Shown here in pieces: positions 1-64,000 of a stretch of 64,000 bases of DNA. Location: NCBI GenBank assembly GCA_019321725.1, contig CM033106.1, forward strand, positions 15,970,551-16,034,550. Reading direction: 5' to 3'. The position numbers were made by a program, and so were the translations under genes. This DNA comes from Paulownia fortunei. Its lineage: Eukaryota > Streptophyta > Magnoliopsida > Lamiales > Paulowniaceae. The notes under the pieces were generated by a model, which saw nothing but the letters and a program-made list of their open reading frames with translations, was not told the origin of the DNA and did no database searches. Numbering within the stretch: the first letter of the stretch is position 1; each line of letters opens with the position of its first letter.

Positions 1-87
1 TCAATTTAACATTTTTCAGACTAAAGTCATAAAGGCATAATACATGATCGTTATCCTATGTGCGACCATGCGTCGTAGCAATGAGTA
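1..87 (-). repeat. Ty1-copia LTR scrap fused to reverse transcriptase
   Basis: Read on the minus strand, these bases match the part of the long copia LTR just inside its 5' end (compare 29671-29720: GGGGCATGGTCACGCA and the following GATCATGG and GGTCTTAAA landmarks), in degraded form. The piece follows directly after the RT segment at 280-88. In an intact copia element RT and LTR are separated by RNase H, so the junction at about base 87 marks a deletion or recombination. It may be the last visible part of copia-D, or it may continue beyond the window. Confidence 0.55.
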
Positions 88-280
88 GGATGTCATCAAC
101 ATATAAAATAACAAACATCAATGCACTCCCACTAACCTTCTTATACACACAAAGTTTATCCAGATTATTGAAAAAACCAAACAATTTGATTGCCTTATTG
201 AATCAGATGTTCCAGCTTAGGGGAGCCTGTTTGAGTCCATAAATAGACCTCTTAGCCCTTGTAAAACTTTTGCTTGCTTC
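88..280 (-). pseudogene. copia-D reverse transcriptase core (fragment)
   Basis: The minus-strand translation shows the copia RT landmarks RSIYGLKQA, WNI, CVYKKVSGSA and LYVDDILLI. The catalytic YVDD box, coded at 103-92, is intact. The segment is about 60 codons long, with in-frame stops. It follows, in minus-strand order, the RT N-terminal piece at 2153-1666, but about 75-80 residues are missing between the two, where the 281-1665 insertion now sits. It is the last recognisable coding part of copia-D, the oldest host element in the nest, and cannot be functional. Confidence 0.75.
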
Positions 281-1665
281 TTTTGGATTTGAAATAATCA
301 AGATACAATATTATTTGTGTTATCTTGTTTAGTATTGTATCTTATTTGTGTCTTCACATCTATTTGCCATATTCTATAGTTATAATATGTAGATATGCTA
401 ATAAGATCTGAATGGACCTCAACATTGCAATTAGTAAGAAGCTTTTCTCATATTTAACTCTTTATCTTTGAGTGTAATGCTTCGCTATTGTTCGTGAATA
501 TTTTGCAAACCATAAGTGCATGGTGTCAAGTTTTAATGTAACATTGAATTGAGTTGAGTATCTACAAGGACTATAATAAAAATTGTATCAAGTACCATAA
601 TTTAAATAATTCCAAATTTATCTAGAAAATTGAGATGCAAAGGCAAGAGTAGATTCTTAGAAGCAATACAACAAACACCTTATGAATAAGAAATTCTAGA
701 TGAATGACTCACCTAATTATCACCTATGTTCTTATTTCCAAAATATATCAATTCAAGTCAATAACATATGTAAGCTTATCAATTCCCTCTGTCGAGTGTC
801 GAATTGATTATGAGTTCTAACATAAATTTCAATATCTCTATAAAAATTCAAGAATAAAACTCTACAAAAGTTCAATGAATTCTTCTTCAAAACTTTAAAG
901 ATTTCATAAGTTTTTCAACTATATGATTTCTAGATTGTGTTATTCTTATGATCATGTATAATCTTCCTTCTCTCGAGTATCGAATATCATACATCAAAAT
1001 AATATCAATTAATGATCAAATAATCAAGATGCAATACTAAACAAGATAACACAAACAAGATGAATAACTTAAACTAATATTGATTGGAACTCAAACCATA
1101 GGATCAAATAAGGTTACATCATCCTCTAAAAAGAAAAGTTTAGTTTATCATGGATGAACAAAACTTCAAGAAATATATAAGAAAGAACATAAAAATTGTT
1201 CACCAATTTGTGAAGTGAGATGAATGGTTGAAGTTCTCCTTGTTTTCAAGAATGGTTTCCTTAGTCGATGCAAATCTTCTCTTCAACTTCTTAAGATGAT
1301 TGCTTCCTTTTCTTCTCTTAATAGTCTTCCAAAAACCCCTAAAATCATTAGTCGATATGCCGTAACATGATATCTTTATGCCATGCATGCTTTTGTGGCC
1401 TGAATATCATTAGACTGGCATATCGCGACATACACCTTTGTGCTTACTTTTCTTCATTTTTAGGCCATGCCACAACATGGAATGACCGTGTTGTGGCATG
1501 CTTTCATCTTTTTCATATTTCTGGCTTATTTTGTCTCTTATTTTTCTTTTTGACTTGCATTTTGGAGAGTTGTTTTATAATGCATTAAAACACACATAAA
1601 AATTAGATAAATTACTTGAGATCAATCAAATAATCGATCTATAAGTACTTAATTTGTTGGTATAA
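281..1665 (-). repeat. Ty3-gypsy-like LTR relic inside copia-D
   Basis: This block separates two adjacent parts of the copia-D reverse transcriptase. Read on the minus strand it has the layout of the gypsy-type LTRs at 8939-10514 and 50220-48580: a palindromic CCACAACA/TGTTGTGG section early on, then a long AT-rich part. Near base 550 it has a 3' tail with GATACTCAACTCAATTC followed by AAACTTGACACCATGCACTT, close to the tail of the other copies. The outer part at 281-500 does not fit this model and carries an extra inverted copy of a 35-base segment. No coding region was seen, and the short open frames are chance. The family is an inference from layout, not from a database match. Confidence 0.45.
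1466..1500. repeat. 12-bp inverted repeat (hairpin)
   Basis: CATGCCACAACA at 1466-1477 is followed after an 11-base loop by its exact complement at 1489-1500. The site lies in the 5' part of the gypsy-like LTR relic, where related LTRs in this window also carry CpG-derived GCCACGGC or GTGTTGTGGC palindromes. Confidence 0.8.
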
Positions 1666-2153
1666 AACCAGCTTATCAGCTGCTAGTCATGCCTCATAGG
1701 TCACTACCTCTCCATCTGCTCCAAAACTTTCGCTTGTAAACCCATTTGCAGCTAATGGGTACAATACCCTCTAGTAGGTCCACCAATGTCTATATCTTGT
1801 TGGAGTACATGGAGTCCACTCAAATTGCATGACATCTTGCCATCTTCTCGAATCAATGTTAGACATCGCATCTCCATAGTTCGTCAGATCATCTTCTCCT
1901 TATTATTCTCTAATAAAAGTTGTACATTTAGGTCGTTTTGAGATCCTTTCAAATCCTTAGGAGGTTGTGTGCCTAAAGTGTTAGTAGTTGGTTCAGGCAC
2001 CATTGCCTCATGTGGGAAACTTTATGACTTTTAAATTTTCACAACTTTTATGATCTCATCTTTTCTATCCAATAGAATTTCTTCTCTAGAAAAGTAGCAT
2101 TCCTTGAAACAAACACGTTTTGTTTTAATGGATAAAAATAATATCCAATGAAT
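1666..2153 (-). pseudogene. copia-D integrase C-terminus to RT N-terminus (fragment)
   Basis: The minus-strand translation starts with IGYYFYPLKQNVFVS and RNATFLEKKF, the end of copia integrase. It continues through a degraded linker into the RT start, with WQDAMQ-, DSMYSNKIWTLVD-, GIVPISCKWVYKRK- and VVTYEARL-like strings in several frames (stops and frameshifts). The matching regions of copia-B (20915-21400) and copia-C (27655-28160) show the same order. At 2153 the frame is cut by the 5' LTR of copia-E, within the conserved ESIGYYFY stretch. The preceding integrase core is missing from the other side of copia-E (12561), so it was deleted there. Confidence 0.75.
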
Positions 2154-4262
2154 TGTTAGAGTAGTGCTTGACGATCCAATTGATTTAGTCGTTCTTATAC
2201 TCTTATGAATCAATCTTATTCATATTAATATTATTAAAATGACAATCTTCATCTTAAATTCATCATAAGAATTAGATGAGTCCTCAGATCACACATAGCT
2301 ATGGGGCATGATCTTGGAATATGCCTCCAAGGCTGTGGTTTTAAAATATTCCAAGTTAAGGATCAATGAGATGGGACATCAGTGATCCTGTTGAGACTTG
2401 CGCATATGATGTAGGCTCGAAAGGAGGATACCTCATTCTAAGGGTATTGGTGTAGTGACACTAGTGCATGTATATGAGTGCTTGTTGGAGAGCAAGTACA
2501 TTGAACTACCCCACTTGGAAATTTCCAATTAGAAATATTTTATTGTCGAATGAGAATTTTCTCATTACGATAGTGCAAGAATTAATCCTTGAATTTGAGG
2601 CACCATGGTAACCTTGTGCATAGCATGTTTCACTTTGATGTATTTTTCGATTACATGACAATCACACAGGGGTTTACGTTGGGTATAATATCTTCATGTA
2701 TGGAGGTTAATGAGTGGCCAACAAAGGATCTGTCACCTATCTAGATGAATATGTGAATCTCTCATATATTCCACTATACTTGACTCTAAAATCCTTGGCC
2801 AATGTTGGATGAAATTAGACGTGGGGTTTTCTAATTGTTCATCATCGAGTCATGCTACTAGGAATGGATACATAGTTATTGAACTATTGGGGTTTTGACT
2901 AATAATACATGTCTTAGGCTCAATTGGGAGATTAGTTGATGGAAAGACCGTACTTGCATAGAATCGCAATTGGAATAGGTTCGCACTTTCACCTAAGACT
3001 AGAATGATGCACTGCTAGGTGTTTCCCATGAATTATGAGCTTTTGAAATTAATGAGTTAATTCCAAGAGGATTACTTAATTAGATTAACTAACTGAAATA
3101 ATTAATTTATTTAACTAAGTCACAAGAGTTGTGAGCCCACGACTAGCTTAGAGTGAGCCTAAGGAATCACACACAAAATTTGGACAAGTCTATTTCTAGC
3201 TTAAAAATTAATCCAAGTGTTGGATTACATTAATTAATGCAATTAATTAATGAGACTTAAATTAATTTAAGTGTTGAATTAATTAATTAGATTAATGGAT
3301 TGGACCTAATTAGATTAGAAAGCCCAATTGAAATATTTAATTAATTGATTAGATTAATTAAATAATATGAGCCTGATTAAATCATTAGATGAATTAATTT
3401 AATTGATTGGATCAGCTAAACTAGACCTAATTGATTAATTAGGCCTAGACCCATTAGGTGTGGGTATGTAGGAAGTCCATTAGGAAATTGCATTGGGAAT
3501 CCAATTCTTAGAGGAAGTTGGACTGAGAATCAAATTCCTAAGAGATAATAAGAAAAAAGAAAATTTCTTATGAGATAAAGAAATTTTATAATAGAGTTGG
3601 AGATAAAGAAGGAAGGAGAGTCCAACATGGAATGGACTTTGAGGGAGACATTTTAACAACCCTGTTGGATGTTATTTTGGAGTGAAAAGGCAGCAGATTT
3701 TTGGCTACAACAAGATGTGAAAATAGTCCACTCTCTCTTGAAGAGAAACATATTCTTCATTCCCAAAAATTTGTCCATTCTTCCTCCTTTAATCTCCCAA
3801 AGTTCGCCAACCTTTTACCTAGTTTAATTCTTGATTCAATTATTAAATTAAGAATTAAATCAAACACCTAAAACACTAATTGTTAGTGTGTTCTTGTTCC
3901 AAATAAAATCATTATAGGATAGAATAATCCAATCAAAAACTACTAGCATAAGATTCGGTTATGAGTCGGCATTCAAGGTGTGGATACCATTAAAGGGATA
4001 ACATTTAGGATCCTAGAAGTGAATCAATTTTCAATCAAAGGAGTTCGAATTGAAAAACTTGGAGATTCATTCGTACATTGAATCGTTTCAATCCCTATAT
4101 TAGCCGGAGTACAATAAAGGTAAGAGTTTATGAAACCTTCTTGGTTATCGCGAAAGAGTTTTGAGATTAGTTTTATTACATGTGATTTAATGTATGTTTA
4201 TGTTTTTGAAAATTTTTAAATTCCACTACGTATATATTTCTCGGGACTGCAGGAACCCAACA
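2154..4262 (+). repeat. 5' LTR of copia-E (2.1 kb)
   Basis: The LTR starts TGTTAGAGTAGTGC and ends GGAACCCAACA, directly before a primer-binding site. It aligns along its whole length with the other long copia LTRs of the window through landmarks such as GGGGCATG, GAGGCACCATGGTA, TGACAATCAC and GTTGTGAGC, a TTAATTAA-rich middle (3060-3440) and a 3' part ending in TTCCACT. A short deletion has removed the GCGCATATGATG segment near 2308. The TTGGAGTG and TTCATTCC part around 3680-3780 may hold the transcription start of the element, but I cannot place a TATA box with confidence. Confidence 0.85.
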
Positions 4263-4263
4263 G

Positions 4264-4274
4264 TGGTATCGAGC
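4264..4274 (+). other. primer-binding site of copia-E
   Basis: TGGTATCGAGC lies two bases after the LTR end. It is one base shorter than TGGTATCAGAGC, the usual copia site complementary to the 3' end of initiator methionine tRNA. Confidence 0.75.
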
Positions 4275-6420
4275 TAAGGTTCGTGTGTTTTTTATACTTT
4301 TTGATTGTGCTTATTTAATATATATGACAAATTAAATATTTATATGTGTGATTGATTTTGAATTAATAAATTTCTTTATTTGGGATTAATTTTAATAATT
4401 ATTAAAATGTTTTAAGAAATGAGACGAATTAAGAAATTAGATTTCTTAATTCAAGAATTTCAAGATTTGTGAAATTTTGAATTTCTTGATCTAAGAATTT
4501 TGAGATTTGTGAAATCTTGAACGTGGAAAGAAATAAAAAATTAAAAAGGTTGATTTCTTGATCAAGAAAATTAGTTTCTTGAGCAAATTTTCAAGATTTC
4601 TTGATAAATCAAGAATTCTTGATAAGATCAAGAAAGTAAGAAATCAGAATTTTGTGAAAACCTTGAATTATTAAACAATATATATTTTTTAAAAAAATTG
4701 GGATTGTCGGCTTAACGACGATAGGTCACCAGTCAGGCAGGTCAGACACCCGACGTGCGAGCGTCGGCCACCCGACCTGCCGGCAATGGGCACCCGATGT
4801 GCGGGGGACCAACCACCGAATGGGTGGGCTGCCCAGGCACACAAGCACCAGATGGGTGCCAAATATGTGGGCACCATGACACACGTTGGGTACCTCAGGT
4901 AGCTCGTAGTGTGCACAACCACTGAGCAGGCTGCTTGGCAGCCTGCCACCCAACGTGTAGTAGTCTTGGTTTACTATCCCATCCCATCTCGTTACGTAAT
5001 TGTTATGTGAAATTTATAATTTTTGTTTTAAAATTAAATGTTAATTTTAATTTTTGAAAAATTACTTTTTATGAAAAATTATTTTTATAATCCCAAATTT
5101 GAAAAAAAATACACATAACGTAATCGATAAATTTACATGCTTTAATTCTCATATGTTGATTATTTGTTAAGCATGTTGTTGGATGATCATGGAGCCTAGG
5201 CCAATGTGATCGGTTTAATTTTATGCACTTATTAGTTATTTTTGGGTTTCAATTAAAATGAGGCCTGTGAGTCTTGTCTTTCTCTATTTTCATTCTTGAT
5301 GTACTTCTATCTTCCTTCTATGTACCTCTTCTTGGAATTGTTCCTAGGTTTCTTGTAGTCTTAGCAAATGTAATGAGTGTAGAATCAGGTGGTAAGGTGT
5401 ATCTTTTTATAATTTGGCAAACATTACAAGAAGATGGAGAAAAAAATAAGGAATCAAGGCCCATGAATGTATGAGATACATTTATATAATAGGTAGGTCA
5501 ATTTGTATTTTAATTATCACCCTTAGATTGACCTTGATCCACTTTGGCTCGAGTGGATCGTATAGGATTAAAAACTCATGATTATCCATTTATTTAAGTA
5601 TGTATGTGATGCATGCTGCGTTTATTTAATGATTCCTTATGATGTATGCTTGCCATCATTATAATAGTGAACATTAAATAAACAAGATAAGAAAATGATG
5701 AGATCTTGCATAATAAATCTAGTACGACCCTCCCTTGAAAATATTTCAAGTTGAGAACCTTGATTAGTTTGATATCAAGCGTAAATGGGTAATATTAGAT
5801 GAGACTGAATCGTCTATGCCTTCCATTAAAAGTAGTAGCATGACAATACACTACCACATTTAGTCCATCGGCCATGAGTCGTAAGATGTGCTAAGTGTTG
5901 GCAAGCTATGACTACTACTAAGCATTGTGATGTCAATAGGGTGGACCCATCTTTATCGTTAGCCATGAGTCATGGGACGTTTAGATACTTCATCTATGTG
6001 GATATTTGATGGGTAATGCTTGACACTTAGTACTATATGAGCTCATAAAATTGGGGTATATGGGAAGAGGTGAGACAAAATAGCTTAAGGGTTACATGGG
6101 GATACAATTGCTAATGTTGTTAGCTACATTTTGATTTTGTTGTACGAGCTCATAAAATTGGGGTGTATAGCAAGGCTAATTGGACCTCAAGCCCACTAGA
6201 AAATTGAATTTCTCAAATTTCTATCTACAGAGTGATAGTATTTAAATAAAATAGTGGGAGACATGTATGATTGAAGATCAAATCATAAATGGATATTAAT
6301 AGAATGAATGCTAAGTTTTTTGCCTCGCATAGGATAATAGTTATCGCTAGAAATTCCATTTAGGATAATCTAGACAAATAAATAAACTTGTCAGCTCAAT
6401 CTATCTAAAATGATAGATGT
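4275..6420 (+). repeat. copia-E leader and eroded gag region
   Basis: This is a long non-coding leader like those at 12028-12560, 17379-18901 and (minus strand) 58385-57057. Its landmarks include ATTTATATGTGTGATTGATT, repeated TTTCAAGATTTGTGAAAT segments (4440-4680), a GC-rich block (4700-4965), GGATGATCATGGAGCCTAG (5181), AGGCCCATGAATGTATGAGA (about 5456) and GGGCCTCAAG-type sequence near 6180. The gag start seen at 18902 in copia-B is not recognisable here. Sequence jumps from the leader end (about 6310-6400) almost directly to the zinc knuckle, so most of gag was deleted. Short open frames in this stretch are not genes. Confidence 0.65.
4700..4965 (+). repeat. GC-rich block in copia leader
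   Basis: This GC-rich island sits in very AT-rich surroundings and contains several variants of CACCCGAC(G/C)TG and TGGGCACC. The same position in the other copia leaders also holds a GC-rich block, but with different sequence (12450-12550, 17540-17635 and 58283-58380 reversed). Two overlapping open frames on the minus strand (86 and 75 codons) follow from the lack of AT-rich stop codons and are not credible genes. Confidence 0.6.
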
Positions 6421-8756
6421 TTGTCACTATTGCAGATATTTAGGGCACAGAAAGAGGAAACACAAATATTAACTTGCTTAGTTGAATTAGAAGGGGTTCT
6501 AATTCAAATTTACACTTTGTTGATATCAACCATTAAGGTTGATAAATTTTTCTTGGGTATTAGATACTAGATATGATCCCATCTCTACAAGGGGTTGCAG
6601 AGGATGACAAGAAAATAAAGACTAAGATAAATGGCGATCCTTAATCTTGAGATTAAAGCAAGAGTTACTTTATTGGCTATAGGAATGATCCACTTAATTC
6701 TGGATGGAATTAGGATAGTATTAGTTATTTATCTTTGCTACATTGACAAATGAATTATACGATCCCAAAATTCCATGCTACGTAATCAATAAATTAATAT
6801 TAGAATTAGATAATCAAAATAACGCATACTTGTGGTAAACTAGATTAGGTCATATCTTTAAAGAAAAAGTTCACCAGATGGAACATTTGCTTGACCCGAC
6901 TTGCATGAGGTGCTAACTTATAAATTTTGTCTCAAGGGAAATATGATTAAATTTTGTCTCTAATGGATATCATTTTTGTGATCCTTAAGAATAAGGAGTT
7001 TGTTTTCTAGGGATGCCACCTTCTTGAGAAGAAGAAAATTCTGTTAAATAAAAATGACTAGATTATAGAGCTTGAAGGAGTTCAAGAACCACAGTTTGTC
7101 CCACAAGTGGCAATAGTGTATAAACAAATTACTAAAACTTCTAGTACACAACCTCTAAATAGATCTAAAAGCATCTTAGCACTACTTATACAATAAGAGC
7201 CTATTGCTAGAGAGCAACAAGGAGGATCTTCTTTTTGAATATTGATCCAACTAAGGAATAATGATGTATGACATCAACTTGGGATGATGGCAAAATGCCA
7301 TGCAATCTAAAATGGACTCTATGTACTCCAATAAGGTTTGACCTTGGTGGGCCCATTAGTGAGAATAATTCTCATTTTCTATAATTGGGTCTACAAAATA
7401 TAAAATTGGAGAAACCAAAAGGTTGTGGCCTATAAAGGCACGATCGTAGCAAAGTGTTAAGGAAAAGTCCATTTAGATCCTACTGATGAGGATACCTTTT
7501 ACCAGATATGATGCTAAAGTCCATTCAGATCCTACTAGTTATATCTACGTATTACAACTATTAGATATGACAAAGGGATGTGAAGACCACTTTTCTCAAT
7601 AGGGTATTGAGAATGGGATATAAGTTAAGCGAATTGAGGTCTTCATATCAAACAGAAGCAAACAAAAGGTTTGTGAGCTTCAAAGATATGTTAAGGTTCA
7701 AAATAAATTTCTTGAAGGTGGAACACTTGATTTGCTAAGTTAATCAAAAAGTTTGATATCCTTAGGAATGCGAATGACCAAGCATGTATAAGAGAGTTAG
7801 TGGGAGCATGGTAATGATTGTTGTGTTTTACGTTGATAATATCTACTCATAAGGATAATGTAGGAATGTTGCAGTCAACTTAGACTTATCTTCTACAAAG
7901 TTTAGTAAGAGGGATTTTAGAGAAGCATCCTAGGGATTGGGGATATAGATTTATGGAGATAGATCTAAAAGGATGCTTGGACTATCTTAAATCTAAGTAC
8001 ATAGATTGATGCTAAAAGGGTTTAACATGGAACAATCCTACAAGAGATTCTTATTACTTTTGAAAGAAAGAGAAACAATAACTCATATACTGTACACATC
8101 CTTGATAGGATGTATAAAATATGTAAATCTATGTACAAGATTTGATATCAGAAATTTTTTGAGTGTCATGAGTAGATATTCATCGATTTGATGCATAAAG
8201 TGTTGGAAGCCGTAAAGATAATCTTTGGTACTTACGAAGCATTAAGGATCTCTTATTAGAGTATAGGTATGAAGAACTGAAACTAAAATGCTTCATCTAG
8301 TTTTTAGTCCAATATAGATGACTCGAAGTCTATGTCTAGATTCATGTTCATCTTAAATAGTGGGACGGTTAGTTGGAGAGAGTTCAAAGCTTATAACAAC
8401 CATGGATTCCACCATCGTGGTTGAATATACCGGGGCATATGACACTGCGAAAAAAGACTGTTTGTATGGGAGCTTCATCCAAGTATTGGATGTAGTTCTA
8501 ACTATTGTTGATTGAGTATTAGAGTACTACAATAACAATAGGGGCTATTGCGCAAGTAAAGAAATGTATCATCAAAGGATCTACATAGAAATAAATTAGT
8601 GATACCATGATTTTGAAAATCGCTGGTTGAGGCAACATAAGAGGGGAAAGTTTTACCTTGGCAGAAAATATAACAAACCCACTGATTTATCCCAAAGATA
8701 AGTATTTAAAGGACATCTTGGAGAAGATGGGCCTTAATACAAGGACAATTATCTGT
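6421..8756 (+). pseudogene. copia-E pol remnant (zinc knuckle to RNase H)
   Basis: Coding order is that of Ty1-copia. A knuckle CHYCRYLGHRKRKH lies near 6423, then a protease-region FFLGIRY/VLDTRYD-like string near 6550. Pre-integrase and integrase pieces lie at 6840-7020, and the RT start near 7260-7360 (MTSTWDDGKM, CTPIRF). RT continues with KSIQILLVISTYYNY near 7520 and FYVDNIY near 7830, then EASxGLGIxIYGDRSKRM near 7930. RNase H-like sequence at 8280-8720 ends before the polypurine tract. YVDD has become YVDN. Dozens of stops and frameshifts and a missing integrase core make it non-functional. Confidence 0.7.
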
Positions 8757-8772
8757 GGGGCAAGTAGGAGAT
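8757..8772 (+). other. polypurine tract of copia-E
   Basis: GGGGCAAGTAGGAGAT lies immediately before the 3' LTR and matches the tracts at 29511-29525 and 58847-58862. Confidence 0.75.
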
Positions 8773-8938
8773 TGTTAGAGTTGTGTTCGATGAGCTAATT
8801 GATTTGACCGTCCTTATATTCTTATGAATTAATCTTATTCATGTTAATATCATTGAAATGTCAATCTTCATCTTAAATTCATCATAAGAATTAGATGAAG
8901 TCCTTAGATCACACATAACAATGGGGCATGGTCACGAA

Positions 8939-10514
8939 TGATAAACTTATAATTTGATATATTTCTGACACTCTCAAAAGCACAAATTTGGATGTTTTAT
9001 CTCATATTTGATGGTATTGTAACTTATCTTGTGATATATGTTGCGTAGGTACAAAGTTGAAAGAAATGGGTTGAAATATGAAAAATGTGAAAAATAGAAA
9101 AAAATCCAAGTTGTGGCCCAGAAAATCCAGCGACTCAAGTAGATAAAAAGTGATAGTAAGTTTTGAGCTACGACCCAGAAATTCCATGCCACGGCCCCAA
9201 ATGCATAATACATTTTGAGCCATGACCCATAAATTCCATGTGGCGACCCCAATGCAAAGATTCAAAAATAAAAGGTTTCGAGCCATGACCTTAAAATTGA
9301 GTCGCAGCTCCACTATGTGTAACAGAAAAATATTCTCCAGCGAGATTTTGATGACAAGTGGCGAAAAAATGCTCATTTTGGCATCTTTCTTATTTCCCAC
9401 ACCTTAGATACAATACATACATAACTATCCATGTGATAATATACGCTATATACACAAATCATATCACACTTTACATCACATAATTCATCACCCACACATA
9501 CTCTACACCTAAATTCTCACACACATTTTCTCTCCATGCTAAACACACATTTTTCTATATTTCTTCACACACCACACTAAGAAACATATACCTATTACTA
9601 AGAATCTTGGGATTTGAAGACAAAAGGAGGAGTTTCATTGGGTATTGAAGATTGTGAAAAAGAAGTAAAGAATCACTTAGTGGTTGTAATCTTCTACTTT
9701 AATTTTTTCTTTCATTTTGTTTAGTTTTGAAAAATTTGTAAGAATCACGATGTTGGGAAACACTTGGTGTTTGCTTAATTTCAATATGAACTAAATCACT
9801 TTTGTCAAGGATTGGAAAGCCATTTCTATGGAGTTATGAGTTTATATTTATATTGTGATTGGAATGTTGTTTTTATTGTGATGAGCATATGTTATGTTTT
9901 TAATGCTTCTTGAGACTTGGCTAATTTCAAGTTGATTTTAATTATTGCAATTAAGACTGAGAGGTGAGATTGCAATAATGGATTGAGTAGTACATACTAT
10001 AGACTGACTCCTATAGAGATATATGCATAGGTACGTGCGGTAGTTATAGTTGTGAAAATAAAAAACTAGTGGAATTAACAAAGCTCAAGGCACTCTTAGT
10101 AGGATGGCCCACAGCTAGAGATGGCACCAGTGGCCTACTAGGAATAGATTTGGTCCGACTCGAGAGAGAGCACCAATTACATTAGGAAGACCCACCATCA
10201 CACAACCTACATCATTCCTAATCACAATTAATCCAGGTTCATAATCACATAGGATGGCTAACCACCACCACAATCAATAGGTTAGTAAATGAATTCAATC
10301 CCCTAATCTCTTTAGGTCTTAGTTAATTTTGTCAATTTAGTAGTTGTTGCATTTTAATTCAACCACCACTACCATAATCAATATGTTAAATATAACATAG
10401 GTAATCTGTATTTGGTACTTACACACCCACTCCTTACGGATACTCTACTCTACTCATTATTTATTACTTGTTGACACCATGCATTTGCAATTTGTACCAC
10501 TTATTTTGGGGTCA
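8939..10514 (+). mobile_element. gypsy-type LTR inserted in copia LTR
   Basis: This 1.58-kb block starts TGATAAACTTATAATT and ends TTATTTTGGGGTCA. It has a GC-richer section with imperfect repeats (9105-9330), an AT-rich middle and a 3' tail with GGATACTCTACTCTACTC and CTTGTTGACACCATGCATTT. That tail recurs in 47948-48566 (plus), in 50220-48580 (minus), and more loosely in 54262-54493 and 1665-500. TG...CA ends and the resemblance of the start to the Athila LTR here (TGATAAGTGC) support a Ty3-gypsy solo LTR. I found no exact target-site duplication, so the ends may be off by some bases. Two overlapping minus-strand frames (132 and 92 codons) are chance. Confidence 0.65.
9105..9330 (+). repeat. 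imperfect ~60-bp tandem repeats in gypsy-type LTR
   Basis: Three to four degenerate units share TTTTGAGC(C/T)A(C/T)GACCCA(G/T)AAATTCCATG followed by CACGGCCCC- or GGCGACCCC-like sequence. The pattern is consistent with former CpG-rich palindromes that have lost CpG by C-to-T change. Confidence 0.6.
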
Positions 10515-12027
10515 TAATACATATGATGACGATCATGGAATATGTCTCTAAGGCTATAATCTTAAAATATTCTAAGTCAATGATCAATGAGATGGGATGT
10601 TAATGATTCCATTAAGACTTGCGCATATGATGCTAATTTGAAAATATGATATCTCGTTCCATGGGCATTGGTGTGGTGACACTAGTGTATATATGCGGGT
10701 GCTTATTGGGGATAAATACACTGAACTGCCCCACCTGGAAATTCCTATTTGGAAATATTCTATTTTCAAATGTGAATTTTCTTGTTATGATAGTGCAAGA
10801 ATTAATCATTGGACTTAAGGCACCATAATAACCTTGTGTATGACATGTTGCTCTTTGATGTATTTTTCAATTGCATGACAATCACAAGAAGTTTACGTTG
10901 GGTGTAACATTTTCATGTATGGAGATTAATGGTGGCTAATAAAGAATCTGTCACCTATCTAGATGAATAGATGAATCTCCCTTGTATTCCACTGTACTTG
11001 ACTCTAAAATCTTTGGTTAAGGTTAGATGAAAATTAGACGTGGGGTTTTCTAATTGTTCATCATCGAGTCAAGCTAGTAGGAATTGATACATAGTTATTG
11101 AACTATTGGGGTTTCGACTACTGATTAATGTCCTAAACTCAATATGGAGATTAGTTGATGGAAGGACCATATTTGCATGGTATTCATAATTGGAATAGGT
11201 TCGCACATTTATCTAATACTAGAAGTTATGATGTAATCTAGGTGTTTCCCATGACTTGTGGATTCTTGAAATTATTGGGTTAATTTCAAGAGGATTAATT
11301 AATCGAAATAATTAATTTGTTCAACTAAGTCATAAGAGTTGTGAGCTCACGGCTAGCTTAGAGTAGTGAACCTAAGAGGTTACGTACAAAACTTGGACAA
11401 CTCTATTTCTAGCCTAGAAATTAATCCAAGTGTTGGATTGAATTAATTAATGTGATTAATTAATAGGGCTTAAATTAATTCAAGTGTTGAATTAATTTAA
11501 TTAATTAGTTGAATTATTTGATTAGACCTAATTGAATTAGGGAGCCCAATTGTAACATTTAATTAATTGATTAGATTAATTAAATAAGATGGTTTTTATT
11601 AACTCATTTAATGAGTTAATTTAATTGATTGGATCAATTAAACTAGAGTCTAATTGATTAATTATGCCTAGACCCATTAGGTGTGGGCTTGTAGGAAGCC
11701 TATTAGAAAGTTGGATTGGGATCCAATTTCTAAAGGAATTTGGATTGTGAATCCAATTCCTAAGAGGTAATAAGGAAAAAGAAAAGTCTTTATGAGATAA
11801 GTAAAGTTCCTAATAAAGTTGGAGATAAAGAAAGAAAAAGAGTCCAACATAGAAGGGACTTGAGGGAAACTTTTTAGCAACTCTCTTGGATGTTATCGAA
11901 TCGAAAACTATTAGCATATGATTCAATTGCAAGTGGGCAACCAAGGTATGGATACTGTTAGAGGGATAGTATTTGGGATTCTAGAAGCAAATCAATTTTC
12001 AATCAAAGGGACCGCGCGAACCCAATA

Positions 12028-12560
12028 GGATGTCAAAGCTAAGGTTCATGTATTTCTGATATTTTTCGATTGTGTTTATTTCGTATATATGATAAATTAA
12101 ATATTTATATGTGTGATTGATTTTGAATCAACAAATTTATTTACTAGGGATTAATTTTATAAATCGTTTTAATTGTTAAATTTTTTAAGAAATGAGACGA
12201 AATAAGAAATTGGATTTCTTGATTCAAGAATTTCAAGATTTGTGAAATCTTGAATTTCTCGATCTAAAAATTTCAAGATTTGTGAAATCTTGATTTTTTT
12301 GAAACATGACAAGAATTAAAAAATAAAAAAGATTGATTTCTTGATAAGATTAACGAATCAAGAATTCTTGATGAGGTTAAGAAACTAAGAAATCAAGATT
12401 TTTGAAAATCTTGAATTCTTAGACAATATATATTAAAACAAATTGGGGTTGCTGACCACTCGACGTCACATGTCGAGTGGGCTATCGACTTACTGACGTT
12501 GGGTTGCCAGTTAGGCAAGTCAGGCACCCCACTACTAGCCACCTGACATGTTAGCGGCAG
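12028..12560 (+). repeat. leader of a second, truncated copia-E copy
   Basis: Starting right after the LTR end (AGGATGTCAAAGC, a decayed primer-binding site), the sequence tracks 4263-4790. It keeps GCTAAGGTTC, TATATGTGTGATTGATTTTG, AAGAAATGAGACGA, the repeated TTTCAAGATTTGTGAAAT segments and the start of the GC-rich block (GTCAGGCACC near 12518). It stops at about 12560, where minus-strand copia-D integrase begins. Confidence 0.75.
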
Positions 12561-12947
12561 ATTTGATTCTCTAATTCATGTCTAAATTCTTTGAACCTTT
12601 TAAAGGCTTCAAACTTGTAACTTAATTAATACGCATATCATACCTAGAGAAATTATCGATAAAGGTAATGCTCCAACACACACTATCACTTAGTGGACTA
12701 CATACACCCGTATGAATCAAATCCAATAGATTAGTAACATGCTCCACTTATCCCACAATTGGTAATTTGGTTAGCTTTCCCTTAAGCCAAGATTCACCAG
12801 TTGGCGTCTTTTGCGAGTCCTTTAGGTCAAGCAAATGTGGCATCTTGTGAATTTTATTCTTAGAGGTATGACCTAATCTAGCATGCATTAAGTATATTAA
12901 GCTATGATTATTTAATTTTCATTTATTACTTAGTTGAATATGTATGG
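12561..12947 (-). pseudogene. copia-D GAG-pre-integrase and integrase start (fragment)
   Basis: The minus-strand translation contains MHARLGHTSKNKIHKM, then TGESWLKGKLTKLPIVG, LLDLIHTGVCSPLSDS, TFIDNFSRYD and FKRFKEFRHELENQ. This is the zinc-binding and early catalytic part of a copia integrase, which joins new DNA copies to the chromosome. The usual CESC has become GESW and the first catalytic HSDVCGP reads HTGVCSP, so both zinc binding and catalysis are lost. The frame is cut at 12947 by solo LTR A and at 12561 by the broken end of copia-E. About 140 residues of integrase between here and 2153 are missing. Confidence 0.8.
12943..12947 (+). other. target-site duplication, left copy (TATGG)
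   Basis: TATGG directly precedes solo LTR A and is repeated at 15167-15171. Confidence 0.75.
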
Positions 12948-15166
12948 TGCTAGAGTAGTGCCCAGCGAGCCAACTAGTGACGAGTAATTATACTCTTGTA
13001 AAACAATCTTATTCATATTGTTTATTAAATAAAAAAGTATTTTCTTTATCTTTAATTGTTCTTTTCAATTAGATAAAATTCTTAGATCATAAATGGCTAC
13101 GGGGAATGATTGCGCACATGATGGTGATCATGGAACATGGCTCTATAACTTTGATCTTAAAGATATTCAGAGTCGGGGGGTTTATTGAGATGGGACATTG
13201 ATAAGCTCGATATACTTGCATACACGATGCATACTTGAAATGAGGATGTCTCATTCTTAGGCATCAGTGTGGAGATGCTAATGCATGTGTGTGGGTGATT
13301 GTAAAGGAACAAGTACACCGAACGTTCAGCAAAAAATTCTCAGTTGGAAACTTATTTGTCGAATGGGAGTTTACTAGTTGCGATAGTGCATTAATTAGTC
13401 CTTAAACTTGAGGCACCATGGTAGGCTTGTGCACAACATCATGTATTTTGATGTATATCCCAATTGCATGACAATCATAAGGAGTATACGTTGGGTGTAA
13501 GGTTTTCGTGCATAGAGGTCAATGAGTAGCCAATACATGATCCATCACCTATTTGGTTAAATAGGTAAATCTCCTTATGTTTTTATAGTCCTTGATCCCG
13601 AAAATCTTGGACAAGATAGGATGAATGTTAAACTTGGGATTTTTTAATGATTCATTAAAGGATCAATGTGACTTGAAATGTGAACATAGTTATTAAGTAA
13701 AAAATAGGGCTTCAACTGATAATCTATACTCTAAACTTAATTAAATGATTAGTTGACTGAAGGACCGTATTTGCATGGTATTCGTAATTGAAAAGATTCA
13801 CTTGCTATTTACCTAAGACTAGGTAGTCAAGATGCACTGCTAGGTGCTTCCCAGCAGTGCTTCCCTTGATTTATGAGGTTCTTGAAATTAAAGAGTTAAT
13901 ATCAAGCAGATTAATTAATTAGAATATTAATTTATTCATAAGTTGCAAAAATTACAAGTCTACTGCTAGTGTAGTTGTGAACCCAATGGGTCACACATAA
14001 ATCGAGATGATCCATGTCTAATATAATATGTTCTTAGGTGTTGGATTAAGTTAATTAATAGTAATTAATTAACTTGAGTTAGAACTAATTTAAAGAGTTA
14101 AATTAATTCATCTAAATAATAATATGATTATGTATTTGGACCTAATAAGGATTAGGGACTCATGGAAGTGAAGTTAATTAATTGATTGAATCAATTAATT
14201 AGCTAAACTTCAATTAATTTAAGGAGTTATATTAATTTAACCAATTAAAATAATGAGATTATTTCAATTGGGTCTAATTTGATTAAGTGGCCTTTTATGG
14301 AACCAATTAATTGATTGATTTGATCAACTAATTTATTGGGCTTTTATTAATTGATGGAGATTAAATAATTAAACTATAACAATTAATTAGAGTCCAAGCT
14401 AATGGGGTTAGAGGCCCATTAGGATTCTTAATTACAAAAATTAAAGAGTCCTAATAAAAGATGGAAAAGATTTTGTCTTGAATAAGGTTTGTTAATTGGA
14501 TTAGGAAATAAAGAGATAACGACAGAAGAGAGGGGATTCCTAATTAGATTAGGATAGGGTTTCCTAATGAGATTAGAGACTCTTAATAGTGTATAAATAC
14601 ACCATAAATTGCTGGAAATTTCTAGCTTTGGTGCAACAAGAGAATACATGCCCCACCCTGTCTTTACTTTAATCTTAGTTTTATTTTTCTCTCCAAAATA
14701 AAACTTGTTCCATCAAAAGTTTCTAGTCTTTTTGATTAAAGATCAATTCTTCTAATTACTTGTTGATTTAAGAATTGTTCTTCACTCTCAAATTAGACTA
14801 GAAACAAGAAGGCTAAATTCACTAGCAAGTATTTAGTGCTTGTGGATTTTCTCAAAGTGTGGATACCGTTGGAGAAACTACACTTGGAGTTCTTAGTGAA
14901 TCTTTTTGAGAAGCTTGCGAAGGAGTTCGTGGGAGTTTCAAATATCTAAATTCATTCATACCCTTCATCAACCAAACTTCTTGAAAGGTATTACACGAAA
15001 CTAAGTTGTTTATTTTATTAAGCAAACAATCAGAAATGCAAAGCGAAAATCCAATCAAACTCGAGATTTGCCTTTTAATATATGTGATGGATGTTTATAT
15101 TTTCAATTATTGAAATTTTTTAAATTTCCACTGTGTATGCAATCTCACGATTTGTCATACCCAATA
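12948..15166 (+). mobile_element. solo copia LTR A with TSD TATGG
   Basis: This is a single 2.2-kb copia LTR from TGCTAGAGTAGTGCCC to TCATACCCAATA (standard TGTTAGAG and CCCAACA, each one change away), flanked by perfect TATGG repeats. No internal region is present. On both sides lies minus-strand copia-D coding sequence in the correct order (protease to the right, pre-integrase to the left), so the element inserted into copia-D and later collapsed to a solo LTR. The middle (13900-14420) is rich in TTAATTAA-type sequence. Confidence 0.9.
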
Positions 15167-15171
15167 TATGG
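15167..15171 (+). other. target-site duplication, right copy (TATGG)
   Basis: TATGG directly follows solo LTR A and pairs with 12943-12947. Confidence 0.75.
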
Positions 15172-15525
15172 TGGATTTTTGTGGTTAGATTGTGCATAAA
15201 TTATTTTCCAATACTCCAACATGAATTAGAACCTTTAAAAATAGAACAACTTCTAATCTTTATTGAAAGATTAAAATCATCTCTATCCAAAATAGGGATA
15301 GAAATAATGTTCCTTATTAATTCCAGAACTTGTCTATTGCCTAATGCTAGATGGACCATCCTAATAACTAATGCAACATCTTTTATTTCTATTCCCTAGC
15401 CTCAAAGCTATCTCTCATTTATTTAGCTCATTGTTTCTTGTCATCACATGCAAATCATTGAAAAGATGAACCATAGTTGGTATGTAGTACCTAAGAAGCA
15501 TCATTAACTAAAAAGTTAACTTCAA

Positions 15526-15530
15526 CAAAG
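15526..15530 (+). other. target-site duplication, left copy (CAAAG)
   Basis: CAAAG lies directly before the 5' LTR of copia-B and is repeated at 24929-24933. Confidence 0.85.
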
Positions 15531-17364
15531 TGTTAGAGTAGTGCCCGACACGCTAATTAGATTGGGCGTCTTTTATACTTTTATATTTGTAAAAACAATC
15601 TTTTCAAATCATATTAATAAAACAGGCAAATTTCTTTATCTTTAATTGCATATAGTAATTAGATAAAGTCCCTAGACCAAACTTAGCTATAGAGAATGGT
15701 TACGTATTTGATAGTGATCATGGAATATACCTCTATGGCTTTGGTCTTAAATTAGTTCTGAGTTGAGGGCTTTTTGAGATGAGACATCGAATAGCCCAAT
15801 AGACTCATGCATATGATGCATGCTTGCATGGGGAGGATGTCTCACTCTATGGACATTGGTGTAGAGACGCTAGTGCATGTATGCGGGTGCTTATTAAAGA
15901 ACAAGTACACTGAACAAACTCACTAGAAATTCTTAATTGAAAACATTATCTATCGAAATAAGAATTTCCATGTTGTAATAGTACACGATTAGTCCTTAGA
16001 CTTGAGGCACCATGGTAGCCTTGTACATATCATGTTCCATTTTGATGTATCTTCTAATTGTCTGATAATCACAGAGGGAGGAGATTAATGAGTGTCCAAC
16101 AAAGGATTCATCACTTGTCTGGCAGAACAAGTGAATCTCCTATGTTTTCATAGTTCATGACTCAGAAGTTCTTGGCTAAGGCGGGATGAATGTTAGATGA
16201 GATTTTCTAATAATTCGTCATGAGTCATTGGAGCTTGAAATAGAATCATAGTTATTAAACAATTATGGTTTTGATTGTTAATCTATGCCCTAGACTCAAT
16301 TGAGAGATTAGCTAACGAAAGTACCTTACGTGTATGACACTCATAATTGAAATAGGATCACTCGCTATTTCACCTAAGTCTAGGTAGTCATGATACACTT
16401 GCTAGGTGTTTCCCATAACTTGTGAGGTTCTTGAAATTAAGGAGTTAATTTCAAGTAAATTAATTAATTATATTAATTAATCAGAATAATTATTACTATT
16501 CATAAGTTGCAAATGTTGCAAGTCCACTGCTAGCTTAGTTGTGAACCTAAAGGGTCATACACAATTTGAGATGAAACATTTGTAACTTAGGAATTGATCC
16601 AAAGAGTTGGATCCAATTAATTAATGGAGTTTAATTAATTGGGGGTTAAATTAATTAAGCTCGCATAGGTTGTTGAAAAAGGATAGAGACTCAAGAGTTT
16701 GAAATTTTTGGAAGACTCTAAATATCTTTGGAAGATATGAAGGAAAAGAGTTGGAGATTTTTTGGGACAACAAAAAATCTTCCAACCAATTAAAAGGAGA
16801 CCAAAAATATCAAGAGTGAGACTCTTGGAATTTTTGAGTCTTCTATTTAAATCATAGGGGCTGAAAATTTGAGGGTAATAGGTCTCTAATTTTTTGCCAT
16901 AAAAAAATTAAGGAGAAAATTATTTTCTTCCTCCATCCTTTATTCCACTAAAAATTCCATCTTCTTATTTAGGTGTTAATTTTTTTATCACAATTTGATA
17001 AACAAGAATTAATATTTGCTATATTCACTCCATAAACTAGGTTAGTAAAGATAACATAATTGCTAGCAAAATTCTAATTTCGTGATTCTGCTTAAAGTGT
17101 GGACTACTTTAGAAGGGAGAGACACTTGGATCCTTGTGAACTGGAATTCAAAAAGGAGCTAGCAATCGATTGCTTCAATTCCTCCAACAACTAGAGTACA
17201 TTGAAAGGTATAAATTAAAACTATTTTAATTTTTATTAAATCATTGGAAATAGCGAGACTATTAAAAATCGCATCAGCTCAGGGGTACTGTTGTAATTGT
17301 TATGACATATTTTTAAAATTTTATTTTTCCACTGCACATACCCTAGGTTCACGCGAACCCAATA
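15531..17364 (+). repeat. 5' LTR of copia-B (1.8 kb)
   Basis: It runs from TGTTAGAGTAGTGCCC to GCGAACCCAATA. It is about 310 bases shorter than the 3' LTR because the segment matching roughly 23915-24225 is missing; the join is at about 16660, where the TTAATTAA-rich middle passes directly to GGTTGTTGAAAAAGGA. The terminal CA reads TA. Confidence 0.9.
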
Positions 17365-17365
17365 T

Positions 17366-17378
17366 TGGTATCAGAGGC
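17366..17378 (+). other. primer-binding site of copia-B
   Basis: TGGTATCAGAGGC is one inserted G away from the site complementary to initiator methionine tRNA. It begins two bases after the 5' LTR. Confidence 0.85.
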
Positions 17379-18901
17379 ATTGTTTCTGCAATTCCAATCT
17401 AGTTCGATTTATGCCTGCGAATTTTATTGTTAAATTTTGATTGATTTTTTGTATTTTTTATTGGAATAAAATAATTTTGCAATTAATTTAATGATTAAAC
17501 AAAACATGTATGATTAAATTCGATTCGATCGAGCTACTTCATGTGCGCTATATGCGTCTATTGTGTACGCGCACTGCTATGCATGTACACATGCTACAGC
17601 CCGGGCGTTGTGTGCATGCACAACATGGGGGGTTGTTGGACATTCTTGTCATGTTGAATTGCAAAATTTGATTTTTTAATTTTTCAATTAAAGTGTTAAT
17701 TTTAAAATTTTGAAAAGAGGGTTTTTCTTGAAAAATCGAGATTTTATCCCAAGTCGTAAAATTATAATTTAATTAAATGGTAAATTTATATGCTTTAATA
17801 AATTCATATGATGTTTTTATTAGTATGCATGGGATGATCATGTAGCCTCTTAGATCAATGTGATTAGATTTATTTATTTTTAAATTTTTGAGTTAGGGTC
17901 TGCGAGTCTCTTATTCTTTCCTTATATATACTTTACATTTTTGAAATGAGAGTGGAACGGGGTGAGGTTTTTTCCTTTTCATTTTTGGCGGACAAGAAGA
18001 AGAACCAAGACGAAGAATCAAAAGAAGGCCCATGAATGTATGAGATATATTTGTGTAATAGAAATTAGTTTCTAATTCCATTTTATTACCCTAAAATTCA
18101 CCTAGATCCATTTTTGGCTAAAATGGATCACATAGGATTGACCCATGATCATTCGAATTGTGTATATATTAGATGCATATATAGGGTTTATTTAATGTTT
18201 TCAATTGATATGCTTACTATTAATTAAATTCAAACACATTAAATAAACTAAGATTAAAATTGATGAGGTCTTGGTTAAAATAAACATCCCCACTTGAATT
18301 AACATCAAGTAAAGGAGTTTTTAAATTCTAATTTCAATCAAATATGAATAAAATTGAGTTGGACCCAATAATCCATGCCTACCATCAAAAGTAGTTGACA
18401 TGACGATGCTACCTTACTTTGTCATTGACTATGAGTCGTGGAATGACTCTGTAATAGAAAGTTATGATCACTATTAAGCATGGCGATGCCCATGGGATGG
18501 ACTCATCTCTACGTTGGTCATGAGTCATGGAACGTTTTGATGCTCCATCTACATGGAGGTTTGATGGGTCTTGCTGACACTTAGTACCATATGGACTCAT
18601 AAAATTAGGGTATATGGAAAGAAATGGGGTAAAATATCTTCAATGTTGCATGGAGATGCAATCATTAAAAGTTAGCTACCTTTCAATATATTTTATGGTC
18701 TCTTAAAATAAGAGCATACGACATATTGATTGGGCCTCAAGCTTACTAGGAAATAAGATTTCCCAAATTCCCATTAGGGGTGATAGAATTCAAATGAAAT
18801 AGTGGGAGACATTTATTGCTAAAGACCTTGTTATAAATGAATATATTTTTGAAAGTATGCTAATTTTCTGCCTCGTTTAAAATTTTGTAGATTAACTACA
18901 A
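17379..18901 (+). repeat. copia-B non-coding leader
   Basis: About 1.5 kb separate the primer-binding site from gag. Shared landmarks with other leaders are GGGATGATCATGTAGCCTC (17831), AAGGCCCATGAATGTATGAG (18024), TTAAATAAACTAAGATTAAA (18239), GACACTTAGTACCATATG (18573), TTGGGCCTCAAGC (18728) and AGTGGGAGACATTTATTG (18801). A GC-rich block occupies 17540-17635. No coding frame is supported. Confidence 0.75.
17540..17635 (+). repeat. GC-rich block in copia-B leader
   Basis: The block is rich in GCATGTACAC-, TGTGCATGCACA- and CCCGGGCG-type strings, several self-complementary. It occupies the position of the GC-rich block at 4700-4965 but has unrelated detail. Confidence 0.55.
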
Positions 18902-19710
18902 ATGGCAAAAAATCCAATTGCATCAATTCTGGGCACTAATAAATTAATTGGTACCAACTATGTCAATTGGTTGAGGAAACTTCAAATTGTTCTATAGTCC
19001 AAAAAGAAGGATTACATACTTGATGTGATCCCTCTATTGTCCGAGGTAACGAATGCCATTGAGAAGGAGCTTACGAATTATGACAACCTCATTAATGATG
19101 ATCCACAAGTTCAAGCAGCAATGTCAAACGAGTTGCAGTGGCAACATAAGAATATGTCACATGCTGCCTATATTCACTTTCATTTGAAGGAGTTGTATGG
19201 TGAAGATACTAGGTAGGTGAGATATCATATCTCGAAAGAGCTATTCAGGACCCATATGACAGAGGGCTCTTCTATCCATGATCATAGATTAGAGATGATC
19301 GGCCTAATAGAAAGGCTCGAGTCACTTGGAGTCGTTATGGATAGCAAACTCTATTTAGATCTCATACTATAATCTCTGCCTCCATCATTTGACACCTCTG
19401 TTGTTAACTTCAACATGCATTGATAGAAAATAGTCTTGCCAAGCTAGTTAACATGTTGAAGACGGTTGAGTCCACTATGAAAAATGACAAGCCGATTATG
19501 CTTGTTGGATCCTCATCCAACTTAAAGACTGCAAAGTGTAAAAGAAAGAAGGGGAATGAAAAGTATTCCACAAAATCTAAAGACATAAAGGCAACTAGTG
19601 GGGTATCGAATAGTTCCAAAGTCATTGATAAATGCCACTACTGCGATAAACCTGGGCATTGGAAGATGAACCATCAGGAGTACTTTGCGAGTCTAAAGAG
19701 TTCAAGTATT
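18902..19710 (+). pseudogene. copia-B gag (broken)
   Basis: The ATG at 18902 begins MAKNPIASILGTNKLIGTNY and continues VNWLRKLQIVL, a copia capsid start. Further along come HAAYIHFHLKELYGEDTR, SKELFRTHMTEGSS, MIGLIERLESLGV and LPPSFDTSVVNFNMH. Gag would form the virus-like particle that packages the element RNA. Stops occur at 18992 (TAG), about 19214 (TAG) and about 19370 (TAA). A +1 shift near 19417 moves to the frame beginning MIENSLAKLVNMLK at 19420. The zinc knuckle at 19633-19671 reads CHYCDKPGHWKMNH, with the last cysteine replaced. The downstream frame stays open into protease. Confidence 0.88.
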
Positions 19711-20013
19711 TATTTTGTTGAAGTTAACTTATCAGTTAACGATGCTTTTTGGGTATTAAATACCCGATGTGGATCTCATCTATGCAATAATTTACAAGTG
19801 CTAGCAAGAAGCAGGAAGCTAAGTAGAGGAGAGACAGTCCTGCGGTTGGGGAATGGAGAAAAGGTTGTTGCATTAGCCATAGGAAGTGTCAACTTAGCTT
19901 TAGAAAATAGAGTAGTTTTAGTTTTAAATAATTATCATTATGTTCTAAAGATAGTCAAGAACATTATCTCTATTTCTATTTTGAATGGAGAAGGTTCTAT
20001 TTTTTTAATAAAA
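19711..20013 (+). pseudogene. copia-B protease (active site lost)
   Basis: The frame that starts at 19420 stays open to the TAA at 20014-20016. It reads VEVNLSVNDAFWVLNTRCGS, then LCNNLQVLARSRKLSRGE, LRLGNGEKV, ALENRVVLVLNNYHYV and IVKNIISISILNGEGS. In copia proteases this place holds the DTG of the aspartic protease; here codons 19759-19767 give NTR, so the catalytic aspartate is gone although the frame is open. Downstream sequence (20015 onward) has a short deletion relative to copia-C (26745-26800) and then meets the integrase. Confidence 0.88.
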
Positions 20014-20029
20014 TAAGAAAGTTGTTAGA

Positions 20030-20990
20030 GATTTAGTTTTGATTACCTCTGGCATATTCATCAATGGTTTATATTCTATTATTTCCCATAACTCTTTTTT
20101 CCATATTCAACAAAATAAAAGAAATTAGATAATTATAGTTCTCAACTCTTATGGAATGTTAGATTAAATCACATCTATGAGAAAAGGATTCATAAGTTGG
20201 CTCATTTGCTCGATCTTTCGAATGAGTAAGAAATACCAATATATGAGTCATGTCTCAATGGAAATATGACTAAATCACCATCTGTTCGACAAGTGGAGTG
20301 AGCCAAAGATCTATTAAATTTGATCCATTCAGATGTATATGGGCTACTAAGTGCTAGTGCTCGTAGGAATTATTACTACTTCACAATTTTTACTGATGAA
20401 TGTTTTAGGTATGGTTATGTCTATCTTATGAGGTACAAATCTGGAGATTTTAAAATGTTTAAAGAATTCAGATGGAGGTGGAGAAACAAACTGCGCTAAG
20501 TATTAAAACTTTTGATCAGATCGAGAAGGTAAATATTTGAGCATAGAGTTTCTTGATTATCTGAAAGAGAATATGATTCACTCTCAGTGGACTCCTCATG
20601 CTACTCCTCAACTCAATGGAGTTGAACAGAATAAGAATCGAACCCTATTGGACATGGTTTAATCGATGATGAGTTTCTCTGGGCTTCATTTGTCATTCTA
20701 GGGCTATGCTCTAGAAAAGGCGATATATCTATTAAATAGAGTGCTATCAAAGTTGGTGCATAAAACATCATATGCGATGTGGTGTGGGGAACCACCCTCT
20801 TATAAATACCTTAGGGTATAGAGGTGTGCTACTTACGTGAAACAACAAGTGGAAGATAAATTGGATATGAGATCTAGTTTATGTAAGTTCGTGGGGTATC
20901 CAAAAGAATCCATTGGATACTATTTCTGTAACTTCTCAAAATAAAAGGTGTTTATTTCAAGGAATGCCACCTTCGTAGAGAAGGAGTTTC
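20030..20990 (+). pseudogene. copia-B integrase (broken)
   Basis: Recognisable strings in shifting frames are NGLYSI, HIQQNKRN, YEKRIHKLAHLLDLS, YESCLNGNMTKSPS, NLIHSDVYGLLSASA, FTDECFRYGYVYLM, SDREGKYLSIEFLDYLKE, WTPHATPQLNGVEQNKNRTL, FxGYALEKAIYLLN, YAMWCGEPPSYKYL, KLDMRSSLCKFVGYPKES and IGYYF. The zinc-binding histidine of the first HxxxH and the C of CESC are altered (YESC). Many stops remain. The C-terminus runs into RNATFVEKEFLMDRNDEVVE, the linker before RT. Confidence 0.85.
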
Positions 20991-22320
20991 TAATGGATAG
21001 AAATGACGAAGTCGTGGAACTTAAAAAAGTTAAAGAACCATAGAGACTTCTAATAGACGCAGTAACGGGCCAACCAGCTGAGGCTAGGGCTTCAAACACA
21101 CAGCCACCAAGGAGATCCCAAAGGATCTCAAAGCCACCTGAGAGGTATAGCTTTTGTTAGAGAACAACAAGGAGAATCTCCCTTTGGTTAGTGATCCAAG
21201 GACTTATGGAGAGGTGATGTATGACATGGACTCAAGATGTTGGTAAGACGCCATGCAATTTGAGATGGCCTCTATGTACTCCAACAATGTATGGACCATG
21301 GTGGACCCACTATAGGGAATAGTTTTTATTAGTTGAAAGTGGGTCTACAAGCGAAAGCTTGAAGTAAATGGAGATGTAGTGACCTACAAAGCACGATTGG
21401 TCACGAAAGGTTATACTCAGAAGTAAGGAATTAATTATGAGAAAATATTTTGGCCAGTAGTGATGCTTAAATCTATTCAGATACTACTATCCATATCAAC
21501 GTATTATGACTATGAGATATGACAGATAAATGTGAAGATCGCTTTCCTTAATAAAAATATTAAGGAAGAGATCTATATAAGGTAATTAGAAGGCTTTATA
21601 TCCAGAGGGAGTGAGAAAAAAGTTTACAAACTCCAAAAATCCATTTATGGACTCAAGCAGGCTTCCGAAGCTAGAACATCTGATTTGATGAGGCAATTAA
21701 ATCATTTGATTTCCACAAGAACTCTAGATGAACCTTGTGTCTACAAAAAGGTTAGTAGGAGCGTAATAAAATTTATTATGTTTTATGTTGACATCATCCT
21801 ACTCATTGGAAATGATGTAGGAATACTTTAGTTGACCAAACTTGGTTGTCTAACCAGTTCTCCATGAAGGATTTAGGAGAAGCATCCTCTATTCTAGGAA
21901 TAAATATCTATAAAGATAGGTCAAGAAGGATAATCGGACTATCCCAATCTACGTATATAAACAAAATGCTAAGGAGGTTTAGCATGGAGAAATCCAAACG
22001 AGGATTCTTGCCAATGAGTCATGGCATTTCTCTCTCAATGGCAATGTCTCCTAAGATTTTTGAGGAGGGAAAGGATGACCCGCATATCTTATGCATATGT
22101 CATTGGAAACATAATATATGGAATTCTATATACGAGGTCTAATGTCGCATATGCTTTGAGTGTCATGAGCAGATATCAGTCCAATCTAGATGAGGAACAC
22201 TGGAAGACCATAAAGATGATCCTCAAGTACTTGAGAAGAACTAAGGATATCTTTCTTGTATACGACTCTGGAGAATTGAAACTAGAAGGCTATATTGATT
22301 CTAGTTTTTAGTCCGATATA
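20991..22320 (+). pseudogene. copia-B reverse transcriptase (broken)
   Basis: The N-terminal part near 21200-21420 includes DDAMQFEMASMYSN-like, GPWWTHYRE and YKARLVTKGYT-like strings in mixed frames. Next come LKSIQILLSISTYYDYEI near 21470, KEEIYIR near 21565, KSIYGLKQASEAR near 21640 and FYVDIILLIGND at 21781. Then come SNQFSMKDLGEASSILGINI (open from 21846), MLRRFSMEKSKRGFLPMSHG and ALSVMSRYQSNLDEEHW. The catalytic YVDD (21784-21795) is YVDI, which should abolish polymerisation. Several stops and shifts are present. Confidence 0.87.
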
Positions 22321-22767
22321 GATGACTCAAAGTCCTTGTATATATACATATCTACCATGAATGATGGTGCGGTCAGCTGAAAGAGTTCCAACAAGTAGGA
22401 GACGACCATGGATTCTACCACTAAGGCTGGATACATTACTGCATATGATGCAACAAAAGAAGCTGTTTGGATGAGGAATTTCATCCAAGAGTTGGGTGTG
22501 GTTCCATCCATTGTTGATCCTATTTTGATATACTGTGAATACAACGAAGTTATTACGTAAGCAAAAGAGCCAAGATCTCATCAAAGATCTAAGTACAATA
22601 TGAGGTGATTCCATTTAATTAGAGAGATCATTGGTAGAGGTGATGTTGTAGTGGATAGAGTTGGTTCACAGAAAATGTAGCAGACTCACTGACCAAACCC
22701 CTAGTGCAGAAGGTATTCGACAGACATCTTGAGAAGATGGGCCTGAAGTACATGGGCAATTGGTACT
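22321..22767 (+). pseudogene. copia-B RNase H (broken)
   Basis: The RNase H domain that removes the RNA strand during reverse transcription is recognisable by DDSKSLYIYISTMNDGAVS, WKSSNK-like, TMDSTTKAGYITAYDATKEA and VWMRNFIQELGVVPSIVDPI. It continues LIYCEYNEVIT, AKEPRSHQRS and IGRGDVVVDRV, then ADSLTKPLVQKVFDRHLEKM ahead of the polypurine tract. Stops and one-base shifts interrupt it. Confidence 0.82.
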
Positions 22768-22783
22768 AGGGCAACTAGGAGAT
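22768..22783 (+). other. polypurine tract of copia-B
   Basis: AGGGCAACTAGGAGAT directly precedes the 3' LTR. Confidence 0.8.
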
Positions 22784-24928
22784 TGTTAAAGTAGTGCCCG
22801 GTGGGCCAATTAGATTGGGCATATCATATACTCTTGTATTTTTTTTAAAAATATTTTTCAAATCATATTAATAAAATAGGTAAATTTATTTATCTTTAAT
22901 TGCATATAGTAATTATATAAAATCCCTAGACCAAACTTAGCTATGGGGCATGGTAACACATTTGATGGTGATCATGGAATATGTCTCTGTGGCTTCGGTC
23001 TTAAATTAGTTTCGAGTCGAAGGCTTTTTGTGATGAGACATCAAATAGCCCACTAGACTTGTGCATATAATATAAGCTCGCATGAGGAGGATATCACACT
23101 CCATGGACATTGGCGTAGTGATGCTGGTGCATGTATGCGGAACAAGTACACTGAACTGGCCTGCTGGAAATTCTTAATTGGGAACATTGTTTGTCGAAAT
23201 AAAAAATTTCATATTATGATAGTACACAACTATTCCTTGGACTTGAGGTACCGTGGTGGCCTTGTGCATGTTGTGTTCCATTTTGATGTATCTTTTAATT
23301 GCCTGACAATCACAAATGGGGTTTGTTAGATGTTGTACTGATATTTATGGAGGTTAATGAGTGTCCAACACATGATTTGTCACTTGCCTGGTAGAACGAG
23401 TGAATCTCTTATGTTTTCATAGTTTATGACTCAGAAGTCCTTGCTAAGGCAAGATGAATATTAGACGGGGTATTCTAACGATTCGTCATGAGTCATTAAA
23501 ATAAAATTATAGTTATTGAGTAATTAGGGTTTCAACTATTAATTCATACTCTAGACTCAATCGTGAGATTAGTTGACGGAAGGGCCTTACGTGTCTGATA
23601 CTCATAATTAAAATATGTTCACTCACTATTTCACTTAAGTCTAGGTAGTCATGATATATTTGCTAGGTGTTTTCCATGACTTGTGAGGTTCGAAAAAATA
23701 AGGAGTTAATTTCAAGTGGATTAATTAATTAGATTAATTAATCAAAATATTTATTATTACTCGTAAGTTGCAAATATTGCAAGCCCACTGCTAGCTTAGT
23801 TGTGAAATTAAAGGGTCACACACAAATTGAGATGGACATTTCTAACGTAGGAATTAATCCAAAGAGTTAGATATAATTAATTAATGAAGATTAATTAATT
23901 GAGGGCTTAAATTAACTTAATGAGTTGAATTAATTATTTAATTAAATAATTAAATTATATAATTGGATCTAATATTATTAGGAAGCCTAATTAGAGTGAA
24001 ATAATTATTTGATTAGATCAAATGAATTGTGTAGTTCATAATTAATTTAATTATTAAATTAATTTACTCAATTAAATAATTAGATTATTTATTAGGCCTA
24101 ATTCGATTAAGTAGGCTAGATAGAATTAATTAATTGAATTTGGACTAAAGTAATTAATTGAATTAATTATGATATTTATTTTAAGTTCAAGTCCAATTCA
24201 ATGAGACCCGTTAGGGAGGCCCACATGGGTTGTTGAAAAAGAACGAAAACTTAGGAGTTTGAAATTCTTGGGAGACTCTAAATATCTTTGGAAGATATGA
24301 AGGAAAGAGTTGGAGAATTTTGGGACAACAAAAAATCTTTCAACCAATTAAAAGAAGACCAAAAACACCAAGAGTGAGACTCTTGAAATTTTTGAATGCC
24401 CTATATAAATCATAGGGGCCAAAAATTTGAGGGTAATAGTAGCCCTTTAATTTTCAACCATAAAAAAATTAAGGAGAAAAAATATTTTCTTTCTCCATTC
24501 TTTATTCCACCAAAAATTCCATCTTTTTATTTAAGTATTAATTCTTTTGTCACAAGTTGATAACAATAATTAATATTCACTATATTCACTCCATAAACTA
24601 GGTTAATAAATGATTCAAAATTGTTAGCGAAATTTTAATTTTGTGTTTTTGTTCAAAGTGTGGACTACTTTGGAGGGGAAATGATTGGATCCCTATTAAT
24701 TGAAATTCAAAAAGGGGCTAGTAATCAATTGCTTCAATCTCTAAGACAACCTGAGAGCATTGAAAGGTATAATAAATTGAAATTGTTTCAAGTTTTATTA
24801 AACCATTGGAAATTACGAGATTATTAAAATCACATTGGACCCGAGGTACTGCTATAACTATTATGGCATGTTGTTTTTGAAATTTGATTTTTCCACTGCG
24901 CACACCCCGGGATCACTCAAACCTAACA
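22784..24928 (+). repeat. 3' LTR of copia-B (2.1 kb)
   Basis: It runs from TGTTAAAGTAGTGCCC to CTCAAACCTAACA. It retains the TTAATTAA-rich middle (23700-24190) that the 5' LTR has partly lost. The AAGTGTGGACTACTTTGGAG and CCACTGCGCACACCC landmarks near the end are shared with the LTRs at 17096-17340 and 31337-31590. Confidence 0.92.
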
Positions 24929-24933
24929 CAAAG
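24929..24933 (+). other. target-site duplication, right copy (CAAAG)
   Basis: CAAAG directly follows the 3' LTR of copia-B and matches 15526-15530. Confidence 0.85.
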
Positions 24934-24983
24934 TACTTACAAAAAACTGTTCAAGCGGCTCATAAAGTATTCCTTGCTGTTTC
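24934..24983 (-). pseudogene. copia-D zinc-knuckle end (50-base fragment)
   Basis: On the minus strand GCAAGGAATACTTTATGAGC corresponds to the KEYFAS-like end of the copia zinc-knuckle region (copia-B at 19675-19700). The rest runs into TACTTTGTTGAAGTT across the removed copia-B. It is the small piece of copia-D caught between the insertion sites of copia-B and copia-C. On its other side it continues from the knuckle at 31693-31750. Confidence 0.75.
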
Positions 24984-26477
24984 TATTAGAGTGGTGCTCG
25001 GCATACCAATGAGATTGAGCGTCTTTTATACTCTTATACTTGTAAAAACAATTTTTTTCAAATCATATTATTAAAATAGATAAAAAAAATTATCTTTAAT
25101 TGCATATAGTAATTCTATAAAGTCCCTAGGCTAAACTTAGCTATGGGGCATGGTTATACATTTGATGGTGATTATGGAATATGTCTCTATGATTTTGGTC
25201 TTAAATTAGTTATGAATCGAGGGCTTTTTGAGATAGGACATCAAATAGCCTAGCATAAGATGCATGCTCGCATGAGAAGAATATCTCGCTCCATGAACAT
25301 TGGTATAGTGATGCCAGTACATATATGCGGGTGCTTGTTGGAGAACAAGTACAATGATCAGGCCCGCTGGAAATTCTTAATTGGGAACATTGTTTGTTGA
25401 AATACAAATTTTCATATTATGATAGTACATAATTAGTCCTTGGACTTGAGGCACCATGGTAGCCTTGTGCATGCCGTGTTCCATTTTGATGTATCTTCTA
25501 ATTGTCTGACAATCATAAAGGGGGTACGTTGGATATTACATTGATATTTATGGAGGTTAATGAGTGTCCAATAAAGGATTCGTCACTTATTTGGCAGAAT
25601 GAGTGAATCTCCTATATTTTCATAGTTCATGACTCAAAAGTCCTTGCCAAGGCGAGATGAATGTTAGATGGAGTTTTCTAATAATTCATCATAAGTAATT
25701 GAAACTTGAAATAGAATTGTAGTTATTGAAAAATTAGGGTTTCGACTGTTAATTCATGCCTTAGACTCAATCGAGAGATTAGTTGATGGAATGTACTTAC
25801 GTGTGTGGTACTCATAATTGAAATAGGTTTACTCGCTAATTCACTTAAGACTAGGTAGTCATGATACACTTGCTAGGTATTTCCCATGATTTATAAGGTT
25901 CTTGGAATTAAGGAGTTAATTCCAACCGGATTATTTAATTGGATTAAATAGTCAAAATAATTGTTATTCATAAGTTGCAAATGTTGCAAGCCTACTGCTA
26001 GCTTAGTTGTGAACCTAAAGGGTCACACACAATTTGGGATGAAATATTTCTAACTTAGAAATTGATTCAAGGAGTTGGGTTCAATTAATTAATCGAGATT
26101 AATTAATTGAGGCTTAAATTAATTTAAGAAGTTGCATTAATTATTTAATTGAACCTAATAAAGTTTGGGAAGCCCAATTGGAGTGAAATAATTATTTGAT
26201 TGGATCAATTAATTATGTAGACCATAAATTATTGTAATTATTAAATTAATTTACTTAATTAAATAATTAAATTATTTAATTGGGCCTAATTTGATTATTT
26301 GGGCTAAATAGAATTAATTAATTGAATTTGGGCTTAAATAATTAATTATTGGATTTATTTTAAGTCCAAACTCAATTTAAATAGGCCCATTAGAGAAGAC
26401 TCATGAGAGTTGCTGGAAAATGATGGATCTCCATGTATTTTTGGAATATACAAGAGATAGAGTTGGAGATTTTTAGG
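24984..26477 (+). repeat. 5' LTR of copia-C, 3' part missing
   Basis: It starts TATTAGAGTGGTGCTCGG (TG changed to TA) and tracks the other copia LTRs up to AGAGTTGGAGATTTTTAGG. There it passes without transition into pol-linker sequence. About 0.55 kb of LTR is absent. Confidence 0.8.
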
Positions 26478-26664
26478 AACCATAGAGCCTCTTTACAGAT
26501 GCAGTAACGGGCCAACCAACTAAGGTTAGGCCTTTGAACACACATTCTCCATGGGAGATCCTATAGGATCTTAAAGCCAAATGAGAGGTATAGCTTTTTG
26601 TTAGAGAACAATGAGGAAAATCTCCCCTTGGACGATGATCCAAGGACTTATGGAGAGGAAATGG
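26478..26664 (+). pseudogene. misplaced integrase-RT linker segment
   Basis: The segment matches copia-C's own linker at about 27798-27985 (EPQSLxTDAVTGQ, then GQPxEVRP-like, YSFLLENN-like and DDDPRTYGE-like strings), but it lies upstream of protease instead of between integrase and RT. The two copies differ at many positions, so this is not a recent duplication. It probably came from another copia copy by recombination or template switching. The right join (ATGGAGAGGAAATGGAGTAT) leads into the protease end. Confidence 0.75.
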
Positions 26665-27790
26665 AGTATCTTTAATTTTAAATAATTGTCTTTATGTTCC
26701 AAAGATAGTTAAGAACACTATCTCCATTCTTGTTTTGGATAGAGAAGGTTTTACTTTTTCAATAAAATATGGAAGTTGTTTTATTTTTAAAGATTTAGTT
26801 TTGATTACCTCTCGCATATTGATGAATGGTTTATATTCTATTAATCCCCATAGCTCATTTTTTCATGTTCAACAAAATAAAAGAAAAATAGATGATCATA
26901 ATTCCCAACTGTTATGGCATGCTAGATTAGGTCATATCTATGAGAAAAGAATTTATAAGTTGACCCAATTGCTCAATCTTTCGAAAGAGCAAGGAATGCC
27001 AACATGTGAGTCATGTCTCAAAGGGAAAATAATCAAATCACCATTTGTTGGACAAGTGGAATGAGCCAAAAATATATTGGATTTGATCCATTCAGATGTA
27101 TGTGGGCCAATAAGTGTTAGTGCTCATGGAAACTATTACTACTTTATAACTTTTACCGATGATTATTCTAGGTATGATTATGTCTACCTTATAAGGTACA
27201 AATCTGAACCTTTTAAAAAGTTCAAAGAATTCAGATGTGAGGTGGAGAAATAAACTGGGCTAAGTATCAAGGCTATTTGATCAGATCGAGGAGGTGAATA
27301 CTTAAGCACAGAGTTTCATGATTATCTAAAAGAAAATGGGATTCTCTCTCAATGGACCCCTCCTGCAACTCCCCAACTCGATGGAGTTGCGGAGCATAAA
27401 AATCAAACCTTGTTGGACATGATTCGATCGATGATGAGTTTTATTGAACTTCCTCTTTCATTTTAGGGCTATGCTTTAGAAATGACGGCACGTATATTAA
27501 ATAGACTGCCATTAAAGTCGGTGCCCAAAACACCATATGAGATGTGGTGTGGGAAACCACCCTCTTACAAATGCCTTAAGGTATGTGGGTGTGCTGCTTA
27601 CGTAAAGTAGCAAGTGGGAGATAAATTGGATATGAGATCCAGTTTATGTAGATTCATGGGGTATCCAAAGGAATCCATTGGATACTATTTCTACAATCCC
27701 TTATAACAAAAGGTGTTTGTTTTGAGAAATGCCACTTTTTTAGAAGAGGAGTTTCTATTAGATAGAAATGACGAAGTCGTGGAACTTGAA
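26665..27790 (+). pseudogene. copia-C protease end and integrase (broken)
   Basis: An open stretch at 26735-27064 gives MDREGFTFSIKYGSCFIF, SRILMNGLYSINPHSSFFHV, DDHNSQLLWHARLGHIYEKR and MPTCESCLKGKIIKSP, so the HHCC zinc-binding residues are intact. After a stop follow LDLIHSDVCGPISVS, FITFTDDYSRYDYVYLIRYK, SDRGGEYLSTEFHDYLKENG, WTPPATPQLDGVAEHKN and YEMWCGKPPSYKCLKVCGCA. The three catalytic acidic positions (HSDVCGP, SDRGGEY, GVAEHKN) are all present, but TGA or TAG codons precede or interrupt several blocks. The DTG part of protease is absent. Confidence 0.88.
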
Positions 27791-28990
27791 GAAATTCAAG
27801 AACCACAGAGCCTCCCTACAGACGCAGTAACAGGCCAACTAGCTGAGGCTGAGCCTTCGAACACATATTCTTATAAGTGATCCCATAGGATCTTAAAGCC
27901 ACATGTGAGGTATAGCTTTTTGTTAGAGAACAACAACAAGACTCTCCTCTTGGATGATGATCCAAAGAGTTATGGAGAGGCAATGTTAGACATCAACTTG
28001 GGAAGATGGAAAGAAGCCATGTAATTCGAGATAGACTCTACGTACTCCAACAGGGTATGGACCTTGGTGGACCCACCATAAGGAATAGTTCCTATTGGCT
28101 ACAAATTGGTCTACAATCTTGGAGTAAATGGAGAGGTAACGACCTACAAAGCACGACTGGTTTCAAAAGGTTATACTCAAAAGCAAGAATTAATTATAAG
28201 GCAATTTTTTCACCAGTAGCGATGCTTAAATTCATTCGGATACTGCTAGCTATATCAGTGTATTATGACTATGAGATATGATAAATAGATGTGAAGACTG
28301 TTTTCCTTAATGGAAACATTAAGGAAGAAATCTATATGAGGTAGCCAAAAGGCTTCATGTCTAAAGGAAGTGAGTAAAAGGTTTGCAAACTCCAGAGATG
28401 CATTTATGGACTCAAGCAGACTCCTCGAAACTAGAACATCGAGTTTGAAGAGGTAATCAAATCATTTGATTTCCATGAGAACCCAGATAAACCCTGTGTT
28501 TAGCGTAGTAACATTTATTGTGTTATATGTTGATGACATTCTACTCATTAGGAATGATGTAGGGATGATGCAGTTAACTAAGACTTGGTTATCCAATTAG
28601 TTCTCCATGAAGGAATTGGGAGAAGCATCATTTATTCTTGGAATAAAGATCTATCGAGATAGATCAAAAAGAATAATCGGACTATCCTAATCTACGTACA
28701 TAGACAAAATGCTAAAGAGGTTTAGCATGGAGGAATCCAAGCGAGGATTCTTGTCGATGAGTCATGGCATTTCTATCTTGAGGGAAATATCTCCTAAGAC
28801 TCATGAGGAGAGGGAAATGATGACTCGCATACCTTATGCATCCGCCATATGAAGCATAATGCATGGCATGCTTGTACTAGGTCTGATGTCGCATATGCTC
28901 TGAGTGTCAAAAGTAGATATCAGTCCAATCCAGGTGAGGAACACTGGAAGGCCATAAAAATGATCCTAAAGTACTTGAGAAGGACTAAGG
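27791..28990 (+). pseudogene. copia-C reverse transcriptase (broken, YVDD intact)
   Basis: The segment begins EEIQEPQSLPTDAVTGQ and carries SYGEAMLDINLGRWKEAM, FEIDSTYSNRVWTLVDPP, GEVTTYKARLVSKGYTQ, MLKFIRILLAISVYYDYEI, KEEIYMR, KVCKLQR-like and GLKQ-like strings. LYVDDILLIRNDVG follows at 28523-28562, then MKELGEASFILGIKIYRD and RFSMEESKRGFLSMSHG. YVDD (28526-28537) is intact, but frameshifts near 28100, 28190 and 28500 and several stops prevent a full protein. It is the least decayed RT of the window and the best reference for placing this family. Confidence 0.88.
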
Positions 28991-29511
28991 ATATCTTTCT
29001 TGTATATGGATCTAGAGAACTGAAACTAGAAGGCTATAAAGATTTTAGTTTTCAGTCTGGTATAGAAGACTCAAAGTCAATGTTCGGATACATATTCACC
29101 TTAAATAGTGGTGCGGTCAGCTGGAAGAGTTCTAAGTAGGATACGACCGCAAATTCTACCACCAAAGCTAAATATATTACTGTGTGTGATGCGGCAAAAG
29201 AAGTTGTTTGGCTAAGGAACTTCATCCAAGAGTTGAGTATGGTTCTATCCGTTGTTCATCCTGTATTGATTTATTGTGATAACAATGAAATTATTACTCA
29301 AGCAAAAGAGCTAAGATCTCATCAAAGATCAAAACACATCATGAGGATATACCATCTGATTAGAGAGATCATTGGTAGAGGCGACGTTGTAGTGGATATA
29401 GTCTCTTCGGCAGAAAATATTGCAGACCCACTGACCAAACCTCTAACGCAGAAGGTATTTGATGGATATCTTGAGAAGATGGGCTTAAAGTACATGGGCA
29501 ATTGGCGCTAG
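28991..29511 (+). pseudogene. copia-C RNase H (broken)
   Basis: Two open stretches, 28849-29139 and 29182-29511, cover the RT end and RNase H. They include RSDVAYALSVKSRYQSNPGE, LKYLRRTKDIFLVYGS, LEGYKDFSFQSGIEDSKSMF, GYIFTLNSGAVSWKSSK, then CDAAKEVVWLRNFIQELSMV, LIYCDNNEIITQAKELRSHQ, HIMRIYHLIREIIGRGD and IADPLTKPLTQKVFDGYLEK. The end MGLKYMGNWR is the usual polyprotein C-terminus, just before the polypurine tract. A stop and a small gap near 29140-29180 separate the halves. The RNase H core acidic residues appear largely kept. Confidence 0.88.
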
Positions 29512-29525
29512 GGCAAGTGGGAGAT
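29511..29525 (+). other. polypurine tract of copia-C
   Basis: GGGCAAGTGGGAGAT follows the RNase H stop codon and directly precedes the 3' LTR. Confidence 0.85.
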
Positions 29526-31692
29526 TGTTAGAGTAGTGCCCGACATGCCAATTAGATTGTGCATCCTTTATACTCTTGTATTTGTAAAAATAATCTTTTT
29601 GAAATCATATTAATAAAAAGGCAAATTTCTTTATCTTTAATTACTTCTTGTAAAGACCAAACTTAGCTATGGGGCATGGTCACGCATTTATGGTGATCAT
29701 GGAATAGAGGCTTTGGTCTTAAATTAGTTATAAGTCAAGGGTGTTTTGAGAAGGGACATTGAATAGCCCAACAGAGTCGCGCATACGATGCATGCTCGCA
29801 TGAGAAAGATGTCTCGCTTTATAGATATTGGTGTAGTGATGTTAGTGCATGTATGCGGGTGCTTGTTAGGGAACAAGTACACTGAACAGGCCCACTAGAA
29901 TTTCTTAATTGGAAACTTATTTCTCGAAATAAGAAATTTCATATTACGGTAGTACACGATTAGTCTTTTGACTTGAGACACCATGGTAGCCTTATGCATG
30001 CCATGTTTCATTTTGATGTATCTTTTGATTGTTTGACAATCATAAAAGGGTATACATTAGATGTTGTATTGATATGTATGGAGGTTAATGAGTGGTCAAC
30101 AAATGATCCATCACTTGTATGGTAGAATAAGTGAATCTCCTATGTTTTTATAGTTTATGTGTTAGAAGTCCTTGGCCAATGCAGGATAAATGTTAGACGG
30201 AGTTTTCTAACGATTATCATGAGTTATTGAAACTTGAAACGAAATCATAGTTATTGAGCAATTAGGCTCAATCGGGAGATTAGTAAATGAAAAGACCTTA
30301 TGTGTATGATACTCGTAATTGAAATATATTCACTCGCTATTTCACTTAAGTCTAGGTAGTCATGATACACTTGTTAGGTATTTTTCATGATTAGTGAGAT
30401 TCTTGAAATTAAGGAGTTAATTTTAAGCGGACTAATTAATTGGATTAATTAATCGAAATAATTATTATTCATAAGTTGAAAATGTTGCAAGCCCACTGCT
30501 GGCTTAGTTGTGAACCTAAAGTGTCACACACAATTTGAGATGGAATATTTCTAATTTAGGAATTGATCTACAGGGTTGGATCCAATTAATTAATAGAGAT
30601 TAATTAATTGAGGGCTTAAATTAATTCAAGGAGTTGAATTAATTATTTAATTAAATAATTAGATTATTTAATTGGACCTAATAAGATTAATGAGCCAAAT
30701 TAGAGTGAAATAATTACTTGATTAGATCAAATTAATTGTGCAGTCCATAAATTAATTTAATTAAATAATTAGATTATTTAATTGGGTCTAATTTGATTAG
30801 ATAGGCTAGATGGAATTAATTAATTTGAGTAAGAAAATTAATTAGATTAATTGTAGGATTTATTTTTAAGTCCCAGCCCAATTCACTAAGGCTTATTAGG
30901 AAAGGCCAATGAAAAAAGATGGAAAGTCAAGAGTTTGGAATTCTTGGGTAATCTTGAATATATTTGGAAGATATGAAAGAGATAAAATTGAAAGAAATTT
31001 GGATGAACCAAAATATCTTCCAACTAATTAAAAGGAGATTTTAATTAGACATAAAATATCAAGAGTAGGACTCTTGAAATTTTTTGTCCCCTATAAATAC
31101 ATGGTGGCCGAAAATTTGAGGGTGAATTACGATCTCTATAATTTTCGGCCATATAGAAATTAAGAGAAGAAAATTATTTTCTTCATCCATATTTTTTTTC
31201 TCCAAAAATTTCATCTTTTAAGTGTTAATTCTTTTATCACAAGTTGATAACAGGAATTAATATTTTCTATAAATACTCCATCAACTAGATTAGAAAAGAA
31301 ATCAGAATTGCTAGCGGAATTTTAATTTTGTATTCTTGCTCAAAGTGTGGACTACTTTAGAAGAGAGACATTTGGATCCCTGTAAACCAAATTTAGAAAA
31401 GGGGCTAGCAATTGATTGCTTCATAACCTACGACAATTAGAGTGCATAGAAAGGTATAAATCAAAACTTTAATTATTTTATTACAACCATTGGAAATTAT
31501 AAGATCATTAAAAATGGCATCGGATCCAGGGTATTGCTATAATTGTTATGGTATGATGTTTTTAAAATTTTTAATTTTCCACTGCGTATACCTTGTGATC
31601 GAATCCAGAAAGTTGCATAATTGTTATGGCTTGTTTATTTTAAAAGTTTTAATTTTTCACTGTGCAGACCCCATGATCAAGCAAACCCAATA
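29526..31692 (+). repeat. 3' LTR of copia-C (2.2 kb)
   Basis: It runs from TGTTAGAGTAGTGCCC to AGCAAACCCAATA. The last 120 bases contain a partial duplication: TAATTGTTATGG(T/C)(A/T)TG and TTTTAA...TTTTTCACTG-type sequence occurs twice, at about 31538-31590 and 31617-31665. Confidence 0.9.
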
Positions 31693-32525
31693 ATTCCTCC
31701 TCCAGTACCCTTACTTTCCATAATGATGGCACTTGTCTTTGGGCTTGGAACCTTTCTTAACTCCACTAGAGGCCCTCACTTTCTTACCCTTAGGGGAGCC
31801 CTTCATCTTCCATTTCTTTGACTTTGCAATCTTAGATTAGGATGAAGAGCCAATAAGCATGACAAGCTTTTCTTCTTCATGGTGGATTCAGCCGAGTTCA
31901 ACATGTTGACTAGCTCAGCAACGCTAGTCTTCGTTTTGTGCATGTTGAAGTTGACCACAAATTGGTCAAATGAGATAGATAAAGATTACATGATGAGATC
32001 CAAATAGAGCTTTGCTATCCATATCGACTCCATAGGACTCTAGCCTATCTATGAAACCTATCATCTTCAATCCATGTGCATGAAGCGAAAAGCCCTCTAT
32101 CATAGGTATGGAAAAAGTTCTTTCGAGACTTGGAATCTCACCAGTTGGGTATGCTCATCGTACAACTCTAGTAGATGAAGGAGGATCTTAATAACATGTG
32201 CTAGACCTTTTTTTGCCTTTGTGATTCATTCGACATTGATGCTAACTTGTAGCATCATGCTTGCACGTTATTATCAACTTGCATGCAATGTCGGTAGGCT
32301 CCTCATCTGTGGTATTTGCTTGTGGAGGCAAGGGCAACACAACATTGATGATATAACCCTTCTTTTTGGATTCCAGATGAATTCGAATATTCCTCATCCA
32401 GTTGACATAGTTGGGTTTGGTGAGTTTATTGGTGTAATTATAAAAATCTCTCACAATTCTATTTGAATTCTATCACCGTCTAGATGAAAATTCTATTTTC
32501 TAGTGGGCTTGAGGCCCAAGTAGTT
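31693..32525 (-). pseudogene. copia-D gag and leader end (broken)
   Basis: Minus-strand reading starts at 32525 with TTGGGCCTCAAGCCCACTAG, the leader end. It then skips to gag: YTNKLTKPNYVNWMRNIRIH, LESKKKGYIINVVLPLPPQA (open 32454-32242), ELYDEHTQLVRFQVSKELF-like, EGFSLHAHGLKMIGFIDR-like and HxQNEDxRC-type strings. Then MLNSAESTMKKKSL-like, GSPKGKKVRASSGVKKGSKP and KCHHYGK.GYWRRN (with a stop) follow. The N-terminal gag residues equivalent to MAKNPIASILG in copia-B are replaced by a deletion that joins leader to capsid. The knuckle continues at 24983 across copia-C. Confidence 0.82.
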
Positions 32526-33095
32526 GTTAGAGTAGTGTTCAGACAGCCAATTGGATTGACCATTTTTATAGTCTTGTAGAACAATCTTTCTAATATTAAT
32601 ATCAATTAAATGACAAATTCATCTTACATTCTATGTTATTAAAATTAGATGAAGTCTTTAGACCATGCATAATTATCGGGCAAGTTGAGCATATGATGGC
32701 GATCATGGAATATGCATTCACAATTTTGGTTTTAAATTAGTTCCAAGTCAAGGGTTCATTGAAATAGGACATCGATGAGCCCAATAACATTTGCGCATAT
32801 GATGCAGGCTCAAAATGAGGATGTCTTACTCTATAGGCATTAGATAAGTGACACTAGTGCTTATATGCGGGTGCTTGTTAGGGAATAAATACACTGAACT
32901 ACTTCATTCTAACTGGAAAATTTAATTGTCGAATGGGAATTTCTTTATTACGATAGTGCAAGAATTAGCCTTGGACTAGAGGTAATATTGTAACCTTGTG
33001 CATGAAATATTGCACTTTAATATATTTTCTGATTGTATGACAATCATAACAAGAACATGTTAGATGTAATATCCTCGTGTATGGAGGTTAATGAG
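32526..33095 (+). repeat. truncated copia LTR F
   Basis: It starts TGTTAGAGTAGTGTTCAG at the end of the copia-D leader and follows the copia LTR for 570 bases to TATGGAGGTTAATGAG, where LTR G begins. The remaining 1.5 kb is not found elsewhere in the window. Confidence 0.8.
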
Positions 33096-34528
33096 TGTTA
33101 GAGTTAACTTGTAGAGATTTTGATGATGACTTGGCTATTCTAAGATAGATCCCTAAAACTATTAAAAGATTTTCTATTTTTCTAGGATCTTTATAAATGC
33201 TACACAATAGTGCTTGACGAAGAAGACTTAGCTTATAAATAGATAATATGAAGAATAGCTCATGATAGAATTGTGATGAGAAGTTCAAGAGCAAGATAAA
33301 AAGTGTAAAAGCCGAAGGTTTAGCGGGGTTAAGAGATCCAACAAACTTGAGGACTAAAAAAGTCAAGTGAGGATTTGAAATCACTATGAAGATTAGTAGA
33401 GTCAACCATGTTAAAAAAATAAATGAAAAGAACTAGATTCTGAGAAGTAGCTGAGTCTAAGACTAGAGCAGTTCACTTTATAGAGCTAAAGGACTACGAT
33501 AGAGTGAGGACATGTGTACCTTTAAGGGATTAAGTTTATCTATAAACTTTGTACTGATAAATTGCTCTAGTCTAAGTTAACAGATAGAAAATAAAAAATG
33601 AGGTAGACATGATTAGACAAATTGGCCACACTAGTGATATGAGGAAAATAGGTACAACGACAAAAAATGAAAATAGCTGAAAGAGTAACTGAGGAAAGAA
33701 GATAGAGTCTCTTGACCTTCAAAGAAAAATGCTCTAAATTCACTCTCTATCTTTCTGAGCAAAATATCAAAGAGGTATTAAAAGTAGTCTAAGAGAAAGA
33801 ACTCAGTAATTCTTACTGTGCAGATTTTCTTGTTGAGCGATACACTTATCATACCTTCCTAAAAAAGCTGTTGGGGTGAACTTTAGCCTATACGGGAAAA
33901 GTTAAAACTCGAACCTGTGTGGGAAGAGCATGGGGATCTAACTTATATTGGAAGGTTGGGTTGCAGTATCAGTAAAGTTGGGGAAATAAGAGGCCAAGAA
34001 CAAATGAGAGACTTAGTTCGAGGAACTAAGTGCTGTATTAGAACTGACTTTGTCATAAGTTCTAGCGAATTCCTCCTGTGTGCTAGGAGTAGAGTAGACG
34101 TACAAGGATTACCCCACCTTTAAACCACTATAAATTATGTTATTTATACTTCTACATTTTACCTTTCAATAATTTATTTCTCTTGCGTTATTAGCTTGCT
34201 TGCAGTTGTGCTTTTCTATGCATTTAATTTATAACTGCATTGCATATAAAAATGACGCCGATTCACTTATGTGCACAATAATATCTCTGCTGCATAATTC
34301 TGAAGTTTATTGAGTTGTTTCTTTTTAGTCCATGCCTACTGAAATGTCTCAATAAGCAACACAATTTCTTCTTCACTAAACTAAAACTTGGTGCTAGGAT
34401 TTTCAAAGAAACAAGTATAAAGTTCGATAAGTGGCTTTCAAAACAAAACCTTGAAGTTTTTGTAAATTTTTTGAAAGGTCTAATCACTACCTTCCTCTAG
34501 ACACTTTCATGCTATTTAGGACCAACGA
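33096..34528 (+). repeat. LTR of a second copia-type element (G)
   Basis: It starts TGTTAGAGTTAACTTGTAG and ends at about ATTTAGGACCAACGA, directly before TGGTATCATAGC. The body is unrelated to the other copia LTRs despite the similar first 8 bases. It has GATTTTGATGATGACTTGG near the start, as is common in SIRE/Maximus-type LTRs, which is weak support for that lineage. The short frame at 33917-34123 is not a gene. If ATGAG at 33091-33095 is a target duplication, its partner is lost. Confidence 0.65.
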
Positions 34529-34529
34529 G

Positions 34530-34541
34530 TGGTATCATAGC
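34530..34541 (+). other. primer-binding site of element G
   Basis: TGGTATCATAGC differs at one base from the initiator methionine tRNA site and lies next to the LTR end. Confidence 0.75.
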
Positions 34542-34629
34542 AATTGACTTTTGAAATTTTTTGTTGTGTTTCTCAAATTTCACCTTTTGAGTTAGATCCA
34601 ATTTTTTGAGAACTTATACTATTTTTCAG

Positions 34630-35514
34630 GTTGAAAAATATAGAAGCATATTAAGATTTCCTATGTTTTCTTAACTAATATGATGATTGGAAGATTTATA
34701 TGCAGGCAAACTTTCCAATGCTTCACGATGATATGTGGATGGTATTCTGAGAAGGTCTACTAAAAAGTATAAAGAAAAATCTATCTAGAGAAACACAACT
34801 CATCTATAAACTAAAATTTGAATGGATGATAACTGAAAGAATATGAAGAATCTTAACAATGTGGCTCAGGACATCCTTTTCAAAACTCTTGATAAAGCTA
34901 TGCTGAACAAAGCAAGAAATGTCAGACTGTAAAGGAGATCTAGGAAGGGGATCACTATTATGTAAAGGGACAGATTAGATTAAGGAGAACAAGCTCTCCA
35001 TAGCAGTTCAAAAGTTTGAGAACTTTAAGATAAATCCATGTGAAACTTTGAATGAAATGGATGAGAGGTTTACCTATCTTATCAATGAACTCACCATTCT
35101 TGAAAAAGAGTACACGGAAATAATGTTAAAAATGATTAAAGGACCCAAATTATGGGATATCAAGATAGTGGCCATTAGAAAATCGAAAGATCCCTAAAAA
35201 ATGTCCTTCGATGAATTCTTCTCAGACCTCAAAGCTTAGGAGTTTGAAATAAGGAAAAGGATGTTGGAATAAGCCACCTTGTCAAGTCAAAGACTACTAC
35301 TGCTTTAGTAGTTAAAGACCCTATTGAAAGTGTCATTGATCTATCAGATGATCAACTAATGGCCATACTAATGAGAAACTTCAGGAGGTTTAGGAAAAAA
35401 AACCTCAAAGGAAAAGGGTCGCCATCAACACCCAAAAGATAATCTCAAAACTAGGTTAGTGAAAATAAACTTGAAAAAATTTCACTCATTGACTTGTGTT
35501 ATAATTGGATATTT
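34630..35514 (+). pseudogene. gag of copia-type element G (broken)
   Basis: Strings in shifting frames are DDWKIYMQANFPMLHDDMWM, NLNNVAQDILFKTLDKAMLN, KENKLSIAVQKFENFKINPC, ETLNEMDERFTYLINELTIL, EKEYTEIMLKMIKGPKLWDI, KIVAIRKSKDP and MSFDEFFSDLKA. This resembles the capsid of copia elements with a UBN2-type Gag, including the usual run from CET to an ERF(T/S)xLIN-like block. It is distinct from the gag of copia-B. Stops and at least two frameshifts break it, and minus-strand LTR H cuts it at 35514. No pol is present. Confidence 0.7.
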
Positions 35515-37563
35515 TGTTGGGTTCACTTAACTGCAGGGTGTGCGCAACAGAATAATAAATTTTTTAAGTAATACATGCTATAATAATTATAACAACACCC
35601 CAAGTTTGATGTTATTTTATCGATTTCGCATTCCAATTGGCTTTTAAGCATAATATGAAAAAATTTGATTTATACCTTTAATACACTCTGGCTATTGTAG
35701 AGTTTGAAGCAATCAATTTCTAACTCCTTTCTGAATCTGGTTCATAGGGATCCAATTGTATCCTCTCTTAGGCAATCCACATGTTGAGCAAGAACATGGA
35801 ATCAAAATTACCCTAGGATTTCTAATTCGTTTACTAACTTAATTTTTGGAGTGTGTATGGTGAGTATTAATTCTTAATATCAAGTTATGATAAAAGAATT
35901 AGATACTTTAGAAAGATTGAATTTTTATGAAGAAGGAGATGGAAATGGAGAAAACTTTTTCTCTCTCTATTCTTGATGGCTGAAAATTAGAGTGTCACCT
36001 CAAATTTTTGGCCCCCTTATTTTATATGTGATGGCTGAAAATTCATGAGTCCTACTCTTGAAACTTTCAGCCACTCCTATCATTAGCTGGAAGATTTTTG
36101 GTTGATCTAAAGATCTCCCATAAATCTCCAACTTTATCTCTTGTATCTTTCAAAGATATATGGAGATATTTTATTTAATCCAATTAGATATTTTCAAGAA
36201 TATCAAATTCTTGGAACTCCATATTCTTCCAACAACTCTTATGGGCCTCTTCAAATCAGCCATTTTAATTGGGCTTTGACTCTTAATTAAATATATCAAT
36301 TAATCAAAATAATTGATTAAACCCAAATTTATCAACTAATTAATTTCATCTATCCCACTAATCAAATTAAACTCAATTAAATAATTTAATTAATTAATTG
36401 ACTAAATTAATTTGTAATCTACACAATTAATTAATCCAATCAAATAATTGCTTCACTCCAATTAGACATTCTAATCTTATTAGGTCAAATTAAATAATCT
36501 AGTTATTTAATTGCATAATTAATTCAACTCCTTGAATTAATTTAAGTCCCAATTTATTAATCTCCATTAATTAATTGGATCCAACTCCTTAAATTAATTC
36601 CTAAGTTAGAAATATTTCATTGCAAATTGTGTGTGACCCTTTAGGTTTACAACTAAGCTAGCAATGGGCTTGCAACATTGACAATTTAAGAATAACAATT
36701 ATTCTGATTAATTATTTCACTTGGAATTAACTCCTAAATTTCAATAACCTCACAAGTTATGACTACTTAGTCTTAAGTAAAATAACGAGTAAATCTATTT
36801 CAATTACGAGTACCATACACATAAGGTCCTTCTGTTAACTTATTTCCCAATTGAGCCTAGGGTATGGATTGTAAATCAAAACCCTAAATGACTCAATAAC
36901 TATAATTCTATTTTAAGTTTTAATGATTCATGATGAATCATTAGAAAACCCTATCTAACATTCATCCCGCCATGGCTAAGGACCTCTGAGTCATGAACTA
37001 TGAAAACATAGGAGATTTACTTATTTTGTCAGATAAGTAACGAATTCTTTATTGGCTATTCATTAACCTTCATACATTCCAATGCAACATCCAACGTATC
37101 ACCTTTATGATTGTTAGACAATTAGAAGATATATTTAGATGAAACATGACGTGCATAAAGCTACTAGGTGCCTCAAGTATAAGGATCAATCATGTACTAT
37201 CATAACATGGAAATTCTTATTTAACTGACAATGTCTCCAACTAAGAATTTTCAGTGGGCCTACAATGTACTTGTTCTCTAACAAGCACCCGCATACTGCA
37301 CTAGCATCACTATGCTAAAGTCTATAAAGCGAGACATCCTCCTCATGCGAGCATGCATCGTATGCACGAGTCTATTGAACTATTCGATGTCCCATCCCAA
37401 AAAGGCCTCGACTTGAAACTAATTTAAGACTAAAGTCTTAGAGGCATGTTCCATAATCTCCATCAAATGCGTGACCATGCCCCATAGCTAAATTTAGTTT
37501 AGGAACTTTATCTAATTGACAAAGGTAATTAAAGATAAAGAAAATTATCAATTTTATTAATAT
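35515..37563 (-). repeat. minus-strand copia LTR H, 5' end missing
   Basis: On the plus strand it begins TGTTGGGTTCACTTAACTGC, the complement of the LTR 3' end. It runs through the complements of the usual landmarks (TACCATACACATAAGGTCCT, GCCCCATAGCTAAATTTAG) to TTTTATTAATAT, about 75 bases short of the expected LTR 5' terminus. The Athila LTR begins at that point. The missing part is not found on the other side of the Athila. Confidence 0.82.
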
Positions 37564-39315
37564 TGCTACAACTTTAAGATTGCAAACACAAGTGTAGGTT
37601 ATGTCAAGTAATAAATTTCTTGTAAGTTTGAGACCGATCCATAGGGAAGTTGTTTGAGGTTTTTAGGATTATAGTTTTTAAAATATAGGTTCCTTGAATT
37701 TTAGATTAAAAAAATTATATTATAACTAAGAAATCAAAGTAATAAAAGCATTGAGGATTAGGGATCAACTCTTAAGTTTTGGATAGAAGAATGATTATTT
37801 ATTATTATTTTTACCTTTTTAAATGCCACTAATGAAAACCATACACAACGAAGGTTGCAATGGAAAAATGTTATCAAAGAGCTCAGTCACTAAGGTGATC
37901 ATGATATTGTCTTATTGTCTATAAATTATCTCTTAATACCAATACTTATTTATGGGATCAAGTATTTGTGTACACCTTTGTCTACAATAAATTAAGGTTT
38001 CACATTAGTAGTCAGTACACTAGAATTAGACATCTAGCTAAATAAACCCAAATATTTGTTGTGCCATTAGTGATACATAAATCAAGAATTACCACAAAAT
38101 AATAAGGGTTTTAGTGCCAACACTTATATATGGGATTACTTATTTATGCATACCTTTGTTAACAACAAATCAAGTTTTCTTGTTAGCCCTTGGTATAGTA
38201 GAACTAGACATTTAGCTAAATAAACCTAAGTATTTTTTGTTCTATTAATAATACATAAATCAAGAATCACCACAACACAAGAAGGGTTTAATAAAAAATT
38301 AAGATAATAATACAACATATTAAATATTATGCACCTTTATAACTATATCTCTTCCTCCATCAACAGGTCCACCCCTTCTCCTCAGCCAAATGAAATTGAG
38401 AAAGACATAATAAAATTAGAAAAAACTAAAAATAGAAGAGAAACTAAAGAAAACATTTCTATTACTACTAGAAAATTTAGCCTAAATAAAGACAACAATA
38501 AAACTTTCTTTCCCCACTCTAAGGGTTTTTTGTGTGTCTTGAATAACATCCAAGAACCTTTATTTATAGTACAAGAGTGCCAAAATTGGCATCTCCAAAT
38601 TCACTCCAAATGCACTCCAAATTTACTTTAAATATGCTCTAAATTCACATGTCCTTCTTAGATTTGAATTTTTTCATACATTTTTTCCATGAAATCAGTT
38701 GATTTTGGAATAATGGTCAACATAAAAGTTTTAGATTTATCTGTTAGCTTCATTTTTCAATTTGAATCAACTAATACCAACTAATAGGGATAAAGTTATG
38801 CTTGATTTAAGGAGATATGTCAGCATAGATAGATTCCTTCCATTACACACATTTGGACAAAATTTTTGCTTTTATCAAAGCTGAATTGGGGCTGAGCTTC
38901 CAATAGCCAACTTGTACTTCTATCTCTTAGCTTTAAAATGAAGCAATATTCAGGTCCATAGAGCTTTGAGCATGGAGTTATGCCTAAAATACAAAAATTG
39001 CGCAAGTTTGGAAACATGCTGATTTTGAATTTAATGCATGCCCAATAATCACTTGCAAAGTCCAAGTAATTTCTTGCATATATTTTGATCTACACATGAT
39101 GGAATTAGGCAAAAATAGGCCTTTTCTTCTAATTGTAATACTTCTTTGATCTAATGAAATATTATCTCCCAACTTGCTAACGAACCGTGTTGTATTCTTT
39201 GGCTTCTTTTGGCTCTTTTTAATCTCATTTTGTCAATTGATTCTCTAACACAAAATATTAATAAAAAACTAATATTAATAAGAATATAAACATATATCAA
39301 AATATGCACTTATCA
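37564..39315 (-). repeat. Athila LTR, outer left copy
   Basis: Minus-strand LTR of 1.75 kb. Plus-strand ends are TGCTACAACTTTAAGATTGC and AAATATGCACTTATCA. It aligns with 46150-47947, sharing for example GTCAAGTAATAAATTT, ATGGGATCAAGTATTT and TTAGATTTGAATTTTTTCA-type blocks. It contains a repeated TTTATGGGATCAAGTATTT / TATATGGGATTACTTATTT segment (37951 and 38130). The 100-codon plus-strand frame at 38329 is chance. Confidence 0.85.
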
Positions 39316-39345
39316 AATCCCCCCACACTTAACTCTTGCGCGTCC
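39316..39345 (-). other. outer polypurine tract of Athila
   Basis: Minus strand: AAGAGTTAAGTGTGGGGGGA-type sequence next to the LTR start TGATAAGTGC. It is the typical Athila tract and one of two in this element. Confidence 0.75.
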
Positions 39346-39346
39346 T

Positions 39347-40211
39347 TACTATTAGAAAACTTAGTTTAAAGAAAGACAACAATAAAATTTACTTTCCCCA
39401 TCTAAGGGTTTTTATATATGTTAAATGATATTCATAGTAGAAGAGTGCCTAAATTAACATCTCTGAATTCACTCCAAATGTACTCCAAATTTACTTCAAA
39501 TATTCTCTAAATTCACATGTTCTTTTCAGATCCAAATTTTGTCACACATTTTTCTTCATGAAATCAGTTGATTTTGAAAAATTAATAGACATGAAAGCTG
39601 TATATTTTTTATTAGCTTCATTTTTCAACTTGAATCACCTAATTCCAACCACTAGGGAAAAATTTATCCTTAATTTAAAGAGATGTGTCAGCATAGATAG
39701 ATCCCTTCTAATACACATATTTGGATGAATTTTCTGCTTTTAATCAAGGCTAAATTGGGTTGAGTGTCCAACAACAATATTATAGTTATATTCTTAGCTT
39801 TCAAATGAAGCAAGATTCAGGTATATAGGGCTTTTGAACGTGGAGTTATGCCTAAAATACAAAAACTGTAAAATTTTAGAAACATGCTTATTTAGAATTT
39901 AATGCAAGCCCAACAATCACTTGCAAAGTCCAAGTGATTTTTTGCATATATTTTGATCTACACATAATGGAATTAGGCAAAATAGATATTTTCTACAAAT
40001 TGTGGTGCTTCTTTGATCCAATGAAATATTATCTCTCAACTTGCTCAAATAAAAGTATTGTCTTCTTTGGTTTCATTTTTGCTCTTTTAGATTTCTTTTT
40101 GTTCATTGATTCCCTAACATAAAACATTAATAAAACTATAATATTAAAAAGATAAAACAAGAAAAGTATAAATGATTTGATACAAAAATATGTCAAAATA
40201 TGCACTTATCA
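39347..40211 (-). repeat. Athila LTR, inner partial copy
   Basis: An 865-bp second copy of the 5' half of the LTR (minus-strand sense), equivalent to 38460-39315. It ends at its own AAATATGCACTTATCA start and directly abuts the outer polypurine tract. The two copies differ at many bases, so the duplication is old or joins two different elements. Confidence 0.82.
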
Positions 40212-40250
40212 ACTTTTCCCACACTTAACCCTTGCTCGTCCTCAAGCAAG
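40212..40250 (-). other. inner polypurine tract of Athila
   Basis: Minus strand: TTGCTTGAGGACGAGCAAGG followed by GTTAAGTGTGGGAAAAG, abutting the inner LTR copy. It is the usual Athila 3' end. Confidence 0.8.
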
Positions 40251-41895
40251 CCTATGGCAAACCTAAACTAATCCACTTTCGTAGGAAATCACGATTGTAT
40301 TTAGCATATTCAACAAGCCTTTAAACCCCTAGTTGGCCTATAGAGGACGAGTTATAATCTCGTGAGGATTTCCAGCAGTGATACCCATAAACACCTATGA
40401 TAACTAACTTCCAACCATTATTCTCAGGAAGCAACAAAGTAATATGGAAATGAAATCAAACAAGTGTTGAATCTAACCCTTAGTCATTCAAAAGTCAATA
40501 CATTTCCACAATAAGCATACTCAAGTATGTGGGAAAATAGTTAATGTCAAAAGTGACGAAACCATGCATGCTTCAAACAAGTGAAATTCCATATAACCTT
40601 TCAAAAATCATCACCCAATCTCTAATGGAACAATTAAACATCATATGCTCTCCTTTGGTATAAATCTCCACTACACTGAAGGCATCACACGAAATCAAAA
40701 AGGTTTTCAACAAAGGTTGTAATGGGGCCAAATGGTAGTGATGTGGCTAAGAAATAAAAGAATAAAATATAACAAAGGTTCTAAAAACTTCTTGGGATTA
40801 GAGATATAGAATTTATCAATGAAGAATTCTCATACTCCATGAATTTCAACACAGGGGCCTATTATTATTGCATTGGTTCATTATTCTAATTGATTTTGCA
40901 ACATTCCATTTGTAGTTGCAACTTATAATATTTTAAATACTTTGCGACTTTTTTTAAAGAAACTCCCCACACTTATCTTTTATTCCAACCTAAATTTCTT
41001 TTGCAAGCTCACCTTGTCAATGGAACATCTCTTAAGCTCTAAATCATTTTTAGAACAAGGGTAGGATAAGAGTGTATTTAGACTAGGTAAAAAGATATGG
41101 TTACCAAAGAAAAAGATTTATTTATTGAAAGGCTCAAAGTGGCTTAATATGGGGGATGTTTTCTTTGAACATCACATGGGGAACAAGCTGGTTTGGCCAT
41201 GGGGCTAGAAAGCCTAATGCCTTAATCATTTTTCAAGTGGTGTTCAATTAGTTATTCATCTCAACAGACCTAAAGGAAAAATTCGACATGTTGAAAATCC
41301 AAGTGATGATTAAAGCGAGGTATAAGAACTACCTATTTTGACATACTTGTCTCCACACCGGATAACATAACTATTTGTGCAAAAAGATTTAAGTATAATT
41401 ATTGAAAAATATATTAACTAAAAAACAACATTAAAGTCTAAAACAGCACCCATCATCAATCAAACCACATTATTCGTGCTTAATTTTAATCATTAAAGTT
41501 GGAAGAACATCTACGACTGAAAAAAATTGACAATTTACAAACTTTTGTTAAAAAATTCAAAAACTTGCCATGTTATGCAAAAAAAAGGTGTATGTCTCAA
41601 GAGTGTTAAAGTTACCCTTTACTCTACCATCCTTTTTCATGGTTTCAACGGACCTAAAAAAAACACGTTTGAAATTTTTTTTACTTTAAAAAAAATTAGA
41701 AAAACACACATTGTATACACAAGACATGATATCAACTATCCCCTCCCACAACCTAATTGAGACATTATCCCCAATGTCAAAAATAGATAAAAAAGTAGAG
41801 TTTAGAAGATATTACTTGAAATAGGACTTATTGGAAAATAAAGTTGAAACAACACAATATATATATTATTAGTTGAAACCATTAAGGATAAATTT
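40251..41895 (-). repeat. Athila 3' non-coding region
   Basis: No coding frame is supported. The stretch includes AAAGGTTTTCAACAAAGG and TTGTAATGGGGCCAAATGG (40709-40735) and, near 41749-41780, CCTAATTGAGACATTATCCC before CAATGTC. Its complement resembles the GACATTG(A/G)GGA(C/T)AATGT plus GTGGG motif found before the Athila 3' end. The motif supports assigning the stretch to Athila and brackets the LOG-like fragment on its downstream side. Confidence 0.6.
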
Positions 41896-42486
41896 CATAG
41901 GCTGAGAGTCAAATTCATTTTGTATTTTCGACCATTGTCTCTGTTGGACCAATCCACACGAGCCACGGTTGGATCAGGTTCTGGCACTATGCTAGAAGTT
42001 GATCAATCAGTTGGTTAAGTGTTGGCGTAGAAATGAGAATTTGTCTCGTAGACAGTGAAATAAAATCTTTTTCTACAACATGATCTACAAAAGATAGTAA
42101 ACCATTAAACAAACCATTAACAATAAGAATAACTACATATTTTTGGTGAATGTTGAGTTGTGGCCAAAAGACAACTTGAAATAATTCCTCTAGTGTACCA
42201 AAACCACTAGATAGAGTGATGAATGCATCCATATTATTTAACATGTTAGGCATTCTGTCCTGATTTTTATACTTGTGATATTCTGTACTGTTAAAGGTTT
42301 TGCGATAACTTCTAAAACTTTGAATCCTCCTACATGAGCAGAAGTAGCAACACTCCCCATTAACCCCAGACTGCCTCCCCTATACACTAAAGTATAAACT
42401 TATCCTATAAACTTACCATTTTTTCCTGGATTAGTTCCACAAAAGACATAAATACAGTTGAACTTGTGAGTGGAAGACCCTTCTAT
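41896..42486 (-). pseudogene. LOG: LOG-like cytokinin phosphoribohydrolase gene fragment
   Basis: The minus-strand reading begins IEGSSTHKFNCIYVFCGTNP, GKN (ATA where a start ATG would be), then LVYRGGSLGLMGSVATSAHV and GGFKVLEVIAKPL. After a frameshift come DRMPNMLNNMDAFITL, SSGFGTLEELFQVVFWPQLN, IHQKYVVILIVNGLFNGLLS, FVDHVVEKDFISLSTRQILI and STPTLNQLIDQLLA, and after another shift VPEPDPTVARVDWSN, ending MNLTLSL and a stop. The order and motifs are those of LOG, which releases active cytokinin bases from their nucleotides in the cytosol. The PGGxGTxxE motif has become SSGFGTLEE. About 25 residues between PGKN and LVYRGG are missing; a GTAAGT and an AG remain there, as if intron edges survived. 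It is a dead gene copy inside the Athila 3' region. Confidence 0.82.
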
Positions 42487-43770
42487 TTTCTTTTTTTTTT
42501 ATTTTACAAGTTTGTTGTTAAAAAATAGAGTAAGTATGGTGCTATTTATTGAGGTGTGAATAGGGAATGTATTTATTACATGACTTTTTCTTTTGTCAGA
42601 AAGGTTGAAAATAAGGACAAAATCTAAAAATTAGCTACTTACAGGTGAATGTACATGTTGTAGTGACAGTGGCTCACATTTTCGTCTAGTTTTACATCCA
42701 ATAATGGCTTAAACGCCATCTATGGGTCAAAAATATGCTTCCTAATCCAATTTTCTTATAAACTGGTGAATAGGGTTTTTTAATACCAAATTCCTAAGAC
42801 TATAACACTCATATTCATCCTAAAAGTGATTTCATAAATCATGAATTGCACGTTGTACTAATTTCACATGAATGGGCCTCAAAAGTCAATTTAATGTCAT
42901 CTAAAGACTCCATAATGAATTGAATTTTATTTTTTTGATTATTAGAAACCATTCCTAAGGAATAACACTTTATGTTGCAAGTCCATCGAGCACATTTGTG
43001 ACAAACTTGCCTTTTTTTTGCCCTTTATTTTTTTGAGTATGTGCTTTTACCAAAACTAGGCATATATCTAGTAAGCAAGTTTAAAAACTTGTATGGAAAC
43101 TCACCTGCTACTCTTACCTTTGTTTCAATTATCTGTTATATGTCCACTGGGATGCCCTTGTGCATAAGCATCTTTAATTTTTCAACCTAGGTTTTATAAA
43201 TTTTTAAAATTACATTTTAGGGATAAAAGAAAATCACTTGTTGAGAGTTAGAAGAATGTCATCCATTTTTAAAAGAATAAGAAAAGAGAATGAGAAAAAG
43301 AGAGAAACTTTGTACAAAGATTTTAGTTGTTTGAAAAACTAATAAGTCTGACTTACCGTTATCCGCCACTTAATTGGGAAGGATCTTAATTTTTGATAAT
43401 TTCATAACTTTTGTAGAAAGTGTAAGTGTCTTTGAAAAGAGTGAGTCAATAAAATCCACACTGCAAGATCTTTGTAGTGGTTTTCTTTGTTGAAAAGTGA
43501 CTACCATGTGCTCATGCATGATTTTTTTTTTAAAAATACTTCCTACTATATTGTCAGCATGCATTTTTTATTAGGACAAAATAAAATAGAAAAAAGTAAA
43601 AAACTTAAATGGATAAAAAGAAAAAAGAATGAGAGTTAGAGAAAATAAATTTGTAATTATCGGCTCTCATAATTTTTTTTTCCATCCATTGGGTTGTCTC
43701 CTATCAAGCGCTTGGTTTAATGTTCTCAGCTGAACATTGACTCCTTCACCACTCATCAATATATGCTGCC
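42487..43770 (-). repeat. Athila 3' region upstream of the LOG-like fragment
   Basis: This is AT-rich, with no recognisable coding frame. A run of A lies directly before the LOG-like start (minus strand, 42501-42491). At 43720-43695 the minus strand reads AAACCAAGCGCTTGATAGGA followed by GACAACCCA, a motif I associate with the region after the Athila polyprotein. The 64-codon frame at 43370-43564 has no recognisable match. Confidence 0.5.
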
Positions 43771-43781
43771 AAAGTCATCCT

Positions 43782-44160
43782 CTATTCAATCACCATCTTA
43801 TAATTTTGAATTACCCAAATAAGTTTATCCGCTTGTAATTGAGTGAGGTCTTTAGCAATACTGACTAATGGTATTTTTTTCTCACCTAAGTAGACATATT
43901 TAAGATGGTTTGGGATTGGTTTAAGCTCCATTATAGGTATCTGCACCATATAAGCTAGAAGCCTCTCATTTGCTATTGGCAATTCAACATAAAATACATC
44001 ACACCTTGATTTTTTTGGCAACAAATCTAGCCCGATTAAATCATTTTCCACATCCCCAACATTTTCATATCCAACTTCTTTTCTTTCAAATCCTCCATAA
44101 GGAGAGGTTTATATAAAGTAACCTCTACTCCATCCTTGCCAGTGAAGTCAAGCATTTTTA
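43782..44160 (-). pseudogene. Athila pre-reverse-transcriptase segment
   Basis: An open frame at 44051-43782 reads MENDLIGLDLLPKKSRCDVF, PIANERLLAYMV, IMELKPIPNHLKYVYLGEKK, IPLVSIAKDLTQLQADKL and IWVIQNYKMVIE. The ELKPxPxHLKYxYLG block is the conserved stretch just before reverse transcriptase in Athila-type polyproteins. The frame ends where RT should begin, and sequence passes within about 80 bases to 3'-region motifs, so RT, RNase H and integrase were removed by one deletion. Confidence 0.8.
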
Positions 44161-44169
44161 TGATATGGG

Positions 44170-44640
44170 ATTAATAATGTTAACTGCAGAAACAACATTC
44201 ACATCAGTAGGACATCTCATGCTTAAAAATAATTATATTTTATAAACTCGCCATCAATCTCCATAGTAAGAGTGCCATCATGAATATCAATCTTAGCTCG
44301 ACTGTCTTCATAAATGGTCTTCCCAAAATAATGGTGTAGGATTAGGGCATGTGTCATCCTCCACCTCAAGAACATAAAAATCAGCAGGGAAAGCTAATTC
44401 ATTTAACTACACAAGAACATCTTTCACAACCCCTATTGGATATGGATTAGATCTATCAGCTAATTATATGATAATACCAGTTTCTTTTAAAGGTCCTAGA
44501 TTTAAAGAAACATAAATAGAATATGTCATAACATTAATTGATGCTCCTAAATCTAACATGCATTTTTCAAATCAGGTCTTACCAATGGTACAATGGGATG
44601 GTAAAAGTGCCCAGATTCTTATACTTTGGATGGAGTTTTC
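44170..44640 (-). pseudogene. Athila protease (broken)
   Basis: The minus-strand translation gives FEKCMLDLGASINVMTYSIY, VSLNLGPLKETGIII, LADRSNPYPIGVVKDVLV, LNELAFPADFYVLEVEDDTC and PNPTPLFW, followed after a one-base loss by RAKIDIHDGTLTMEIDGEFI-like sequence. This aspartic protease type carries DLGA in place of DTGA, and that site is present. Two stops and a frameshift near 44335 break it. It lies between the gag linker and the pre-RT segment, as expected. Confidence 0.83.
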
Positions 44641-45091
44641 TTTGAAGAACCACCAAAACATTCTCCCCTACACTTACTTTTTCATCCCCCCTCAACTTTC
44701 ATTTGTTAGTGAATAGCTTTTTGAGCAACTTAGCATATTGAGGTACCTACTTGATTGTATCAAGAAGAGGGATATTTACCTCCACTTTTCAAAAAGTCTC
44801 AAGGATCTCCTTTTCTTACTCATTTTTCTTAGAATTTGCTAACCTACTAGAAAAAGGTGGAGTTGTTACATAAGTATGAGAGAGAGGTTTAGGAGTGGTT
44901 ACCACCTTTAGATTCTCCTTAAGATGAATAATCTTGTCAACAACATTTTTATTTTGAAGAGTTGTGATCAAATTAGACTCCTTGATTGAATTTTGAACCT
45001 GAAGAAGAAACATAACATTGAGAGAAAGGATTAGGTTGAGGTTAAGTAGGAAATTTACCTTTTTCATGAGTACATAAAGAAGCTGTCAGTG
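44641..45091 (-). pseudogene. Athila gag-protease linker (broken)
   Basis: An open stretch at 45067-44816 ends HTYVTTPPFSSRLANSKKNE. After a stop it continues EKEILETF, KVEVNIPLLDTIKQVPQYAK, LLKKLFTNK and VSVGENV. The proline-rich SRLxxSKK block followed by a VxVNIPLLDxIKQVPxYAK block is typical of the Athila stretch between gag and protease. Confidence 0.8.
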
Positions 45092-46007
45092 TTAAAAGTG
45101 TGCTTTTGATCTCATTGATGGCTTGTGAAGTCTGGTTAGTGATGTTTGTTTGTGCATGTATAAATTCTTGCAAAGTATCCTTAAGAGATTTTGTATGTAG
45201 AGCTGGATAAGAAGGAAAGTTTGGTGGCTTTTGTGAATGTAATGATTGTCACGGTTATCATCTCGCCAACTAAAATTAGAATGATTTCTCCATTGTGGAT
45301 TATAAGTTTCAGAATGTAGAGAATGAAAAGGCTTTTTGAATGTGTTCATAACATTTGCTTGTGTTGAAATATTTAGACATTCATTGGTGGAGTGTCCCAC
45401 AAGTTCACGAATGTTACAAACTTTTTTATCTTGCACATATATAATTTTCTTTACTTTTTTAAGTTCCACGACCTCAACTTTTCTTGTTAAACTAGCAATC
45501 CTAGCATTTAGATTATCTTCTTGACTAAGGTAATATTTTTTTTTATTACTATTAGCAAGATTAGATCTAATAGAACCTTTGAAAGAATTAACATTATGCC
45601 ATGATTGAGACTTTTCTGCCAAATGGTCTAGATATTCTAGGGTTTCATTATGTTCTTTATCAAGAAACTTACGATTACACATTATTTCAATAGGTTGTTT
45701 TATTTTAGGAGTTAAACTTTCATAAAAGAAACTAATTAAGAGCCATGGCACATACTTCATCAAATTCTTTCAGATACAAGTAAGGGCTTTCGAAGTCTAA
45801 ACCATGGAAATTAGGAAGTATCATACTTGGCTTGAACCAAAAGTTATTTACATTTAGAGGAAAAATGAAACAAGAAGGAGAAGAAAATTCGAGGAGGTTA
45901 AAAGTAATAACGCATGGTATGCACCTGTTGATTTTTATTTTCATCCTGAACACTTTCATTTTCAGCCATGGTGGAAGTGTGTGGAGGTTAATCAAATAAA
46001 TTTCCAA
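45092..46007 (-). pseudogene. Athila gag (broken)
   Basis: Two overlapping minus-strand frames (46007-45732 and 45763-45092) together cover part of gag. The first ends FKPSMILPNFHGLDFESPYL, YLKEFDEVCAMALN. The second contains ISFFYESLTPKIKQPIEIMC, NRKFLDKEHNETLEYLDHLA, EKSQSWHNVN, CNIRELVGHSTNECLNI and NTFKKPFHSLHSETYNPQWR, then NHSNFSWRDD. These are classic Athila gag blocks. Between the frames about 100 residues are missing, so the overlap marks a deletion with frameshift. The CCHC-type knuckle is degraded. The product would have been the capsid of a virus-like particle. Confidence 0.87.
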
Positions 46008-46124
46008 ATAAAGGTTTAGAATTATTTCTAACTAAATAAGAATTATGATTATGATACCATATGAACATATAATCGTAAAGAAAACAAACACATAATATTT
46101 CCAAACCTAAATACTTACCTGGCC

Positions 46125-46149
46125 TTCCCCAACAATGATACAAAAAAAT
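46125..46149 (-). other. decayed primer-binding site of Athila
   Basis: Minus strand TGTATCATTGTTGGGGAA lies just inside the LTR. It resembles the Athila-type site used with aspartate tRNA, with several C-to-T and G-to-A changes. Confidence 0.5.
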
Positions 46150-47947
46150 TGCTACAACGTTAAGATTGCAAACCCAAGTGTAGATTATGTCAAGTAATAA
46201 ATTTTTTAGGAGTTCAAGGTTGATACACAGAGAAGTTTTTTAAAGTTTTTAGGATTATATTTCTTCAAAGATGGGCTTTATATAGTTTAGAATATAAAGA
46301 AAAAATTATATTATAACTAAAAAATCAAAGTAATAAAAGTACTAAGAATTATGGATCCGCTTTTGAGTTTTGGATAGAGGATCGATTATTTATTATTATT
46401 TTTTTGCCTCTTTTAAGTGCTACCATTAGAATCCATATACAATGAAGGTTCAAATGAAAAGATATTATCAAATAGCTCATACATTATGATAATCATGATA
46501 TTGTTATACTGTTTGCAAATTATCTCTTAACACCAATACTTATTTATGGGATCAAGTATTTATGCACTCCTTTGTCTACAACAATTTAAGTTTTCATGTT
46601 AGTAGTTGGTGTAGTAGAACCGTACAATAAGCTAAATGAACCCAAGTATTTGTTATGCTATTGGTGATATAAAAATAAAGAATCGCCACTAAATAAGGAA
46701 GGTTTTAATGCCAACACTTATTTATGGGGTCAAGCATTTATGCACACCTTTATCTATAACAAATTAATATTTCACGTCAGTAGTCGATGTAGTAGAATCA
46801 TACAATAAGCTAAATGAACCCAAATATTTATTGTCCCATTGGTGATACATAAATCAACAATTACCACAAAACAAGAAGGGTTTCAACCAAAAATGAAAAC
46901 AAAAATACAAAACACCTAAACATTATGCACCTTTATAATCTTCCCTTTTCTACATCAAGAGGTTCATCCTTTTTTCTCAACTAAATGAGATTTAGAAAGA
47001 TATAATGAAAGTAGAAAAAAAAGTAAAACTAGAGAATACATTTCTATTACTACTAAAAAACTTACATTACTACTAGAAAACTTAGCATAAAGAAAGACAA
47101 TAATAAAACTTTCTTTTCCTATCTATGAGTTTTTATGTGTCTTGAATGACATCCAAGAGCCCCTATTTATAGTTGAAAAGTGCCTAAATTAGCATTTCCA
47201 AATTCAACCCAAATGCACTCCAAATTTACTTCAAATATGCTCTAATTTTACATGTCCTTTTTAGATCTGAATTTTGTCACACATTTTTCTCTATGAAATC
47301 AGCTAAATTTGGAAACGTGATCAACATGAAAGTTGTATATTTTCTATTATCTTTACTTTTCAACTTAAATTACCTACTTCTAACCACTAGGGAGAGATTT
47401 ATCCTTGATTTATGGAGATGTATCAGCACAAATATATCCCTTCTAATATACACATTTGGAAGAACTTTCAGCTTGAATCAAGGCTGAATTAGCTGAGTTC
47501 TAATAGCAACATTGTAGTTCTATCACTTGGCTTTAAAATAAAGCAAGACTCAAGTCCAGAAGATTTTTGAACATGGAGTTATGCCCAAAATTTAAAAATT
47601 GCACAAGTTTGGAAACATGTTTATTTTGAATTTAATGCTAGCTCAACAATCACTTGCAAAGTCCAGTAATTTCTTTCATATATTTTGATTTACACATGAT
47701 GGACTTAGGTAAAAATGACAAATTTTTTTTGTAATTGTGATGCTTCTTTTATCCAATAAAATATTATCTCCTAACTTGCTCACGAAACGTTTTTGTCTTC
47801 TTTAGTTTCATTTTGATTCTTTTTTATCTTTCTTTGTTCATTGATTCACTGACACAAAATATTAATAAAACTATAATATTAACAAGAATAAAGCAAGAAA
47901 AGTATAAATGACTTGATACAAAAATATGTCAAAATATGCACTTATCA
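46150..47947 (-). repeat. Athila LTR, right copy (5' LTR)
   Basis: A 1.8-kb LTR with plus-strand ends TGCTACAACGTTAAGATTGC and AAATATGCACTTATCA. It matches 37564-39315 throughout. A short internal repeat of ATTACTACTA(A/G)AAAACTTA occurs at 47045-47085. Confidence 0.87.
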
Positions 47948-48566
47948 ATTATTGGTATTTGCTTTATTTCGATATGGACTAAATCATCTTATATCAATGC
48001 TTGGAAGCCATTTCTATATATTTTTGAATTGATATCATGTTTGTTGTATGAATGATGTTATATTTACGATGAGCAAAAATTATGTTTTTAATACTTCTTG
48101 AGTTTTGGCCAATTTTAAGATGATACTTGTTGTTGTGATTGAGATCGGAATGTAGTGTTGCAACAAGTGCTTATATAGGATTTAGTATATGCAGTAGTCA
48201 TAGACGTTATAGCAAAAAGCTAGAGGAAGTAAAAAAGCTCAATCATCATTAGTTAGTTAAACCCATCGTAGGGATATAACCAATTACTTCTAGTGGTAGA
48301 TTTGATATATCTTGGGAGAGAATATCATATACATTTAGAATTCCCACTTATCACATAACTAAACACTAATCCTAACCACAAACTTGTGAAATCATAATGA
48401 CATAGAATGGTGATCTATAGCATTGACTCTTTTTTATCTTGAATTATATCCCCTACACTCATTGATCTTGATTTTTGCTTAGCTAATTTGTTTATAGTTC
48501 TTCATCATATTCTATACTAAAACTTGACACCATACACTTGCAGTAGGATTATTTAAATCCACAACA
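47948..48566 (+). repeat. 3' part of a gypsy-type LTR, plus strand
   Basis: This matches the second half of 8939-10514, from TTGCTT(A/T)ATTTC(A/G)ATATG(G/A)ACTAAATCA to the tail CTTGACACCATACACTTGCA, and ends CCACAACA. Its 5' part is missing; the Athila LTR begins there. Confidence 0.7.
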
Positions 48567-48579
48567 TATTAGTGTAGCT

Positions 48580-50220
48580 TGCACATAAATGCAATCTAAT
48601 TCTGCAAGTGTGCAGGCCAACAAGTAATAAAGTGTATGAGTATACGGATGTAATGTGCCTAGACAGTATGTGAGCAATTACTGAAGTATAGGTAATCCAA
48701 CTATATTTAACCTATCAAAAGTTTGGTAGAATGACTTGAAAATCTAAAACTACAAATTAACAAGCAACAAAAACTAAAAAGAAAAACAGAGGATCTAAAC
48801 TTAGGTGAAGAAGTACCAAGGTATTGGATTGCCATTCTATTGTGTTGTGAATTGTTACAAGTTAGTGAATAGGATTGATATTGAATTGTGTGACAGTGGG
48901 AACTTCGATTTTATGTGATGCTCTTTTCCAAGATGTACCACACCTATTACTAGAAAGCAACCGGTATGTTCCAATAAAAGTTTAACAATCCAATAATGCA
49001 TTAGGCTTTGTGACTGCCTCTAGCTTTCGACAATCAAGTCTGTGACTACTGCGCGTGTTAACTCCTATATTCATATAGTGACCTAACCCATGACATACAC
49101 TACACAAGCACTTGTTAAGATACTACCTTCTGGTCTCAATCGTAACAAGAATATTCATCTCAAAATTAGCCAAATTTCAAGAAGCAATAAAAACTTTGTG
49201 CATGCTCATCACAAATCAACAATCATCCACATTACAACTTCATAGAAATAGTTTTCCCAGCCTTGGCAAAGTTGAGTTTAGTTCATAATGAAATAGAGAA
49301 AACAACACTTGTTTCTCAACATCATGCCTTTTCAATATTTTTTAGAACTAAACAAATTCAAAAGAAAACTAAAGTAAAAGTTACAACCGCTTTGGAGAGT
49401 CTTGACTTCTAGCTTTAGATTCTCTTTGTCCAAAGTAGCTCATTCTTCCCTTTGTCTTGAATCCCCAATTCCTTGATGATGGGCATGTGTGTTTTTGGTG
49501 TAGTGTGTGGAGAAATATAGAAGAATAGGTTTTTTGGGTTGAGAGGAAAAATGTATAAGAATTTAGGTATAAAGTATGTGGGTGATGAATTTTATGTACA
49601 ATGTTATTTATTGTGTGTTGTTTAAGAAAATTATATGTAAGCGTATGTATATCTATCATTTGTGTGAAGTAATTGTGTGTATATAGTGTATCCAATAGGG
49701 TGTCACATGATGTGTAAGGGTGTAGTGATGTATAACAAGAAAGATTCCATGCATGGATTAAATTGCCACTTTCCTTTAAAATGCTGCACATATTCTTTTT
49801 TAATATTGGACCACTCGTACCACTACGTGGAGATCAGGTGTCGCAGTGCCAAATGCCCTATTCCTCTAGTGTTGTGGTGCGTTGCGGTGCTTGAAGGAAG
49901 GCTGCTCACTGCCCGATTTCTAAACATTGTGCCACAACACGACCTAGGGGGAGTGTCGCGGTGCGAGGTCTTCTTCAGCAGATGCTGCGCCGCCTAATAG
50001 GGGGTGTCGAGGCACCTTAAAAAATGGCGAGACCCTGGTGGGTGTCACGGCGCGAGTTCATTATTGTCCAATTTTTGTCATTTTTCATCTTATCTTTACT
50101 CCATTCTTCATTTTTAGTCCCTACACATAATTATCACAAAATAAGGCACAATTGTATTAATGATAAGGCAAAAATATATGCAATTATGCTCATAGAGGTG
50201 TCAGAAATATCATAATTTAT
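48580..50220 (-). repeat. gypsy-type LTR, minus strand, tail-to-tail with the previous
   Basis: This is the complement of the 8939-10514 type. The plus-strand start TGCACATAAATGC lies 13 bases after the end of the plus-strand copy. The minus-strand 5' end near 50212-50228 reads TATGATATTTCTGACACC. The section at 49810-50060 is the GC-rich part (GGTGTCGCAGTGCC, GTGCGTTGCGGTGC, GTGTCGCGGTGCGAG). Upstream on the minus strand lies gypsy pre-RT coding sequence, so it is the 3' LTR of a gypsy element that lost most of its interior. The 136-codon frame at 49791-49381 is chance. Confidence 0.7.
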
Positions 50221-50380
50221 GAGCTTCAAATGAGGGAGAAAGGGTTTAAGTTCAAGGATATGAGGCTCCAAAATGGATGACTTTAGTTGTGTAGAGGGAG
50301 ACCTCTCTAGTACTTCAAAACATGGTTGAACACTCCTTTTGTAAGGAGGGTTGGCATTCAAACTCACCACAACAACTCAT
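50221..50380 (-). pseudogene. gypsy-J pre-RT fragment
   Basis: Minus strand: VVVVSLNANPPYKRSVQPCF, EVLERSPSTQLKSSILEPHI, LELKPFLPHLK. The LELKPxxxHLK block is the conserved stretch before reverse transcriptase in Athila/Tat-type gypsy elements. The frame then passes into LTR sequence, so everything between pre-RT and the 3' LTR is deleted. Upstream it is cut by copia LTR I. Confidence 0.65.
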
Positions 50381-52433
50381 TGTTAAAGTAGGATATCCAG
50401 CGCCCCAATTAGATTGGGTGTATTGTACTTTTTTCTTTTGTAAGATTGTCTTATTGGGAACCATATTAATAAAAAGACACTTTCTTTATCTTATGTCTTG
50501 CATTTTTATTTATGCTCATTAGATAAAGTTCTTAGACCAAATTTAGCTATGGGGTATGGTCACACATATGATGACGATCAAGGAACATGCCTCTAAGGCT
50601 TTGGTCTTAATTAATTTCTGAGTTGAGAGCTTTTTGAGATGAAATATCAAATATCCCAGTATGACTCTCACATATGATGCATGCTTATAAGACAAGGATG
50701 TCACATTCTATTTGCATTAGTGTAGAGACACAAATGCATGTATGTGGGTGCTTGTTAGAGAACAAGTACACCAAACATGGCCTGTAGGAAATTCTTAGAT
50801 GGAGGCTTTGCCTGTCGAAATAAGAATTCCTATATTGTGATAGTACACGGCTAGTCCTCGAACTTAAGGCGCGATGGTAGCCTTGTGTGCATCCTACAAC
50901 CCTTTAATATATATTTTGGTTGTTGGACAATCACAAATGGGGTATATTGGGTGTTGCACTGGTGTGTATAGAGGTTTGTCAATGGCTAACTTAGAATTCG
51001 ACACTTATCTTTTTAACAAGAAAATCTTCTGTGTTTTTTATAGTTCGTGATTTAAAGACCTTAACCAAGGCAGGATGAATTTTGATTCATCAAGAATCAT
51101 TGAAACTTGAAATCGCTATTATACTTAAGACTAGTTTGCCATGATTACTTGTTAGATGTTTTCATGGATAGAGGGGTTCTTGGAATTAAGGAGTTAATTC
51201 CAAGCGGATTAATTAATTAGATTAATTAATTAAAATAATTATTATTCATAAGTTGCAAATGTTGTAACATCATTACTAGTTTAGTTGTGAACCTAAAAGG
51301 TCATACACATATTTGGAGTAGAACATTTCTAATCTAGGAATTAATCAAAGTAGTTGGATTTATTTAATTAATGGAGATTAATTTATGGTTTAAATTACTT
51401 CAATGGGTTGAATTAATTATTCAATTAAGTAAAGAGATTATTTAATTGAACATAATAAGATTAGGAAGTCCAATTGGAGTGTAGTAATTCATTGATTGGA
51501 TCAATTAATTAAAAATGGGTAAATTTAATTAATTGGATTAATTAATTAATGGATTTTGTAAAATTCCAAGCCCAAAATTAAGGTGACTTTTTATTTAAAA
51601 GGTCCACTTGAATTATTAGAAGAAATTAAAAAATATGATAATATGATTTTCTTATTAATTATCTTATGAAGATAATTAGAGATATTAGATATCTATCTTG
51701 ATTGCATTGAAAGAGTCTAACACAATCCAGAAGAGGGAGAAGAGGGTTGATTTTGTGGCTTGTAGAAGACCACAAATTGGCCACATTCATTCTATAGGGA
51801 TAGGTTCATTAAATTGTTTATTTTTGGAGAGTTTGACTCTTCCAAAACAAGTAATTTCAACAAATGAACATATAGGGAAATGATGGAAATTATTGGATAA
51901 TTTTCAGCTAGCTATTTTCCTTGATATGGCCAAAAATTGAGGATGTATCTATACCAATTTTTGATCACTTCATTGTATTAAGATATATTTTTTTTCATAA
52001 CACTTTTCTCTTTTTCAAAAAACCTCTTCCAAGATAATAAAAAATATCCACTTTGATTCTATGTATTGAATTCTTATTTCCACAAGTTGGATTAAGAATT
52101 AATACACACAAAAACACTCCAATCTAGATTAGCAAAAGAATTAAAATTCACTAGCGAGATTTTTAATTTGTGTTCTAGTACATTTGGATCCTTTGTGAAC
52201 CTTTTTCAAGAGTGATTGATAGTAATTGATTGCTACATACCCAATAGCAACCGGGGTGTATAAAATGTAAAAATCCAATACTTTATTTACTCTTTTGTAA
52301 AACTATAAAAAACACGTGATCATTAGAATCCCTTCAAACTTGGGGTGATGTAATAATTGTTATTGCATGTATTTATTTTAATTTAATTTTTAAATTTTGT
52401 TGCACACACCCTGTTGTTATAGCAAACCCAATA
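50381..52433 (+). mobile_element. solo copia LTR I
   Basis: A 2.05-kb LTR from TGTTAAAGTAGGATATCC to AGCAAACCCAATA, inserted in minus-strand gypsy-J. No internal copia sequence adjoins either end, so it is a solo LTR. Flanks CTCAT and CCCGT agree at 3 of 5 bases, a possible decayed duplication. The AAGTAGTAGG-type landmarks are weaker than in the other LTRs, and the TTAATTAA-rich part (51180-51560) is shorter. Confidence 0.82.
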
Positions 52434-52470
52434 CCCGTATCCCTTCATCATTCTCATCCTCTTCCTTACC
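52434..52470 (-). other. short spacer, probably gypsy-J
   Basis: Thirty-seven bases lie between LTR I and the hAT-like element. Minus strand, GTAAGGAAGAGGATGAGAAT can be read as acidic KEEDENDEG, compatible with a polyprotein linker, but too short to prove. Confidence 0.3.
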
Positions 52471-53760
52471 CAGGGGCGGAGCCAGAATTTCAGTACAAGG
52501 GGGCGAGATTCTATTATCAAAAATATAATATTGATTATTTTTTTCACCTATAAAAGTATTTTATTCTTGTGATTTTTTTATTAACTAATTATTAAAAAAA
52601 ATACAACTATAAATAAAAATGTGATTTTATAAATAAATTTCTCAAAGCAATCATATCTACAAAAGTATTCGAACAAAAAAATAACTTCTAAATGAAAATA
52701 AGAATCAATTCTAATTCAATCTAACACAAAACAAAAACTAACTTACAAAGTTATAAAATATAATCTGGATATTAGAGTAATTCTCACAGTTTCATCATAA
52801 TCTTATGAGTCATTATTAAGTGTTCAAAATTATCTTATTATTGCAAAAAAAGAAAAATGTTCTTCAAATAAAACACAGTTTATATAAGTAGCTGCACATT
52901 TATAAAAGATTATTTGAGGAAAAGTGTTCAACAAAAAAAATAATTTTAATTTTCTAATTGTGATGTTGTGAAATCATATTTTCAAAGCGTAACAAAGATG
53001 AAATGGGAATCTAATTCTTATTGGACCAAACAAAACTCAAAAGTAAATGAAACGCAAAGTATTAGACAAAATAAACTCTGTAAAATAAATAAATTATATA
53101 ATGTGCATGAAAAATATTGTAAGAAAACAATGAATTAAAAATATATTAAAAAACTAATGAAGTTCTTAATTATTTTTACTGTGAAAGAGAACTATTATTT
53201 AAATAAAAATAATTCTTTATGTTATAAAAATTTATAGTAACATGTTAAAAATAGATTTGTCAATCAAGCTTTCTTCCAGAAACTATCGCAAACATCTGAT
53301 CATTATTTCATAATCATTAACCAAATGAAATGTATTTTGAAAAACCTATACTTATGATTTTTTGCAACATAAAAATTAGAATAATCTCAAATAATAATTA
53401 AACAAATTGGAATCAAATAAGTTAAAAACTAACAAATAAGTTTAAAAAATAATAATAATGAGTATTTTTTGACTAATATAAACCATGTTTGTAGAGACAA
53501 AATCATAATAAAGTATTAATAGTAAAAACACCTTTTAGAACTTTATATTAATAATAATCATTTAAAATTTTGAAAAAAATGAAGTTTCAAATAATTTAGA
53601 ATATCTTTAAATTTACATATTCAAAACAAGATTATAAAAATTTGAGAGGGGGGCAACTGAGATATTTCATAATTCAAAGGGGGGCAAGATTTTTAATTTT
53701 ATTAAATTTTTAAACAAAAAAAATATTTGTAAAAAATTGAGAGGTAGGGGGGGGGGGGCG
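52471..53760 (+). mobile_element. hAT-like non-autonomous DNA transposon
   Basis: It starts CAGGGGCGGAGCCAGAATTT, then AAGGGGGCGAGATT. Its right part has GAGGGGGGCAACTGAG, CAAAGGGGGGCAAG and finally GAGGTAGG, a run of 12 G, and CGATTG. CAGGGGCGGAGC is the kind of terminal repeat known from plant hAT elements. The matching inverted end (GCTCCGCCCCTG) is not visible at the right, so that end is truncated or very degraded. The interior is about 85% A+T with no transposase frame. It separates the gypsy-J protease from the rest of gypsy-J. Confidence 0.55.
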
Positions 53761-54275
53761 ATTGGTTGTCCTTGGAAAGAACTAAACACCCCTCCAACTC
53801 ATCTTTGAACCTATTTTCATGTAAGAATTCAAGAGCTAAAGAGTCAAATACATTAATTTTATAACATCTATGCTCATCATCCAGATGTTTCATGGCTTTG
53901 AACACATTGAAAATCACTTGATCATCTTCTACTCTAACTATTAACCTCCCTAGTTGAACGTTAGTTAATGCCTTACCCGTAGCTATGAAGGGTTTACCTA
54001 GAATGAGAGGTATGTCTACATCCTCTTCTATGTCCAAGACAAGAAAATCAACCTGAAATATGAATTTGTCTACCTTGACAAGCACATCCTCAATAGTACC
54101 TCTAGGATACTTGATGGACCGATCGACAAGTTACAAAGATACTATTGTATGCTTTAGCTCTCCAAGTCCAAGTTTTTTAAAAACAGTCAAAGGCATGAGA
54201 TTAATATTAGCACCCAAATCACCTAAATCACAATTCAGATTAATTATGGTGAAATCATAACCCTAGGCTTTTAGG
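53761..54275 (-). pseudogene. gypsy-J protease region (broken)
   Basis: Minus strand: LGDLGANINLMPLTVFKKLG, LGELKHTIVSL, a stop, LVDRSIKYPRGTIEDVLV, then an open stretch from 54085: MLVKVDKFIFQVDFLVLDIE, EDVDIPLILGKPFIATGKAL, TNVQLGRLIVRVEDDQVIFN, VFKAMKHLDDEHRCYKIN and LEGCLVLSKDN. This is the aspartic protease and following linker of an Athila/Tat-clade gypsy polyprotein. DLGA at the active site is intact. It is clearly a different element from the Athila at 37564-47947. The hAT-like insertion cuts it at about 53760. Confidence 0.8.
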
Positions 54276-54493
54276 TTATTGAATTTCATTTTTAAATATG
54301 TTTTATTATTAGTTTAGTTTAGTTGGATTTAGTTTGTAATCATAAACCTATTCTTAAGTTTATTCAAATAAAATTAGAGTTAACACAATTTTGGTACTTA
54401 ATAATTCAACAGTTCTCGTGGGAATGATACTCTACTCATCATTTTATTACTTGTTAACGATAACGTGCACTTGTATTCACTAAATTCCACAAC
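54262..54493 (+). repeat. gypsy-type LTR 3' tail fragment
   Basis: GGGAATGATACTCTACTCAT, TTTTATTACTTGTTAACGAT, GTGCACTTG and the end CCACAACA resemble the 3' tails at 10425-10514 and 48500-48566. It is bordered by gypsy-J protease on the left and copia-K gag on the right. No 5' part was found. Confidence 0.5.
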
Positions 54494-54595
54494 AAGAGCC
54501 CTCCGTCATACGGGTCCTGAAAAGCTCTTTCGAGATCTAATATCTCGCTTGCCTAGTATGTTCATCATATAACTCTTATAAGTGAACATAGATAT
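54494..54595 (-). pseudogene. copia-K gag fragment
   Basis: The minus-strand frame contains ELYDEHTRQARY, then ISKELFRTRMTEGS, matching the copia-B gag strings ELYGEDTR and SKELFRTHMTEGSS. It continues, in minus-strand order, from 57056-56892 once the gypsy LTR and one GATAT are removed. The downstream rest of gag is missing. Confidence 0.75.
54591..54595 (+). other. target-site duplication, left copy (GATAT)
   Basis: GATAT precedes the gypsy solo LTR and is repeated at 56887-56891. Confidence 0.8.
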
Positions 54596-56886
54596 TGTAA
54601 CACCCCTTAACCTAATTGCAGAGCCTAAACAAGCTGATATAGTTAAGTCAAGAAATGTTAATTTTTCATCAATACTAAAGTTATGGTTTTAATAAAAGTT
54701 CCCATTTTTAGGTATAAGAGAGAGCTTGAATCGTTTTAAACACACTATATACATATATCGAAATTGAGTACATTTGTTTACAAAACCATAACAGAGCGGC
54801 TTATTTAAAAACAAAACAGAGTTTTCAAAATAAAGTACAAAACAGGTCGAAGCATGGCATATGAACAAATCTCTGTCCGACTGCTCTAGAGACTCAGTCA
54901 ACTTCTAAACCTGTACATTTCCACCTGCATCACATGAATCTAATGAGCTAAAGGCTCAGTAAGATAAAACTGATGCAATAACAAATAACATATATGCACA
55001 TCTTATAAATCATTAAATGCAATATTCTATTTAATAACTTTCATTCATAAATCATTCTTTAGGGCCCTTGAAGTGTGGTACCTAATTAAATAGCGATAGA
55101 CCGTGGTTTTCAGAACCTGTTCATAATGATTGACCAATAAGAGAAATAATACGGGGTTTCCATACTTGATCTTTCAACCTCAGGTATCCGTATTCTATCT
55201 CATTTATTGTGGCTTTCCTATACCGGTTTTTCAACCTCAAATATTTGCCAACATTTGTTGGGTCCGCCGGTCCCTCCCGCGTCCCTTGTCTACCCGACCA
55301 TCAATCAAGTATCATACTTCTTTTTCAAAAACATCATTATATCCTTAATAGTATCATGCTTCATAAACCATAAATGCATCAAATATTACATCATTTCACA
55401 AATAATAACAATCAAATTAAAACATGAACAACATTATATGATTCTTGTGATACAGCAAATGAAAGCTTCAACTTACCTCAAGTCCACTTTGTGCTAAGTG
55501 AAAAGGCCAATCTCTTTGGAAGATAGGATGTGTTAAAGGCCTAATATAATCAAATCATGTACCATTTAATATCCTTTTTATAAATCATTTAGTCTATTCT
55601 AGTTAAAGTTTATATACACTTTTCAATCTTTTGTAAAGAATTACATATCAATTACATAACCTTAAAAACAATGCATACTCCATATTTTACTACTAATTCA
55701 AGACATTAAACATTAGGGCAGCCATTAAATAACTAATAATTCAAACATAATTATTAGGGCAGCCCCTAAGACATGCACACCATCCAAATTAACATGACGT
55801 AAATTCGGTTCTAACTTAAATTGATTGTACCCTTCAATTAAGAAAACTAATTGCTATTATTTTCAATCATTCAAAGAAACTTCCAAACACAATATAAGCA
55901 TTACAAAATCAATAGAAATAAGTAAATTAAACAATTTCACAAGACTATCAATTTTGCTAAAAATTAGCTTAACTAGATTGGTTTTGGCTTCAAGTGTAAC
56001 TTACTTAAGTTTTCAATCATACAAAAGCATAATAAAACATGTAACCATCCAAGATACTACAAATTCATCATAAGAAACATTGAAAAAGAATATACCTTGA
56101 TTAAGTTGGATTTAAGCTTCAAAATCAACGGTTTTCAAGCTTAAAAGGATGGAAACTTGTTCTAACTTGTGTTCTATGGATTCCTATGGATTGAATTCAA
56201 TTTTTGTGAGTATGAGAGTGTAGAAATTTGGGAGAAACTTAGGAGAATAAGGGCTGGTCATTTTTTAGGTGCTTCCACAAGAAATATGGATGAAAATGAT
56301 TTCTTTGACCTTTCAAAGAGAGATAAGTGCAGAGTGATGATTGGTTGCATCATGCTTGGTGTCTTCTCATGCCAAAACCCACATTCATGGGCTAAGGAGA
56401 TGACAAAAATTGATGCTTTGGTGTTATAATCAAGTGCAATGCAGTTTAGAATAGTTTTATGCAACAGTCAACCAACCAATCAAATTGCACCATTGTGCAT
56501 ACTTTTAGTTTTTAGCCAAATGTAACATATTTCAAGTAAATATTTAGGCAATTAATCACTTTAGCATATAACTAGTATGGAACAATACAAATAATTCATT
56601 TCATGGCCATTCAACACATCAATCTTTCTTAACCGAGATACCAAGCTTTTCACTACAAAAAGGGCACTTAAGGAATATGTTAAATCAAGAAATGAAAGTT
56701 TGATCTCATATTTTATGTACTAATGCATGTTAAATCATAACTGAAGCATATAATAACAATTATTCATGTTTGTGCAATCATGCTATTTGTATGCCATAAT
56801 TCGATAATGCACATTGATTAGATGCATATTCATGCAAAATGCTTATTATTGGCTATGTAGGAGAGCATTGAGAATTGGGCATTACA
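54596..56886 (+). mobile_element. gypsy solo LTR with TSD GATAT
   Basis: A 2.3-kb block from TGTAACACCCCTTAACC to TTGGGCATTACA, with perfect GATAT on both sides. The TGTAACACC...ATTACA ends are typical of Tekay/Del-type chromovirus LTRs. The direct repeat, single copy and lack of internal domains make it a solo LTR, inserted in copia-K gag. The 86-codon frame at 56169-56429 and its shadow at 56464 lie inside the LTR. Their sequence recurs inverted at 63671-63898, so they are repeat sequence, not a gene. Confidence 0.88.
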
Positions 56887-56891
56887 GATAT
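56887..56891 (+). other. target-site duplication, right copy (GATAT)
   Basis: GATAT follows the gypsy solo LTR and matches 54591-54595. Confidence 0.8.
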
Positions 56892-57056
56892 CATGCGCAT
56901 GTGCATATATCTCGTGTTGCCTTTGCGACTCATTTCAAGCATGTAATCCCTCTTTTCGAATTATAGAATGATTCGAAGGTTCCTCAACCAATCGACATAG
57001 TTGAGACCAGTTAATTTATTAGCTTCTAGAATTGATGCAAGTGGATTTTTAGCCAT
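56892..57056 (-). pseudogene. copia-K gag start (fragment)
   Basis: The minus-strand ATG at 57056-57054 begins MAKNPLASILEANKLTGLNY, VDWLRNLRIIL, then a stop and a degraded stretch corresponding to the QWQHKNMSHAAYI region of copia-B. The N-terminus is nearly the same as copia-B gag (18902) and as the fragment at 63182. About 40 residues are missing after IIL. Confidence 0.82.
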
Positions 57057-58385
57057 TTATAGACAATCTAAAAATGTAAATGAGGTAGAAAATTAGCATA
57101 CTCTCAAAATCATATTCATTTATAATAAGGTCTTAAGTAATAAATATCTCCTACTATTTCATTCAAATTCCATCACCCCTAATGGTAATTTGGGAAATCT
57201 TATTTTCTAGTGGGCTTGAGGCTCACTCAATATGTCGTATGCCCCAATTTTATGAGCCCATAAAATATATTGAATGGTAGTTAACTTTTAACAATTGCAT
57301 CTCCATACAACACTCAAGCTATTTTACCTAACTTCTTCCCATATACCTTAATTTTATGAGCCCATATGTTACTAAGTGTCAAATAAGACCCATCAAACAT
57401 CCATGTAGATGGAGCATCAAAACATTCCACGACTCATGCCAACATAGAGACGAGTCCATCCCATGGGCATCACATGTTTAGTAGAGATCACAACTTTCCA
57501 TTACAGAGTCATTCCATGACTCATGGCCAATGAAAAAGTAAGGTAGCATCATTATGTCAACTACTTTTAATGGTAGGCATGGATTATTAGGTCCTACCAA
57601 ATTTTATCCATATTTGCTTGAAATCAAAATTTAAAAATTTCTTTACTTGATTTTTAGTTCAAGTGGGGTATTTATGTTAACCAAGATCTCATCAATTTTA
57701 ATCTTGATATATTTAATAAATTGACAAGAAAATTAATTAAATAAACCCTATGTATGCTTCTAATACATACATAATTTAGATGATCATGAACTATTCCTAT
57801 GTGATCCATTTGAGCCAAAAAAGGTTGTAGGTCAATCTAAAGGTAATAGAATGGAAATAGAAACTAGTTTCTATTACATGAATATATCCCATACATTCAT
57901 GGGTCTTCTATAGATTCTTCATCTTGGTCCTTCTTTTTGTCCACCAAAAAGCAAAAAAAAAAAACCTTACCCTATTCTACTCTCATTCAAAATGTAAAAT
58001 ATATACAAGGAAAGAATAAGAGACTTGCAGGCCCCATTTCAAAAATTCAAAGATAAATAAATCCAATCATATTAGTCCAAATGACTCCATGTGATCATCC
58101 CATACATACTAATAAATACATCACATGATTTTATTAACGCATGTAAATCTACCATTCTTTTAAATTATAATTTCATGACTTGGGACAAAATCTTGATTTT
58201 TTAAGAAAATCCTATATTTTTAAAATTTTAAATTAAACATTTTAATTATAAAATTGAAAAATCAAATTTTGCAATTCAACACGACAGCGCGCACAGCCGG
58301 CATGTACACCCAATGCACTCACCAACACCCGACGGCCACCTAGCCATCACCTAGTGGGCACCCGACAGGCGCCCAGCTATGATGT
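57057..58385 (-). repeat. copia-K leader
   Basis: Minus-strand leader matching 17540-18901 of copia-B, with complements of all main landmarks: TTGGGCCTCAAG at 57218, GGCCCATGAATGTATG near 57900, GGATGATCA near 58098. The GC-rich block at 58283-58380 is at its far end. The LTR and primer-binding site expected beyond are missing; plus-strand RNase H begins instead. Confidence 0.75.
58283..58380 (-). repeat. GC-rich block in copia-K leader
   Basis: Contains GCGCGCACAGCCGGCATGTA, CACCCGACGGCCACC and GGGCACCCGACAGGCGCC. The CACCCGAC motif is shared with 4700-4965, and GCATGTACAC with 17540-17635, so this block combines features of both. Confidence 0.55.
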
Positions 58386-58846
58386 TGTATCTCACTTTTA
58401 GTCCAAAGTAGATAACTTGAAGTCTATGTCTAGAATCGTGTTCATCCTAAATGATGGACGGTCAGCTGGAAGGAGTTCCAAGATTGAGAAAGCTATGGAT
58501 TCCACCATCGAGTTTACATACATTGTTGCATGCCACACTACAAAGAGAGGTGTTGGATGAGAAGCTTCGACCAAGGGTAGTTCTAGTTATTGTTGATCCA
58601 GTACCTATTTGTTGTGATAGCAATAGGGCTATTGCGCAATCAAAAGAGCTAAGATCACATTGTATATCGAAGCACATAATGAGATGATACCATTTGATTT
58701 GAGCAATCATTAGTAGAGGTGACTTAGTAGTGGAAAGAGTTGTCTCGACAGAAAATACATCAGATCCATTCATTAGAACCCTAGGGCAAATAGTATTTGA
58801 AGTATATATTTGGAATATGGGCCTAAGATACTGGGTAATTAGCTTT
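58386..58846 (+). pseudogene. copia-M RNase H (fragment)
   Basis: Plus-strand strings in shifting frames are DNLKSMSRIVFILNDG, AMDSTIEFTYIVACHTTK, VVLVIVDPVPICCDSNRAIA, QSKELRSHCISKHIMR, SRGDLVVERVVSTENTSDPF and FEVYIWNMGLRYW. This matches the RNase H C-terminal part of copia-B and copia-C and leads into the polypurine tract. The upstream RT is absent; the left border is the copia-K leader on the other strand. Confidence 0.8.
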
Positions 58847-58862
58847 AGGGCAAGTGGGAGAT
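58847..58862 (+). other. polypurine tract of copia-M
   Basis: AGGGCAAGTGGGAGAT directly precedes the LTR. Confidence 0.8.
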
Positions 58863-61800
58863 TGTTAAAGTGGTGTCCAACTTGCCAATTAATAGTCACC
58901 CTTATGAGTTAGCGAATAGACAGTCTTATTCAAAATATATTAATAAATTGGAAATTTATAATCTTTATTGCGTTTAAGCAATTAGATAAAGTCCTTAGAC
59001 CATACATAGCTTTCGGGATGGTTGCGCATATAATGACGATCATAGAATATACCTCTATAGGTTTGGCCTTAAATTAGTTTCAAGTCGAGGGCCTATTAAG
59101 AGGAGACATCAATATGTTGGGTTCGCGTGATCCCAGGGTATGCACAACGGAAAATTAAAATTTTTAAAAATATTAAACTATAATAATTATAGTAATACCC
59201 TATATTGGATTCATTTTTTAATGATCTCATAATTTCCAATGGCTATAATAAAATAATAAAAGTATCATTTCTTTGCACTCCGGTTATTGTAGGGTATGAA
59301 ACCATCAATTGCTAGCTCCTTTTTTGAATTTGGTTCACAGAGATCCAAATGTCTCCCATTTAAAGTAGTCTACACTTTGAGTAAGAACACAAAATCAGAA
59401 TTCCTCTAGCAATTCTAATTTTTTTTCTAATCTTGTTGATGGAGTGTGTATAGAAAATATTAATTCATGTTATCAAATTGTGATAAAAGAATTAATACTT
59501 AAATATGGAATTTTTAGAGAAAAAAGATGGATAAAGAAAATAATTTTCTTCTCTTAATTTTTATATGGCCAAAAATTATAGAGATGTTTCTACATCTTAC
59601 AATTTTTGGTCATGATGTATATATAGGGGGCTCAAAATTCCAAGAGTCCTGATCTTGGTATTTTGTGTCTTCTTTTGATTGGTTAGAAGATATTTTAGTT
59701 CATCCAACTTCTTCCAATTTTATCTCTTTCATATCTTCCAAAGATATTCAAGATTACCCAAGAATTCCAAACTCTTGACTTTCCATCCTTTTTCAATCAC
59801 TTTTCATGAGCCTTTCATAATAGGCCTTTTTGAATTGGGCTTGGATTTTAAAATAAATTGCACAATTAATTCAATTAATTATCTTACCCAAATTAATTAA
59901 TTCCATCTAGCCCAAATAATCAAATTATACCCAATTAAATAATCTAATTATTTAATTAAGTAAATTCATTTAATAATTAAATTAATTTATGGATTACATA
60001 ATTAATTTGATCCAATCAAATAATTGTTTCATTCCAATTGGGCTCCTTAATCTTATTAGGTCCAATTAAATAATTTAATTATTTAATTGAATAATTAATT
60101 CAACTCCTTGAATTAAATTAAGCCCTAATTAATTAATCTCTATTAATTAAATTAATCCAACTCTTTGGATCAATTCTTAAATTAGAAATGTTCCATCTCA
60201 AATTATGTGTAACCTTTTAGGTTCACAACTAAGTTAGCAGCGGGCTTGCAATATTTACAACTTATGAATAATAATAATTATTCTGATTAATTAATCTAAT
60301 TAACTAGTTTGATTGAAATTAACTCCTTAATTTTAAGAACCTCACAAGTCATGGGAAACATTTAGCAAGTATATCATGATTACCTTGACTTAGGTGAAAT
60401 AGCGAGTGAACCTATTTCAATTATGAGTATTATACACGTAAGGTCTTTCCGTCAACTAATCTCCCGATTGAGTCTAGGGCATGGATCAATAGTCAAAACC
60501 CTAATTTCTCAATAACTATGATTCTATTTCAAGTTTCAATGACTCATGATGAATCGTTAGAAAACCCCTGTCTAATATTCATCCTGCCTTAGCCAAGGAC
60601 TTCTGAGACATGAACTATGAAAACATAGGAGATTCACTTGTTATACCAGACAAGTGATGAATCTTTGTTGATCACTCATTAACCTTCATGCATATCAATG
60701 CAACATCCAATGTATCCCCTTTGATATTGTCAAGCAATTAGAAGATACATCAAAATGAAACACGGCATGTATAAGGCTACCATGGTGTCTTAAGTCAAAA
60801 GACTAATCGTGTACTATCGTAACATAGAATATCTTATCTCGATAAACAAGTTTCCAATTAAGAAATTCCAGTGGGCCTGTTCAATATGCTTGTTCCCTAA
60901 CAAGCACCTACATATATGTACTAGCATAACTACGCCAATGTCCACGGAGCGAGACATCTTGCTCATGCGAGTATGCATCGTATGTGAGAATGTATTGGGC
61001 TATTCGATGTAACATCTCAAAAACCCCTTGACTCGGAACTAATTTAAGATCAAAGCCATAGAGGCATATTCTATGATCACCATAAAATGCATGACCATGC
61101 CCCGTAGCTAAGTTTGGTTTAGGACTTTATCTAATTACAAGAAGGAATTAAGGTTAAAGAAATTTGCCTTTTATTAATTTGATTTGAAAAGGATTATTTT
61201 TTACAAATACAAGAGTATAAAAGATGGCCAATCTAATTGGCACGCAGGGAACTAGTCTAACACAAAAAGCCTGTAAAGACTCACGCACATGATGCATGCT
61301 CGAAAAAAGGATATCTTATTCTATAAACATCAGAGTGGTGATGCTAGTGCACTTGTGCATGTACTCATTGGGGAACGAGTATAATGAACAGGCCCGTGGA
61401 AAATTATCAATTGGAAATGTTGTTCATTAAATGAGAATTTTCTAATTATGATAATGTATGAATTAGTTCTTTAGCCCGAGGCACCATGGTGACCTTGTGC
61501 TCGACATCATACACTTTGATTATTTTCTGATTATATGACAATCACAAGGGGTTTTTCTTAGGTGTATGATCTTTATGTATGAAAAATAATGAGTGGCCAA
61601 CAAAGGATACATCACCTATCTGACAAAATAGGTGAATCTTTTATGCATTGTACGATCTTTGACTCAAAATTCTTTGGCCAAAATAGGATAAAAATTAGAC
61701 AAGGGATTTGTAATGATTTATCTTAAGCCAATGTGGCTAGGAATGAGATCATAGTTATTAAATCAAATAGAGTTTCGACTAATAATTCATGCCCTAAACT

Positions 61801-63098
61801 AAATTAGGAGATTAGTTGATGGAAGGACTATACTTGCATGGTGCTCATAACAGATATAGGTTCACTTGCTAATTCACCTTGGTGCTTTCCTTGACTTGTG
61901 AGGTTCTTGGAATTAAGGAGTTAATTCCATGATGTATTAATTATTTAGATTAATTAATCAAAGTATTATTCATTCACTAAGTTGCAAGCCCGCTGCCAGC
62001 TTAGTTGTGAACGTAATGGGTCACACACAAATCGGGATGATCCACTTTGCCTAAAATATAATCCAAGGAGTTAGATTGAGTTAATTAATAGAGATTAATT
62101 AACTTGGAGCAAAAATTAATTTAAAGAGTTAAATTATTTTATCCAATTAAATTATAAGATTATTTAATTGGATCTAATTAGGATTTGGGGCTCTTTAGGA
62201 GTGAATTAGTTAATTGATTGGATTAATTAAACAATGGGCCCAAATGAATTTAAGGGTTAAATTAGTTTAACCAATTTAAATAATAAGATTATTCATTATT
62301 TAAATTAAGCCTAATTAAATTAGGTGGCCATGTGTAACTAATTAATTAATTGATTAGATTAATTGATTAAATTAGATTTGAGTTAATTGATGGAGATTAA
62401 TTAAGATCCAACCTCAAAGTTAATTGGCTCATCGAAGAAAACCCATTAAGAGTCTTTAATTAGAGAAATAAAGACTCCATATCTTAAATAGAAACCAGTT
62501 AAGACTTAAACTCCTATAAGAAGAAATCAAAGACTCCTATTTTTGGTGGAAAGGGATCAAAACCTAATTGGATTAGGATTGAACCTTTTTTTATATAAAT
62601 GTACAAGAAAGGGATGGATTGTTGGGGTTTTGAACAAAGAAGAGTCAATCCAATATTCTCTCTCTCTTTCTCTTGGTTTTTCTTCACACAAGATATTTTT
62701 CATTTCATCAAAGATTAGAAACAAAAGATCATACTTTACTAGCAAGGATTGTTGATTTGTGGACTTGCCCGAGGTGTGGATACCAATATAGGGATGACGA
62801 TTGGAGACCTTGGTGAGTCAGTTTCTAATCGGAGGTGATGTTTCAAAAATATATTGGAAATTCCTACAAATAGTTCATGAGGAGAATAACAATTTTAATT
62901 GCTTCACACCCTACTTCAGCTGGAGTGCTCAATAAAGGTATATTTCTAAAATCCCTTTTTATTTTTGATAAATAAAATATTCGAGTGTAATTGATTAATC
63001 GCATTGAATCTAGGATTGCATGTATTCAATTATTTATACAAGTTTTAAAATTTTAAATTATTGCTACATTTAAATCCCGCTATTTTGCGAACCCAACA
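58863..63098 (+). repeat. copia LTR M, split by LTR N
   Basis: The first part (58863-59114) starts TGTTAAAGTGGTGTCC and stops at GGAGACATCAATA. The second (61263-63098) resumes with the sequence expected next (CTCACGCACATGATGCATGC) and ends GCGAACCCAACA. Without the insert it is about 2.09 kb. It follows RNase H and a polypurine tract on its left and is followed on its right by leader and gag, so it is shared by two copies in the same orientation. Confidence 0.85.
59115..61262 (-). mobile_element. solo copia LTR N, minus strand, inside LTR M
   Basis: A 2.15-kb LTR whose plus-strand ends are TGTTGGGTTCGCGTGATCCC and GAACTAGTCTAACA. It is closest by eye to the copia-C LTR (29526-31692). Flanks are CAATA (59110-59114) and CAAAA (61263-61267), a target duplication with one change. 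It is a full-length LTR with no internal sequence, hence a solo LTR. Confidence 0.88.
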
Positions 63099-63275
63099 TA
63101 AAGACCATAGTCTAAATGAGTGTATTATCGAACGTATACATTTTTTTTACCTCGTACGGTTTGTAGATTAGATCTCAAAATGACCAAAAATCCACTTGCA
63201 ACCATTCTGGACAACAATAAATTAACCAGTCCCAACTATATTGATTGGCTTAAGAACCTTCAGATTGTTCTCTAG
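63099..63275 (+). pseudogene. copia leader remnant and gag start after LTR M
   Basis: TAAAGACCATAGTCTAAATG at 63099 matches the last 80 bases of the copia-B leader (18818-18901), so about 1.45 kb including the primer-binding site is deleted between LTR and leader end. ATG at 63183 begins MTKNPLATILDNNKLTSPNY, IDWLKNLQIVL, then a TAG at 63273-63275. The sequence is cut at 63275 by a gypsy LTR. Confidence 0.82.
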
Positions 63276-64000
63276 TGTAATACCCAATTCTCTCCTACAT
63301 AGCCAATAATAAGCATCTTGCATGAATATGCTTCTAATCAATGTGCATTATTGAATTATGGCATACAAATAGCATGATTGCACGAACATGAATAATTGTT
63401 ATTATATGCTTCAATTATGCTTTAATATGCATTAGTACATAAAATATGAGATCAAACTTTTGTTTCTTGATTTAACATATTCCTTAAGTGCCTTTTTGCA
63501 GTGAAAAATTTGGTATCTCGGTTAAGGAAGATTGATGTGTTGAATGGCTATGAAATGAATTATTCGTATTGCTCCATACTTTTTACATTCTAAAGTGATT
63601 ATTTGCCTAAATATTTGCTTTAAATATGTTACATTTAGCTAAGAACTAAAAGTAAGCAAAATAGTGCAATTTGATTGGTTGGTTGACTAGGTTGAATGAA
63701 ATCATTTTAAACCACATTGCGCTTGATTATAACGCCAAAGCATCAATTTTTGTCATCTCCTTAGCCCATGAACATGGCTTTTGGCATGAGAAGATACCAA
63801 GCATGATGCAACCAATCATCACCCTCCACTTACCTCGCTTTGAAAGGTCAAAGAAATCATTTTCATCCATATTTCTTGTGGAAGCACCTCAAAAATGACC
63901 AGCCCTTATTCTCCTAAGTTTCTCCCAAATTTCTACACTCTCATACTCACAAAAATTGAATTCAATCTATAGGAATTCATAGAACACAAACTTGAACAAG
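63276..64000 (-). mobile_element. gypsy LTR, inverted copy of 54596-56886, runs off window
   Basis: It begins TGTAATACCCAATTCTCTCC and is the complement of the 3' end of the gypsy solo LTR at 56886 and leftward (shared AAATATGAGATCAAACTTT, TTGATGTGTTGAATGGC-type and AAAGAAATCATTTTCATCCA segments). About 725 bases are visible. The preceding five bases TCTAG would be the target duplication if the other end carries the same. The 75-codon frame at 63671-63898 is repeat sequence. Confidence 0.85.

Follow-up and report, generated by a model that had tools for sequence, protein, structure and literature searches.

Analysis of the window, that is, the whole stretch of 64,000 nucleotides of Paulownia fortunei DNA, indicated that a pseudogene of the LONELY GUY (LOG) type lies on the minus strand inside an LTR retrotransposon. 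A second accessory pseudogene, which is NABP-like and was missed by the initial annotation, lies directly upstream of it. The features are given below; P0128 and P0002 denote database proteins and L001 a genome contig.

37564..47947, minus strand: LTR retrotransposon, Athila-like, about 10.4 kb (paired LTRs; collinear with L001 across the integrase remnant and NABP)
46150..47947, minus strand: 5' LTR, ends read TG...CA (LTR alignment)
46126..46143, minus strand: possible decayed tRNA-Asp primer site, 11/18 (weak match)
43785..46031, minus strand: broken frames, gag-protease in the initial annotation (open pieces; label from that annotation)
43423..43512, minus strand: integrase remnant, zinc-binding region (90 bases, 80% identity to L001 505-594)
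42720..43266, minus strand: NABP-like zinc-finger pseudogene (tblastn with the N-part of P0128; match to L001)
41895..42486, minus strand: LOG pseudogene (Pfam, PDB matches, tblastn, codon ends)
41670..41821, minus strand: noncoding stretch after LOG (matches L001 2533-2672)
39316..40242, minus strand: partial tandem copy of the polypurine tract and the first half of the LTR (repeat and LTR alignments)
37564..39315, minus strand: 3' LTR (LTR alignment)

The LOG strings named in the initial annotation were found in place, and their identity was confirmed by Pfam, PDB and tblastn. The downstream piece of the pseudogene (42253-41986, minus strand) carries the Lysine_decarbox / LOG domain of the family (Pfam Lysine_decarbox, E=1.3e-18) and matched At2g37210 of Arabidopsis (PDB 2a33, E=2.4e-22), which we take to be LOG3. 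The upstream piece also matched 2a33 (E=8.1e-8) and matched no Pfam family. The intact Paulownia protein P0002 was matched in three frame pieces with a joint tblastn E=2e-63, which excludes a chance match. The coordinates first given proved nearly exact. Since the start codon, now lost, lies at 42486 and the stop codon ends at 41895, the 592 bases represent a nearly whole gene (217 codons in the intact relative) and not the fragment first described. The gene is interrupted by a single in-frame stop and by two frame breaks, has two short gaps and reads SSG in place of the PGG motif; neither the intact PGGxGTxxE motif nor the open frame of an active enzyme is present, and the copy is dead. The gap relative to P0002, which had been given as 25 missing residues, is shorter, with 11 aligned gap codons and about 6 more unaligned residues. 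The GTAAGT that had been taken for a splice remnant is in frame and codes for part of GKF, with which GEF is aligned in the coding sequence of the Paulownia counterpart. Capture of an intron or of a partly spliced RNA was therefore rejected, and the intron argument for capture from genomic DNA or partly spliced RNA fails. We reason that a lack of introns cannot tell genomic from RNA capture, because reverse transcription of the element removes introns. When the 64-kb window was searched by tblastn with P0002 and with the N- and C-parts of P0128, LOG and NABP were found at one place each.

The position of the LOG gene inside a retrotransposon, as first annotated, was borne out by two direct LTRs on either side of it (47947-46150 and 39315-37564). 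Alignment of the LTR pair revealed 1421 identical positions in 1813 aligned columns, 64 of them gap columns (81% identity without gaps; K2P 0.219). If 7e-9 to 1.3e-8 substitutions accumulate per site and year, the insertion dates back roughly 8-16 million years. The 5-base flanks of the element, where a target-site duplication would lie, read ATAAT and ATATT and agree at four of five positions. A 178-base unit is present twice in tandem in each LTR (37939-38289; 46533-46883), so the unit predates the insertion. The order within the element is integrase remnant, NABP, LOG, noncoding stretch and LTR.

A tRNA-Asp primer site is a trait of the Athila lineage. No tRNA-Asp primer site was matched at three or fewer mismatches. 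The possible decayed site at 46126..46143 agrees at 11 of 18 positions, a score that is reached at 22 places in the window and is not significant by itself; it is the only one of these places that adjoins an LTR, and C>T or G>A changes make up six of its seven differences. None of nine open pieces of the element matched a Pfam family above cut-off, gag and protease included, and the gag-protease label given initially to 46007-43782 therefore found no Pfam match. Reverse transcriptase, RNase H and the integrase core were not found in the element. The L001 segment matched by the integrase remnant sits in the Integrase_H2C2-bearing ORF of that contig. Searches of the window with Rfam at gathering threshold and with ARAGORN found nothing. 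The Athila label is plausible in view of the collinearity with the integrase-NABP contig L001, the weak primer-site match, sequence motifs and the literature.

The NABP-like pseudogene has retained its start codon and is interrupted by three in-frame stops within the part that aligns. It was matched by the N-part of P0128 at 43216-42869 with 60 of 121 residues identical (tblastn, E=5e-33), and the NABP-like piece of the window matched no Pfam family. P0128 is an Orobanche gracilis gene model in which an N-terminal domain is joined to a LOG of the separate clade described below; this domain scored 26.0 bits with Viral_NABP (cut-off 23) and 23.7 with Carla_C4 (cut-off 20.9). A search with it returned 118 proteins out of 152 candidates, the clusters including one of 109 sequences (O. 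gracilis) and one of 47 (Xanthoceras). Four of the 118 are joined to LOG-type domains, namely P0273, P0283 and P0299 from Orobanche and P0319 from Acer. Including P0128, five fused models with the same order are thus present in Orobanche (Lamiales) and Acer (Sapindales), and the NABP-LOG linkage outside the window rests on such gene models, which may wrongly join neighbours. All 23 aligned members matched both Viral_NABP and Carla_C4 at E<=1 (best 1.2e-8), a level that does not necessarily reach the cut-off in each. The spacing C-x2-C-x4-C-x3-C occurs in 107 of the 118 proteins and the carlavirus zinc finger C-x2-C-x12-C-x4-C/H in none of them; because of this different cysteine spacing the proteins are called NABP-like and were not assigned to the carlavirus family. 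The structure model of the NABP-like protein was poor (mean pLDDT 54.8). One NABP-like protein, P0318, derives from a 293-base contig recorded as Clostridioides difficile, probably a contamination.

A search of genome contigs with the NABP alignment yielded one locus, L001 (DAIEQH010000041.1, 3330 bases), which carries plant-type retrotransposon genes and was placed in a bacterial bin. This bin is recorded as Candidatus Nomurabacteria, and the contig is probably a contamination of it. The order in L001 is an integrase (rve and Integrase_H2C2), a full NABP-like ORF and noncoding DNA. The NABP-like protein of L001 scored 34.2 bits with Viral_NABP (cut-off 23) and 19.8 with Carla_C4, below the cut-off of 20.9. 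None of 11 LOG queries matched the 3330 bases at E<=1e-3. The window aligns with L001 through the NABP region to 42649 (69% nucleotide identity over 672 columns) and again at 41821-41670, where the score of 54 compares with a maximum of 42 in 200 simple letter shuffles. Between both matching stretches there are 114 bases in L001 and 827 in the window, LOG being located within the 827. Since the window matches L001 on both sides of LOG and L001 has no LOG between them, LOG looks, from these alignments, like a separable module behind NABP; L001 ends 986 bases past NABP, and a LOG may lie beyond that end, may have been lost from L001 or may never have been there. Viral contigs searched with P0002, P0205 and the NABP alignment gave no confirmed relatives.

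A search with the window LOG returned 146 proteins among 192 candidates, Paulownia fortunei leading at 63% identity among the 120 listed, while in a profile search 8000 candidates were scored, of which 7461 had E<=0.001 and 120 were listed. Among the matches listed, the 90%-identity clusters comprised 328 sequences in Orobanche minor, 327 in Pterospermum and 244 in Orobanche hederae, sizes that may count more than one assembly; further listed members were from Populus, Rehmannia, Reevesia, Diplodiscus and Xanthoceras. The length was 205-230 aa in 116 of the 120 listed LOGs, and PGGxGTxEE was kept in 96, the strict motif being absent in 24. Xanthoceras sorbifolium models P0122-P0124 (336-381 aa) carry two LOG-like domains in a row, perhaps neighbours joined by gene prediction.

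The main phylogenetic tree was constructed from 47 hand-chosen rows (the window LOG, 4 PDB chains and 42 database proteins), the two-domain models P0122 and P0123 being left out. It showed that the window LOG and 36 database proteins from Orobanche, Pterospermum, Paulownia, Rehmannia, Populus, Reevesia and Diplodiscus formed one clade (99/99), while the three host plant LOGs included in the trees, 2a33, 1ydh and a Nymphaea LOG, grouped apart (100/98). The window LOG paired with Paulownia (100/95), and this pair was nested in 13 rows of Paulownia, Rehmannia and Orobanche, all Lamiales (99/99). The 24-row tree is congruent (97/98 and 98/95), and in it a grouping of the window LOG with the three host plant LOGs was rejected (AU p=0.00055). 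Full support was obtained on 22 of 44 inner branches of the 47-row tree and on 9 of 21 of the 24-row tree, and long bacterial branches were flagged by the program. The window copy thus falls in the proposed clade of element-borne LOGs and not with the host LOGs, and the separate clade is present in several eudicot orders.

The separate clade, the large clusters, the five fused models, the gene order in the window and contig L001 together make it likely that the window LOG is a decayed accessory gene of an Athila-like LTR lineage, in which an NABP-like gene and LOG may form a cassette after the integrase. A recent local capture, in which a single element took LOG from its own host genome as genomic DNA or partly spliced RNA, would agree with the single place of LOG in the 64-kb window, and gene capture is known for plant LTR elements from the available parts of PMC7264820 and PMC13317346. 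It is nevertheless very improbable, given that the window LOG pairs with Paulownia copies inside the separate clade, that its grouping with host LOGs is rejected, that GTAAGT is coding and that models from Orobanche and Acer repeat the order NABP-LOG. The capture proposed initially therefore holds as far as a LOG of cellular origin decayed in an LTR retrotransposon is concerned, while the separate clade and the AU test speak against a local or recent capture and against insertion around a host LOG. Nested repeats fill the region, as would be expected if an ordinary host LOG pseudogene stood beside unrelated repeats or had been engulfed by them, but with LTRs on either side and with one pol contig (L001) matching both the DNA upstream through NABP and the stretch after LOG, this explanation is scarcely credible.

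We also asked whether the clade could be a host gene lineage that was expanded by ordinary duplication and copied by an element once or more. Some copies are annotated as genes, e.g. LOGL10 in Populus, and the host side of the trees consists of three LOGs only. Against this, a host enzyme is not usually present in hundreds of near-identical copies, NABP and LOG are fused in models from two orders, and LOG domains of Populus and Citrus lie in LTR consensus sequences according to the accessible text of PMC9289625; we judge such a lineage improbable. A chance zinc-finger resemblance of the upstream gene, with no descent from a carlavirus NABP, is a serious possibility although we lean against it: the cysteine spacing, the poor structure model and the Carla_C4 score of the L001 protein favour it, while the Viral_NABP score of the same protein, the scores of P0128 above both cut-offs and the matches of all 23 aligned members to both families (not all necessarily at cut-off) oppose it.

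Under the accessory-gene reading, an element that bore NABP would have acquired a cellular LOG in a single ancient event, and this LOG would then have spread by retrotransposition, kept by selection on the element. LOG would release active cytokinin and the NABP-like protein would bind nucleic acid, perhaps countering RNA silencing. As long as the element is active, cells may thus divide more and be more permissive, and new copies would be passed on more readily from a cell that divides and is less silenced. A wider proposal, which we regard as rather unlikely, is that a plant LTR lineage has carried a two-gene host-manipulation cassette, in which a nuclear zinc-finger or silencing-suppressor protein of RNA-virus type is paired with the lineage's own cytokinin-activating enzyme, since before the rosid-asterid host split or via transfer. 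Raised cytokinin and damped silencing would then produce meristem-like cells, through which new copies would reach the germ line, and exchange of NABP between RNA viruses and retrotransposons would be included.

Retrotransposons are usually taken to need gag and pol only. A hormone gene long kept beside a virus-like zinc-finger gene would, if true, suggest that the element actively manipulates its host plant, and would open this idea to testing. LOG-bearing elements might likewise account for the great size of LOG-like clusters in Pterospermum and in the parasite Orobanche. Ordinary cytokinin-gene names ('Cytokinin-activating enzyme', 'LOGL10') have been given to some copies of the clade, and LOG gene counts in such genomes may therefore mislead.

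Steinbauerova et al. in 2011 reportedly named two Athila-like elements as similar to LOGL4. That work is cited for LOG-bearing LTR elements in the accessible text of PMC9289625, where a YgdH (LONELY GUY) domain is described in LTR retrotransposon consensus sequences of Citrus sinensis, C. clementina and Populus trichocarpa. LOG in LTR elements is thus already in print, while no report of the NABP-LOG pair was found in the consulted parts of the open-licence literature. The Citrus and Populus elements likewise carry a LOG-type gene inside Ty3/gypsy LTR elements (PMC9289625, in part); the window element differs by its additional NABP-like gene upstream and its dead LOG, and the range is widened to proteins from Lamiales, Malvales and Sapindales that belong to one clade. 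Plant LONELY GUY enzymes (2a33, At2g37210; 1ydh, At5g11950) share the domain, and PGGxGTxEE with most listed relatives, while the separate clade has a conserved basic C-terminal tail and, in Orobanche and Pterospermum, lacks the single-copy pattern of host genes. The AlkB-carrying Gypsy elements of Phalaenopsis are similarly plant LTR elements with an acquired enzyme gene but carry another enzyme in an Ogre/Tat-related element (PMC9289625, in part). The accessible text of PMC13317346 contains none of the words 'LOG', 'lonely', 'Athila' or 'carlavirus'.

Carlavirus NABPs (Viral_NABP, Carla_C4) resemble the NABP-like proteins in a basic stretch followed by CxxC, some members scoring above the Pfam cut-off; the latter differ in cysteine spacing, are longer (about 182 aa) and occur in LTR elements and not in RNA viruses. 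In the accessible text of PMC8839810 the C-x2-C-x12-C-x4-C zinc finger is given for one carlavirus, jasmine virus C, carlavirus NABPs are described as silencing suppressors, and a connection with a host factor and with cell proliferation is drawn for the NABP of chrysanthemum virus B. In cucumber, an insertion resembling a betaflexivirus replicase is reported in PMC3136472, the available part of which mentions no NABP in retrotransposons.

Other nested elements were identified in the window. A direct repeat of about 5 kb with 79% identity joins 19902-24914 and 26656-31600, with reverse copies at 59129-61262. An inverted repeat of about 720 bases with 92% identity (56156-56876 and 63279-64000) was the most alike pair among the top 60 rows and possibly represents LTRs or ends of younger insertions.
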